A stretch of DNA of 64,000 bases from Siphonodentalium dalli (taxonomy: Eukaryota; Mollusca; Scaphopoda; Gadilida; Siphonodentaliidae), in contig CP136062.1 of the NCBI GenBank assembly GCA_032622095.1, positions 197,229,887 to 197,293,886 on the forward strand. The letters run 5' to 3'. Positions within the stretch are counted from its first letter, which is position 1; every line of letters begins with the position of its first letter. Both the position numbers and the translations under genes were made by a program. The notes below the pieces were generated by a model. That model ran no database searches. It worked only from the letters and a program-made list of their open reading frames with translations, and was not told where the DNA came from. Positions 1-64,000 of this stretch are shown in pieces.

Positions 1-316
1 GTCATCGTTCACGGTTTCTTGTGTAATCGTTGTGGGAAGTTCAACTGTAATCACTTTGAAATTACTTCCGATGTCGGTGACACACTTATTAAAGCCCGAT
101 GGCGTTTAGAAGCCTCTCATTGTTAGTAGTATTGACACATTCGGGTCAGGGTCGCTGGATTTAACCCTCTATATACTAAATTGATTCTCCCATTCAGTTA
201 TGCAAGTATTCATTAGAATAGTCTATTGTTCATTTGGAGGGATGTTTAGGTAATAAAAGCAGATGACACAATGATGAAAAGATAATACAAGTGCAGAGGA
301 TTCATATTCATTTGTG

Positions 317-382
317 GGAAATGTTCAGATAATAAGTTCAACAACTATGGTCGTTTGTTGAACTTATTATCTGAACATTTCC
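317..382. repeat. Perfect 28-bp inverted repeat (hairpin)
   Basis: Two perfectly complementary 28-bp arms, 317-344 and 355-382, enclose a 10-base loop. The arms contain AAATGTTCAGATAATAAG and its complement. On single-stranded DNA or RNA this would form a strong hairpin. It resembles the core of a small foldback MITE, but no target-site duplication was identified and no partner copy was seen elsewhere in the window. Confidence 0.85.
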
Positions 383-1850
383 TAAGGCAACTACTCATCA
401 ATGGGTATTTAGTATAGCCAGGGTAAATATGTATGGTTATGATATCTCAGCAACTCGAACAATCTGAAGTTGAACCCTCAATCAACATAATTATAGCGAA
501 CACAAACCAAAAAACTGTTCGACCTTTATTGCATACTTGTACTTGGACGCGTACATACATGTATATTGATAATATAAATGCGTTGATGCACATCAAGGAC
601 CATAAATTATATTAGTAAATATATTATTTGCTTATAATGAGAAAATAGTTACACATAAACTTATAAACGCGATATCGATGTATAATATACAATACCACGT
701 CATAACTCTGCTTAATGATTTGCTGTGTATGTACACGCACATATATTGACGCTATGTAATTTGTGTCATACATAATATCGCTGCAATGTCTTTTATGATG
801 ACTAGATTTATTATTAAAATTAATCTGAATTGACTAGTACCTCGTTGCAAGCATCGTATCATTGGGTGGGTAGTACAACAATTACTGGAAGGTGTGCCGT
901 TTTGTTTTAAATCTGCATTTTCGGGACCCACCACCCCAAACCTGCAAAAGGAAACAAAAATTGGCACCCATCCCATGATCCCACCCCCAAATTTCACGGA
1001 TTGTGGACTTAAACCACAAAAAACATACTGATATCACTCATATGACTGCGAAACCAGTATAACCTGTTTCAGAAGTTGTTTAAATTGAAAACATGGTTAA
1101 TACAGGCAAATATATATGAAGATCTGTTTTCAAATTCTGGCTGATAGGCATTTGTCTACCACATACATGCATTGTAATTTCCAGGTCAGTGTGTAATGTG
1201 AGTATGTTATTGGTCTAACTGGTTGGTCAAATTCCATACTGCTAAATGGAAAATTCTAATGCATCGATGTGGACAGCGGACAGTGGACAGTATAAAAATA
1301 CAGTAACCCATCAGAAGCTGATATGTGCACATAAAATACTAGTACAAGGTATATGCATCAAATTTTACACAAAAAAACAAAACAAAACAAAAACAAAACA
1401 AACAAATAAATTATACATATCCCCTGCATATACAGTGGGTTATCATTTTCCATTCAAGCTATTACATGAACCGAACATGTGTGTTTGCTATTTGGTTGTA
1501 ATACATTTTAAACTAATAATGTCTCAGGACAGTGAACCTAATCATGACTTTCGACTCACCGTTGAGCTTTTGTAGACATATCCATCACATATCAGTTGTT
1601 AATCTCCAATTCAACTAGGAGCTTATTTTGAAAGTAAATACAATCATAGAGAGGAAATTTACCAGGTTGTAATTGGAAATCATATTTTATAAATTGCTGA
1701 TATCTGCAAACCTACGTCATTTTGCATGATACACACAATTCCATAATTTCTAACTATCTCCTGATTAGTCTGTCAACCAACCCAGTATCAAACATATTCC
1801 ATACCACTCTTGTTAGTCTACTGGAGCAACTTATATTATGCTAAACTAGC
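383..1850. other. Unannotated stretch; A-rich simple tract near 1371-1410
   Basis: No gene recognised. Open frames here are short, lack recognisable domains and read through AT-rich sequence. The only distinct feature is a CAAAA-type A-rich tract around 1371-1410, which could be an old poly(A) or microsatellite remnant. Confidence 0.5.
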
Positions 1851-2065
1851 TGAAACAGGCTCTCTTCGGAAGCCTATATTCAGCGTCGGATGGGCCTGTT
1901 GTCCGCTCCTTTGTACACGACTTCGTGCAAATTTGGATCTTAGACAGAGCCTTTATTCAGCGGCGGCCCCTTGTTGTGCTTCAAGCATATTTTGATCATT
2001 TAAACATTTCGATTTAAAATAAAAAAAAACAATTACTTTTTTTTAAATTAATATTTTTAGATTTA
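1851..2065 (+). repeat. Dispersed repeat family DR1, copy 1
   Basis: Begins with TGAAACAGGCTCTCTTCGG and CAGCGTCGGATGGGCC, continues through TTTGATCATT and ends in AT-rich sequence. Related copies lie at about 12704-12870 (same orientation), 24371-24459 (opposite) and, as a fragment, near 11010-11062 (opposite). They share GAAACAGG, CAGCGTCGGA, TGTGCGC or TTCGTGC and a TTTGATCATT tail. The modest length and scattered copies suggest a SINE or non-autonomous element. The family is not identified and the ends are approximate. Confidence 0.55.
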
Positions 2066-2372
2066 ACAAAACCATTTGTTTTTGGACAAATCATCTGATC
2101 GATGAGTTGATTGACATGCAAGTAATTCACTAATTGGTTTGATGCACTGTTGAGAGTTATTTTCTAGTCATTGATAGTCATATTAATGTTTGAGACAGTT
2201 GTTAGCTCTTTTCCCATGCACACAATGATCTAGGCTTAAATCTCTTAGTTACATGTACATCAGGACAAGTTTATTTATTTCAGTTTTACATTTCTCGAAG
2301 CTTCGATCTCTACAAAGGGTGTCGGGAAGAAGGCTTTTCACCTCATCGTCCCATATTGCAACATGGCATAGC
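2066..2372. other. Unannotated AT-rich spacer
   Basis: Nothing recognisable on either strand. The open frame running into the next element only reads through the hairpin repeat. Confidence 0.5.
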
Positions 2373-2737
2373 TTAACCCTTTACCCAACAGAACGGCCCT
2401 GTGCCAATGCATTCTCTTATATATGCGAGTCGACCATAGGTCGCCTCGCATATATAAGAGAATGCATTGGCTTAACACATATTAAAGAAAAAATGGTAAA
2501 AAGTGTTAAAAAAAAGTTTTTTTTAGGCCAATGCATTCTCTTATATATGCGAGGCGACCTATGGTCGACTCGCATATATAAGAGAATGCATTGGCACAGG
2601 GCATAACTGTAACTATCACAATGTGCTCAATGAGCCGGTTCCAATGATACCCATATTTCCATGGTTTTATTGAGACAGACCGAAGATAATATAGGCTGTT
2701 AGGGCGTTTCTGGGCGTTCTGTTGGGTAAAGGGTTAA
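2373..2737. mobile_element. TTAA-flanked hairpin MITE, copy 1
   Basis: TTAA occurs at both ends, and the termini are inverted (TTAACCCTTTACCCAACAGA against its complement at 2718-2737). Inside are two near-perfect palindromes of about 69 bp that read GCCAATGCATTCTCTTATAT, then GCGAG, a CGACC-ATA-GGTCG tip and the return arm. The second palindrome is in opposite orientation to the first. TTAA duplication with CCCT ends resembles piggyBac-type elements, but no transposase is present, so it is non-autonomous. Four further copies lie at 8836, 16067, 47425 and 50639. Confidence 0.85.
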
Positions 2738-2954
2738 TGTCATCTCTGCTAAGGCCCATATGAGGTCCCAGTAACATAAATATGGTGCTTTTGCAGTTAT
2801 AATATGTTTTAAACACAAAAGATCTTCAGTAAAAAAATTGCACGACGTTGTAAAAAATGTCATCTTTGCCACTTGGACCACCCACCCCGGCATACGTTAC
2901 TGCAATTTGTTATTTACTCCCCCTCCCCCGGTTTGAGCCTGTCACCCCTCCACA
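2738..2954. other. Spacer before the 30-bp array
   Basis: No gene recognised. It contains C-rich runs near 2919-2930 and the first degenerate units of the following tandem array. Confidence 0.45.
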
Positions 2955-3300
2955 CGAAGCATGAATACCAGTTAACAGAGGCATGAATAATGAATGCCAA
3001 TTAACAGAGGGGTGAATACTGAACGCCAGTTACATATGACATGGTGGGTGAATACATAGTGTCAGTTAACAGGGCCCGGGGTTGATACTGAATGCCAGTT
3101 AACATAGGGGGTGAATACTGAATGCCAGTTAACATATGGGGTGAATACTGAATGCCAGTTAACATAGGGGGTGAATACTGAATGCCAGTTAACATATGAG
3201 GTGAATACTGAATGCCAGTTAACATAGGGGGTGAATACTGAATGCCAGTTAACATAGGGGGTGAATACTGAATGCCAGTTAACATAGGGCGTGAATATTT
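2955..3300 (+). repeat. 30-bp tandem repeat array
   Basis: Units of 30 bp, read as GGTGAATACTGAATGCCAGT followed by TAACATAGGG, are close to identical from about 3080 to 3295 and degenerate towards 2955. Some units differ by single bases (TATGGG or TATGAG for TAGGGG). Because 30 is a multiple of three, several frames stay open across the array and translate into a repeated YSPPMLTGIQ peptide on the minus strand. That is periodicity, not a gene. Confidence 0.9.
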
Positions 3301-5021
3301 TTTTTCTGACCCTAAACTGGCATGGGTCATTATACCTTCCCAAGTCCATAAAAACGTAGAGAGAACTTTTGTAATTTAAAAATTAAAAAAAAAAAAATCT
3401 GATATAACGAATGACAAATTATGACATTGTACTACATGTGCATCATATAGGGACTACCTAGAATTATCTATATATTGATATGATTTTAACATCGGCACTA
3501 TCATGTTTAACAACACAAAACTACATATCCGGTTCATATGCAAATACGGAACGTACATACAGTCGAAACGAAAAGATAGAGTGATCTTCCAAACTATCAT
3601 AGAAAGTCTTGATTCACTTATTCCGCTGACTAACTAGAGACTGTATACATGTATGTACCGCAATGGATGATAGACAATAACACTCAAATAACCATCATAA
3701 ACATGGCCAGTTTACACCGCTTGTCGAACTGTATTGCGCTCCGGTTTGAGTACCTTCGATCGCAATAGTGTAGCAAAGGGAAACTCTATGTTGCAGTGTT
3801 ACTCTCTTACTGCGCAAAGGTCGCAAAGGTCAACTATCTAACGTCCTGCTGATCTTTTACAAAATGTTTCAACACATTTGACCAACAAACTTGGGAGTTT
3901 GGACAGCCTGTGATGACAATATACGGTATTATATACCTGATATTTATCGTTGCCTATGGTCTTGTGTTGACTACCCACACATACACCGTTGTATTTAGCT
4001 CCTATTCGATATTTGAAACATAACTAATTTTCGTGTGACAATTTCCTATTTTCGTATTACCGATTTACAACTACGGCGAAATCCCAAATCGAAATAAAAT
4101 GGTCCAACGAGGGCCATTGTTTTCGATGAGACTATGCCTGAGAATCAAAACACTTTTTGGGTCTTATATCAACATTTTTTTCAACGCAATTTGTTATCGA
4201 GAGTATGTCAGTCGGCTCGTCGAATATTTGCTAGGCCGCCAAATATTACAGGTGGTGAAAAATAACAGATTTCAAAAATCGACATTAAATTTGTTGATAA
4301 CTCTGAGCTTTGATGGGTGGGTTCCTCCACTCGAATCAAATATTGTTTACCCCCGAAGCCAAACGCATAGTAATTTAGGAGCGTTAGTTCGGATTATGAA
4401 TCTTTAATGTCGATAATTTACGCGCTGGAACCCCAGAGTTTTCAGAATGTATTTGTGGGATCCCCTAATTTTCGTAAACAAAAGCGTACATGAGGTAATT
4501 ATTTATAAATGAAATTGACTGAACAGACATGGACCGATTAGGGATAGTACAGGTGAAACTTGATTTTTTTCATATCAAGATAAAGCTTAGCACAACCCCC
4601 ACCGCAGTTAAAATATTGATACACATGTAATTTGAATCGCACTGGGGAATTATAACAAACTACAATAGGGATTTGGGAGAAATTATTTAAAAATTTTTTG
4701 CCCAATTATTCAATCAACCAATCACAGCCAGTGTTTCAACATTCTACTTTAATTTCTCCCCTAACCGTAGGAAGTGCTGCTAATAGTTGATGTACAGTGT
4801 ATTTACACCATTGTGACCGAATGTGGGACCGATTTGCGTAAAATTAAACCCAACTTACTGGAAATTATCGCCTTCGTTTAGCAAACGATATTGCCTAATG
4901 CTACGGTCTAGTAGAGCCATTGACGCTTAGAGATTGTCGAATCTAACCGAGCGAACACTATTTTCCCAATTATTGTGGCCACACAGATTCATCGGTCTCA
5001 CACACATGTATGCCCCAGGGC
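3301..5021. other. Unannotated stretch
   Basis: AT-rich sequence without recognisable coding, RNA or repeat content. The longest open frame here (4099-4407, 102 codons) has no recognisable domain and no paralogue in the window. Confidence 0.5.
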
Positions 5022-5352
5022 CCAGTATCGCGACCAGACACATTATTACAATCTCAATCGTCGCGTTATTGCCGTTACAACATTTAGTAACTGAATTGTT
5101 CCCAATTTATTCTAAATTCTGAAGGGCAATTCATATTCTGCTCGCTACCTAGGGACCCTTGATATAATCACTTCAGTTTGGTCAAGGTTTCTGTCAGACG
5201 AGGAATGACCCTCGAAATCAAGTCTCAATCTTGAATAAAAACTCATTTAGTTTTCTGTGGCCTTCGGTAAAGTTGCCCTATATGAGAGTACTCAGTAGAA
5301 TCGGCGTCGCTAAGATAATGGGCTCAGTTGGTGTGGTGCATGGTACATTAGA
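5022..5352 (+). repeat. Dispersed repeat family DR2, copy 1
   Basis: About 330 bp that align with 9438-9760 in the same orientation. Shared words include TAACTGAATTGTTCCCAATT, AGGGCAATTCATATTC, GACCCTCGAA and TTAGTTTT followed by a CCTTCGGTA word. The two copies differ by scattered substitutions and small indels, so they are old. No terminal repeats or coding capacity were found, and the family is unknown. Confidence 0.7.
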
Positions 5353-5410
5353 CGAAGATAAGCCGTGGCGCGATGGCGAAGATTGTTCTAATTTTGATCA
5401 GCGCCGATTT

Positions 5411-5529
5411 GTGATATGTAATATATAGAGGATCGCCAACGAGTTATGTTGGGATATCAGATTTTATGAAACGAGTTTCATAAAATCTTATATCGCAACA
5501 TAACGAGTTGAAGATCTTGTATATCACAT
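5411..5529. repeat. Foldback MITE-like inverted repeat
   Basis: Imperfect inverted arms of about 55 bp. Near the tip, GATTTTATGAAAC pairs with GTTTCATAAAATC. Further out, GTTATGTTG pairs with CAACATAAC, and GTGATAT pairs with ATATCAC. The loop is about 4-6 bases. Size and symmetry fit a small foldback element. A target-site duplication was not identified. Confidence 0.65.
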
Positions 5530-5872
5530 GGGAAAAAACTAGAGCTTTATGCATTTTTAACAAAACAAAATCCTTAAAAGAAGCTTAACAATGCACACAT
5601 TTACATCGTTGGCTGAGACGTTTCACAACTGTATACGACAGGAATGCAACGAAAAATATATCCCCCAATTTGCCTCTTTGTTTTTGTGTCTATTTTAGTC
5701 AGCGCAACGAAGTTGGACAAGAAATTTCTTTGATGAACAAATCAATCATTTTGTATTGGTTGGTTTCTGCTGTCATGCGCGGCTTTTCAAAATAGTATTA
5801 ATCCGCCTAATCAACGTGAGGTAATTTTATTGGCGAGCTGCCAAATTTGGCGGGAAGCACGCGCTTATTAGT
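5530..5872. other. Unannotated spacer
   Basis: Nothing recognisable on either strand. Confidence 0.45.
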
Positions 5873-6252
5873 CTGACCATAGGTCGCCTCGCATATATAA
5901 GAGAATGCATTGGCCTAACAATATTTTATCATTTTTTTTAAATAAATGTTTCTTACAATTTTTAGGACACAAAATAAAAAACATCCATTACCCTGCAGGG
6001 AGCCCCACATATATATAGAAGCATATAGAAGAGTGTCGTCTGCTCATGTTTGTCTGGGGCTCTGTATGGGTGAAATTATAAAATTGTTAAAGAATACAAG
6101 AAAAAATTATTAAAATTGTAAAAAATTGTTAGGCCAATGCATTATCTTATATATGCGAGGCGACCTATGGTCGACTCGCATATATAAGAGAATGCATTGG
6201 TACAGGGTAAAAAAATCCCGACTTACGACTGGATTTGATATGGCGGGTCACA
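5873..6252. mobile_element. Truncated GTGACCCGCC-type hairpin MITE
   Basis: The right two-thirds of this copy match the complete element at 48738-49197 in reverse orientation, including the internal CCCTGCAGGGAGCCCCACAT segment and the right terminus GATATGGCGGGTCAC. The left side starts abruptly inside the first hairpin (GACCATAGGTCGCCTCGC), so the left TIR and half of that hairpin are missing. It was either 5'-deleted after insertion or cut by recombination at the hairpin tip. Confidence 0.8.
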
Positions 6253-6924
6253 TATACACTATGTGATATAAGGAAATATGTAATGGCTTGTTAAGGATAT
6301 AATAGGGGTTTCATGTGATATAAACTGATTTGTGCAGATTTCAGATTAATTCTTCTACCAAATGCTTTAAGAATATACATACATATGCATAAACTGCATA
6401 AACATAGAGTCAAACATATCATTGCTCGCAACCTCAGATGATTATGATGAGATAATAATCACACAGATAATAATTACACAGGAGAGCAATTCGCTCTTTC
6501 ATTGATGTGGCAAATAAATTTACACAAGGTTCGAATTATATTTTGTTTGATATTTGAAAGAAGAATTATGGGCATTCAAGTAATACGGGATGGGATATTC
6601 ATCAACAATAATATTCATTTCACAAAACGTGCATTTGCTCTCATAATGTGGAATTTTGTTCCGTCGACCGATCGCATATGGTCAAATTTGTGAGTTGCTT
6701 TTCGGACAAACGATGGTTTCGGTATGCAGTGGTGCAATTTCTAGATGAAGTGACCCGCCCGATGTTGCCTTTCCTCCATCAATAAAACTAAAGGTAATAA
6801 GTTTATTCCCCCATCCAACATGCATGGCACGGAGACAGAGCAGGTTAAAATAAACAATACATATCCCCTGTCACGTGCAGATAACAATATATATTAAATG
6901 GAGCATGTTCACTTTATATGAACA
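6253..6924. other. Unannotated stretch
   Basis: No recognisable gene or repeat. Short open frames only. Confidence 0.45.
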
Positions 6925-8139
6925 CTAGCAGGTGGACCCGACTTCGTCCGGGCTGTTTCCCCTCTGCTTTTCGGCGAATTGCGCGATTTGACCTTGTATT
7001 GTCCATTTTGAAGGTCAAGGTGAGGTGGGATACCGATTTGACCCGTCCAAAACACTGCCCGGACAAAAGTACCCGACAAAAGTACCCGTCGAAATCCATC
7101 TGGTTTTACCCGATTTGACCTCGAATTGATCATTTTGAAGGTCAAGGTCAGGTCGGGGTCACGACTCGACCCGTCCAAAACACTCAGTGGACAAAGGTAA
7201 CCCCACGTATCAAATTTCGTCGAAATCCCATGCCAGTCCCCGGCCGAAAGTACGACTTAAGGTCAAGGTCAGGTCGGGGTCACGACACTCAGTGGACAAA
7301 AGTAACCCCACGTATCAAATTTCATCGAAATCCCATCAAAATTCGAGATTTGACCTTGAATTGACCCGATTTGAAAGTATCCCCAGACACTAATTTTCAT
7401 CGAAATCCCGTGATACCCGGGCGTTCGACCTTGAAATGACCCGATGTCAAGGTTAAGGTCACGTCGCACGGGCAAATTAACAGGCCCATGCCAGTCCCCG
7501 GCCGAAAGTACGACTTCGTCCGGCTGTTTCCCCTCTGCCTTTCGGCGAATTGCGCGATTTGACCTGGGTCATTTCAAGGTCAAGGTCACGTCGCACGGGC
7601 AAATTAATAGGCCCATGCCAGTCCCCGGCCGAAAGTAACCCCACATACCAAGTTTCATCGAAATCGGCTCGGCCGTTCTCGAGTCCATCGCGAACAGACA
7701 GACACACACACACACCCACACGCACACACACACCATCAAGCACCCCCACACCCTCACACACACACACACACACACACCCTCCCACACCCTCACACACCCT
7801 TGTTTGTATTACATACGTTGTGGGTACATTTCTTTAGAAATTCAAACAATACCGTAGTTGTGAGGACTCCCGTTATTTCGTAAATATATCCAAACTCGGA
7901 GGGTACCTTTAATTAACGAAATAACGGCAATCTTAGTAACGCATGCGTAGTATCATTTCCGCCTAGTGCGGACGAAAAAATATCAAAAATTTCAAAAAAT
8001 ACAAATTTCCGTCGGCTTAAGGGAAAAAATTGTTAACATTGTGAGGACATTGTTTTACTATATGAATGTCTTCACAGAGTTGGGTTTACAGACTCACCCT
8101 CTCACACACACACACAGATCTTCCAAAATATATAATAGA
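6925..8139 (-). mobile_element. Non-autonomous Helitron-like element (minus strand)
   Basis: Read on the minus strand, the element starts A|TCTATTATATATTTTGGAAG at 8139, passes a (TG)n tract and TTCGCGATGGACTCGAGAAC, then contains diverged tandem units with CGATTTCGATGAAAC and ACCTTGA words. It ends with a GC-rich hairpin (CCCGGACGAAGTCGGG) just upstream of CTAG|T at 6925. TC and CTAG(T) ends with a short 3' hairpin and insertion between A and T are Helitron hallmarks. No Rep/helicase is encoded. The same family is at 62874-63668 on the plus strand. Confidence 0.75.
7801..8100. other. Probable insertion inside the Helitron-like element
   Basis: This 300-bp segment breaks the (CA)n tract of the host element and is bordered by CACCCT on both sides (7795-7800 and 8095-8100). 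Those copies could be a target duplication or just part of the CA/CCCT-rich tract. It contains a small inverted repeat (CCGTTATTTCGT at 7870 and ACGAAATAACGG at 7916). The identity of the insert is unknown. Confidence 0.4.
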
Positions 8140-8564
8140 TTAACTCCCCCGCTGTTTGACAAATCATTGCATAAGCGCAATAGTTCATATAATCGGTGTA
8201 AACATATCTTAATATTCCAAATAAATAGACACACAGAATATTTAAAAACAGTTTGTTAGAAATTGGCGGAATAAGTGGATTTGGCATAAAGCAAAGGAAG
8301 CTGAATTAAATCCATGTCCATTATTGTCGTGAGATCGACCCCAGTCATGAAATTTTTAAATGTATATTACCCGGTGCGGGTTGGTTCGTCATGATGTGCA
8401 CACATATTATTTATAATTTACGTTTATGCGTGTGTTATCAGAACGTGACAGAAGTTATAATTTTTTTTTTTTATAACTGATGGTCTCGAAATTTTAACAT
8501 TTTAAAAAGCATTTTCAATTATCTCAAGCTGTATTCGATTCTAGAGAATACAAGCAATATATAG
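8140..8564. other. Unannotated spacer
   Basis: Nothing recognised apart from a T-run near 8461-8472. Confidence 0.4.
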
Positions 8565-9300
8565 AGAACTTTCGCAAAATCTCGATTACGATTACGGATA
8601 GGATATATTGTCCTATATATAGTAAGGGGGACACCATCACGATTTACCTGTAATGGTTAATTGGTGAGGCGGTATATGCCCCACTATATTCAGTTACACA
8701 TATATTTGATAGAAAATGTAACGTGTGTCTCTTTCAGGTCCAACGTTCTTATCCGTGTGTTATACACTACACGGATACTGTTAGAGCATTCCCCAAGCAG
8801 GACCGGGGCACATCCTTGACACATCTGCACATACTTTAACCCTTTACCCAGCAGAACGGCCCTGTGCCAATGCATTCTCTTATATATGCGAGTCGACCAT
8901 AGGTCGCCAGGCATATATAAGAGAATGCATTGGCTTAACACATTTTTTTAGGCCAATGCATTCTCTTATATATGCGAGGCGACCTATGGTCGACTCGCAT
9001 ATATAAGAGAATGCATTGGCACAGGGCATAACTGTAACTATCACAATGTGGTCAAGGAGCCGGTTCCAATGATATCCATATTTGTATGGTTCTATTGAGA
9101 CAGACCGAAGATATTTTAGGCTGTTGAAGCTTTATTTGGCCGGTTTTGGCCGGTTTGTTGGGTAAAGGGTTAACTGAGTGGGGCATACTTCGTCTCACAT
9201 AAGAACCCCTATGCGTAAATATTATTTGTTTTGCCTGTCCGGGTTGAATATTGTCCATATCCGTAATCGTAATCGTGATTTTGCGAAAGGTCTCTAGTAA
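8565..9300. mobile_element. Inverted-repeat element carrying a TTAA MITE
   Basis: Outer arms are inverted: CTTTCGCAAAATCTCGATTA at 8577 onward against its complement in 9243-9299, both including GATTACGATTACGGATA. A second inner pair places TATGCCCCACT near 8675 against AGTGGGGCATA near 9178. The interior is interrupted by the TTAA MITE at 8836-9173. Arms are diverged between the matching blocks, so this is an old foldback-type element of unknown family. Confidence 0.6.
8836..9173. mobile_element. TTAA-flanked hairpin MITE, copy 2
   Basis: Same family and orientation as the copy at 2373. It has TTAA at both ends, CCCTTTACCCAGCA on the left and the complementary TGTTGGGTAAAGGG on the right. 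The AT-rich spacer between the two hairpins is shortened to roughly 20 bases, and the first hairpin has a CGCCAGGC variant where others have CGCCTCGC. The right-hand tail contains GCCGGTTTTGGCCGG. Confidence 0.85.
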
Positions 9301-9437
9301 TAATAAACGCCGTGATAAGTATGGTCTAGCGATTGAAACACCGATAAACCCCGATAAACCAAACCATCCAACAAACAGCACGATCTGAGTCACATGATAT
9401 GACCATATAGAGTCATCGGCTTTGTATGCTCGAGTGT

Positions 9438-9760
9438 CCGGCATCGCAGCCAGACACAATTATCATCTCTCTCTTCACGATATTGTTGTTACTAGTAACT
9501 GAATTGTTCCCAATTTATTTTATATTCTTAAGGGCAATTCATATTCCGCTCGCTATCAAGGGACCATTACTTCAATCACTTCTGCTTGGTCAAGGTCAAT
9601 GTGAGACGCGAAGCGACCCTCGAAGTCAACACTCAACCTGGAGTCAAAACTCGTTGATTTAGTTTTGCTGTAGCCTTCGGTAGCTGCCCAATGAGAGTAG
9701 ACCCAGCGCTGCAACGATAATGGGGCAAATGGCATAAGATGTGCTATACGAACTTTTGTC
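9438..9760 (+). repeat. Dispersed repeat family DR2, copy 2
   Basis: Partner of 5022-5352 (see that entry). Shared words include TAACTGAATTGTTCCCAATT and AGGGCAATTCATATTC. Together they define a repeat of about 320-330 bp with no terminal repeats visible. Confidence 0.7.
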
Positions 9761-11005
9761 GAGGTACATACCAACTGAATAAACATTTACATTGTATACA
9801 TATCTTCCTAAAATTCCCGCTTGAAATTATGGTTTATAACTTAGTATGACAGCCAATCACCAAGACTAATATGAACATCCCCCAAAAGGACTGAAAGGGA
9901 ATCATATATGTCTTATGCACTCCTTTTAATGAATTACCCATCCAAACTAATAATAGACTATTCCAATGCATAATTTTAGAACTTGAATGTGAGAACCCAT
10001 TCAGCAATAATAGGGTTTTATGACAAGTGCACCGAATGAACTAATTGAACTGTTACATTGTACTAATACCGAAAGGGTAGTTATCTGTTAGATTTTGGAT
10101 ACGTCCTTTTGTTCCAGTTTTCACTGAGGCTGGATGCGTCGGGTCAGATTACTATACGTTTTCAGATTCTTTTTTCAGATTTGGACCAGGAACCAGTCAA
10201 TTAATCAAGAGATATTGCGCGGTGTGCGCAAACAGACAAGAGAATCGCACAAACATTGACAGACGGCAGCAAAATAGCAATTTTCATTCACTGAGCAATT
10301 ATATATCATCTTTGTGACGAAATTATGTTTTTAAAATGTTCATCTTACATGTACTTCCATGAAGATGTTGCCGCACTTCGCTCATTAGACTGGTCCTTTT
10401 CCCAATTAAACCGGTCGCCTGATTCGTAGTAACCATAGTAACCAGCCGCCTGATTCATAGTAACCTGATTCTGTCTACTGCACTGCACCGTACAGCGCAC
10501 CAAATCGATCAGGCGATTTCTTAATTACGTCACTAATATGATAATACGCAAATGCATATATAAAACGACCTCGGTATGATGTTAAGAGGAAGGACAGTGC
10601 GAAGGATCGTGTAAATAGTCATGAAACGATATGCCTGATTTTAATTTTTTAAATTTAATTTGTTATCAATGGGCGACGTGTAAACCATATTTTGGCGATA
10701 TTGGTGCACGCTCATCGGATTTATTCATTGAGAAACGAGTAACGCTCATGGACCATTAATCCGATCTCATTCTGATTTGAATCAAGCTGACAAAGAGAAT
10801 GTCTCTCAACACGAGTTTCACGCGCTGTTCATCACTTTGTTTGTGGTAGATTTTCTGCAAGATGCTTTAACCACAAAGACAAAATGTGGTGTATTTACAT
10901 GTATATATGTATACGTTAAAGGATATAGGAGCTGTATATCTGTATGTTCGTTTGTCTGTTCGCATTTGATTTAAAAATAAGAAAATATAATTTAAAAAAA
11001 CGAAA
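9761..11005. other. Unannotated stretch
   Basis: No recognisable coding region. There is a short local direct repeat near 10405-10465 (CGCCTGATTC then GTAGTAACC or ATAGTAACC). Confidence 0.45.
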
Positions 11006-11009
11006 ATAA

Positions 11010-11062
11010 AATTGTATTGTTAAATTGAGTAAGGAGTTGAATAATTTTTGTTTGTTTTAAAC
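11010..11062 (-). repeat. Fragment of dispersed repeat DR1
   Basis: TTAAATTGAGTAAGGAGTTG with its AATAATTTTTGTTTGTTTTA continuation matches the complement of about 12819-12866 over nearly 50 bp. The two could be a pair of inverted ends bounding 11010-12870, or independent family fragments. The second seems likelier because the segment at 12819 continues directly from a DR1 copy. Confidence 0.5.
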
Positions 11063-11132
11063 TGTCTACCCTTCTAACTAAACAGTTATTCAGTAATAAT
11101 CAGTTTGTTTAAGTACACCCACACTTTGTTTC

Positions 11133-11375
11133 TTAACCCTTCCATGACGACTAGAGCTTCCTGAAATGTTGAGAATGCATTCTCTTATAAATGCGAGTCT
11201 CCAATATATATAAGAGAATGCATTTGGCCTAACAATATTTACCTTGACCTTGTAAGCGAGTGCATTCTATAATATATTGCGAGACTCCCTATTGAAGACT
11301 TGCATATATAATAGAATGCCCTGGCAAATGATATTTAATGCTGCACCAGCGCGGTTCCCGTCGTGAAAGGGTTAA
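11133..11375. mobile_element. TTAA-flanked hairpin MITE, variant subfamily
   Basis: Both ends carry TTAA, with inverted termini TTAACCCTTCCATGACG and CGTCGTGAAAGGGTTAA. Two hairpins built on AATGCATTCTCTTATA are present but decayed (the tip reads TCTCCAATATATA rather than the CGACC-ATA-GGTCG tip). Between them is AACAATATTTACCTTGACCT. The right tail GCTGCACCAGCGCGGTTCCC recurs at 49820 in another copy of this subfamily. No protein is encoded. Confidence 0.75.
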
Positions 11376-12092
11376 TGGGCGCTAATAACGACCCCGGGTC
11401 GAGTATAGGTAACGGGCGGACGCACGTACTTGTGACGTCACACATAATTTACAGTATACCGTGAAGGTGAATTGTTTGGCGAGACCGCTTTTCCAAGAAA
11501 AAAATCACGTGAATGTCGGCAGTGCATGCATGGTTGCACAAAAGCGCGGAATCAGCAATTAACAATCGCGATGAAAAGAAAATAATTCTACTTCACAATT
11601 TCCGATATGTGATCATGAACAATTGAAAGTATTTATTTATTTATAAACAGTTACTATAAGTATATAGGTTCATATCAGTTCAATTGTGTTTGTTAGCTGA
11701 ACACTTAATTGTCGTGTCGTCTCTGGACAACTGATTTCGCGTCACTGGACTGGACATTTAAACACAGACACGCTTCAATTACTATTACTATATAACATGG
11801 GATAAACATATATGGCCGGATTCGTCATCTCAGGTTCAAACCTGCATATTTTTATTGGAAATTTATAAGCGAGAAGCACTTACACCTATAAAGTATGTGG
11901 GATAAGTTTTTGTCAATTTTCATTTATTTGTTTTTTTTTGAATTTTATAAGCTTAACCGGCAACTAAACCGTATAATTTGACGGTCCAGCTAAACCAGTT
12001 TTACCAAGGCTAAACCTGAGATGACGAATCCGTCTTTTCTCGATCGCGGATTAGAATTGTCAAACAATCAAATCAAAGGGCGGAGCTGTAAA

Positions 12093-12094
<2 letters not shown>
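11376..12094. other. Unannotated stretch
   Basis: No gene recognised. AT-rich, with no long open frame. Confidence 0.45.

Positions 12095-12153
<59 letters not shown>
12095..12153 (+). repeat. (GA)n microsatellite
   Basis: An uninterrupted run of about 29 GA dinucleotides. It could be polymorphic. The open frame across it encodes a repeated Arg-Glu run and is not taken as a gene. Confidence 0.95.
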
Positions 12154-12154
<1 letters not shown>

Positions 12155-12703
12155 CGTGTCTAAGTGGCGACTGCCGACTGGTGTTATGATGTCACAGTTG
12201 ATTCATACGCACGCGAGCCTTGTATTGCTCAGATATGGACAAGTTACTTCAAAATGATTTTACAACTATCTTGTGGCTTTTTTTTTGGCTTGTAGCAATC
12301 ACAAATACTGGTTCAACATTTTAATTTTGACACCAAAACATTGCTACGGTGTGACCAGATATGCTATACACATAGTTTGCAATCCTAAAATTATATTGCT
12401 ATATGGGTCAAATTTGATGACTTATTTTGAAGTAGATCATACAACAAAGCTCTACTCTGGCTACGCCCATAAATTCTCATAATATTCCACCAGTTCAAAA
12501 CCAGGGATCATTTTGATTCTCTGCATGACGGGAAATTTATGACATTGAAAAAAAGCAACGCATGTAATATATTTCTTTATTAAAAGCTGTCTCTCTGCAT
12601 GGTTGCCCACTTCCAACAGTTCAGATGCCGCTTCTGGTGTGCACTCATATGCAAATTGCCTTTACTTGACTGACCTCTTGGTCCAGGATTGACTCGATTA
12701 TGG
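12154..12703. other. Unannotated stretch
   Basis: Nothing recognised on either strand. Confidence 0.4.
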
Positions 12704-12870
12704 AACCTTTACTCAGCACCAGAGGGGCCTGCGGCCCCTTTGTGCGATAGGAACCTGCGACATCTTTGCGCACATTTTGATCATTCGAATATTTTAATTA
12801 AATTTTTTTTTTATTAAATTTAAAACAAACACAAATTATTCAACTCCTTACTCAATTTAACAACACATTT
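12704..12870 (+). repeat. Dispersed repeat family DR1, copy 2
   Basis: Contains ACTCAGCACCAGAGGGGCC, TTGCGCACATTTTGATCATT and an AT-rich tail ending in AACTCCTTACTCAATTTAA. It matches copy 1 at 1851 and the inverted copy near 24371. The last 50 bp match an inverted fragment at 11010. Confidence 0.55.
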
Positions 12871-13355
12871 TGTTCAATTCAGTAGTTTCAGTTAGTTATA
12901 TCTTCAATGTGTAAGAACATGATATACAGCCACAACGCAAGGTGCGCCACGAACAGACGTGCATATAATCATACACTTCGGTGTACTAATGCGCTAATAA
13001 GGCACTCGACTGGGATTATAATGCCTCTAGAGAAATCTGTAGAAGCCAAAAAAGAGTAGCTTGAAAATCACAAGTAATTGTAGTCATTGTATCTGTTAGA
13101 GAGATATAAAAGGATCTCTTTGGATGAGCTTTCTTGCGAAGCCAACACAGTTAAAGATATGCCCACCAGTATAGAGTTGCATCGGCAACAAAGTCATTAA
13201 AAGATTCTAACATTATTTTATTCTATTTTGTAGAACAAAGACACACAGACCGTGATTGTCGGGTCAAACGAACTTTTCTGATGGAGAAAACATAGACCAT
13301 CTGGACTTTTAAAGGTACGTGTGTTCAACCTATTGCTGTCCCCCGATAAACTCTG
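12871..13355. other. Unannotated stretch
   Basis: No recognisable feature. It leads into the retrotransposon fragment that follows, and part of it may be a more decayed upstream portion of the same element. Confidence 0.4.
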
Positions 13356-13628
13356 CCATACGTACGTTACGATTTACATTGGTTACCTGTCCGTTACCGA
13401 ATTAAATTAAAACTACTGGTATTATTCGCGCTCTCGGTGGAACAGCAACTATTTATTACCCGTTGGGGAGCTTTAATCGAAGAGGTCATATGTAGAAAAG
13501 GTCGAAATAGAAATAGGCTTCCGTCACTGCCAATATTAGACCATCCTATGTCAAGGGACAGAGCCTTTCGCATCACTGCGCCAACTCTACGAAACAGTCT
13601 ACCACGAGTCACCCGTATTCATCGCTAA
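13356..13628 (+). pseudogene. Fragment of non-LTR retrotransposon ORF2 C-terminus
   Basis: The plus frame from 13356 to the stop at 13626-13628 reads a DLHWLPVRYRIKLKLL block followed about 60 codons later by RDRAFRITAPTLRNSLP. In CR1/L2/Rex-type non-LTR elements the C-terminal part of the reverse transcriptase protein carries LHWLPV.RI.FK and, downstream, RAFS.AAP.LWNSLP. Order and spacing fit. The intervening part is poorly conserved and there is no RT core here, so this is a short relic, about 90 codons of a protein that is normally about 900. Confidence 0.8.
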
Positions 13629-14908
13629 CTTTCTAAATATGCAACGGGAATAGCATTACATAGATCTACCATGTAACATATGTCAGTTTCGTTGTCATGC
13701 ATTAAGGGCTTGAATAAGTCAAGGCAAGACATTTGTCCATATTTACTTATTTTGTTATAAAATAAATCTAAAGGGCGTAAACTATTCTAAGTATAATGTG
13801 ATCAGTGTTTTTTGAGCGATTCTCAGTGGTTCGCGGTGATTCTCAATGGTTCGCGGTTATTCTCAGTGGTTCGCGGTGATTCTCAGTGGTTCGCGGTGAT
13901 TCTCAGTGGTTCGCAGTGATTCTTGAATAGCCCTGGTCAGTATCCAGTATTTCTGTCGATTCATATTAATCCAATCCAGGCAAGTTCACGACACTTTCAA
14001 ACTTTTAGTTGAAACATTTATACATCTTATACATTAGTATTATATCGAATATACAACAGTTAGACGAGTGTACTAATGCACCATTTAACAAGTAATGCCC
14101 TCTTCGTCTTTGAGAAGAATGCACACGACACATCTGTGGATGGGGTACCACTATCTTGTCGGAGAATCTCGCACGTTCATTCACCATGCCATGACACCAG
14201 AGAGCGGTGCTCGCGGACATGTTCCAGCAAAATTAGCGGCGGTCAATGATATAATTTGTCCGGCTGATATCTCTCTGCTATTGTCTATGGCATTAGCGGA
14301 AACCCAATATAGATAATGGCCGTTTAGCTGAGTCATCATTCGGACAAAGATATGATCCTGAGAGGAAATTCATGTCCACAGTTGACACAAATGACCCCCA
14401 TTATTATAAGCGATACTGGGGAAATCCAGCCCTTACGATTCATTGACCCCGTAACAATGTTCACGAAGAACGAGCAATGTACTGGGAATTGGACTGGGTA
14501 CTGATGCCCGAAACAATCGGCTATGTGCTCCGGATAAATGGGTCGGTGATATACGGGCGTTCTGATCGGGAGTCCATGATTGACGTGGCATGATTAGCAG
14601 CATTAACGGATCCCGGGCTCGATACTAGCCTTTCTGACATCCGTCACAGTGTAATCTACACTAGAATAATGACCACCAAATTAGGTTAACAGAATATACT
14701 GTGTCGATTGTGGTCACAGCGAACATATCAATACACTCTACTTACGCATACTTGGAGTGTCTATGATAAACGATATATAGCCGAAAGTTACCATTTCGAT
14801 TTAAGTACATGTAGATGAATGTCGTGGATTTTTCCCCGGAGCAAGCAAGTGATATTTATAGTTGATTGGAGGGTCAGAATGTGATATGAAACGTCGGCGA
14901 ATTATACA
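13629..14908. other. Spacer with a 20-bp tandem repeat (see 13821)
   Basis: Apart from the small tandem array at 13821-13920 nothing is recognisable. Short open frames lack domains. Confidence 0.45.
13821..13920 (+). repeat. 20-bp tandem repeat, five units
   Basis: Five units of TCTCAGTGGTTCGCGGTGAT with single-base differences (TCAATGG, GGTTAT, GCAGTG). A partial unit precedes it (GAGCGAT). Minisatellite. Confidence 0.9.
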
Positions 14909-15183
14909 TAGTATGGGCTCACATTACCCGATGTGTCACCAGAAAGGGGAATTTCAACGACCACCATTTTTAGGTTGCCCAACTATTCTAATTTCGGGAT
15001 CCGGTTGTTGCGGGGTCAATATAGGGGGCACAATATGATTTTTTCCACATTTTCCTCATGCTACCCAACCTTATTTTTATTCATTTTTCGAGTTAGTTCC
15101 TGTGCAAGTCTAAGATGCTTAAGCTGTATTCAATTTATCTTTTTCTTCCTTTGATATGGATGACAGTTATGTGAGTGGTATTG

Positions 15184-16038
15184 AAAATGGTAAAACGTTT
15201 TTTTTAAAAAATTATTATAATTTTTTTTATTGGAACAGACATCAATGAATGAATGTAAATACATACAGGGTACATGTTATTATAGATAAAGTTATATTCT
15301 TCCAATTCTCTCACATCTCGCTCACTTCATTTACACGTCTTTCGTACAACATATCCACTCCCAGTGACTTACATGTGAATAGGGATAAATCGAATAATGT
15401 GTTAATTTTATATAGTAATCCAGATTTTAAATCTTTTGAACTTTGTTCCTGTGTATGGGGCATCGGTACGACATCTAACTATAGACGGCATTGTGGTATT
15501 GGGGCGATAATAGTATTTCTTGGGTATAGTAATTAAGGAGTTATTGGCATCGTGTGGTATACTTCTCACATTGGTATCTATAATTCAATTCTTTGAGGAA
15601 AACATTTAGCGATAAGTTAATTGGCTTGAATTTGGTCCTATAAATGTATTGTTTAATTAGAAGCCATAGCATGTTCGTTATATAATTCGGATTCGTTAGT
15701 GATGAACCGAGAATCATTGTCATCTGTTGGGGACAGAGATCAATGCTGTTAATTTTACCCCAATCGCTGAGTGCCTTAATGAATTTATGAACGTGAACAC
15801 AGTTCCAAAATATGTGGGAGATGTCTTCTGTCTCGCTTTTACATCTATCGCATTTATCATCTTGTCGTAAATTGGACATTTTAAGAAACTTGTTAGTTGA
15901 TAATATTCGTGAGTTTAGCCATTGCAGCTTTGTGACAGGCGTCGTGAGAAAGGGTAGTTTATCTAGTTTACACCATTGAATTGTGTTGTCAGGAAAAAAC
16001 GCTTGCCATTTTTTGTGTAAAAAACCCCCAGATAATCG
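15184..16038 (-). mobile_element. 5'-truncated L1-like retrotransposon insertion
   Basis: The left arm of the foldback element is interrupted after GTGAGTGGTATTG and resumes at ATTGACGTTTGAGCTGTGAC, whereas the right arm has these contiguous near 20780-20810. ATTG on both sides (15180-15183 and 16039-16042) is a plausible short target duplication. The insert reads on the minus strand, with its 3' end A/T-rich near 15184-15235 and a reverse-transcriptase C-terminal coding fragment near its 5' end. A 5' truncation is typical of target-primed reverse transcription. Confidence 0.75.
15541..16038 (-). pseudogene. L1-type ORF2 C-terminal fragment with zinc-knuckle
   Basis: An open minus-strand frame of about 165 codons runs from the insertion edge to a stop at 15541. 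It contains KLQWLNSRILSTNKFLKMSN, then CDRCKSETEDISHIFWNC, a C-x2-C-x8-H-x4-C motif of the kind found at the C-terminus of L1/Tx1 ORF2 proteins, followed by WLLIKQYIYRTKF, also typical of that tail. Endonuclease and RT domains are absent because the copy is 5'-truncated. The frame has no internal stop, so the insert is not extremely old. Called from motif resemblance only. Confidence 0.75.
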
Positions 16039-16066
16039 ATTGACGTTTGAGCTGTGACTTATTTTG

Positions 16067-16463
16067 TTAACCCTTTACCCAACAAACCGGCCAAAACCGG
16101 CCAAATAAAGCTTCAACAGCCTAAAATATCTTCGGTCTGTCTCAATAGAACCATACACATATGGATATCACTGGAACCGGCTCCTTGACCACATTGTGAT
16201 AGTTACAGTTATGCCCTGTGCCAATGCATTCTCTTATATATGCGAGTCGACCATAGGTCGCCTCGCATATATAAGATAATGCATTGGCCTAAAAATCATT
16301 TTTTAACACTTTTTATCATTTTTTCTTACATTCTTTAACAATTTTATAATTTTTAATGTGTTAAGCCAATGCATTCTCTTATATATGCGAGGCGACCTAT
16401 GGTCGACTCGCATATATAAGAGAATGCATTGGCACAGGGCCCTTTTGTTGGGTAAAGGGTTAA
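16067..16463. mobile_element. TTAA-flanked hairpin MITE, copy 3 (inverted)
   Basis: Opposite orientation to copies 1, 2 and 4. TTAA occurs at 16067 and 16460. The inner sequence is AACCGGCCAAAACCGGCC, the GTGATAGTTACAGTTATGCC tail and two hairpins. It lies inside the left arm of the foldback element. The right arm has the uninterrupted site (GTATTTCGCTAATCGTGAACG when read on the minus strand), which confirms exact ends and a TTAA target duplication. Confidence 0.92.
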
Positions 16464-17611
16464 TCGTGAATGTATTTTTTCCCCGCTGATTCAGCTAAAT
16501 ATGCCTGTTTCAACTCCGTTTATCAAAAATTTATCGGAAGTTGTCACCATATGAATGTATTTTTGTGATCCGTGGCATATTTGCTATTGGATGGATGTGT
16601 TATTGTTGCTCTATGTTGTACGTAGTGCGAATACAGGGCAAAAACTTACCCCTCCCCAATATGATATTTAGTGACGCATTTGACAAATAGTCGGATTACT
16701 TATGTTATATGACATGTTTGCTTGTTTAAAGCGACATGAAAACAAATGTTATATGCATATTAAGTCTATTGTCAGGATTGACTTGTTTCCATTCTTAAAT
16801 TTTGGAGTGTCGACCTAAAACGGTGTCAAAATGAGAGCATTTATTTGTATCGAAAATGATAGATAGTGCCATTTGGCGTATGGTGATCAGTGCTATTTGA
16901 AATATTATGACAACTGCAAAGTGTGAACCTCAGACATATATTTGAAAATTTGGATGTGGTCAGTGAGTCCTTGCTTGCTACAGTTGTGATAAAAATATAA
17001 CATTGGACCCTATAGAGATTCTCGTATTTGGGATAAATGGCACCCTTTTGTGTAAAATGTGAAATGAAATTTCTAAAAAATACTATGTATGAAACTCAGG
17101 TGCTGTTTGGAAAAATTTGGATGTGGTCAGATTATTCTTACTGGCTACAGTTGTGATCAAAATTTAACGTTGAACCTACGGAAAATATTTTGTTATATTA
17201 CTAAAACTTTGATAGTAATATCACTAAACGGTCACCACTTGTTATTACATGAAGACAATACAATCACGTCTGACCCACTGTAACAATCAGAAATATAATT
17301 CATGCAATAGTCGATATACTTAAGCTTCTAGATACAGTACTGGGCAAAAGTAGGTGTAGAATGGTTTGTAATGACCCCGATATCATACCGTCTGATGCAT
17401 GTTGGGTCAAGTGAAAAATTATCACAAGCCTATAGTTTTTTGTTTTCACGATGTGGCTACATAGTATATTATTGTTTTATTGATACCTGTTATCAACTGA
17501 CTAGTGTGGAGGCCAATTGCAGATCATAACGAGTTGTAATGTGATACTTACAGATGATACTCCATCATCATCGTCATCGCACATGCACCCAGCGTTTCTG
17601 TGTCATCCCTT

Positions 17612-17905
17612 CTACATTTATATGGTGTCGATTTACCTGTGTGCAAATCATTTATGACGTTATAAGGTGTCCACTTGGTGAGCGCTGTTCTTTATATGGT
17701 GTGCATTCATCGTTATATATTGTCCATTTACCTTTATATGGTGTGTTTTTACCTGTATATGGTGTCCAGCATTCACCATTAAGATGATGTCATCTGTTCT
17801 CTATATGATATGCATACATCTTTGTATGATGTTGCTCCACCTTTATATGGTGTCCATTCATCTTTATATGATTTTCAATTGTCGTCATATGACTCATATG
17901 GTGTG
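17612..17905 (-). repeat. 21-bp satellite, left inverted block
   Basis: Units such as TTTATATGGTGTCCATTTACC are the reverse complement of the units that dominate 18130-19605. The block is degenerate and shorter. With the forward block it makes the core of the foldback element itself an inverted repeat. Confidence 0.8.
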
Positions 17906-17941
17906 GAAATGTATTTATATGGAGTGAAAATATATGTATAT

Positions 17942-17966
17942 GGCTATAGCATGATGCTATAGCATA
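17942..17966. repeat. Small palindrome at the symmetry centre of the foldback element
   Basis: GCTATAGCATGATGCTATAGC is a near-perfect palindrome between the inverted and forward satellite blocks. It would form the tip if the whole element folded. Confidence 0.7.
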
Positions 17967-17988
17967 TCATACAGACATATGCTCAGAA

Positions 17989-18093
17989 TATAAAGTCCTA
18001 TACACATATAAAGTCCTATACACATATAAAGTCATATACACATATAAAGTCGTATACACATATAAAGTCCTATACACATCATATAAAGTCATA
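17989..18093 (+). repeat. 18-bp tandem repeat
   Basis: Five to six copies of ACATATAAAGTCCTATAC with single-base variants (GTCATATAC, GTCGTATAC). It shares the CATATAAAG word with the neighbouring 21-bp satellite and probably derives from it. Confidence 0.85.
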
Positions 18094-18129
18094 TGTACAA
18101 CATTTAAATAACAGCGGCCATCGTCATAA

Positions 18130-19605
18130 ATGGTCACCATCTACAGATAAAGGTAAATGGACACCATATAAAGGTAAAAACCACATCATATATAGGTAAA
18201 TACACACCACATAAAGGTAAATACACACCATATTAACAGTGAATGGACAGAATATGAGGTAAATGGACAAACAATACAGATGAATGGTAACTACATACAG
18301 GTGAATAGACACCATATAAGGTGGTTGGAAACCATATAAAGGTAAACACACCATATAAAGGTGAATGGACACCATATAAAGACATTTGCACACCATATAA
18401 ATGTGAATTGACTCCACACAAAGGAAACAACACACAATGGACACCATCTAAAGGTGAATTGACATCATGTAAAGACATTTGCAGACCATACAAATGTGAA
18501 TGGACACCACTAGAAAGGTGAATGGACACCATATAAATGTGAATGGACATCATATAAAGACATTTGCACACCATACAAAGGTGAATGGACATCATATAAA
18601 GACATTTGCACACCATACAAAGGTGAATGGACATCATATAAAGACATTTGCACACCAGACAAAGGTGAATGAACACAAATAGAAAGGTGAATGGACACCG
18701 ACAGAAAGGTGAATGGACACCATATATAGGTGAATGGACAGCACATAAAGCCATTTGCACACCATATAAAGGTAAATTGACTCCATATATCGGTGAATGT
18801 ACCCCATAGAAAGGTGAATGGACACCATATAAAGGTGAATAGACACTATAAAGACATTGGCACACCATGTAAAGGTGAATGGACACCATATAAAGACATT
18901 TACACACCATATAAAGGTGAATGGACACCATATAAAGACATTTGATCACCAAAAGGGTGAATGGACACCATATAATGACATTTTCACACGATATAAAGGT
19001 GAATGGACACAATATAAAGATATATTCACACCATATAAATGTGAATGGACACCATATAAAGACATTTATTTACACACCATATAAAGGTGAATGGACACCA
19101 TATAAAGATATTTGCACACCATATAAAGGTGAATGGACACCATATAAAGACATTTTCACATCATATAAAGGTGAATGGACACCATATAAAGACAGTTGCA
19201 CACCATATAAAGGTGAATGGGCAGCATATAAATGTGAATGGACACAATATAAAGGTGAATTGACACTATATAAATGTGAATGGACACAACAGAAAGGCGA
19301 ATGAATACCATATAAAGGTGAATTGACACCATATACAGAACAGTGCTCACCATTATAAAGGTGAATGAACACCACATATGGACATCTGCACATCATATAG
19401 AAGTGAATAGACACCACGCAAATATGAATGGACGCCATAATACAACATTTGCTTACCATATAAAGGTTAATGAATGCCATATAAATGTGTATGGACACCA
19501 TATAAAGATGAATGGACACCATATAACGACATATGCACATCATATAAAGGTGAATGAATGTCATATAAAGGTGAATGGACACCATATAAAGGTGGAATGG
19601 ATATC
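18130..19605 (+). repeat. 21-bp satellite, main forward block
   Basis: About 70 units of 21 bp. Two unit types alternate in part of the array: one reads ACCATATAAAGGTGAATGG, the other ACCATATAAAGACATTTGC, both spaced by ACAC. Variants include TAAATGTG for TAAAGGTG. Because 21 is a multiple of three, several frames stay open, up to about 260 codons on the minus strand (18233-19012), encoding low-complexity YGVHSPLYGV-like peptides. These are read as periodicity, not genes. Confidence 0.93.
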
Positions 19606-21085
19606 ATATTATGTACATGTACGACAACCCCACAAGGCAGCTATTACTTCCATAGAAAACAATACTCTTCTGATGTATGTTTGATAGACTCTTGACAGTG
19701 ATGATGACGTAGTATAATTTACCAGTGTATTTGTCACATTACAATTCGTTATGATCTACAATTTGGCTTCAATCACTAGTCTGTTGCTAACACGTATCAA
19801 CAAAATTTCACATTGTGAAAATGGTGATAATTTTTCATTTGACTCAACATAATTATGCAGCAGGCTGCATATTATCAGTGGCATTACAAAGCATTGTGCA
19901 CATACTTTTTTGCCAAGTACTGTATCTAGAAGCATAACTATATCGACTATATTGGATGAATTAGATTACTGATTGTTTCGATGAATGTCTCGTCTTTCTA
20001 TATTAGCACTTGGTGGCCGTGTAGTGACATTACTATCAATGTTCGAGTAAAATAACAAAATACTAGTATTCTCCACAGGGTTCAATGTTAAAATTTGATC
20101 AAAATGGTAGCCAGTGAGAATAGTCTAGTCACATAACTTTATCCCAAAATTGCGCCTGAGTTTCATACATAGTATTTTTTTGAAATTTCAATTCATATAT
20201 AATCATACGCAACATGGCGCCATTTATCCAAAATACAAGAATCTCCATAGAGTTCAATGTTAATTTTTTATCGCAACTGTAGCTATTACGAACCCATAAC
20301 CAAATTTTCAAATATATCTTTGAGGTTCATACCTAGCAGTTTTTGTGACAACATTTCAAATCGCACCGATCACAATACGTCAAATAGCACCATCTATCAT
20401 TTTGGTAAAAAACTAAACGCTCTTTAAATTATGTTGACCTCATTTTAGGCCGACACTCCAAAATTCAAGAATGGTGACAAGTCATCCTGAAAATAGACCT
20501 ACTAAGCATACAAATCTGTTTTAAGATAGCTTTAACAAGCAAAAAAATGTGGTATGCTGTAAAAAATCTGACTATTTGTCAAACGCGTCACTAAATATCG
20601 TTTTGGGGAGGGGTAAGTTTTTGCCCTCTATTCGCGCTACTTACGTCACAGGGCCACAATAATTCAACCATCCAATAGCAGATATGCCACCGATTACAAA
20701 AATACATACATATGGTGATAACATTCGACAAGTTTTTGTTAAACGGAGTTGAAACCGACACATTTACGTTCACGATTAGCGAAATACGTCACAGCTCAAA
20801 CGTCAATACCACTCACATAACTGTCCCCCAAATCAAAGGGAGAAAAAGTTAAATTGAACATAGATTAATAAGCTTAGACTGATGAACATCACAGGAACTA
20901 ACCCGAAAAATGCTTTAAAATAAGGTTGGGTAGCATGAGGAAAATGTGAAAAAAATCATATTTTGCCCCCAATATTTACCCCGCAACAACCGGATCCTGA
21001 AATTAGAATAGTTGGGCTACATAAATATGGTGGTCGCTGAAATTTCCATTTCTGGTCACACCTCAGGTAACGAGAGCCCATACTA

Positions 21086-22234
21086 ACATATATACTGTGA
21101 CAAGACTATAGTGCGGTCACACTAATTATACGCACGCAATACATTTCTCTTCGTCACTCGGCGCGCTTGTGTTGTGGGTAATTGACTTTATATAGTTATT
21201 TACTAGTCTAGTGTATATATCATGTTATTTAAATATTCATTAATGAACTAATTCATCGACTATATATGTTCTACATATCTCACTTCGACATGGAATTGAA
21301 TCAGGAAAGACAACCCGATCTGCGTCGTACAGAAATGTGACACAATCATGTAGCTACGTGTACAACAACCGAAAAGACAAACCCTTATTCACATCGTCAA
21401 TGTGGCTAGAAGCTAACGGCCTTATGAAAAAATAATGCCCATTGGACACAGGCACGCCGATGTATACACTTTACGGCAAAATACACGCAATTATACCATG
21501 CACGCCTTATCGTATTGGTATATCGCGTGTGTATATATGTGTAAAGTATACGAGCTTACACATGGGGTTGTCTATGGTATTAATCACTAGGCCACCAATT
21601 ACCTACACTAGTTTTCAACACATATGTACACGCGACCTTTCACCATAACCTTCCTGCTGGTCACATGGGTCAATACTATAACGAGTTTAATGATATTTAA
21701 AGATACCCTGTCCTATTTGACAACAACACAACACCATTTGTACGTCTGCTATATCAGAAAAAATATCTTTATTAATTAGCTATAGGTTATCGGTCGCGAT
21801 AAGTAGAAAGCTGCCTGCATCATAAGTAACATAAGTCGCCAATAAATGGAAAACACGGCCAATAAGTAAAAAAGTCGGGCAATAAGTAGAAAGGCAGCCA
21901 ATAAGTCAACGGTAACGTACATGACACCATACGTATTTAGCCTGATCGGCAAAGAATAATGGGTCGACGGAAGATAGATTACAGTTGCAAGCTTTCGGGT
22001 GAATTTACGTAAGACTGTCACTGTTTTTGGGAGTAAATATACGTGGATGAACTACAGGTATCCGTATCAATAGCATTCCCACTGGAAACAGAGAGTACTG
22101 TGAAATCGCTGCAAGTTCTCCACAAAGTTCACAAGAATACAAATTGCTGGGATAATCACGCACAAGAGTATATATCTATGTTAATATATTCATCCTTTGA
22201 AACAACAATTCCAATGTTGCTAATTAGTAAATAC
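21086..22234. other. Unannotated stretch; short degenerate repeat near 21830-21920
   Basis: No gene recognised. Near 21830-21920 a roughly 23-base unit (GTCGCCAATAA, CGGCCAATAAGTA, CGGGCAATAAGTAGAAA, GCAGCCAATAAGT) repeats about four times. The remainder is featureless. Confidence 0.5.
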
Positions 22235-22371
22235 TTATTAATTGGTTGTTTCCACACTGACCTAGTTATGAGGCCTCTGTCTCTCGTATAGGCCTTCGGT
22301 CTGCGGCCTCAGGCCAATACGACAGACCTCAATCTCATAACTCGGCCAATATGGAAACAACCAATTAATAA
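22235..22371. repeat. Foldback inverted repeat of about 137 bp
   Basis: TTATTAATTGGTTGTTTCCA at the left pairs with its complement ending at 22371, and AGTTATGAGG pairs with the CTCATAACT region. The interior holds GGCCTTCGGTCTGCGGCC. Several mismatches lie between the pairing blocks. Consistent with a foldback MITE; the family is unknown. Confidence 0.75.
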
Positions 22372-23319
22372 CATATAAAATCGGCCCATGGGAGCATTAA
22401 TATGCGATTTTTGGTGCCATTTTCTTTTGCCTGGTAAGCGCACACTTAGCTTAAGAAATTCTGAACATATTATGTCTTGGTTGTTGCAGTTCTCTTGACC
22501 ATCCCTTTAACACTAAAACACCACAATTTTAGTCAGTATTTCATGTATCCAACCTATAACTATGTTGGGTTTCAGGTCAAAACATAGCTATTTAACAGCA
22601 ATTTCTTACCATCAATTGTTTTTGACATTCTACGAACAATTGTGACTCCATGTAGATTCAGCTCAGCCAATAGCTTAGACTCGAACGAATCAGATATATT
22701 GATGGTTCTCAACACGACCCTGCAGCTATTCAATGTCTTGTGATGGGTAACAAACACACGTGTCTGTGGAAGCTATGTTAACTGAAGAAGAGCGTCAGAT
22801 TGAATTTTCTTTGAGCATGAAATCAGGAGATAGCCATATACTGGCCCGCTTTGCAACGTATTGTCAAGACATAGACATATGACACATAGCACCAACGATC
22901 CAAGTACTGAGGGAGGTTATGCCTCAGCAGCATTGCGACTTAGCAAGTCATCAGTGGTACGTTCAGTGCGTTGTTTTGTTCTAGTTGCCATATGGGGAAG
23001 AAATGATCGACAACTGTAGCCCAGCAGCCGCGGTGAACCACTCTTCGAAATGTGGTCTGGTCAAAGACAGGTACATAGCTGAAGTGGTGACCCGTTAGCC
23101 CAGGGATGTGGCTAGAGGGGGGTGTGGGGGGGGGGGGTGACCCGTTAGCCACACACCCATACAGCAGCTTCTCAGTACCTCACAGTACCTCATTACTAGA
23201 TTCAACATTCAACATTATCAAGACGACATTCAAAGAAATATAGGACTACAGAAATATCGTACAAGAGTAAACCGAACGATGTCACAAAAATAAAACAACA
23301 TATTGATAAGGCTGTCGTA
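22372..23319. other. Unannotated stretch
   Basis: No gene recognised. A G-rich run at about 23115-23139 is bordered by a direct repeat GTGACCCGTTAGCC (23087 and 23137). Confidence 0.45.
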
Positions 23320-23581
23320 CACTGTTAGAAAATACCGTCGGTTTCGTGATAGTAGTAATCTGACGGTCCCATACCGTTTTATCAGTTATACGGTGAGTTA
23401 CGGTTGTTTTATGCGCCCTGAAAAGTGTAAGTTATAATTGTGCGTGATTCCAACTTCATGCTGTCAAAATTCAACATTATTATCGGTGACTAAATTATAT
23501 ACGACAGTGACACCGTACAGTACATGCATGACTAAATCTGACTTTGCTGATATTTGCTTATTCTATTAATTAAGTGTTATT

Positions 23582-23644
23582 ATTCAGTGCAATGCATTCC
23601 GACTGAGTATCCGGCATGTTAATTCAGTGCAATGCATTCCGGTG
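23582..23644 (+). repeat. Short direct repeat
   Basis: ATTCAGTGCAATGCATTCCG occurs twice about 39 bases apart, separated by ACTGAGTATCCGGCATGTTA. Local duplication. Confidence 0.85.
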
Positions 23645-23647
23645 GCT

Positions 23648-23685
23648 TGCAACAACGACAACAACAACAACAACAACAACAACAA
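23648..23685 (+). repeat. (AAC)n microsatellite
   Basis: About eleven trinucleotide units (CAACAACAA...), with one CGA interruption. It lies in the interrupting segment of the decayed CACTG element. Confidence 0.9.
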
Positions 23686-24370
23686 TATCAGAACGTTGAC
23701 ATTTTCGCCAATCGCAAAGTTATCGCCCAGTTATTACGCAAATTTACGCAGTCCGCTATTGGTTAGAATGTTCCTATCAAACTATCTCTACTCATTGATA
23801 TCGATAGTGTCGTGATATATCCAGTTTGATACACCATGACATCAAAATATGTGACTATAAGAGAACCTTGTCGCCAAGTCATCGCGCAGTTATTACGAGG
23901 TCTGCTATTGTCTTAAAGGTTCAATCCAACTAGCTGTGACTGTTACTGATAGTGTTGTGATGTACTCATCCACCCGTTATTTCATGAACTGTGTTTACAA
24001 GTGACTGGACAATGCCACGCTTTACATGCACTTGTTACCCAAAAAAGTATGCTATTCAGATGTTTTACTTTTACATGTACATTTGATTTTTAACTGTGAT
24101 AGATTTTTTCCTTTATGTCTTAAAAAAGGATGTCCGATTCATAATAAATAAAAAGCACACAATTATAATAAGCTCACTATGGGCCTATTTCCAAATCAAA
24201 TACATGCGAATATTTAGGTTCAATATGAACCTGTTTGCAGACCAGATGTACGCTCTTTATATATGTGTTTTCATTTTGGCCCGCGCCATGCAACTGAATA
24301 ACGGGCATAAGTCCACTATGGGCTTGTCCTATTTCAGAATCAAATAAGCCGAATATGAACCTATGTGAAT

Positions 24371-24459
24371 ATTTAGGCCCAAATGTGCGCGAAGTGCACA
24401 CAGGGGCGGCATCCCCTCCGACGCTGAGTAAAGGCTCCCGAAGGGAACCTGTTTCAGTC
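24371..24459 (-). repeat. Dispersed repeat family DR1, inverted copy
   Basis: On the minus strand it reads TGAAACAGGTTCCCTTCGGG, AGCGTCGGAGGGGATG and CACTTCGCGCACATTTGG, matching the plus-strand copy at 1851. It sits within the segment that interrupts the CACTG element. Confidence 0.6.
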
Positions 24460-25018
24460 AGTAATATATAATTAAAGAACTAAATGGGTGATCTTTTCAG
24501 TTGTTATCATTTTTTTTTATTTAAAGCCATTATTTAGAGTCAGTGCATCACGCATGCGCAGCATTTAATCCGGATTAATCTCACGAGGCAGATAACAAGT
24601 TTGATCCTCTTCAAACTTCAAAGTTTCATTAGTATTCTCTATCACTTTATGCATTGAAGATTTAAGTTTCATCAAAACTATAATGCATATTGGGAATTCA
24701 TATTGTCGTCACAGGAACTTTACTACTTATACGGTAAAGTAGCAAATTATGAGCAAACAACATTAGTTTTGATCCCTGTTGACACGTGAAAACACACCAT
24801 CGGTTTGACCGTTATTACATGTAGTTACCGTCTTGATGTTAATTAAAGGGTGTCGAACCGTAAAACAAATACCGCGGTCTGACAGTTACTGGTTACAGTC
24901 TGCCAGTTACTTTAACAGTTTTGTACCGTGGAATATGCTACAAACTGGATGTTTAACGGTCAAAAGTTGGCAGCGATGTTACATGGTATGACAGCGTTAA
25001 ACTGACGGGCATATTTAT

Positions 25019-27336
25019 AACCACCATGCTTCCTACACCACACCTCATGTGATGACCCCGCGGCAAATATGATGCCACTGTAGGATAGTCTTACCCCTCG
25101 CAGTGGGGCGGTATGCATATTCTACCGCGGAGCCCACACGGGGTGGGAGCGAAGTCTTGTTGCGATCTGTGGAGGATTATTACTATTTTCAAATATTACG
25201 AGACATCTGCGTCTTATTTATGGTCTATATAATTAATCAAACGATCGATGAGAATCGAAAATCGTTCTAAGTAGCAGCCACGCCACGTTCATTTCCTATA
25301 CCTATTGTAGCGGAAGAAACTGTACCAATAACCTCTAAGTATAACTCATTTGACAGTGTAACGTAACCTGTGCGATAGGGTTGTCGCATTCTAGCGAGTT
25401 TGAATCTATCTTCGTATTGAACAATTCGATGAGCTCTACTAAATCATCTGCTCCGTGCTCCGTCAGAAGACGTCTCGGTGCCGACTGTTTATCATCGATA
25501 TTCACGCAATTCGGACTGATCAATGTTATCTTGATGCATTGAGCGACCAACGGACCGAACTCTTTCGTGCTATCGTGCAAATAGTTATCTTAGAAATAAA
25601 GAAATGGGTACATCCGTCCTCTCTCCCGTAGATTAACTTTTTATAAATTAAGAGTTGTGTATATACTCGTTAGGTGAGTTGTTCACTTGTGATGTGCAGG
25701 TCATTATTGCTTTCAATCGATGTTGCCCATTTCAAATGGACGATACGTGTATCATCATATCAGAACGTTGCCTTGTCATTACATCAAATGTATGTTTCTT
25801 ACATATGCATATCATGTGAAAATATTGGTGCCAATGAGTGAGAATTGACAAATTGGGTGCACAATATTTGGATACACCACTTTGGAAGTTATGGTAACTG
25901 TTTATCAAACTGAATCCATATTTCAAGGGAGATCTCAGTATTTTATTATTTGTCAACAAGATAGCAACATCGTAGCTCACTAAATCTGGCATGCATCCCA
26001 CGTTCACGGACAAAGGACGCTGCAAACACACATAACCGTCTGCAACTCAAAAAAGTTGAAACGTATACGAGGGTACCTCCGTTCGTAACAAATGTTGAGG
26101 TCTCTATGCGAGTCATATGCGAGATTTGTATTATCTTTATCATGGTATATGCTCACGAACCACCATGTGTGAAATGATACAGGGTTGTTATCTATGACTT
26201 TGGTTATATCTCCAGAATAAAGAATAAAATTTATATAGAAAATTCACATAGATGTTTATATGGTGCGCACGAGGATGCAACGTTTTGTAGGAGACATTCT
26301 AATTAATTTTCGACCGTTCAGCAACAACTGGAAGACATCAACTAATGATAGAAGTTCTACTTGTCGGTACCAGTCGCGAGACGAAAAGTACGAAAGAAAA
26401 ACTTAATGTAATGTTCCAAAATTATATTATATGGACAACGCGTTTTATTCAGTTACAATTTACTTGACATACTCGATATGTTTGATAAGATATAACCCAG
26501 CATATGTATACCTTTAAATTCCACTACCCATCACCACGTGAGTTCAATCCCACTCAACGCATCTCTGAAACTACTTATCCATAGCTATCTAACTCGATAT
26601 TCACCCCTCTTTGCACATTTCTTTATTTAATGCTCAATTTGTAACTCATATAAATTGTGCATCACATGTAAGCGGGAGGTGGTCTTTGATAAGTTGACCT
26701 AAATCTTGTGACTTAGCATTATTTATTTTTGCTAATACAATATGTTTAAACGAACACTCTCCCAAAATGTGGCCTTGTGACTCCCCGAGGCGGGTCAAAT
26801 GCCCAACTCTTTTCGCTCCAATATACACTTGGGTTGAAGTGTATCGGCAATTGTAATACGACCTTGCCCAACCCTACATATAAAGCTCGTCCTGATTGGT
26901 CAGTATTCTGTATCCCATGGTAACACGACCGTCCTTTTGTGGTACAATTCTAGATATTCTGAATTGAACCACAAACAAATGTGGTACAATCAGTGAAATG
27001 CTGCCAACGTCTCATTCTTTCAGAAGTCATACCACACGGGTGTTGATTAATGTCATGATCTTGACCGAAGAAAGAGACATATAATGACTATCTACTGTAC
27101 TATACTGAATTTTTTTTAAGATAGAACAAAAATAAGTCTTAATTTAAATTTTTTTTTTTTAAAGCAATGAAAAGGGGTCGCCGTTCAATAGTGACGTCAT
27201 GTTTGACGTTACAGTTCTAAGAGCAGAACTGTTTGGTGCAAAATCATTCCACGCAGAGCTAGAAACTGGGCTATTATATAGCAGGTTGAACGTATGTCGC
27301 TACATGTTCGATCAAAACTTACAGTCGAATTACAAA
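25019..27336. other. Unannotated stretch of about 2.3 kb
   Basis: No recognisable coding region, RNA gene or repeat. Open frames are under 100 codons and show no family resemblance. A host exon here cannot be excluded without transcript data. Confidence 0.4.
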
Positions 27337-27478
27337 AGAAATAAATACACCGCGCATCGGCGTGTATAGTATAATTTGACCACATAAACTGATTGTAGGA
27401 CTCCGCTTCGCGTTGTCCTACAATCAGTTTCTTTGTGGTCAAATTCTACTATACACGCCGATCCGTAGTTATTTCTTA
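27337..27478. repeat. Foldback inverted repeat of about 140 bp
   Basis: The arms pair ATCGGCGTGTATAGTA with TACTATACACGCCGAT, TTTGACCAC with GTGGTCAAA, and AAACTGATTGTAGGAC with GTCCTACAATCAGTTT. The loop is about 14 bases (TCCGCTTCGCGTT). Few mismatches. Foldback MITE-like; family unknown. Confidence 0.85.
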
Positions 27479-27799
27479 AATGTACATGCATCAAAGGTAT
27501 ATCAACTTATCAGAATTTCACGAACGAGTCGCTTATCGTTGCCATTGCAAGGCGGATGAAAGCATAGTGCACGCGACATATTAATGTAGCCATAACGGTC
27601 TGTTTGAGCGAGTTCCATTGTGAAAGCTACGGCGTATTTGTGATTACCGAAACCAAAAAAGAAAGTGGCAGATCTAGGCTCTAATGAATGTCATCACCAC
27701 CATCGCCCGACCTTTTGCGCCAGGACCAACCGAGCGCGCTGGAGTGATATGATATCATTATTCGTCTATCTCGCGCAATTAATTTCTAGTGCCGGTTAA

Positions 27800-30700
27800 G
27801 ATGATGTCGAGATGGCCTATATCAGCACTGTTAGTCATGTAGTGAAGCGGTGGACCAGTGGATCGCGTGCCCGAGATGGCCTATATCAGCACAGTTAGGC
27901 ATGTAGTGAAGCGGTGGTCCAGTGGATAGCGTGATCGATATGGCCTATGTCAGCATGCACTGTCAGTCATGTAGTGAAGCGGTGGTCCGTGGATCGCTTG
28001 CTCGAGATGGCCCATATCAGCACTGTTAGTCATGTAGTGAAGCGGTGGACCAGTGGATCGCATGCTCGAGATGGCCTATATCAGCACTGTTAGTCATGTA
28101 GTGAAGCGGTGGTCCAGTGGATCGCGTGCTCGAGATGGCCTATATCAGCACTGTCAGTCATGTAGTGAAGCGGTGGACCAGTGGATCGCATGCTCGAGAT
28201 GGCCTATATCAGCACTGTTAGTCGTGTAGTGAAGCGGTGGTCCAGTGGATCGCGTGCTCGAGATGGCCTATATCAGCACTGTCAGTCATGTAGTGAAGCG
28301 GTGGACCAGTGGATCGCATGCTCGAGATGGCCTATATCAGCACTGTTTGTCGTGTAGTGAAGCGGTGGTCCAGTGGATCGCGTGCTCGAGATGGCCTATA
28401 TCAGCACTGTTAGTCATGTAGTGAAGCGGTGGTCCAGTGGATGCCGTGCTCGAGATGGCCTATATCAGCATGCACTGTTAGTCATGTAGTGAAGCGGTGG
28501 TCCAGTGGATCGCGTGCTCGAGATGGCCCATATCAGCACTGTTAGTCATGTAGTGAAGCGGTGGTCCAGTTCATCGCGTGCTCGAGATGGCCTATATCAG
28601 CATGCACTGTTAGTCATGTAGTGAAGCGGTGAACCAGTGGATCGCATGCTCGAGATGGCCTATATCAGCACTGTTGGTCATGTAGTGAAGCGTTGGTCCA
28701 GTGGATCGCGTGCTCGAGATGGCCTATATCAGCACTGTCGGTCATGTAGTGAAGCGGTGGTCCAGTGGATCGCGTGCTCGAGATGGCCTATATCAGCACT
28801 GTCGGTCATGTAGTGAAGCGGTGGTCCAGTGGATCGCGTGCTTGGAATGGCCTATATCAGCACTGTTAGTCAAGTAGTGAAGCGGTGGTCCAGTGGATCG
28901 CGTGCTTGGAATGGCCTATATCAGCATGCACTGTTAGTCATGTAGTGAAGCGGTGGTCCAGTGGATCGCGTGCTTGAAATGGCCTATATCACATGCACTG
29001 TTAGTGGTGTAGTGAAGCGGTGGACCAGTGGATTGCGTGCTCGAGATGGCCTATATCAGCATGCACTGTTAGTGATGTAGTGAAGCGGTGGTCCAGTGGA
29101 TCGCGAGCTTGAAATGGCCTATATCAGCATGCACTGTTATTGATGTAGTGAAGCGGTGGACCAGTGGATTGCGTGCTCGAGATGGCCTATATCAGAACTG
29201 TTAGTCATGTAGTGAAGCGTTGGTCCAGTGGATTGCCTGCTCAAGATGGCCTATATCAGCACTGTCAGTCATGTAGTGAAGAGGATGTCCAGTGGATCGT
29301 GTGCTCGAGATGGCCTATATCAGCATGCACTGTTATCCATGTAGTGAATAGGTGGTCCAGTGGATCGCGTGCACGAGATGGCCCATATCAGCACTGTCGG
29401 TCATGTAGTGAAGAGGTGGTCCAGTGGATCGCGTGATCGAGATGGCCTATATCAGCACTGTCGGTCATGTAGTGAAGCGGTGGATCAGTGTGTCGCGTGC
29501 TCGAGATGGCCTATATCAGCACTGTCAGTCGTGTAGTGAAGCGGTGGACCAGAGGATCGCGCGCTCGAGATGGCCTATATCAGCATGCACTGTTAGTCAT
29601 GTAGTGAAGCGGTGGTCCAGTGGATCGTGTGCTCGAGATGGCCTATATCAGCACTGTCGGTCATGTAGTGAAGCGGTGGTCCAGTGGATCGCGTGCTCGA
29701 GATGGCCTATATCAGCACTGTCGGTCATGTAGTGAAGCGGTGGTCCAGTGGATCGCGTGCTCGAGATGGCCTATATCAGCAAAGGTAGTCATGTAGTGAA
29801 GCGGTGGTCCAGTGGATCGCGTGATCGAGATGGCCTATATCAGCACTGTCAGTCATGTAGTGAAGCGGTGGACCAGTGGATCGCGTGCTCGAGATGGCCT
29901 ATATCAGCACTGTTAGTCATGTAGTGAAGCGTTGGTCCAGTGGATCGCGTGCTCGAGATGGCCTATATCAGCACTATTAGTCATGTAGTGAAGCGGTGGA
30001 CCAGTGGATCGCGTGTTCGAGATGGCCTATATCAGCACTGTTAGTCATGTAGTGAAGAGGTGGTCCAGTGGATCGCGTGGTCGAGATGGCCTATATCAAC
30101 ACTGTTAGTCATGTAGTGAAGCGGTGGTCCAGTGTATCGCGTGCTCGAGATGGCCTATATCAGCACTGTCAGTCATGTAGTGAAGCGGTGGTCCAGTGGA
30201 TCGCCTGCTCAAGATGGCCTATATCAGCACTGTCGGTCATGTAGTGAAGCGGTGGACCAGAGGATCGCGCGCTCGAGATGGCCTATATCAGCATGCACTG
30301 TTAGTCATGTAGTGAAGCGGTGGTCCAGTGGATCGTGTGCTCGAGATGGCCTATATCAGCACTGTCGGTCATGTAGTGAAGCGGTGGTCCAGTGGATCGC
30401 GTGCTAGAGATGGCCTATATCAGCACTGTCGGTCATGTAGTGAAGCGGTGGTCCAGTGGATCGCGTGCTCGAGATGGCCTATATCAGCAAAGGTAGTCAT
30501 GTAGTGAAGCGGTGGTCCAGTGGATCGCGTGCCCGAGTTGACCTATATCAGCACTGTCAGTCATGTAGTGAAGCGGTGGTCCAGTGGATCGCCTGCTCAA
30601 GATGGCCTATATCAGCACTGTCGGTCATGTAGTGAAGCGGTGGACCAGTGGATCGCCTGCTCAAGATGGCCTATATCAGCACTGTCGGTCATGTAGTGAA

Positions 30701-31562
30701 GCGGTGGTCCAGTGGATCGCGTGCTCGAGATGGCCTATATCAGCAAAGGTAGTCATGTAGTGAAGCGGTGGTCCAGTGGATCGCGTGATCGAGATGGCCT
30801 ATATCAGCACTGTCAGTCATGTAGTGAAGCGGTGGACCAGTGGATCGCGTGCTCGAGATGGCCTATATCAGCACTGTTAGTCATGTAGTGAAGCGTTGGT
30901 CCAGTGGATCGCGTGCTCGAGATGGCCCATATCAGCACTGTTAGTCATGTAGTGAAGCGGTGAACCAGTGGATCGCGTGCTCGAGATTGCCTATATCAGC
31001 ACTATTAGTCATGTAGTGAAGCGGTGGACCAGTGGATCGCGTGTTCGAGATGGCCTATATCAGCACTGTTAGTCATGTAGTGAAGAGGTGGTCCAGTGGA
31101 TCGCGTGGTCGAGATGGCCTATATCAGCACTGTTAGTCATGTAGTGAAGCGGTGGTCCAGTGTATCGCGTGCTCGAGATGGCCTATATCAGCACTGTCGG
31201 TCATGTAGTGAAGCGGTGGTCCAGTGGATCGCGTGCCCGAGATGGCCTATATCAGCACTGTCAGTCATGTAGTGAAGCGGTGGTCCAGTGGATCGCCTGC
31301 TCAAGATGGCCTATATCAGCACTGTCGGTCATGTAGTGAAGCGGTGGACCAGTGGATCGCCTGCTCAAGATGGCCTATATCAGCACTGTCGGTCATGTAG
31401 TGAAGCGGTGGACCAGTGGATCGCGTGCTCGAGATGGCCCATATCAGCACTGGTAATCATGTAGTGAAACGGTGGTCCAGTGGATCGCGTGATCGAGATG
31501 GCCGATATTAACACTGGTAGTCATGTAGTGAAGCGGTGGTCAAGTGGATCGCGTGCTCGAGG
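27800..31562 (+). repeat. 64-bp satellite array of about 58 units
   Basis: A 64-bp unit, readable as GTAGTGAAGCGGTGGTCCAG, TGGATCGCGTGCTCGAGATG, GCCTATATCAGCACTGTTAG, TCAT, repeats without interruption for 3.7 kb. Recurrent variants are GGACCAG, TCGATC, GCATGCACTG (4 bp longer), GTCGGTC and GCAAAGGTAG. Since 64 is not a multiple of three, three units make a 192-bp coding-like period that yields spurious frames of about 90-100 codons (29164-29436, 29424-29732, 30132-30407). The word TGGTCCAGTGG in each unit fits the tRNA A-box consensus TRGYNNARNNG. No proper B-box follows at tRNA spacing. Confidence 0.95.
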
Positions 31563-33112
31563 TATAGTACCGCGGTAGTACCATTGTAGTAACATGGTAT
31601 TACCATTGTGCTCTTTTATATGGGAGTCTTGATCTCGTCACATAAATTTATGCATTTCTGGGCATCGCGCAATGCGATCAAACACCAATTTCCTGATTGT
31701 TTAGTACAGTTATCCACTAAAATTAACGGACGTCTTGTTACGCAGGTATGTGAAAGGCCTATAGTGCTGACTCTATTGTTTAAACAAATGCGCATTGTGT
31801 GCGCATAACGCTGAAACCCCTTAGGTATATACTCTATGTCGACCATTTTATGGAGGATTAATAATTTTGTCTAATATTGAAAACCGATATGCGTGTTATT
31901 AAACATGTTTGCTTAACCTAAGTGCGTGGTGTTCGAAACCGTTTTACGAGTTCTTGCAGAAATAATACTCGGTTTCAAAATGCATACCGTATACTTGCCT
32001 TTCATCTTATTATAACATCTGGGTTCAACATATAAGTATGCTGTAATGCTAGCCTATTTGGAGACAAATAACATACACTCAGAGAACGGCCGACAGGGTC
32101 TCACCTAACGATTGAAATCGTAAACTTGGAAATTATTCAAGAAATAAGGTATATAAATCTCTTTTGTGACACGATTAAGACATTGTTTTACTTCTTCCCA
32201 TAGATGGTTCATTCTCACACCTTTTAAAATTAATCTGATATGGATAATATCATTGTTTTGTTTAATACTCACCGATTTTGTGCAGTAGCTTCGACGTGAA
32301 AATTAAAAAACTGACCGTTGTACTTAGTTCGCGTAACCGCAGATCGAGTTCACGGATCTCCAGTGTGATATATATCACTTTAGAATGAATGATTCACATC
32401 CAGCTAGAAGCGACATCAAATTAATGAGCTCGTGAGGTCGTGGCGTTTTTTTACTCGGGACGCATCCGTTTAATGATTTAATCCCCGTCAAGTCGGATAG
32501 CTCCTCATACAGAGGAACGTCACTTAGGATTTATTGTTGAACCATAGCTGTCTGAACTCTTGCGGGGAGACGTCAACCACATGTATCGATCATGGTCTTT
32601 AGTGAGCGGAACTATCCGCCAAATGTCAGACAGCATTCCCTGTTATATACCAGCCATGTGTCGCTCATACTGATTAGTACTCATAGTGGCGGCAACGAAT
32701 TTTCTGTCGTGTCCTCAATCCATCATTCCAGTGGCTGGATAAAGAACGTCGAACGGCTATACGTTATCACGTTCATGTTTTGTTTACAAGATGTAAAGAT
32801 ATCCAATAGGTGGCTGGCAACATCTGACACAATATATAGGACTCCTTCTGTACTTTTATGATCTGTCGTCTGCTCTTTTTTAAAAAGAAAAAAAACCCCT
32901 CCAGATGAGTAAAATCGATTTCCTATGAACACTGTTTTAACTAAGTGCGAGAGTCTAATTAGTACAGAAATGGTTAGAAAGAGTGTTTATGTTTTCGTTG
33001 TTTAATATGATGGCACCTTACTGGTTGTATCAGAAGTGCTTGGAATACTTGGACATTTCTGTCTATTTCAAGTGGGAATTCCTAACTGAACTTCCAGCTG
33101 CAGATACGTCGC
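31563..33112. other. Unannotated stretch
   Basis: Nothing recognised. Short open frames on both strands (for example 31608-31808 and 32592-32861) have no recognisable domain. Confidence 0.45.
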
Positions 33113-33191
33113 AATAGGAAACGGATTCTGAATACGAACACTGAGTGTAAAATATACATGTGTTATTCATCTGTAAAATAGCTGAGAAAAT
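33113..33191 (+). repeat. 79-bp perfect direct repeat, copy 1
   Basis: The 79 bases beginning AATAGGAAACGGATTCTGAA are identical, as far as I can read, to 33604-33682, 491 bp downstream. Flanks differ on both sides. Confidence 0.95.
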
Positions 33192-33603
33192 GTGATGTTA
33201 TCTTGAGATATGTGACATGTTTTGCAAATTTCACTACGGAAACCCCCTACCGGCTGCAAAACGGCGGCACGTGTACTCTTAATGACAACTAGTGCGACAA
33301 GGTAGCTTTATGCCGCAATGTAATCTTTCCAATAGTTCGCGTCATTGCGTAGGAACTGTTATCTCCGGTATTGTGATGGTTCTTGACTGATTTGTTACGG
33401 TTCCTTATGATTAAAAATAATCATTTTCGGGACAAAATCACGCATAATTATAGATATCTTGAATGTATTATACTTTCCTGAATGAACAGAGGCTGCAGAA
33501 GCGCCGTATTATCTAATCGTGAACTCTAGATCACAATTAACTCGGAATATCAACATGTTATCACTGAAAATCAAGCCACGTGAACGCAATTCGTTTGTTT
33601 TAA

Positions 33604-33682
33604 AATAGGAAACGGATTCTGAATACGAACACTGAGTGTAAAATATACATGTGTTATTCATCTGTAAAATAGCTGAGAAAAT
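33604..33682 (+). repeat. 79-bp perfect direct repeat, copy 2
   Basis: Second copy of the repeat at 33113, ending AGCTGAGAAAAT. No terminal structure is visible. It could be a recent local duplication or a short gene-conversion tract. Confidence 0.95.
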
Positions 33683-35214
33683 ATCCCGATAGCGGTTGAT
33701 AATTTGGAGCAGTAGCCTCGTAATTAACACGTGTGCGTGTTACGGTTCTATTTCAAGCCAATCATGGCTGTGACGGTTCTATACATAAGATTTATTCGAA
33801 CGATTTCTGCACTTTGGTCCGAATATTGTCTTGTGTATCTGACATTTTAAACCAGATAATGACTGTAGCTTATGCCATTTACATAATACAACAGGTATAT
33901 GAAGAAATAATAGAATAAATACCTAATAATAATACTAAGTGACAGAATCCAAATATTGAACGTCCCGAGGGGTATAATATCATAATCATGCCTGCCTATA
34001 TAAATACCAATGGTGATAGAAATCTACTCTCATGATATTATGAGATGTTATATTCATTTAATTAATACAGGCTCATTATTTAAATATCCAGGTGGGACAA
34101 TGTTTCGATTCCAGAACCAACATATTTCTTCCTCGAAAGTCCCGCCTAAGGGACATTTATGCATGGTTGTCGCCCAGACATGAACATATCTTATGAAATC
34201 ACGTTCAACTGAATCATTGATATGTTATGGCGTGACCGGGGGATATGCGTGGCGGGGAGAGGTGGGGCTTGTACAGGGAGGGTGCTTAATTGGTGTATGC
34301 CTCAAACTTTGGTCAAATTGTTAACAGTTCCAAATTTCATTCCTTACACTATGTTGGTTGGATATTTCAGGTAGCATGTTGAAATTGTTCCCTTAGTTTG
34401 ATTTTACAACAATGACTGAGGAAAGTCCCTCCTTATGTATATACACACATTGTAGTAATACTGTGTTCGTTTAAAGTGTAATTGTCCGCCGCGCTCATTT
34501 AAACTAATAACAATATTCAATTCCTATCTAATCATCGGGCCGACTTCTCTCAGGTCGACTTCGCGTCGGGTCGTCTTCGTATATGGGTCTTCATATGGGG
34601 TCGACATCACATGGGCCCGTCTTCAGTTGTACTCTTTTGACCAATAGTCACATGATTTTGTAAAACTTCCAATGGCTGATTCGGTTACTTTTAAAGGTTT
34701 AGTATTGGTACCCATATTTACATTCAGGAATATCCCTGAGGATGCGTGACCACTCATGCCTAAGACCAGTTGCCCCAAGGGTGATCTTGCATGTTCGGGG
34801 CGACTGCTATAGTAAGTCAAAGGCGGGTGACCAAATATGTTTTTCTTTCACTTCATCCAATTTTTATTTTATTTAATATTACAAAAGACAGCCTTTACTA
34901 GTATAAAACAATTATTCCCTCTTACAGGCGAGTGGATACAATTAATTGCATGATTGGTTGTAATCATGTATCTCTTAAAAGGAATCTGAGTGGCATGACT
35001 TCACTGTTTAGAGGCTTAGAAGTTAGAACAAGCCCTGAGTGATTGCCGGTCAGATTATCCCGAACAGCAGAACAAGTGCGATAAAGAAATAACGAATTCT
35101 AGCACCTAACCTATATAATCAGTACCCAGCAAGCGGATGCCCAACATAAACTTTATAAATTGCGTAATCAGAACAATGTATGGGTGTCAACGAACTTCTA
35201 ACGTCTTATTTTTT
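33683..35214. other. Unannotated stretch
   Basis: No recognisable feature. There is a cluster of GGTCGACTTC/GGGTCGTCTTC words near 34540-34620. Confidence 0.4.
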
Positions 35215-35986
35215 GGCTTTTTGTTGATTAAAATGCGTTTACGAAATTAGACAACATAAAATACAAGACAGATAACTCTATATATCCCGTCTATGCTCAC
35301 GCTTTCCGAAGTCCAGCGCTATGACATTACACTATAGTTAACCGGCTATTGATTCGTGGAAATGTTGGGCCTGCAAAACGCGTTATATTTCAAACTAGCT
35401 GGCGACTTGGTGAATTTTGATAGGCATAACACATGTTATTGAATAATCATAGGAAGGCAGTGTAATTCATATAAATTGATGACAATGGTGCAAATTTCAA
35501 TTTAATGCATATTTTGTTATGTTTATCTTTGGTTAATTTCACGACATGGTATGTTTGAACCATTATGGTTCCAATATTAGCCATAGTATTACCCGTATAA
35601 AACCGATTAAATGGGGAGAGAACCGACTCGATCAGTAGAGAACCCAAATAAATATCAAAATTCGCGGTTGTCGTTGTTATAACACACACAATGGAATGTT
35701 CGTTATTATTACCCTCGTTTGGGTCACCGATTGTGAGGGGAATGGAAAAATTAATCGAATTATCAGCTGGATGTCTCAAAAATTGTGTTTTAACTGTCAA
35801 AAAGTCGCGAACATGTATAATTTCGATCACAAGGAACCATCACAAATCAGTCAAGAACCATCACAAACCGGCGTTAGAACGACTTCCGATGTAACAGTTC
35901 CTACATAGTGGTTCGCGTATGGAATTGGATTCTATACTCCTGATAAATTTGATGGAATATTACATTGCATAAACCATATTTAGTTG

Positions 35987-36203
35987 CAGTAATGCCCTAA
36001 ATAATCGACTCCTTAACCACAGCATAATTATGGGTATCTTTTCAGGATTTAGTCGGAAATATGGCTTGTTGCCATTCATCGGAAAGCTCTCAGTGAGAGC
36101 TTTCCGATGAATGACAACAAGCCATAATTATTTTCGACTAAATCCTGAAAAGTTACCCATAATTCTGCTGTGGTTAAGGAGTCGATTATTTATGGCATTA
36201 CTG
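35987..36203. mobile_element. 217-bp foldback MITE, CAGTAATGCC ends (unit 1)
   Basis: An almost perfect palindrome. The outer arms run CAGTAATGCC, AATAATCGACTCCTTAACCA, CAG and the complement back to GGCATTACTG. The centre is AAGCTCTCAGTGAGAGCTTT. A few mismatches (CCCTAAATAAT against ATAAATAAT, TCTTTTCAGG against ACTTTTCAGG). CAGT...ACTG ends with TA immediately on the right resemble Tc1/mariner-derived MITEs. The left flank is TG rather than TA, so the superfamily is tentative. Confidence 0.85.
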
Positions 36204-37410
36204 TACTTTTTGCAATATTGTATATCATAAAATGCATTTTAATTAAAATGATTTGATTGTTAATTATTTGACATAATGCGATATGCGATATCACTTAGAC
36301 CGTTCGATAAAATATAATAACTATTGCACGGCTTATCGACTATGCCAAAAATATTTTTGTGTTTATTTTCCCCTCCTGCATCAACCTGCGTCTATTTTTT
36401 TTTAGATCCAAATGTTCGTAAACCAGGCTAGTTTACTGTTGGCTGCACAAGGCCGACCTGTGTAATCTTACGAACAGCGGCTGACGGGCAGCTTTGTGCA
36501 GCGGTATAATCCTTCCAATAGTTCGCATAATATGGAAATTGGATTCCATACTCTCCTGAGGTCAGACGCCACGATCACGCTGGTGTGTACATATCCTCAC
36601 AGTTCTAGACCAGATATTAGGGATTAGTGGCAAATTCTCTGTAATGTTAGCGGTGTCATTTCATTCCATTCTTTGCAATGCCCGCGACTCCACAGAATGC
36701 GAATATTTACGAGCAATAATAGGGAGAAAATCAATTTTCCGTCTATAGAAGCGACGGCAAAATCGGATTTAATATGGGAATAATCTGTGTTCCGTAACTC
36801 CTTATATTCGAGCAATGCGACTGCATGAGTAAATCTATCAAGGAAAATAAAATACCTCGCTCAAATTGCATCCCCCGTCACTGAACAAACGAACGTGTTT
36901 CCGTGAGATTAGATATACTACCTGTAAAACCCGACTTTAGAGAGTTATTTTCTACGAGGATTTAAGCGAGTTTATGTCGACGTGGTTACTTTTACTTTAA
37001 ACATATTTTCTTCGTATATAAATATACAAAAAGGATCGGGGCACTGGTTCCCCTCTCCCGTATACAGCAATTTACAATACATTGTTATGAAATGACAAGA
37101 AGGCGATAACAGAAACATTTGTACATGGTGAGAAAAAATTGAGTGTGCATTATATCGAATAACATCTTTCAGCGTATGTGTTTATGGATTACCAACTAAG
37201 ACGAGGAAATGTTTGTGTTTGGTGTATTTTGAGCGATTTGTGGTTGACAATGTATTGTGACTATTTAATGCAGTATACTGGAAAAACCTTACCTTCTCCA
37301 TAAATGATATCTAGTACATGTATATTCCGTAAAAAATAATTATCATTGTCGGTTATAATGAAGCGAAGTTCAGTTCACCCGTTTCGATTTATGGAGTGCA
37401 TCATATTGTA

Positions 37411-37926
37411 CACTGTTAGAAAAAATATCGTCGCTTTAACGGTTTGAGACCGCGCAAAATCGCTGCCAACTTTTAACCGTTAAACATACGGTCAGGCCGT
37501 AACATGTTCCATGGTATAGAACCGTTTAAGTAACTGGCAGACCGTAACCAGTAACTGTCAGACCGTTGTATTGTTTTACGGTTCAACATCGTTTAATTAA
37601 TATCAAGACCGTAACTAATAAAGGTCAGACCAATGGTATTTTTCATGGGTCAACACCAATTTCTTGCTCTTAATTTGCTAATTTACCATAGAATTACCGA
37701 CCCGCATAACACAGAATGAATGCCGGATTAATATATATTAAATATCAGCAGAGTAAGATTCAGTCATACTGTATGGAGTCATGGCCGTATATAATATGGT
37801 CGCCGATAAATATACTATTGAGTTTTGACGCCATGACTGTATGGGGCCGTCAAACTGATGAAACGGTATGGGACCGTCGATTATGACGGCCCAAAACCGT
37901 CGAACCGACAGTAATTTCTAACAGTG
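37411..37926. mobile_element. 516-bp CACTG-ended non-autonomous element (unit 1)
   Basis: Terminal inverted repeats CACTGTTAGAAA and TTTCTAACAGTG are flanked by TA on both sides. The interior carries about twenty ACGGT/ACCGT words in both orientations (ACGGTTTGAGACCG, ACGGTCAGGCCGT, AACCGTTTAAG, GACCGTCG), many more than expected by chance. CACTG termini with dense subterminal motifs are typical of CACTA/EnSpm-like elements, where transposase binds such motifs. No coding capacity. A decayed relative lies at 23320-25018. Confidence 0.8.
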
Positions 37927-39099
37927 TAGCGTTTGAGACCTGGATAGAAATGGGGGGCTCGCGGTGTTTGGAGGTTTGTATATGAGCAGTAAATTAAATT
38001 TGTAGTCAGAGAAAGTGTCATTTCAGTTTAATTTTGTTCCAATCAACTATCGCCTTGGGTAGAAAGGTTCTCAGTGCTCAGTGTGGCATCGGTAAGAATA
38101 TAATTTTCTAGGGCGTCTGGAATTATAACTTGAGACCTGACTGCTCTGGGTGTGAGGATGGTAGATAAGTACATGTAGTTGGACGATTAATTTTTCACTA
38201 TTTTGTAAATTACTTCAAGCTTGTGGAATTGGCGCCGCGTTTCTAAAGAAAGCCAACCTTCCTCCTATAGAACAAAATTAGAAACTGAGTATGTCAGTCC
38301 AGAGACTATACGGCCACCATATGCATCGGCTTTTTGTTGATTAAAATGCGTTTACGAAATTAGACAACATAAAATACAAGACAGATAACTCTATATATCC
38401 CGTCTATGCTCACGCTTTCCGAAGTCCAGCGCTATGACATTACACTATAGTTAACCGGCTATTGATTCGTGGAAATGTTGGGCCTGCAAAACGCGTTATA
38501 TTTCAAACTAGCTGGCGACTTGGTGAATTTTGATAGGCATAACACATGTTATTGAATAATCATAGGAAGGCAGTGTAATTCATATAAATTGATGACAATG
38601 GTGCAAATTTCAATTTAATGCATATTTTGTTATGTTTATCTTTGGTTAATTTCACGACATGGTATGTTTGAACCATTATGGTTCCAATATTAGCCATAGT
38701 ATTACCCGTATAAAACCGATTAAATGGGGAGAGAACCGACTCGATCAGTAGAGAACCCAAATAAATATCAAAATTCGCGGTTGTCGTTGTTATAACACAC
38801 ACAATGGAATGTTCGTTATTATTACCCTCGTTTGGGTCACCGATTGTGAGGGGAATGGAAAAATTAATCGAATTATCAGCTGGATGTCTCAAAAATTGTG
38901 TTTTAACTGTCAAAAAGTCGCGAACATGTATAATTTCGATCACAAGGAACCATCACAAATCAGTCAAGAACCATCACAAACCGGCGTTAGAACGACTTCC
39001 GATGTAACAGTTCCTACATAGTGGTTCGCGTATGGAATTGGATTCTATACTCCTGATAAATTTGATGGAATATTACATTGCATAAACCATATTTAGTTG

Positions 39100-39316
39100 C
39101 AGTAATGCCCTAAATAATCGACTCCTTAACCACAGCATAATTATGGGTATCTTTTCAGGATTTAGTCGGAAATATGGCTTGTTGCCATTCATCGGAAAGC
39201 TCTCAGTGAGAGCTTTCCGATGAATGACAACAAGCCATAATTATTTTCGACTAAATCCTGAAAAGTTACCCATAATTCTGCTGTGGTTAAGGAGTCGATT
39301 ATTTATGGCATTACTG
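39100..39316. mobile_element. 217-bp foldback MITE (unit 2)
   Basis: Identical second copy of 35987-36203, present because the whole segment is duplicated and not by a separate insertion. Confidence 0.85.
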
Positions 39317-40523
39317 TACTTTTTGCAATATTGTATATCATAAAATGCATTTTAATTAAAATGATTTGATTGTTAATTATTTGACATAATGCGATATGCG
39401 ATATCACTTAGACCGTTCGATAAAATATAATAACTATTGCACGGCTTATCGACTATGCCAAAAATATTTTTGTGTTTATTTTCCCCTCCTGCATCAACCT
39501 GCGTCTATTTTTTTTTAGATCCAAATGTTCGTAAACCAGGCTAGTTTACTGTTGGCTGCACAAGGCCGACCTGTGTAATCTTACGAACAGCGGCTGACGG
39601 GCAGCTTTGTGCAGCGGTATAATCCTTCCAATAGTTCGCATAATATGGAAATTGGATTCCATACTCTCCTGAGGTCAGACGCCACGATCACGCTGGTGTG
39701 TACATATCCTCACAGTTCTAGACCAGATATTAGGGATTAGTGGCAAATTCTCTGTAATGTTAGCGGTGTCATTTCATTCCATTCTTTGCAATGCCCGCGA
39801 CTCCACAGAATGCGAATATTTACGAGCAATAATAGGGAGAAAATCAATTTTCCGTCTATAGAAGCGACGGCAAAATCGGATTTAATATGGGAATAATCTG
39901 TGTTCCGTAACTCCTTATATTCGAGCAATGCGACTGCATGAGTAAATCTATCAAGGAAAATAAAATACCTCGCTCAAATTGCATCCCCCGTCACTGAACA
40001 AACGAACGTGTTTCCGTGAGATTAGATATACTACCTGTAAAACCCGACTTTAGAGAGTTATTTTCTACGAGGATTTAAGCGAGTTTATGTCGACGTGGTT
40101 ACTTTTACTTTAAACATATTTTCTTCGTATATAAATATACAAAAAGGATCGGGGCACTGGTTCCCCTCTCCCGTATACAGCAATTTACAATACATTGTTA
40201 TGAAATGACAAGAAGGCGATAACAGAAACATTTGTACATGGTGAGAAAAAATTGAGTGTGCATTATATCGAATAACATCTTTCAGCGTATGTGTTTATGG
40301 ATTACCAACTAAGACGAGGAAATGTTTGTGTTTGGTGTATTTTGAGCGATTTGTGGTTGACAATGTATTGTGACTATTTAATGCAGTATACTGGAAAAAC
40401 CTTACCTTCTCCATAAATGATATCTAGTACATGTATATTCCGTAAAAAATAATTATCATTGTCGGTTATAATGAAGCGAAGTTCAGTTCACCCGTTTCGA
40501 TTTATGGAGTGCATCATATTGTA

Positions 40524-41039
40524 CACTGTTAGAAAAAATATCGTCGCTTTAACGGTTTGAGACCGCGCAAAATCGCTGCCAACTTTTAACCGTTAAACAT
40601 ACGGTCAGGCCGTAACATGTTCCATGGTATAGAACCGTTTAAGTAACTGGCAGACCGTAACCAGTAACTGTCAGACCGTTGTATTGTTTTACGGTTCAAC
40701 ATCGTTTAATTAATATCAAGACCGTAACTAATAAAGGTCAGACCAATGGTATTTTTCATGGGTCAACACCAATTTCTTGCTCTTAATTTGCTAATTTACC
40801 ATAGAATTACCGACCCGCATAACACAGAATGAATGCCGGATTAATATATATTAAATATCAGCAGAGTAAGATTCAGTCATACTGTATGGAGTCATGGCCG
40901 TATATAATATGGTCGCCGATAAATATACTATTGAGTTTTGACGCCATGACTGTATGGGGCCGTCAAACTGATGAAACGGTATGGGACCGTCGATTATGAC
41001 GGCCCAAAACCGTCGAACCGACAGTAATTTCTAACAGTG
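40524..41039. mobile_element. 516-bp CACTG-ended element (unit 2)
   Basis: Identical second copy of 37411-37926, carried by the tandem duplication. Confidence 0.8.
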
Positions 41040-41439
41040 TAGCGTTTGAGACCTGGATAGAAATGGGGGGCTCGCGGTGTTTGGAGGTTTGTATATGAGC
41101 AGTAAATTAAATTTGTAGTCAGAGAAAGTGTCATTTCAGTTTAATTTTGTTCCAATCAACTATCGCCTTGGGTAGAAAGGTTCTCAGTGCTCAGTGTGGC
41201 ATCGGTAAGAATATAATTTTCTAGGGCGTCTGGAATTATAACTTGAGACCTGACTGCTCTGGGTGTGAGGATGGTAGATAAGTACATGTAGTTGGACGAT
41301 TAATTTTTCACTATTTTGTAAATTACTTCAAGCTTGTGGAATTGGCGCCGCGTTTCTAAAGAAAGCCAACCTTCCTCCTATAGAACAAAATTAGAAACTG
41401 AGTATGTCAGTCCAGAGACTATACGGCCACCATATGCAT

Positions 41440-41769
41440 GGGGGCGGTCGAGTTTATCTTATATGTAACGCGGCCCGCAATCCCATACAGCATCCTAATT
41501 CATTTAATCAAAATAAGGTATCATATATGTTCTATAGATCTTTTAGAGCATTCTTCTGTCGAGTTGATATTTGAGCCAGACGAGAGGCGATTCTCTTCAC
41601 TGTACTTTATATATGAATGTTCCAGGTTAGATTTTGTGGTAGTTACATAACAAGGTGTTTATGTGATTACACGAATCCGACAGGGTCGTTTATAAACTTA
41701 AGGTTTGGTATTTCTGGGTGTGGGGATCAACGAGAAAACACATCCCTATGGTTTTGGATGGGTTAAAAC
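41440..41769. other. Spacer between duplication and retrotransposon relic
   Basis: Nothing recognised; it may be the decayed 3' part of the following minus-strand retrotransposon. Confidence 0.4.
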
Positions 41770-43540
41770 TCACGAGCCAGTTTTTGACCAGGTCGTCATT
41801 TTTGTCATATCGTTATTCAAAATTTTAGAAAGTTCATCCAGATCCCAATTGCTACTCATAATATATGTATCATCTGCGAACATACTCGTGATAGAGTCTA
41901 TGTTATCTGCTAAATCTTTTGATATAAACGATGAATAAAAAGGCACAGAGTATATCACTGGGGACTGCTGCAGGGATATAACCTCGTAGCCGGAAATGTG
42001 TTATTTATCATCACTCTTTGTTTTCTGTTTAGTAAATAGTCTTCGAGCCATTGTAATGTTTGACCCTCCACACCATATATAGCAGTGTAGTATGTAAATA
42101 AGCCACTGTGCCATACTCATTCAAATGTTTTGGATATGTCACAAAAGATGCCGCATGTGAATAGATCTTTGTCGATAGATTGACAGCGATTATGGTATAG
42201 GACTATTAATTGGTTTGTGGTATTGTGACCGGAGTGAAATCCAGTTTGGTGGAAGTACAAGTTTATTTTCTTATCTGTTTCAAAACAACCGTCTCAAAGA
42301 CTTTGTTTAGGTATGGTAGCAATGAGATCAGGGGGTAAGTTATGAGGTCAGCGGGTTCTTCTTTTTTAAAATTGGAATAACATGAGCTAGTTTAAATATT
42401 TCTGGGAATTTCGTGATATTGATCGATATCTTAAATAGGAGGACTAACGGGTGTGATATTGAATTTGAAGTTTCGTGCATCATTCTAACACCGATTCCGT
42501 CGTGGCAATGAGCTTTGTTCAATTTAAAAGATTTTATAGCAGTTTCAACCCCGGATTCCACAAAAAAGACAATTTTCATCAGCTGTTTGCTTCGAGTGTG
42601 AAATAATGGAAGGATATGCACAGAATAGTTTATAGTAGAGTTAAATGTGAAGCTCCTATTTAGAACTTTTGCTTTTTTCCGAACCATCTGAAGTATATGT
42701 TTTCCCACTGAAATTTATGGTTCCAGTTCTGCTGTATAGAGGAGGGGTATTAGTCACTTTCTTTTTAGTTAGGAGATGGTTAACAAGCTGCCAGAAATCA
42801 CTGGGTTGGGGAGTCTATTATTCTGTCTCCCAAATTATCATGCGTATTTTTTCATGTCATTAACTTTATTTCTTGTTTGTTTATATGCCCGCCATGATGC
42901 TGGGTTGTTGATTTCTAATGCCTTTGACGTGAGTCTATCTCATTTGCGTATCTCTTTTCTAATATCCGAAGTGAACCAAATTTTATCTTTGGGGCGGATT
43001 GTCACGTTATGCTGCGGTATATTTCTGCCCATGATTGAGAGGAAAGTAGATTGGACTATTTTGAACGCCGAATCGATATCAGGGGACCGCATTGATTAAG
43101 TCTTCCCAATGTACATCATTTAGCATGCATTTCACACGCTGTAAATTACCGTTTTTGTAATTTCACACTTTTCGCTGAAATTCGGAGAATGTGGATCAGT
43201 TGAAAGATATTATTGCATAAACACCCACATGGTGAAACTCCCAAATTCAAAACGTCGCAATCGCAGACATGAAGTGATTAACTGATGATAATACTATGAT
43301 CATGTACTGTGCTAGTTCTTGTGGTACCTCCAGTTCGGTCGTTTATCACATTTTTCAAGCTACAGGCGTCGGATATTAGTTTTATTTTGCAGGTATTCTC
43401 AGGGTAATTGGAATTATAGTCTCCGGTGAGTACTATATTTTCAGAGATGTTAAGTGCATCATACATTGAGGTGTCCAGAAGGTCCCAATAATTATACCTA
43501 CAAAATTTCTCTGATCTGTACGAGACCCCAATATTCATGT
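41770..43540 (-). pseudogene. Decayed CR1/Jockey-type retrotransposon ORF2
   Basis: Minus-strand fragments appear in the order of a non-LTR ORF2. Endonuclease: 43278-43538, with SENIVLTGDYNSN. Linker: about 42790-43090, with DKIWFTSDIRKEI and NPASWRAYKQTRNKVNDM. RT start: 42340-42560, with AIKSFKLNKAHCHDGIGVRM and AHVIPILKKK. RT palm: 42000-42170, with GIFCDISKTFE and LQWLEDYLLNRKQRVMINN. RT catalytic motif: 41850-41958, with SMFADDTYIM. Frames shift between blocks and stops interrupt the linker and palm. The protein cannot be made; it is an old copy, unlike the near-intact one at 54357-59956. Confidence 0.88.
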
Positions 43541-43868
43541 GAGATTGTTTATCAAATAATCCAAACTATAGACTTCTAAATGTTCGGAGGAGTATGCCGG
43601 ATAAAGATGCGTCTCAGTAAAGCAGAGAACGTCGAATTCGTTGATCAAGTAAATTATCTTTTCTAACTTGTGCCGGATACTTCTTATATTGTAATGAAAG
43701 ATAGATGTGGAATTAGGTAGATTTGTCGAGTGAAAGGGAGGTCCCGGGTGGGTCTCTATCTCGCCCGAAAATAATAAAGAAAGAGGTTAAAACGAAATAT
43801 AAGTTTGATGTTAATTATTCAAAACCCGCTGCGGATATACAGCGTAGACTACTGTGAAAGTGGATGTG
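43541..43868. other. Probable upstream part of the retrotransposon relic
   Basis: Minus-strand sequence just upstream of the endonuclease block probably belongs to the same relic, but I could not align individual motifs. Confidence 0.35.
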
Positions 43869-43993
43869 AAATTCTATTTTTTTAGAACATAAATACTACT
43901 GAAGAATCAAAACAACACCATAACAACAAGTTTTCTGACCGGGTAGACGGTTTCCCCACAGCAATAAACGTAAGTATAAATTGTACATACCCA
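43869..43993 (+). repeat. Inverted pair, left arm
   Basis: About 110-125 bp (AATTCTATTTTTTTAGAAC, AAGAATCAAAACAACACCAT, AACAAGTTTTCTGACCGG, ATAAACGTAAGTATAAATTG) that reappear inverted at 45779-45893 with about ten differences. The 1.8 kb between them has no recognisable content. They could be TIRs of an unknown element or two independent repeat copies. Confidence 0.8.
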
Positions 43994-45778
43994 TTTGCCT
44001 CACTCGTCAGTCTCAGTACGCCTAGTTGTTTAAGTTGCTGATCACTAGTTGTCAAAAATCTGTACGTCAAGTTGTGATGATGGGATTTGTGTGCAAAGAC
44101 GAAACCATGAATTAGGTTTCCATATTAGACATGTTCCGCCTCCCGATGGTCATTATTAACCTTCAATCACACGACGAAGGCACTGTTTCGTTCCACAGCC
44201 GTTTTCCGATTTCTCGACCAAATTTGTTTTTATATATTCAAGCACCGAACGTAACTATGTTTATCAGTAGATACCGTGCTGAAAACTTTAAGTGTATTTG
44301 AAATATATTTAAAAATGTATTATGACATTGAATTACTTGATGTAGTTCATCGAAAAGCATGGTACGTAATTGAATACTTCTGATCTATTCTGATGTATGT
44401 ATAAATATGATACATATTATACTTCTCAAGTTTTCCGGTGACTCAAGAGAATTAGCTCTATCTTTTCAATATAAGTACCAAAAGCATTTCAAATAAAATT
44501 AAGTAAACATAATATAATAACGTAGTATTAAACTTATTGAAAAACATAAAACCTTGAAAAGTCTTGAATGTTCGTCATCAGCACTTGGAGTGATTTGTTG
44601 ATTTGAGCGACAGGAAACTGACATATGCATGTACAACCAAAATCGACATCCCATGACATCTCTCTTAACGGGGTACTTCCGTACATAGCACACCTTTTCT
44701 GATCGATTTTAAGACAGAAGACATATTTAGGCACAGTGAATCGTAAAATACAGTCTATCTATCGTTATTTATCCAGTTAACTAACACAGATAATTGCGAT
44801 ATTGTCGTCCCAATTGTGACACAATATGTCTTATCCACACATATCTTAGCCAAGTTTACTTTTGTGGACATATGTGGATTTATTGGAGATACTGTGTCTA
44901 AAATGTGGGCATATATATGGTCCTGTATCCAGGGACTTTGTTATGTGCGAACGCTATTTACCCCCCCCCCATTGTTTTGGGTTTTCAATATGAATCTAAA
45001 TCGAACTACCAATGGGCAGGGTGGGGTTGGGGGATAATTTTCTCCAATCATTTGTCTGTGAGTCTCTGTCGGAAAATTCCAACCCAAGAGGTGCAACTCG
45101 AAGCTGATACGTGTAGGACATTTCGGGACTATCCATTCAATATTCATGTAGTGATACCCAAGGAGGCACTCGCAGTCACGACCCCTTCGTCACATCACCG
45201 TAAATATAAGGCGATGGTGCACATACGACCTGTAGTTTTTATATTAGTAAATTCCCACGCATACGAAATTTCATCACATAATATAACATACAACCACCAC
45301 CCCAAATGCAGTGTTGTTACTTGCGGAGTGGAATAAAAGTCGCTAAATGTTAATAAGAATACATTGTTTGATTCACACAGAGTCCATAAGTTCAATGGCG
45401 TGGCATTTCGAAGATTTAGTTATATTTAAATGGGTCGAAAGGAACATAGCATTACTGTACGATTCCTGTACAACGTCGCAACTGGCGATTGTCGTCGTAC
45501 ACAACTAGGCGTACAGACACCGACGAGTGTCCAAATAAATAGTCTCTACTTTCAGATTGTGAATACACCCGAGCCAAAGTAATGTCAATATATGTTGCAC
45601 ACATAATGGCCTTTCCGTTGTGATATAGCTGGATTTCCGACAGATGCTGTATATGTGTTAAAATGACATTTGGAGAGGGAATTTTTGCGAGAAAATTATT
45701 TTCTGAAGTGACCAAAGGCCGTTTTTATCTATAAGAAAGAGTCATTCGCTCAAATGGAGCCCACTTTCGATCGGCAAT
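43994..45778. other. Unannotated interior between inverted arms
   Basis: The longest frame (44905-45336, 143 codons, plus) has no recognisable domain and overlaps frames on the other strand. A C-run lies near 44962. No transposase motif was found. Confidence 0.4.
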
Positions 45779-45893
45779 GTACAATTTATACTTACGTTTA
45801 TTGCTGTGGGGGAACCGTCTATCCGGTCTGAAAACTTGTTTTTATGGTGTTGTTTTGATTCTTCAATAGTATGTTCTAAAACAGAATTTTTCG
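45779..45893 (-). repeat. Inverted pair, right arm
   Basis: Reverse-complement partner of 43869-43993 (CAATTTATACTTACGTTTAT, GACGGTT region complement, ATGGTGTTGTTTTGATTCTT). Confidence 0.8.
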
Positions 45894-46516
45894 TCTTGGC
45901 GAAAGCAACTTCCGATTATATATTTGTACGGTTTAGCCACTGTGCGTATAGGACTGCAAATGATCCGGATTCGAAAGAAAAACCACTTTCCACGATCATT
46001 ATCTTGACACCCCAATTCGGACGTTTTGGACATTGAGATATTTTGAGAGGGGGTGTTGCACGTAACATAGTGATGATTTGATCATTGGTACACGCAAATG
46101 GTGAATATCATGGAAAACATGAAATAATAGCATAAATGAAAACAACATGAACAAGGAAAACAATGTGCACATGTACATAATGATGATGAGTTTAATGACA
46201 CGAGCGTGTGGGGACGAAGATGGGTTGAGTGTTCTCGGACGAAAACAGGGGTCACTGTTTTATTGCGCTCTGATACACATCTGTGAAATAAACATGTATG
46301 CATTTTGGTGACTGACTGGGTTGTTTCTCAATTTCGGTAAAATTTAAAGAGTTGTAAAAAAACAAACAAACAAAATCATTCCAAGGGCGTTTTTTAACTG
46401 GAGGAAATAGTGGTTCATTTGTTTTATTGTGGTGGTTGTCATAAGTTAATGAACGACTTGAATTTGATTTGAAGAAAGCACAAACTGATAGCATTGATCC
46501 ACTATGTGTTGGGCAA
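45894..46516. other. Unannotated spacer
   Basis: Nothing recognised. Confidence 0.4.
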
Positions 46517-46790
46517 TCATGATAGCAGCTAAATGCACCTGGTACCTTCTCTTGCGTTCACGGCGCACACTATCGTGGGTTAAGATTGACGCAATCATAT
46601 TTCCCATTTACCAATAGACACTCACGACAAAACTGCGAACACTCAGCGGATACAATCGCAAATATAGAGGTAGAGATACAGAATTAATCTTTTTGTGGAA
46701 TGAGTGTTGAATATATAATTGGGCTGGTGCATACTACCCATCTCTTTATTTTCGTGAATGTGGATGTTAGTATACAAACATCTGCAGTGA
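46517..46790 (+). repeat. Duplicated block, copy A (first part)
   Basis: Aligns over about 270 bp with 49273-49548 (GCTAAATGCAC, GGTACCTTCT, CACTATCGT, GCAAATATAGAGGTAGAGA, ATAATTGGGCTGGTG, CATCTCTTTATTTTC). Copy B keeps an open frame here while copy A has a stop and indels. A second homologous part of copy A (47401-47960) follows after about 610 bp of unrelated sequence. The origin of the block is unknown. Confidence 0.8.
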
Positions 46791-47424
46791 ATTATTGCAG
46801 TGATCTAAAGTCTGATAAATTTCATAACAATGTACACATGTATCTGTTGCACATGCGGCAATAAATTCGAAGATGCCTATCACTACTTTTCCATGTGTTC
46901 CCTTTACCAGAGAGAACGAATATAAATGTACCATTCGCTACACAGAGAACGACTTGAATTAACCCATACGAATGATTTACTTTCTGGCATATATTACATT
47001 AATATAAAAGAAAATGTGAAATTGTTCAAAATAGTCTAACATTTTTTAAAACGATTTTACCAATGAAATTAATATATAATAATAATAATAATAATAATAT
47101 ATAATTAATAAGTAAGACATCCATATGTTTTTTTCGCCTTAAACAAGTTTCAATAAGCGCAATCGACGTTGGCAATGTCAATTTGGCACCTCCCACCACC
47201 TTACATGATCCTTTCCTAACGATCCGCTACAATCATCCTTCACCAGTCATCATTCTTTCACATTGAAATAAGTTACTTCATTTTGTGCCACTTTGTCAAG
47301 TATGTAATTTCGTAACAATGTATACCGGAGAGGGGCTCATTAAGTTATATAACTAACCAATCCACTTTGTATTACTACAAATAAAATATGTTCAAAGTAA
47401 AAAAGTAAACATTCTGCTCATAAT
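46791..47424. other. Insert-like sequence within block A; (TAA)n near 47082-47105
   Basis: About 610 bp with no counterpart in block B, where ACAAACAT continues directly to TCTGCTCATA. It contains a (TAA)n microsatellite. Terminal repeats were not recognised. Confidence 0.5.
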
Positions 47425-47824
47425 TTAACCCTTTACCCAACAGAACGGCCCTGTGCCAATGCATTCTCTTATATATGCGAGTCGACCATAGGTCGCCTCG
47501 CATATATAAGAGAATGCATTGGCTTAACTCATTAAAAATTATAAAATTGTTAAAGAATGTAAGAAAAAATGGTAAAAAGTGTTAAAAAAAGATTTTTTTT
47601 AGGCCAATGCATTCTCTTATATATGCGAGGCGACCTATGGTCGACTCGCATATATAAGATAATGCATTGGCACAGGGCATAACTGTAACTATCACAATGT
47701 GGTCAGTGAGCCGGTTCCAATGATATCAATATGTGTATGGTTCTATTGAGACATACCCAAGATATTTTAGGCTGTTGAAGCTTTATTTGGCCGGTTTTGG
47801 CCGTTTTGTTGGGTAAAGGGTTAA
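47425..47824. mobile_element. TTAA-flanked hairpin MITE, copy 4
   Basis: TTAA occurs at both ends, with CCCTTTACCCAACAGAACGG on the left and the complementary right end after GGCCGGTTTTGGCCG. Two hairpins are separated by an AT-rich spacer (TTAAAAATTATAAAATTG, GTAAGAAAAAATGGTAAAAA). Block B at 49550 has the corresponding uninterrupted site (CATACTTGAAACGAGCC against CATAATTTAA[...]TTAAACGAACC), supporting TTAA duplication. Confidence 0.9.
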
Positions 47825-48135
47825 ACGAACCAAACAATCATTATTTGCACTGCTATACGCGATTAACGATACTTCATTCCCCTTGATTGGATAATCAATA
47901 CGACCGACGACACAGATAGCTTCGCGTTGAGTCTCGCCCGGTATACGGACTATTTATAAACATATTTGGTGAATACTACCCCTGGTCAAGTGATCCTGCT
48001 AACGTTCTATGATGCTGGTTGATCCTGCTGAATTGATATGATGATGGTGATGACATTAATAAGAAGTACCGTTATTTTTTTCTACGAGTTTTCATTGTCG
48101 CGGTGTTTGGCTAATCCGAGCGATCTGAGAAAAAG
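47825..48135. other. Remainder of block A and spacer
   Basis: 47825-47940 (CATTATTTGCACTGCTATACG, GACCGACGACACAGATAGCT) matches 49568-49600 and 49870-49915 in block B. The rest is unrecognised. Confidence 0.6.
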
Positions 48136-48414
48136 CCAGTGTATGTATGAAACATTCAAGAAACCAGTGTATGTATGAAACATTCAAGAAACCAGTGTAT
48201 GTATGAAACATTCAAGAAACCAGTGTATGTATGAAACATTCAAGAAACCAGTGTATGTATGAAACATTCAAGAAACCAGTGTATGTATGAAACATTCAAG
48301 AAACCAGTGTATGTATGAAACATTCAAGAAACCAGTGTATGTATGAAACATTCAAGAAACCAGTGTATGTATGAAACATTCAAGAAACCAGTGTATGTAT
48401 GAAACATTCAAGAA
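48136..48414 (+). repeat. 28-bp tandem repeat, ten near-identical units
   Basis: Ten copies of CCAGTGTATGTATGAAACAT plus TCAAGAAA with no visible difference between units, suggesting recent expansion or ongoing slippage. Confidence 0.97.
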
Positions 48415-48502
48415 CATATATAGTTTTGAAGAAAAAAATTTATACTGGCTGCGCTGGGGTTTGCAAAAACGACATGAATAGCCATCTTGATTATATAACC
48501 AA

Positions 48503-48504
<2 letters not shown>

Positions 48505-48555
<51 letters not shown>
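48505..48555 (+). repeat. (TA)n microsatellite
   Basis: About 25 uninterrupted TA dinucleotides. Confidence 0.97.
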
Positions 48556-48557
<2 letters not shown>

Positions 48558-48737
48558 CACCAATGTGAACAGACACAATCAGAAGAAAAAAATTTCAATG
48601 CATTCTAACAGTATGCAGCAATAACGAGCTTTCCTTAATATGGTGAAATGAAGAACGTATGTGTCACTTCTGCGCAGATCTTTTTTTTTTCTTATGTATT
48701 TCTGTTACCGTGATAAGAATGGCTGAATTGGCTATTT

Positions 48738-49197
48738 GTGACCCGCCATATCAATTCCAGTCGTAAGTCGGGATTGTTTTACCCTGTGCCAATGCATTCT
48801 CTTATATATGCGAGTCGACCATAGGTCGCCTCGCATATATAAGAGAATGCATTGGCCTAACAATTTTTTACAATTTTAATAATGTTTTCATGTATTCTTT
48901 AACAATTTTATAATTTCACCCATACAGAGCCCCAGACAAACATGATCAGACGACACTCTTCTATATGCTTCTATATATGTGTGGGGCTCCCTGCAGGGTT
49001 ATGGATGTTTTTTATTTTGTGTCCTAAAAATTGTAAGAAACATTTATTTAAAAAAAATGATAAAAAAATTGTTAGGCCAATGCATTCTCTTATATATATG
49101 CGAGGCGACCTATGGTCGACTCGCATATATAAGAGAATGCATTGGCACAGGGTAAAAAAAATCCCGACTTACGACTGGATTTGATATGGCGGGTCAC
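48738..49197. mobile_element. Complete GTGACCCGCC-type hairpin MITE
   Basis: Long terminal inverted repeats start GTGACCCGCCATATCAA, then CCAGTCGTAAGTCGGGATT, TTACCCTGTGCCAATGC, and include the same 69-bp hairpin module as the TTAA family at each end. The centre holds a different segment, with GAGCCCCAGACAAACATGAT and GGGGCTCCCTGCAGGG, absent from the TTAA family. ATTT flanks both sides as a possible 4-bp target duplication. No coding capacity. The truncated relative is at 5873-6252. Confidence 0.88.
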
Positions 49198-49272
49198 ATT
49201 TGTGGTAAAGTGCGTACAGTCACCAGGGCTCGTATTCACCAACTTATTTTATAAACCGGGTATAGTTTATAT

Positions 49273-49600
49273 GATAGCGGCTAAATGCACACGGTACCTT
49301 CTGAGGTGTTGACGACACATACACTATCGTTGGGTATGATTGACTCAATCACATTTCCCAATTATCAAATAGACATTCACGACATAATCGCGAACACTCG
49401 CCGGATACAATCCGCAAATATAGAGGTAGAGACTCAGACTGAATCTTTCTGTGGAACGCGTGTTGAAGATATAATTGGGCTGGTGGACACGTTCCATCTC
49501 TTTATTTTCATGAATGTGGACGTTAGTACACAAACATTCTGCTCATACTTGAAACGAGCCAAAACAAGCATTATTTGTACTGCTATGCACAAAGGCGATC
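49273..49600 (+). repeat. Duplicated block, copy B
   Basis: Partner of copy A (see 46517). An open plus frame (49285-49800) crosses this block and includes an IEVETQTESF segment, but it runs on into the MITE hairpins and copy A is broken at the same place, so I do not call a gene. The block continues past the MITE at 49851-49930. Confidence 0.75.
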
Positions 49601-49639
49601 AGCCCTTCTATGACTGGAGCTTCTTGAATTTTTGCGCAA

Positions 49640-49853
49640 ACTCTATGTCAATGCATTCTCTTATATATGCGAATCGTCCATATATAGGGCGCCTCACATA
49701 TATAAAAGAATGCATTGGCCTAACAATATTTACCATGACCCTTGTAGGCCAGTGCATTCTCTTATATATGCGAGGTTCCCTATATAATATAATGCACTGA
49801 CACAGGGTCTTTAATGCTGCACCAGCACAGCTCCCGCCATAGAAGGTTTAACG
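49640..49853. mobile_element. Hairpin MITE, variant subfamily (related to 11133)
   Basis: Two hairpins built on AATGCATTCTCTTATATATG, with AACAATATTTACCATGACC between them, and a right tail GCTGCACCAGCACAGCTCCC ending AAGGTTTAA. This matches 11133-11375. The left TTAA end is not preserved: the similarity starts at CAATGCATTC, so the copy is left-truncated or diverged there. Confidence 0.7.
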
Positions 49854-49930
49854 ATCACGGTCAATTTCCTTCATTTGATAATCAGTCCGACCGACGACAC
49901 AGATAGCTTCTCACTGAGCCTCGCGGTCCC

Positions 49931-50638
49931 TTCGTGCGTTAGAGCCCTGTGGTCCATGTGTGTGTTTCGCGCACATGACAGACAGATCCTACTCTTTTAC
50001 ATATATTGATCATATTATGCTACTTCAATATATCCTCGGGCAAATAAGTTCATATTGGACCTACATATTGACAATCGTTCATATTGGACTTATTTGGTTA
50101 TGATCAATGTGTATATGCGACACCGGAAATTATGTTTACACAATATGCCGATATTTTGTTACCGAATATTCGTGATTATTAAAATCCAGGACACATCAGG
50201 AAGATAGAATCCCTCTGAATAATAGTAGAGTATACTATACTTCTAATATATACTATCAAAAGATTATATATTTAAAGTAATTCCTCGGAAATCACGATTA
50301 TTAGGTGAAATTCTACGGATCGTCTGCAACTTGGTCTGATATACACATATTTTCTTTTGTCTAAAACGTCTGTGTGTTTACATATTGCTATGCACATGAC
50401 GTAAGAAAGGTCCACTTACAACACAAAACATGAATTTTTCGGATGTTTGTTAAATTATTGGAGAAAGACATAACTATTTGGTGTACGGCGAATTGCAGCC
50501 AACTGTAGGCAAACAATTCGGTCAAAATAAGAGTCATATCACTACACATCATTACGGTGACGATTGCGTCATTTTGTTGCTTTCCATCTCATTGGAACAC
50601 CACGTGTATGCCAAATAAATGGTGACTTATTTTTAGCT
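49931..50638. other. Unannotated spacer
   Basis: Nothing recognised. Confidence 0.4.
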
Positions 50639-51038
50639 TTAACCCTTTACCCAACAAACCGGCCAAAAACGGCCAAATAAAGCTGCAACAGCCTAAATTA
50701 TCTTGGGTCTGTCTCAATAAAACCATATAAATATGGATATCATTGGAACCGGCTCATTGACCACATTGTGATGGTTACAGTTATGCCCTGTGCCAATGCA
50801 TTCTCTTATATATGCGAGTCGACCATAGGTCGCCTCGCATATATAAGAGAATGCATTGGCCTAAAAAAAATCTTTTTTTAACACTTTTTACCATTTTTTC
50901 TTACATTCTTTAACAATTTTATAATTTTTAATGTGTTAAGCCAATGCATTCTCTTATATATGCGAGGCGACCTATGGTCGACTCGCATATATAAGAGAAT
51001 GCATTGGCACAGGGCCGTTCTGTTGGGTAAAGGGTTAA
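50639..51038. mobile_element. TTAA-flanked hairpin MITE, copy 5 (inverted)
   Basis: Same orientation as copy 3. TTAA at 50639 and 51035, a GGCCAAAAACGGCC tail, two hairpins and the CCGTTCTGTTGGGTAAAGGG terminus. Internal hairpins are essentially perfect, so it is one of the younger copies. Confidence 0.9.
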
Positions 51039-51476
51039 AATCACATACGAGGGGGCTATCTACCAGAATTCTACTTGGCATGATAAATTTAAAGGTCATC
51101 TTTGAAATTTAACACAATTTTCCAGGAAACGCCAAACATTGAAATGAGCATTAATGATTATGACCTCACACACTAGCACTAGTTAGTAAATGCACGCCAA
51201 CAATGATTTTATAAATATGAGATAAAATGTGCGGCGAACTATGTCAATTATGGCTTGGTGTCATTATAAATTATAAATTGGTGTCATAATACATTTATCA
51301 CATAATTTGACCATAAAAGCAGTTTCATAATTATCGATAAGAGACACATTTAATATCAGCGCGTGCGATGACGTCTCATCGTTCTTCAAATGACTTGCGA
51401 TCGCTGCGGTTTTTATCGTTGTTTTCGATGGATATTTCGCATTGCTTCGCGTTTATTTGATCATGTGATAAAAAGT
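51039..51476. other. Unannotated spacer
   Basis: Nothing recognised beyond AT-rich sequence. Confidence 0.4.
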
Positions 51477-51617
51477 ATCTCACACTCGTCCTATTTTATA
51501 CGTAATTTATCAACCCCGTCCACTAAATTCTATTTGAGCCTCGGTAAACCTCGGCTCAAATCGAATTTAGTGAACTCGGTTGATAAATTCCGTATAAAAT
51601 AGAAACTCATGTGAGAT
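51477..51617. repeat. Foldback inverted repeat of 141 bp
   Basis: The arms pair ATCTCACACTCG with the region ending GTGAGAT, CTATTTTATACG with CGTATAAAATAG, TTATCAACC with GGTTGATAA, and CTAAATTC with GAATTTAG, with GAGCCTCGGTAAACCTCGGC at the tip. A few mismatches. Foldback MITE-like. Confidence 0.85.
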
Positions 51618-51779
51618 CCTCTATGTATCTCGATAAAAGGAGCAAGCAGATGTTCATTTTAAAATTATAAATTTCCTGCATAAGGAGATAAAATGCAAAA
51701 CATTTTTATTTGTGATTAAACCTCACGTTATCAAGTTTATTTTATTGTCCACCCCCTGATTATTTCGGAGAACTATTGT

Positions 51780-52400
51780 AATCAGCGACGTTAGTTCGTT
51801 AGCGCCTCTGTTCGTGTGTCCGTCCGATTCCATGTCAGACTGTTAACTCCAGTTCAATTATCCGATCGAAGCGACACTTCGTATGATGAATGACAATATT
51901 GAGTTTAATTTCAATTGTGGTTCAAGACCGATGATTTTTGTTTTTTAATTAGGGGTGTATTAGACATGCTGTGTAAGCTCAAAGTATTATGTTAGTTTGC
52001 GGTAGTACACTTCGAGATGGCTAAAGGGCGCATTTTTCCACGCCTAGCGATGCTCTTGTTTAACTTAGAAATTTCTATTTTCATGTTGTCCGGATAATAA
52101 CTCCGGTGAATAATATCCGATCGGAACGAAAGTTGGTACGAGCAATAAAAATTACATTATTGAGGTCGAGTTCCAATATCGTTCCGGTCAGATGATTTTT
52201 GTTAGAGCTATAGAAATGTTCAGACCAATAAATTGTCATTTTCGTGTTGTCCGGATAATTCCAATTAATATCAACTAATCCAAATAAAACTTGACATCAG
52301 GAATATCCATCACAGTCTTCAAGTCAAGTTTGAATGTGGTTCAGATCTGCTGATTTTATGCGGAGATATTTCCCTTTTTCTACTATAAAAATATCAACTT
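51780..52400 (+). repeat. Degenerate repeat of about 160 bp, about three units
   Basis: GTGTCCGTCCGATTCCATGT, TGTTGTCCGGATAATAACTC and GTGTTGTCCGGATAATTCCA begin three loosely similar stretches that continue with ATCCGATCG or ATCAACTAATCC and end in GATGATTTTTGTT or CTGATTTTATG. Units are strongly diverged. It may be part of a Helitron-like element, but no ends were found. Confidence 0.45.
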
Positions 52401-53489
52401 TGCGATTATTATTCCATCATGTACAAATTCCACACACATTGTGTTTTTCTGAGCTTGTGTCTCACGTGGGTGTTCCATAACGTCTTGATTTATGTATCTT
52501 CATGTTATACTTGTATTCAGTTTTAAATCTGCATATCTCACATGTTGTTTCGATGTTCACCTGAACAGACTCTAATACGGGTGCGATCTCAAATGATGAC
52601 ATTTTGGACAGAAATTGTATTGGAAATTTTGTCACAAATAAACGTTAATTAGACTTATTGTCGATTATAGCTGTGTAATAAAACAATACAAACAATCAAA
52701 CTGGGACATTTGGCGTTCGAAGCATTGTTATGGGAACACCCTATTGATCTAGATCGCTATCGCCCGAATGGTCTGTTCTAAAAATAGAACAATAAAGTGT
52801 CCCACTTAATCATCTCATTTTATAATAAAATATCCGAAATAAAATAACTATTAATTGATAGTCCAGATAGAACCGTTTCCGGACATGTGTCTTTAATTCA
52901 CATTTATTATTATATACCCACGAAACTATTTCAAAATGTGAAGAGATAATCCATCTTTAGTAATAAGAATCAGATGGCTCAAACCATCAAAATCAAACTC
53001 CAGTTTTGGTCCTGTGTGGCTGTATGCACATTTGGGAGACCGTGTGCGACTTCATGTAGGTTCGAGTGATAATGTGTGACATTACGAACCAAGACATGTG
53101 ACAATTCAATAATATTTCGTTAATTTATCAACACATTTTAAAGTTTAATGCCAGGAACTTGAAAAGACAGCAATTCCTAGTTCTAATTTGATGTCTGGAG
53201 ATTATGTGCTGTTTTTAGCTTTTGAAATTTAAGGTTCCATCGACCTCGATGGAGAGACATCAACTACACCCGTGTTGGTGTGTCATTAGCAGGTCTCGTC
53301 TTCTGTTGGATGTGATGTTAGAATGTATGCCAGTAATCTACCAAAACCCGCGAGTCAACCTGGAACTGGCATTGACGAATGGCGTAGAACAGCAATAGTT
53401 GACATGAAGTCCAAAGTAATTAGGACTTAACTCATCCATAAATTGTTCGTATACTGGAGGGATTACCTACGAGTTTGGTATAACAATTA
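52401..53489. other. Unannotated stretch of about 1.1 kb
   Basis: Nothing recognised on either strand. Confidence 0.4.
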
Positions 53490-53845
53490 TCTACTATATA
53501 ACTTCTGCCTGTCTGTCGGCCTGCCTGTCTGTATATGTGTGTTATATACTCGAAAACTGCTCGACCGATCTGACTCAAATTTGATATGTAGGCCTACTTT
53601 GATACGGAGAACAAAATGAGTGGGTCCAATTTCACGTGCGACCGTATCCTTGACCTTGACCTCGCTCATATACGCTCATATAGGCACTGATATGTATCTG
53701 GACCTGGACCTATCCGACTCAAATTTGGTATGTAGGCCTACTCTGATCCCGGGAACAATACGGACGGGTCCAATTTCACGTGCGACCGTGTCCTTGACAT
53801 TGACCTTGACCTCGCCCATATACGCTTATACAGGCATGTTTCTGG
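53490..53845 (+). mobile_element. Helitron-like repeat, family B, left part
   Basis: Starts A|TCTACTATATAACTTCTGCC, then (CTGT)n-like sequence and ACTCGAAAACTGCTCGACCG, followed by two units of about 140 bp: GACTCAAATTTG, ATGTAGGCCTACT, GGGTCCAATTTCACGTGCGA and CCTTGACCTTGACCTCG. The TC start between A and T and the overall plan match the CTAG-ended family at 62874. It is interrupted by the retrotransposon at 53846 and resumes at 60219. Confidence 0.6.
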
Positions 53846-54356
53846 AATAGAATAGAATAGAATATACTTTATTCAGCAATGTATATAATTAATTAATGTA
53901 AACAAAATATTTTATAACATATAACAATATACATTACAGGGAGGTTGCATGACCATACGGTCGTCTTCCTGCTACCTCCCATGGAAATTATAAATTCTTT
54001 TCTGACTCCAGCTCCTTGACCATACAATCTATTATATATTTGTTGGAGATATTTCATAATCTTATACTATAATGTATGTAGAAGTAAAAGGTAAAGATTC
54101 TGCATTTACACATACTATTAAATATAGTTTTATATTTATGGTGTATTGGCTAATATATTGACTAGTATATTGACTGATGAGATAGACATCATTTACAATA
54201 AATAAATAAATAAATTTAATAAATATGCTTTAATAAATATGCTTCAATAAATCAATAAATATGCTTTAATGGAAATGGAAATGAGATTGTTAATCTACAT
54301 TAAGATTAATGTTGAGATTAATGTTATTCAATGTTAATCAAAGTTAAGCCTTAAGG

Positions 54357-55919
54357 TTAATCCATGACACCTGGATAACAATCCTGACAATACAAATTTT
54401 TACATTGGACCTTATCTAGATATGATTCAAGTTGTTCCTGCATAATATGTCTTTTGAAATTAGAACGTGGTAAAAGGGATCTCAAGGACACATCAACGAT
54501 TCTCCACCGTTTTGGAAAATTGTGTAGCGGAAGACTATCACTGAATGCAGTTCTAGACATAGTTTCATATATAGTACCACTTTGCCTAGTTATTGTGTTT
54601 GGGTTATTGATTATATGATAAGTGTCCAGAAGCGGAAAGGGTAAAATATTATTTGACCAATCGTGCATATACTGATAAATCCTTAATTTGTACAAATCAA
54701 TAGCTTTTAGTATATTACTTTGCTTAAAAAGTGGTTCAGTGTGACTGTTGTATCTTGCATTATTAATAACTCGGATTGCTCTTTTCTGTAGCACTATTAA
54801 CTTATTGAACAAATGTGAATTACCCCATATTTCAATTCCATACATTAAGTGGCTCTGAATAAGAGAATGGTACAGCATACGCATACTTTTTAGTGGAAGA
54901 ATTTTCTTTACTCTGTTCATTGCATATAAAGCTCTCGATATTCTTGTTGAGACCACTGCCACATGATGTTTAAATGATAAATGTTCATCAATATTGATAC
55001 CAAGAAATTTGAATGATTTGTCTGCACAGTTGTTGCCAATTCTGTCTATTGGATGGTTATCTATTATAAGATGATGGTTGTTACAGTTATATTTACCACC
55101 AGCTGGCTGAAATAGTATATATTTTGTTTTCTTTGCATTCAATGAAAGTTTATTAGCCTTACACCAGTTACTTAGTTGATTCAACTGAATGTTAGTATAT
55201 CTGAAAAGACGTTGAATATCAGAATGAGAAGAGTAAACGGTTGTGTCATCTGCGAATGAAAGCAGAGACAGTTTGGTACTTCTATACATATCATTCACAT
55301 ATATTAAAAACAGTATGGGTCCAAGCACTGATCCTTGAGGAACCCCGGTATTTAATTGAGTCTTTGATGACACTATCCCATCTAAATCTACATATTGCAT
55401 TCTGTTTTCTAAATAGCTTTGAAACCATCTTTTAACGTTGCCTCTGACTCCATAATATTCTAACTTTGTTAAAAGTATATCATGATTAATGGTATCAAAA
55501 GCTTTAGAGAAATCAATGAATGTTGCTAGTGTACAATCCTTAGTTTTCTTATCATTGTGTGATGCTACATCATTTAGAAGTCTAATGATGGGATGAGTAG
55601 TAGAACGATTTTTACGGAAACCGTATTGATCTTGATAAAATTTATCATTGAAATACTCTGTCAATCGCCCACAAACTACCTTCTCTAGGATTTTTGAAAA
55701 AATTGGAAGTATGCTAATTGGCCTGTAATTTTCTATAGCATTGTTTTCATTGGATTTAAACAAAGGAATAACTCTTGCTACTTTCATTCCAGTGGGAACT
55801 ACACCTTCCTCCATGGATAAATTAATGATGTGACATAATGGTACAGCTATCTCATTGACAGTTTTCTTTAATAGATTTGCAGTTATTTCATTACTGTCCT
55901 TGCTTGTTTTATTTTTCAT
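54357..55919 (-). CDS. ORF2 C-terminal part: reverse transcriptase
   Basis: 520 codons with a complete non-LTR reverse transcriptase domain. ENYRPISILPIFSKILEK at residues 63-80, YGFRKNRST at 99-107, catalytic motif A FIDFSKAFD at 134-142, GVPQGSVLGP at 192-201, catalytic FADD at 222-225, and the thumb-like tail ending CKNLYCQDCYPG. The enzyme copies element RNA at a nicked target. The ATG at 55919 is not a natural start: the RT domain begins upstream in the preceding frame, and the two frames overlap by 11 bases at an A-run. The domain looks catalytically intact. The clade assignment (CR1/L2/Jockey group) is from motif style only. Confidence 0.93.
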   Translation of the reverse strand: MKNKTSKDSNEITANLLKKTVNEIAVPLCHIINLSMEEGVVPTGMKVARVIPLFKSNENNAIENYRPISILPIFSKILEKVVCGRLTEYFNDKFYQDQYGFRKNRSTTHPIIRLLNDVASHNDKKTKDCTLATFIDFSKAFDTINHDILLTKLEYYGVRGNVKRWFQSYLENRMQYVDLDGIVSSKTQLNTGVPQGSVLGPILFLIYVNDMYRSTKLSLLSFADDTTVYSSHSDIQRLFRYTNIQLNQLSNWCKANKLSLNAKKTKYILFQPAGGKYNCNNHHLIIDNHPIDRIGNNCADKSFKFLGINIDEHLSFKHHVAVVSTRISRALYAMNRVKKILPLKSMRMLYHSLIQSHLMYGIEIWGNSHLFNKLIVLQKRAIRVINNARYNSHTEPLFKQSNILKAIDLYKLRIYQYMHDWSNNILPFPLLDTYHIINNPNTITRQSGTIYETMSRTAFSDSLPLHNFPKRWRIVDVSLRSLLPRSNFKRHIMQEQLESYLDKVQCKNLYCQDCYPGVMD

Positions 55920-57489
55920 TTTTGCCTATGACCCCATTCAATTCCTCTGGTGTTGTTGGTCTCAAAAACATACTATTTGTAGAAGGTTCCTTTAAATAGC
56001 TAGTAAAATCAGGAATTGAATTTGTTTCAATTTTATCTGACTCGCGAGTGCCAATATTAGAAAAGTATTCATTAAAAGCTTCAGCTATTTGGCTTCTATT
56101 ATTTACTTGTCTGTTATCAATATTAAAGCTCTGAGGAAACTGAGATTTGCTATTCTTGTGCTGGATTACTTCCTTCAAAATCTCCCAAGTTTTCTTCATA
56201 TTGTTTTTATGGGTATTTAGAATGTTATCATAGTAGTCCCGTTTAATATATCTTTTAACACGATTAAAATGTCTGCAATAACTTTTATAATTTTCTATGT
56301 TGATATCAGAGGGATCTTTTAATTTTTTTCGGTACAATTTCCCTTTTTCTAATGACGATGTCAAAAGTGCCGGTGTCATCCAAGGTCGTTTTTTTTTATA
56401 TTTCATTTGGATTTGGATTTCTCTCAATGGAAATGCTACCTCATAAGCATTCATATAGATTTCCATAAATGCTTGATATGAGTTTTCAGAGTTAGTGGAC
56501 TGCATTACTGCTTCATAATTTTCAGATGATAAAATTCGTTTGAAGCATGACATGTTATCATCTCCAAAACTACGTTGTAATTTTGTTTTATTTTTTTGTT
56601 TCACGGATGTTGAAACTTCTCGAAAGAATGTTCCAAAATGATCGCTAACATCAGTTAAAATTATTCCTGTTTGAAATTCACCATTAGGGTCATTGGCAAA
56701 TATTTGGTCAATCAGAGTTGCCGAGTATGATGTGACTCTTGTAGGTCTAAGAATGGTTGGCATAAAGCCATCAGCAAATATGGCATCAATGAATTCATTT
56801 GTTTTACTATGTTGACCAAATTTCAAGAGGTATATGTTGTAGTCTCCCATTAAAAAAGCCTTTTTGTGTTCAGAGTTAATTTTGCCCATGAGGTCTTTGA
56901 TTGTTATGATACATTGATCTATATCAGCCTTCGGTTGAGTATTAGGTCTGTATATGATGCCTACAATATACGATTTTTTATGTGGTTCAATAATTTCAAC
57001 AAATAATGATTCGAAAATATGCGGAAGAAATACTGACAAGTCATCCCTAATTTTATAATTCAAATCAGACCTAATATAAATTCCAATTCCACCCCTTGGG
57101 TCATCATCATCAGGTCTACATTTCCTCAGAAGTGGATGATATCCATCTAGTGGGAAACTAATGTTGTCCGGTGTTCTAAATATTTCTGTTAATCCTATAA
57201 GACCAAATTTATTTGTGTTATTTTGTAGTTCATACATAAGTGTACTGAAAGCATCCCAATTAGAATTTAAGCTTTGACAGTTCAAGTTAAATAAAGAGAC
57301 TTGACTTTTGATTTTAGAGAAAATACCATAGTAGTCATCTTGCGAGTAATATTTAGTTTGAGGCAATCCATTTATAGGGTTATCATTAAATTCTACTTGT
57401 TGATCATTGGTTTGTGTCTTATATACTTCTTTAAAGTCAAATTTTACACTTGTTGCTATCTCATCAAGCCTAATAACCTGTTCAGCCAT
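55909..57489 (-). CDS. ORF2 N-terminal part: AP-type endonuclease and linker
   Basis: 526 codons. The apurinic-endonuclease-like domain shows SLFNLNCQSLNSN (66-78), GLTE (99-102), GGIGIYIR (133-140), YRPNTQP (180-186), GDYN (215-218), TLIDQIF (258-264) and the catalytic VSDH (281-284). A linker with the usual KKRPWMTPALL and NYKSYCRHFNRVKRYIKRDYY follows, and the frame ends at RPTTPEELNGVIGK just before the RT domain. The enzyme nicks target DNA to prime reverse transcription. The stop comes 11 bases after the start of the downstream frame. A single extra A in a run of five accounts for the break, so it is probably a mutation or sequencing error. Confidence 0.92.
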   Translation of the reverse strand: MAEQVIRLDEIATSVKFDFKEVYKTQTNDQQVEFNDNPINGLPQTKYYSQDDYYGIFSKIKSQVSLFNLNCQSLNSNWDAFSTLMYELQNNTNKFGLIGLTEIFRTPDNISFPLDGYHPLLRKCRPDDDDPRGGIGIYIRSDLNYKIRDDLSVFLPHIFESLFVEIIEPHKKSYIVGIIYRPNTQPKADIDQCIITIKDLMGKINSEHKKAFLMGDYNIYLLKFGQHSKTNEFIDAIFADGFMPTILRPTRVTSYSATLIDQIFANDPNGEFQTGIILTDVSDHFGTFFREVSTSVKQKNKTKLQRSFGDDNMSCFKRILSSENYEAVMQSTNSENSYQAFMEIYMNAYEVAFPLREIQIQMKYKKKRPWMTPALLTSSLEKGKLYRKKLKDPSDINIENYKSYCRHFNRVKRYIKRDYYDNILNTHKNNMKKTWEILKEVIQHKNSKSQFPQSFNIDNRQVNNRSQIAEAFNEYFSNIGTRESDKIETNSIPDFTSYLKEPSTNSMFLRPTTPEELNGVIGKNEK

Positions 57490-59134
57490 TATTGAAAAAA
57501 TACAAAATACAAAAATACAAAAAAGTAAGTACTAGTAAATGCAGATCATATGAAAAGGCAGCAGTTATGATCTGTTTAATGGTAAGAGAGTTAATAGCAA
57601 TATCATAATAATTAATAAACATTTCAAATGAGCCCAGAGTCAGAAAATCAACATAGAATATAATAGAAAAAAAACAACATTTGGTAACCCACCATACATG
57701 TATGTTGCGTAAAACGCACCATAAATCCTTTTACTCCAACCCAGAATTCAGCCAACAGTGAAGTATGCTAATTATAACACAGGCATCTGGAAAGTTCCTC
57801 CACCCAACAGTACTGAACCAATAATGGTACAGCACTCTTAGAAAGAAAAACAAATCCAGATGCCTGTGAATTATATATGTATAGTATAGTATAACTGACT
57901 ATAAATAAACTCTATATCTAAATTAACATTATGAATGACTGAAAGTGAATGACTGAAAGTGAGACGTGCACCACTCAGACAATATACATGTACATGTAAT
58001 CTCTATCTGGAAATGGTTTACTTAAAAATGTTATTATTATTTCAACACCCGGTGCACTTCAATGATTTCTACCTCTACAAATTAATATGTCAGAAAGAAA
58101 TTAATACTTAAAAAGTGAGATGGTGCACTCCACAAATGATAGAATTTCTATCACAATAGAATAAGTAAAAAATGTTTGTTATTCAGGGTACAAGTTTGAT
58201 ATTTGTTACCATTACATGTATGTACTTTATTACATGACACACAGGCACATAGTACGGCAACACACTTGGACAAAATGACATCCCCACAATCGAGATGCCA
58301 CTTTGACCCCGCCCACCACCGGCCTACTACCATGTTCATAAAACATTTATTAGGCTCTTTAATAATTCATAGGTCATTATTATACTGTATGAGTTAATCA
58401 TACAAATACATGATTTAAATCATAAGTCTTCATTCTTAAAATTAGATTCTGTAGATGTTTTAGTTACATACATGTATATGTGTATGGTTCTCAGAGGGGG
58501 CGGGTGCTGGCTGCTGAGTAAAAGATTAATATTAACAACTTAAAAATAATAGTTGATATGAGATACTAGTACCACGTACGTTGATAACTAATATCAAATA
58601 TGAAATATTATCAATCGAATACAACTTTTTCACCCTACACTTGTCAATATTTTCAATCGAATACAACTTTTTCACCCTACAATAATTGTCAGTAATACTA
58701 ATAGTTGATAAGATACATGTACATGTACCTGTACTAGTACCGAATGTTGATAATTAATATATATATATATTATCATTCCAATATATCAATGAACTTTTTT
58801 CATCCCAGACTTGTACAGCATATTGCCATACTGTGCACAAAAAAAAAATTATATTATCAAAAAGTCATATCTGAGGCCAAGAAGCCCTCGTTTGTATAAA
58901 TCTATGATATTTATTTTGTCTTTGTTAAATTAATTTGGAAAAAAATTCTGGGTACAGTAATATTACCAGCTTGCCAAGACCCCGAACCCTTCAAGTGTGT
59001 TGAACTAAGCTCCCGAAAAGGAAGGGAATTCCATATTTATTTCATTATGATAATATATAAAGTCAGAATTTAATATCAAAAGTACATGTACACCATCAGT
59101 GTTATCCACAATGTTTCATTCCTTTTATTAAATC
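57490..59134 (-). other. Long inter-ORF spacer of the retrotransposon
   Basis: 1.6 kb between ORF1 and ORF2 without coding capacity on the minus strand. It holds an inverted pair (CAGGCATCTGG at 57780 and CCAGATGCCTG at 57855), TACATGTACATGTAC repeats, a short TA run near 58757 and two copies of TCAATCGAATACAACTTTTT (58613 and 58659) within an approximately 150-bp imperfect duplication (about 58545-58830). It could be a genuine spacer or the result of a later insertion. Confidence 0.6.
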
Positions 59135-59956
59135 TCACTTATGAACATTTGATTGTCCATTGTCCATTCTCGCATCCTCAACGTCAACCCAATTCCCTCC
59201 ATCTTTCCTAGATTGCAGAATAACTTTCAGACCAGATATCCGGATCCTCGTTTTTAATTTCTGATCCTTTCTCAGTTTATAAGCTTGTGCACTTTTTCTT
59301 CCTCTTTCTCGTTTCATCTCTGGTGGTAGGTCTGTTCTCACAGTAATACGTTTAATTCTGTCAATATTTTCTGCTGCATCAAGAATAATCATTTTGTCCC
59401 TGTCTGTAGCCAAGACCATGATAATAGGGTTTGGCGGTTTTCTGCTGAGGTCACCACCCGGTCTGAACGCGACCGGCAATCTGTGTGCATTGACACATCT
59501 GTCCATTACCTTTTCTGCCGTTTTAGCATTTATTTTGAAATCCTTAACAAGCACACTTTCCATGAGCTGATAGACATTTTCCCCTCTTGTTTCCACAATT
59601 CCATACACCAGCAGGTTATATTTTCTGTCGTGCACCTCTCTCAGCATGCCACGCTCCTCCAGTTCAAGAATTTTTGCCAACATTTTTTCTTCAAGGTCCG
59701 GAATTGAACTTTCTTCTACGAAAGAAATTCTTTCTTCAATAGAGCCCACAGCTATTGAAAGTTGATTCTGCTGTTCTGTCAAGTCAGTTTTTACTTCTTC
59801 CACTTCACTTCTTAATTTAACAAACTCCTGTTTAACCAAGCTGAAATTATTCTCCATTTGCTTTGTCAAGTTTACTATTAATTGTTTGAGTTCTAAATTA
59901 GACACTTCCTCTGTCGATTTCTGTGACATAATTAATGCGATGTTATTTGATTTCAC
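59135..59956 (-). CDS. ORF1: coiled-coil nucleic-acid-binding protein
   Basis: 273 codons. Residues about 20-105 are heptad-rich (LELKQLIVNLTKQM, FVKLRSEVEEVKTDL, LEEKMLAKILELEERG) and predict a coiled coil. Then RKYNLLVYGI (about 107-116) begins an RRM-like fold, followed by RVNAHRLP-type and ITVRTDLPPEMKRERGRKSA segments and a basic C-terminus. This coiled coil, RRM and basic tail plan is that of L1-type and many CR1-type ORF1 proteins, which trimerise and bind element RNA. A second Met (MSQKSTEE) ten residues in could be the start. No internal stop. Confidence 0.85.
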   Translation of the reverse strand: MKSNNIALIMSQKSTEEVSNLELKQLIVNLTKQMENNFSLVKQEFVKLRSEVEEVKTDLTEQQNQLSIAVGSIEERISFVEESSIPDLEEKMLAKILELEERGMLREVHDRKYNLLVYGIVETRGENVYQLMESVLVKDFKINAKTAEKVMDRCVNAHRLPVAFRPGGDLSRKPPNPIIMVLATDRDKMIILDAAENIDRIKRITVRTDLPPEMKRERGRKSAQAYKLRKDQKLKTRIRISGLKVILQSRKDGGNWVDVEDARMDNGQSNVHK

Positions 59957-60218
59957 CGAAGTTTAAAACAGTCAAATTATTTTTGTGTTGCCTTATTTCG
60001 TGTGTGACGTCACACGCTAGTCCTCGTAGTTTTAAGTAATGGCCAAAGTCATGCAAGTACTCTTCAGTAAATGTTTATAAACAGTGTCGTCCGTTTGAAT
60101 AATAACATCATCATAACTTGGCTAAATAGTTGTAGTGTTAAGCATTTGTAATCTTCCGAAATCTGGGTTTTGGAAACAGCGAGCGCGTGTTTACTGCATT
60201 CCTAACCGGAAGCGGTGG

Positions 60219-60257
60219 ACCTCGACCGATCCGATTCAAATTTGGTATGTAGGCCTA
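60219..60257 (+). mobile_element. Helitron-like repeat, family B, middle piece
   Basis: ACCTCGACCGATCCGATTCA followed by AATTTGGTATGTAGGCCTA continues the repeat left at 53845. It breaks again at the Tc1/mariner-like insertion. Confidence 0.65.
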
Positions 60258-61823
60258 CAGTACCAGTCAAAAGAAGTGGAACATTAAGCGCGCCCAATAT
60301 CGCAATAATATTGCAAGTGGAAACGCTTATAAGCGCGCCTCTTGCGATATTATTGCAAAATTTCGCGATTAAAATCGCAACATTTCGCGCTTAATATTGT
60401 CATAACTCGCGCTTAATACTTCGCTCACAATTTTGAGATTTAGCGCAAATTATTTCTTCTTCATCAATACTGTTTGTATCATATATACATGTATATGATG
60501 GTGATTGCGACAATTTTTCGTTTCTATTTTACCTCGTACGTTTAAAGGGGTACTGTACGCCATTTTCATTAAATTTCCGGTGACAACAACGATCTAATAT
60601 CGATAATATATAGAAACATAAGTAATTTGAGTCGAAGATGTATTCTGTAAACGCTCAGGTTAATAGGCTATCTTAAAATTTTATAATTTAAAAGTTAATA
60701 ATTTGATATAAATTGAATTTATGACTGGAGCCATAAAATGTCGTCAATTAAATTACGAATTTCCGTAATCAAATACATTAATTGAGGGATACTGGATTGT
60801 TAAAGCGATCGCACACACGATAGCTTAACATATTATGATGATACGGGGAGAACACTCAAGCCACCCACTGAGTAGCGACGATACATTAACTTAAATGATT
60901 ATATGGGACTAGTATGCCTATAATATAACTTTTATTTGATTCATTTGGTTGAAAACTGTACAAAAATTACTCGACAACGACAATTTGTATTTTTGCATTC
61001 CGGTAAATTTGTCATCCGTAACACTACTTCGTACTCAACAGACTTTCAAATAATGAAAAAATTGTTACCTTATTCTCCGACTCGGAGACTATAGAAACCA
61101 ACAACAACATTTGGCGTACAGTACCCCTTTAAACGGGCATGGCTCATTCGACTTTCAAATTATGCCTACGTAATTTGGAAGGATGTATAATATATGTTGA
61201 TATATATTGACATACCCGTTTCATATGCACTGAAAAATACTTTCCATGCATTGTCACAGCCGTTCAGCAGCTGTTTTAATTTTTTCGTAGAGAAGTGAAA
61301 TAAATGCTCTTTATTTCAACCATACCAGGAATAGACTAACACGGAACACTCTATTCTGTTCACGTCGGGCACATTGATATTGTTTGTTTTTGGGACCCAA
61401 ACATCTTTTTCAACGTTGTATTAGTTATGACTTCAATGCTTCTTTCTTTGACATATAATGCCTGCAGAAAGCTAGTATTGATCTACCTATTTCGATATCG
61501 GGAACAATTATATCCATCTGTTCATAACATAATTTGGAGACAATGTTTTAGATTTGTATATAATTATAGTTGTAAATTATATATGTACACACCGATCTTA
61601 CCACAGTATTTAACTAATATAAATACAAGTCTATCTGGTTTCTATGAAATTGTATCACATTTAATATTGAAACAACGCGCGCTTAATATCGCAATATTCT
61701 GCGCTCAATATCGCAATAATAAGCACGACAGATTTATGGAATTGCGCTATAATCACGACTTTTTCGCGCTCAATATCGCAATAAAGGCGCGCCTCAATAT
61801 ACCACTTCTCCTGAGTGGTACTG
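60258..61823. mobile_element. Tc1/mariner-like non-autonomous element
   Basis: Ends CAGTACCAGTCAAAAGAAGT on the left and its imperfect complement on the right (ACTTCTCCTGAGTGGTACTG) form a TIR of about 38 bp extending into AATATCGCAATA repeats. CAGTACCAGTCAAAAG is a terminus I associate with Tc1/mariner-group elements. TA precedes the left end. The interior has AATATCGCAATAA/GCGCGC repeats, a further nested element (60541-61133) and no transposase that I recognise. The plus frame at 61427-61873 lacks any DDE motif. Confidence 0.7.
60541..61133. mobile_element. 593-bp nested element with TTTAAAGGGG ends
   Basis: Perfect 22-bp terminal inverted repeats, beginning TTTAAAGGGGTACTGTACGC at 60541 and mirrored at 61133. 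TTAA/TTTAAA at the ends would fit TTAA-targeting superfamilies such as Kolobok or piggyBac, but the motif is symmetrical, so target duplication and TIR cannot be separated. No coding capacity. Confidence 0.8.
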
Positions 61824-61897
61824 ATCGGGAACAATGTGGGCGGGTCCAATTTTACGTGCGACCATGTCATTGACCTTGACCTTGACCTCGCTCATAA
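61824..61897 (+). mobile_element. Helitron-like repeat, family B, right part
   Basis: ATCGGGAACAATGTGGGCGG, GTCCAATTTTACGTGCGACC and TTGACCTTGACCTTGACCTC continue the unit left at 60257. The end of the element beyond CGCTCAT was not found. Confidence 0.6.
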
Positions 61898-62873
61898 TCC
61901 TTCCTTGTCAGCTTCCAGTATTGGAGGATCCTGAACAGTCATGTGCTACTGACTGTTTTCTTTTATCTCAGAAGAAACTATATTTGACTGCACTGTCACC
62001 ACTATTGCGAATGGGTCTACGACGCATTTCCATCTCTCTTGACAAATTGTATCTATCTTGCGGAAAATATATTGAATGGGACAGACTCAATTGTGTTATA
62101 ATACATTACCCAGTCTAACATGCCATCCTCTAACGATTCAAGGTCCCTCATTTTGCAAGAATATATGCATCTCTTAAATATAATGATACGTATGATTTCT
62201 TCTATGTATCGGTTTTGCGAACTCACTGTATGAATGTCCTGATTCCCGTCCCCATTCAAATGACAGTTGAGAAGATGTAATTGTTCATTGGTGACTTAAT
62301 TAGGTCACCACACGTCGAGGCTGTGAAATTTGAACGCCAAAACCTCCTTATAGAACGAATGATAATGGAGATAACTTTATACAACTTTTGTTGATATTAG
62401 TGACCAAAACATTCTCATAAATGTTACATGTATAGTGGTGGTAATTAGTTCCAATCATATTTGTATCAGCTTTGGTGCTCATCCCTTCCACATTAATGAC
62501 TCGAACGGTGCCCCTTTTCCCATATGTAAACCACATCCACTAGATTCCTGATATCACGGAGATGATTACGTATATGTGTGGTGGTAATCGGCAACTAAAC
62601 AAATTATAATCAAATTTAGTGCCTCCTCCACCTCTCACCCAAGCGACCCCCATTTACATCACACTATTAAATTCCGACAGTCGCAAATGTAGGCATCAAC
62701 ATTGCCGTCTTCAGCGGGTCCACACAATTTGATTCCTCGTATCATTGGAGAATAATGTGTATGAATTTGGTTGAAATTTGCGCTAAACCTATTTATATAT
62801 ATGTTGTCCCTCCTCGCCCTATCCTTGACTCAAGTGGCGCCACTATGACATATCTACTCATTATGAAGATGAA
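61898..62873. other. Unannotated stretch of about 1 kb
   Basis: No recognisable feature on either strand; short open frames only. Confidence 0.4.
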
Positions 62874-63668
62874 TCTATTATATATTTTGGAAGATCTGTC
62901 TGTGTGTGTGTGTATCTGTGTGTGTGTGTGTTCGCGATGAACTCGAAAACGGCCGACCCGATTTCGACGAAACTTGGTATGTAGGGGTATTTTCGGCCGG
63001 GGGGTGGCATGGGCCTATTGATTTGTCCGTGCGACGTGACCTTGACCTTGAAATCGGGTCATTTCAAGGTCAAACGCCCGAATATCACGGGATTTCGATG
63101 AAACTTGGTATGTGGGGTTACATTCGGCCGGGGAGTGACATAGGCCTATTAATTTGCCCGTGCGACGTGATATTGACCTTGAAATCGGGTCATTTCAAGG
63201 TCAAACGCCCGAATATCACGGGATTTCGATGAAACTTGATATGTGGTGATACTTTCGTATGGGGAGTCTCATAAGCATATTCATTTGCCCGTGCGACGTG
63301 AACTTGACCTTGAAATCGGGTCAATTCAAGGTCAAATCGCCAATTTTGATGGGATTTCGACGAATTTTTATACATAGGGTTACTTTTGTCCATTGAGGGG
63401 ATTTCGACGAAATTTTATACATAGTGTTACTTTTGTCCACTGAGTGTTTTGGACGGGTCAAATCGTGACCCCGACCTGACCTTGACCTTCAAAATGGTCA
63501 ATTCAAGGTGAAATCGGGTAAAACCGGATGTATTTCGACGGGTACTTTTGTCGGGTACTTTTGTCCGGGCAGTGTTTTGGACGGGTCAAATCGTTACCAC
63601 ACCTGACCATGACCTTCAAAATGGTCAATTCAATGTCCAAGCCCGGACGAAGTCGGGTCACCTTCTAG
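62874..63668 (+). mobile_element. Non-autonomous Helitron-like element (complete)
   Basis: 795 bp starting A|TCTATTATATATTTTGGAAG, with a (TG)n tract, TTCGCGATGAACTCGAAAAC and repeated units of about 120 bp (CGATTTCGACGAAACTTGG, TCGGCCGGGG, GTGCGACGTGACCTTGACCT, GGGTCATTTCAAGGTCAAAC). It ends CCCGGACGAAGTCGGG, a short GC hairpin, seven bases before CTAG at 63665-63668, followed by T. Ends and hairpin fit Helitron termini. There is no Rep/helicase. The open frame 62906-63232 is only repeat readthrough. Confidence 0.78.
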
Positions 63669-63810
63669 TCTATTATATATTTTGGAAGATCTGTCTGTCT
63701 GTGTGTGTGCGTTCGCGATGAACTCGAAAACGGCCGACCCGATTTCGATGAAACTTCGTATGTGAGGGTACTATCGGTCGGGAAGTGGCATAGGCATATT
63801 AATTTTCAGA
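63669..63810 (+). mobile_element. Second Helitron-like copy, head to tail, 3'-truncated
   Basis: Immediately after the CTAG of the previous copy, TCTATTATATATTTTGGAAG restarts and continues through ATGAACTCGAAAACGGCCG and CGATTTCGATGAAACTTCG to about 63810. Similarity is then lost and no second CTAG end is present. Confidence 0.72.
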
Positions 63811-64000
63811 TCCGAGGTCAACTTTTCACGTGCCGAGGTCAAATCTGTTTTTACGCTGTGTTACGGGACTTTCATTTGAGTTCGGTGCTTACAAATCGAT
63901 TCGAAACAGCGCGAATAATAAAATGCCAGTCATAATAATGACACTGTGAGAATCATTCGTGTTTCCTCTTTCCAACGATATATAATGCGTATGTATCCGT
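63811..64000. other. Unannotated end of window
   Basis: Nothing recognised; two GAGGTCAA words near 63816 and 63834 may be decayed repeat units. Confidence 0.35.

Follow-up and report, generated by a model that had tools for sequence, protein, structure and literature searches.

The element at positions 14909-21085 of the 64-kb window (the whole stretch of DNA analyzed here) is an imperfect inverted repeat of ∼6 kb, in which the arm at 14909-17612 faces an inverted copy at 19610-21085 (Table 1). With two insertions removed from the left arm, the arms measure 1452 nt (left) and 1476 nt (right), in agreement with the original prediction of inverted arms of ∼1.4 kb. Of the 1368 ungapped columns in their alignment, 1164 match (85% identity; 204 differ, K2P 0.167), and a further 192 columns contain gaps. 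The local score of the arms, with the insertions set aside, is 1304, compared to at most 37 for 20 single-base shuffles. BLAST recovers the same relationship on opposite strands, pairing 14909-15184 with 20803-21085 (86.6%) and 16496-17572 with 19700-20766 (75.7% with gaps counted). Along the alignment columns, identity is 0.88-0.92 in the first 300, 0.82-0.86 in the following 1000, and then 0.90, 0.84, and 0.75. The best-conserved outermost 300 columns would fit the ends of a transposon, with a difference that is small.

Table 1. Coordinates of the features that make up the inverted repeat.
Feature	Position	Strand	Evidence
Left arm, outer part, starting TAGTATGGGCTC	14909..15184	+	86.6% to 20803-21085, inverted; alignment
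LINE-like fragment with zf-RVT match, 859 nt	15185..16043	-	zf-RVT and junctions compared with right arm
Left arm, short piece separating the two insertions	16044..16070	+	
MITE insertion, 393 nt, CCCTTTACCCAACAA ends, at TTAA	16071..16463	+	
Left arm, inner unique part, holding the internal duplicated segment	16464..17612	+	
Left satellite array, 21-bp monomers, reverse orientation	17613..17942	-	Consensus score in reverse complement
Centre palindrome, 21 nt, 10-bp arms, 1-nt spacer	17943..17963	.	
18-bp variant block of the satellite	17988..18094	+	TRF; identity 0.71 at lag 18 over 17988-18110
Right satellite array of 70 monomers; 42-bp dimers most pronounced at 19060-19230	18147..19609	+	
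Right arm, without either insertion, ending GAGCCCATACTA	19610..21085	-	

Insertions and an internal duplication in the arms

Only the left arm carries the two insertions. The first is a LINE-like piece of 859 nt flanked by an ATTGA duplication (15180-15184 and 16039-16043), and the right arm is uninterrupted at the same site. A minus-strand frame within this piece matches zf-RVT (E = 7.4e-5, 23.8 bits, below the curated cut-off of 27.5), and the insertion is probably a truncated LINE. The second is a MITE of 393 nt bounded by two copies of TTAA, at a place where the right arm has one CTAA. The family to which it belongs has CCCTTTACCCAACAA ends, as seen in the copy at 16071, and, internally, a long inverted repeat. 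Four further members of this family lie in the window at ∼2373-2737, 8836-9174, 47425-47824, and 50622-51038; the listed pairs, some of them partial, are 82-99% alike, and the TTAA duplication was checked for the left-arm copy only. Because the right arm lacks both the LINE-like piece and the MITE, these insertions most likely postdate the pairing of the arms.

A segment within the left arm is duplicated (∼16917-17031 and 17087-17200), and this internal duplication is present in both arms at matching places. In local comparisons of the copies, the positional pairs score 100 and 91, the crossed pairs 65 and 40, the pair within the left arm 81 (its ungapped identity, 0.86 over 85, is the highest of all), and the pair within the right arm 39. 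Since the positional pairs outscore the crossed pairs, the sequences suggest that both arms descend from one arm already bearing the duplication. The score of 81 and identity of 0.86 within the left arm weigh against a firm claim, as does the overlapping range of identities among the copies (0.78-0.86, over differing lengths).

A mirrored 21-bp satellite

The inner portions of both arms consist of a 21-bp satellite, which runs in opposite orientation on either side of the centre. It had been predicted to form a separate core between the arms, but it is the inner continuation of both. In the left array, the stretch 17606-17945 scores 348 as its reverse complement versus 159.5 in the plus orientation, and 10 shuffles of the reverse complement score at most 170. 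The 18 rows of this array, some of them partial, fit the consensus only as reverse complement, which confirms the reverse-orientation block anticipated left of the centre. The consensus of the 70 monomers in the right array (18147-19609) is ATAAAGGTGAATGGACACCAT, and 10 more divergent satellite rows span from the centre to 18147. A small palindrome had been placed near 17942; it is found at 17943-17963, and is one of six places in the window with arms of at least 10 and a spacer of at most 4.

Because the satellite is mirrored as well as the arms, the whole 6 kb can be read as a single inverted structure, with the long inverted arms and mirrored arrays making up most of its length. The proposed mirror symmetry about 17.95 kb, with unequal satellite on the two sides, holds for the arrays, which are mirrored with the right one longer. 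It does not extend to the halves as a whole, which measure 1792 nt left of the centre (insertions excluded) and 3132 nt right of it, nor to the 18-bp variant block on the right side, for which no left-side counterpart was seen.

The two sides also differ in the higher-order pattern of the satellite. Over much of 18355-19210, the ATAAAGGTGAATGGACACCAT consensus monomer alternates with a ATAAAGACATTTGCACACCAT form, and identity at lag 42 exceeds that at lag 21 in 18355-18700 (0.61 versus 0.54), 18700-19060 (0.68 versus 0.64), and 19060-19230 (0.90 versus 0.67). It does not in 18140-18355 (0.39 versus 0.48), 19230-19612 (0.60 versus 0.60), or the left array (0.46 versus 0.52); the regular alternation in 42-bp dimers is confined to the right side. 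Rows resembling the ATAAAGACATTTGCACACCAT form do occur left of the centre, at 17918 and 17939 immediately adjoining it, so this variant probably predates the mirroring or was transferred from one side to the other. The regular dimers are most simply explained by a later spread on the right side.

A derivation of the satellite from the arms was considered and rejected, since the 42-bp dimer aligns locally to each arm, on each strand, no better than 200 single-base shuffles do (P = 0.41-0.90). As no similarity was found between the satellite and the unique arms, there is no sign that the satellite repeats sites from the arm ends.

Ends, coding content, and origin of the element

Homology between the arms ends at TAGTATGGGCTC on both outer sides (read as TAGTATGGGCTC on the left and GAGCCCATACTA on the right), and the 12 outermost bases of the two arms are identical in the alignment. 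These two ends are the sole matches in the window at up to two mismatches, where 3.8 would be expected by chance. BLAST found no second copy of the arms within the 64-kb window. A 21-base exact pattern gave zero matches in prokaryote genome contigs and viral contigs, and in viral contigs the same held for a 20-letter pattern of which 18 bases were fixed, as would be expected if the element is of animal origin. The string of the 12-base terminus also appears in one paper that, by its title, concerns C. elegans hedgehog-related signalling.

The flanks at the drawn ends share ACA (3/3, P = 0.017). Longer comparisons match at 4/7 bases for 7 bp (5/7 with the ends shifted by 2 either way), 1/8 for 8 bp, 6/9 for 9 bp (P = 0.011, uncorrected), 2/10 for 10 bp, and 6/11 for 11 bp (P = 0.043). 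If the terminus is taken to be GTATGG, a duplicated TA could also be present. Target duplications were examined at 11 lengths and several shifts, and none at these flanks is convincing. Great age and decay could have blurred a target duplication, including one of the 7-8-bp type.

There are 63 open reading frames of at least 45 amino acids in 14800-21200. The Pfam scan covered 20 from the arms and one in the LINE-like insertion; the remaining 42 overlap the satellite or the insertions in whole or in part. Among the 20 arm frames there was no match to a transposase family, including Mutator and the THAP-domain P-type, and the earlier statement that no transposase is visible stands for these frames. 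Their three weak matches (E = 0.012-0.25) fall below the curated cut-offs, and none is to a transposase. Coding arms were also rejected as a possibility, since the arm alignment contains many gaps whose lengths are not divisible by three. No Rfam family at gathering score and no tRNA by ARAGORN was found in the window.

Long inverted arms with short tandem repeats are a feature of Foldback (FB) of Drosophila melanogaster and of the sea urchin foldback element. Because its inverted arms, unequal tandem arrays, nested insertions, and lack of a transposase in the 20 arm frames match the foldback layout, we consider the element at 14909-21085 to be probably an old and decayed non-autonomous foldback (long terminal inverted repeat) DNA transposon. 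An element of this type lacking a transposase had been proposed from the start, and this is still the best reading.

Close parallels come from the published accounts of three elements. Galileo (P superfamily) copy 112 of Drosophila willistoni is described as 9021 bp long, with TIRs of 4246 and 4680 bp, unequal direct tandem repeats in the two TIRs, nested pieces of other TEs, and no transposase segment, all of which resemble the element here (PMC4168063). Its repeats are ∼140 bp rather than 21 bp, and the family makes 7-8-bp target duplications with the consensus GTATTAC, whereas no clear duplication is seen here (PMC4168063). Tetris of Drosophila virilis is likewise an apparently non-autonomous foldback with TIR tandem repeats shared with satellite-like arrays, but those repeats are ∼220 bp and lie in the outer domain, target duplications are 8-10 bp, and three structurally complete copies are shown (PMC4079207). 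Tm1 (Mutator/Foldback, root-knot nematodes) has a TIR made mostly of 13-15-bp tandem repeats that differ in number between the ends, as here; it differs in its mostly 9-bp target duplications, in its short outer motifs that are not inverted, and in the putative transposase of some members (PMC3169594). The similarity to Galileo copy 112, Tetris, and Tm1 does not sustain the earlier view that the arrangement is unusual (PMC4168063; PMC4079207; PMC3169594). By analogy, the element looks like another case of a layout already described in flies and nematodes.

Mobility of the element is proposed from this layout and precedent. Each arm would comprise a unique outer part of ∼1.45 kb followed by the 21-bp satellite, with the arms meeting at the small palindrome. 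A transposase supplied from elsewhere would bind at the ends of the arms, possibly also at repeated sites in the interior, and the element would have moved by cut and paste. Sites within the TIR tandem repeats of Galileo are reported to be bound by its THAP domain (PMC3688188), and the 21-bp satellite here might have a similar role. The copy would then have decayed and acquired the LINE-like fragment and the MITE in its left arm, and the right satellite array may have expanded, or the left contracted, by slippage or unequal exchange.

An alternative that we regard as unlikely, yet worth weighing, is that the structure was never mobile and arose by local inverted duplication of a segment adjoining the satellite, for instance through a template switch at the central palindrome. 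The palindrome does lie at the centre, there is neither a proven target duplication nor a second arm copy within the window, and the matching outer ends cannot separate this origin from a foldback transposon because a plain inverted duplication would equally produce them. Against it stand the layout, which is that of known foldback transposons, and, slightly, the better conservation of the outermost stretch. More improbable still is that the element belongs to a long-TIR family with TAGTATGGGCTC ends outside the known foldback superfamilies, in which the satellite would serve as internal transposase-binding sites and as the seed of a dispersed satellite in the genome. We think it very unlikely that two members of one repeat family inserted separately, in head-to-head orientation, next to an older satellite; an arm identity of only 85% would suit such an origin, but the satellite is itself mirrored, and its two arrays meet the arms at equivalent positions. 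Finally, long inverted repeats and satellites are error-prone in assembly, and the 3.1-kb pair at 35215-41442 may itself be an artefact, but a false palindrome is hardly credible here because it would not give arms that differ at 204 of 1368 ungapped columns or insertions in one arm only. The length of the satellite array in the assembly may still be wrong.

The foldback transposon reading would make this one probable added case of a foldback with a short satellite in its arms, longer on one side than on the other, in a genome that is probably that of an animal, judging from the LINEs and MITEs of the window. Should more copies exist, they would reveal whether the satellite moves together with the element and gives rise to arrays at other sites, which has been proposed for Tetris (PMC4079207).

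Other repeats in the window

The window contains several other repeats. The units at 35215-38329 and 38328-41442 form a 3115-bp head-to-tail pair that is 99.97% identical, and are either an assembly artefact or the product of a tandem duplication that is very recent. Both units carry a perfect palindrome (36073-36113 and 39186-39226; 20-bp arms, 1-nt spacer) nested in a larger inverted repeat. A 64-bp satellite occupies 27807-31561 (58 copies, 90% matches), with a G+C content of ∼0.50-0.53 that is above most of the window. Within its unit is GGTGGTCCAGTGGATCGCGTGC, which we take to resemble the start of a tRNA or SINE; ARAGORN, and Rfam at gathering score, returned nothing for this satellite. 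On the minus strand at 54357-57531 is a LINE with two long adjoining frames, which match the reverse transcriptase RVT_1 (E = 1.4e-40) and, more weakly, an endonuclease (E = 0.00031, below the curated cut-off).
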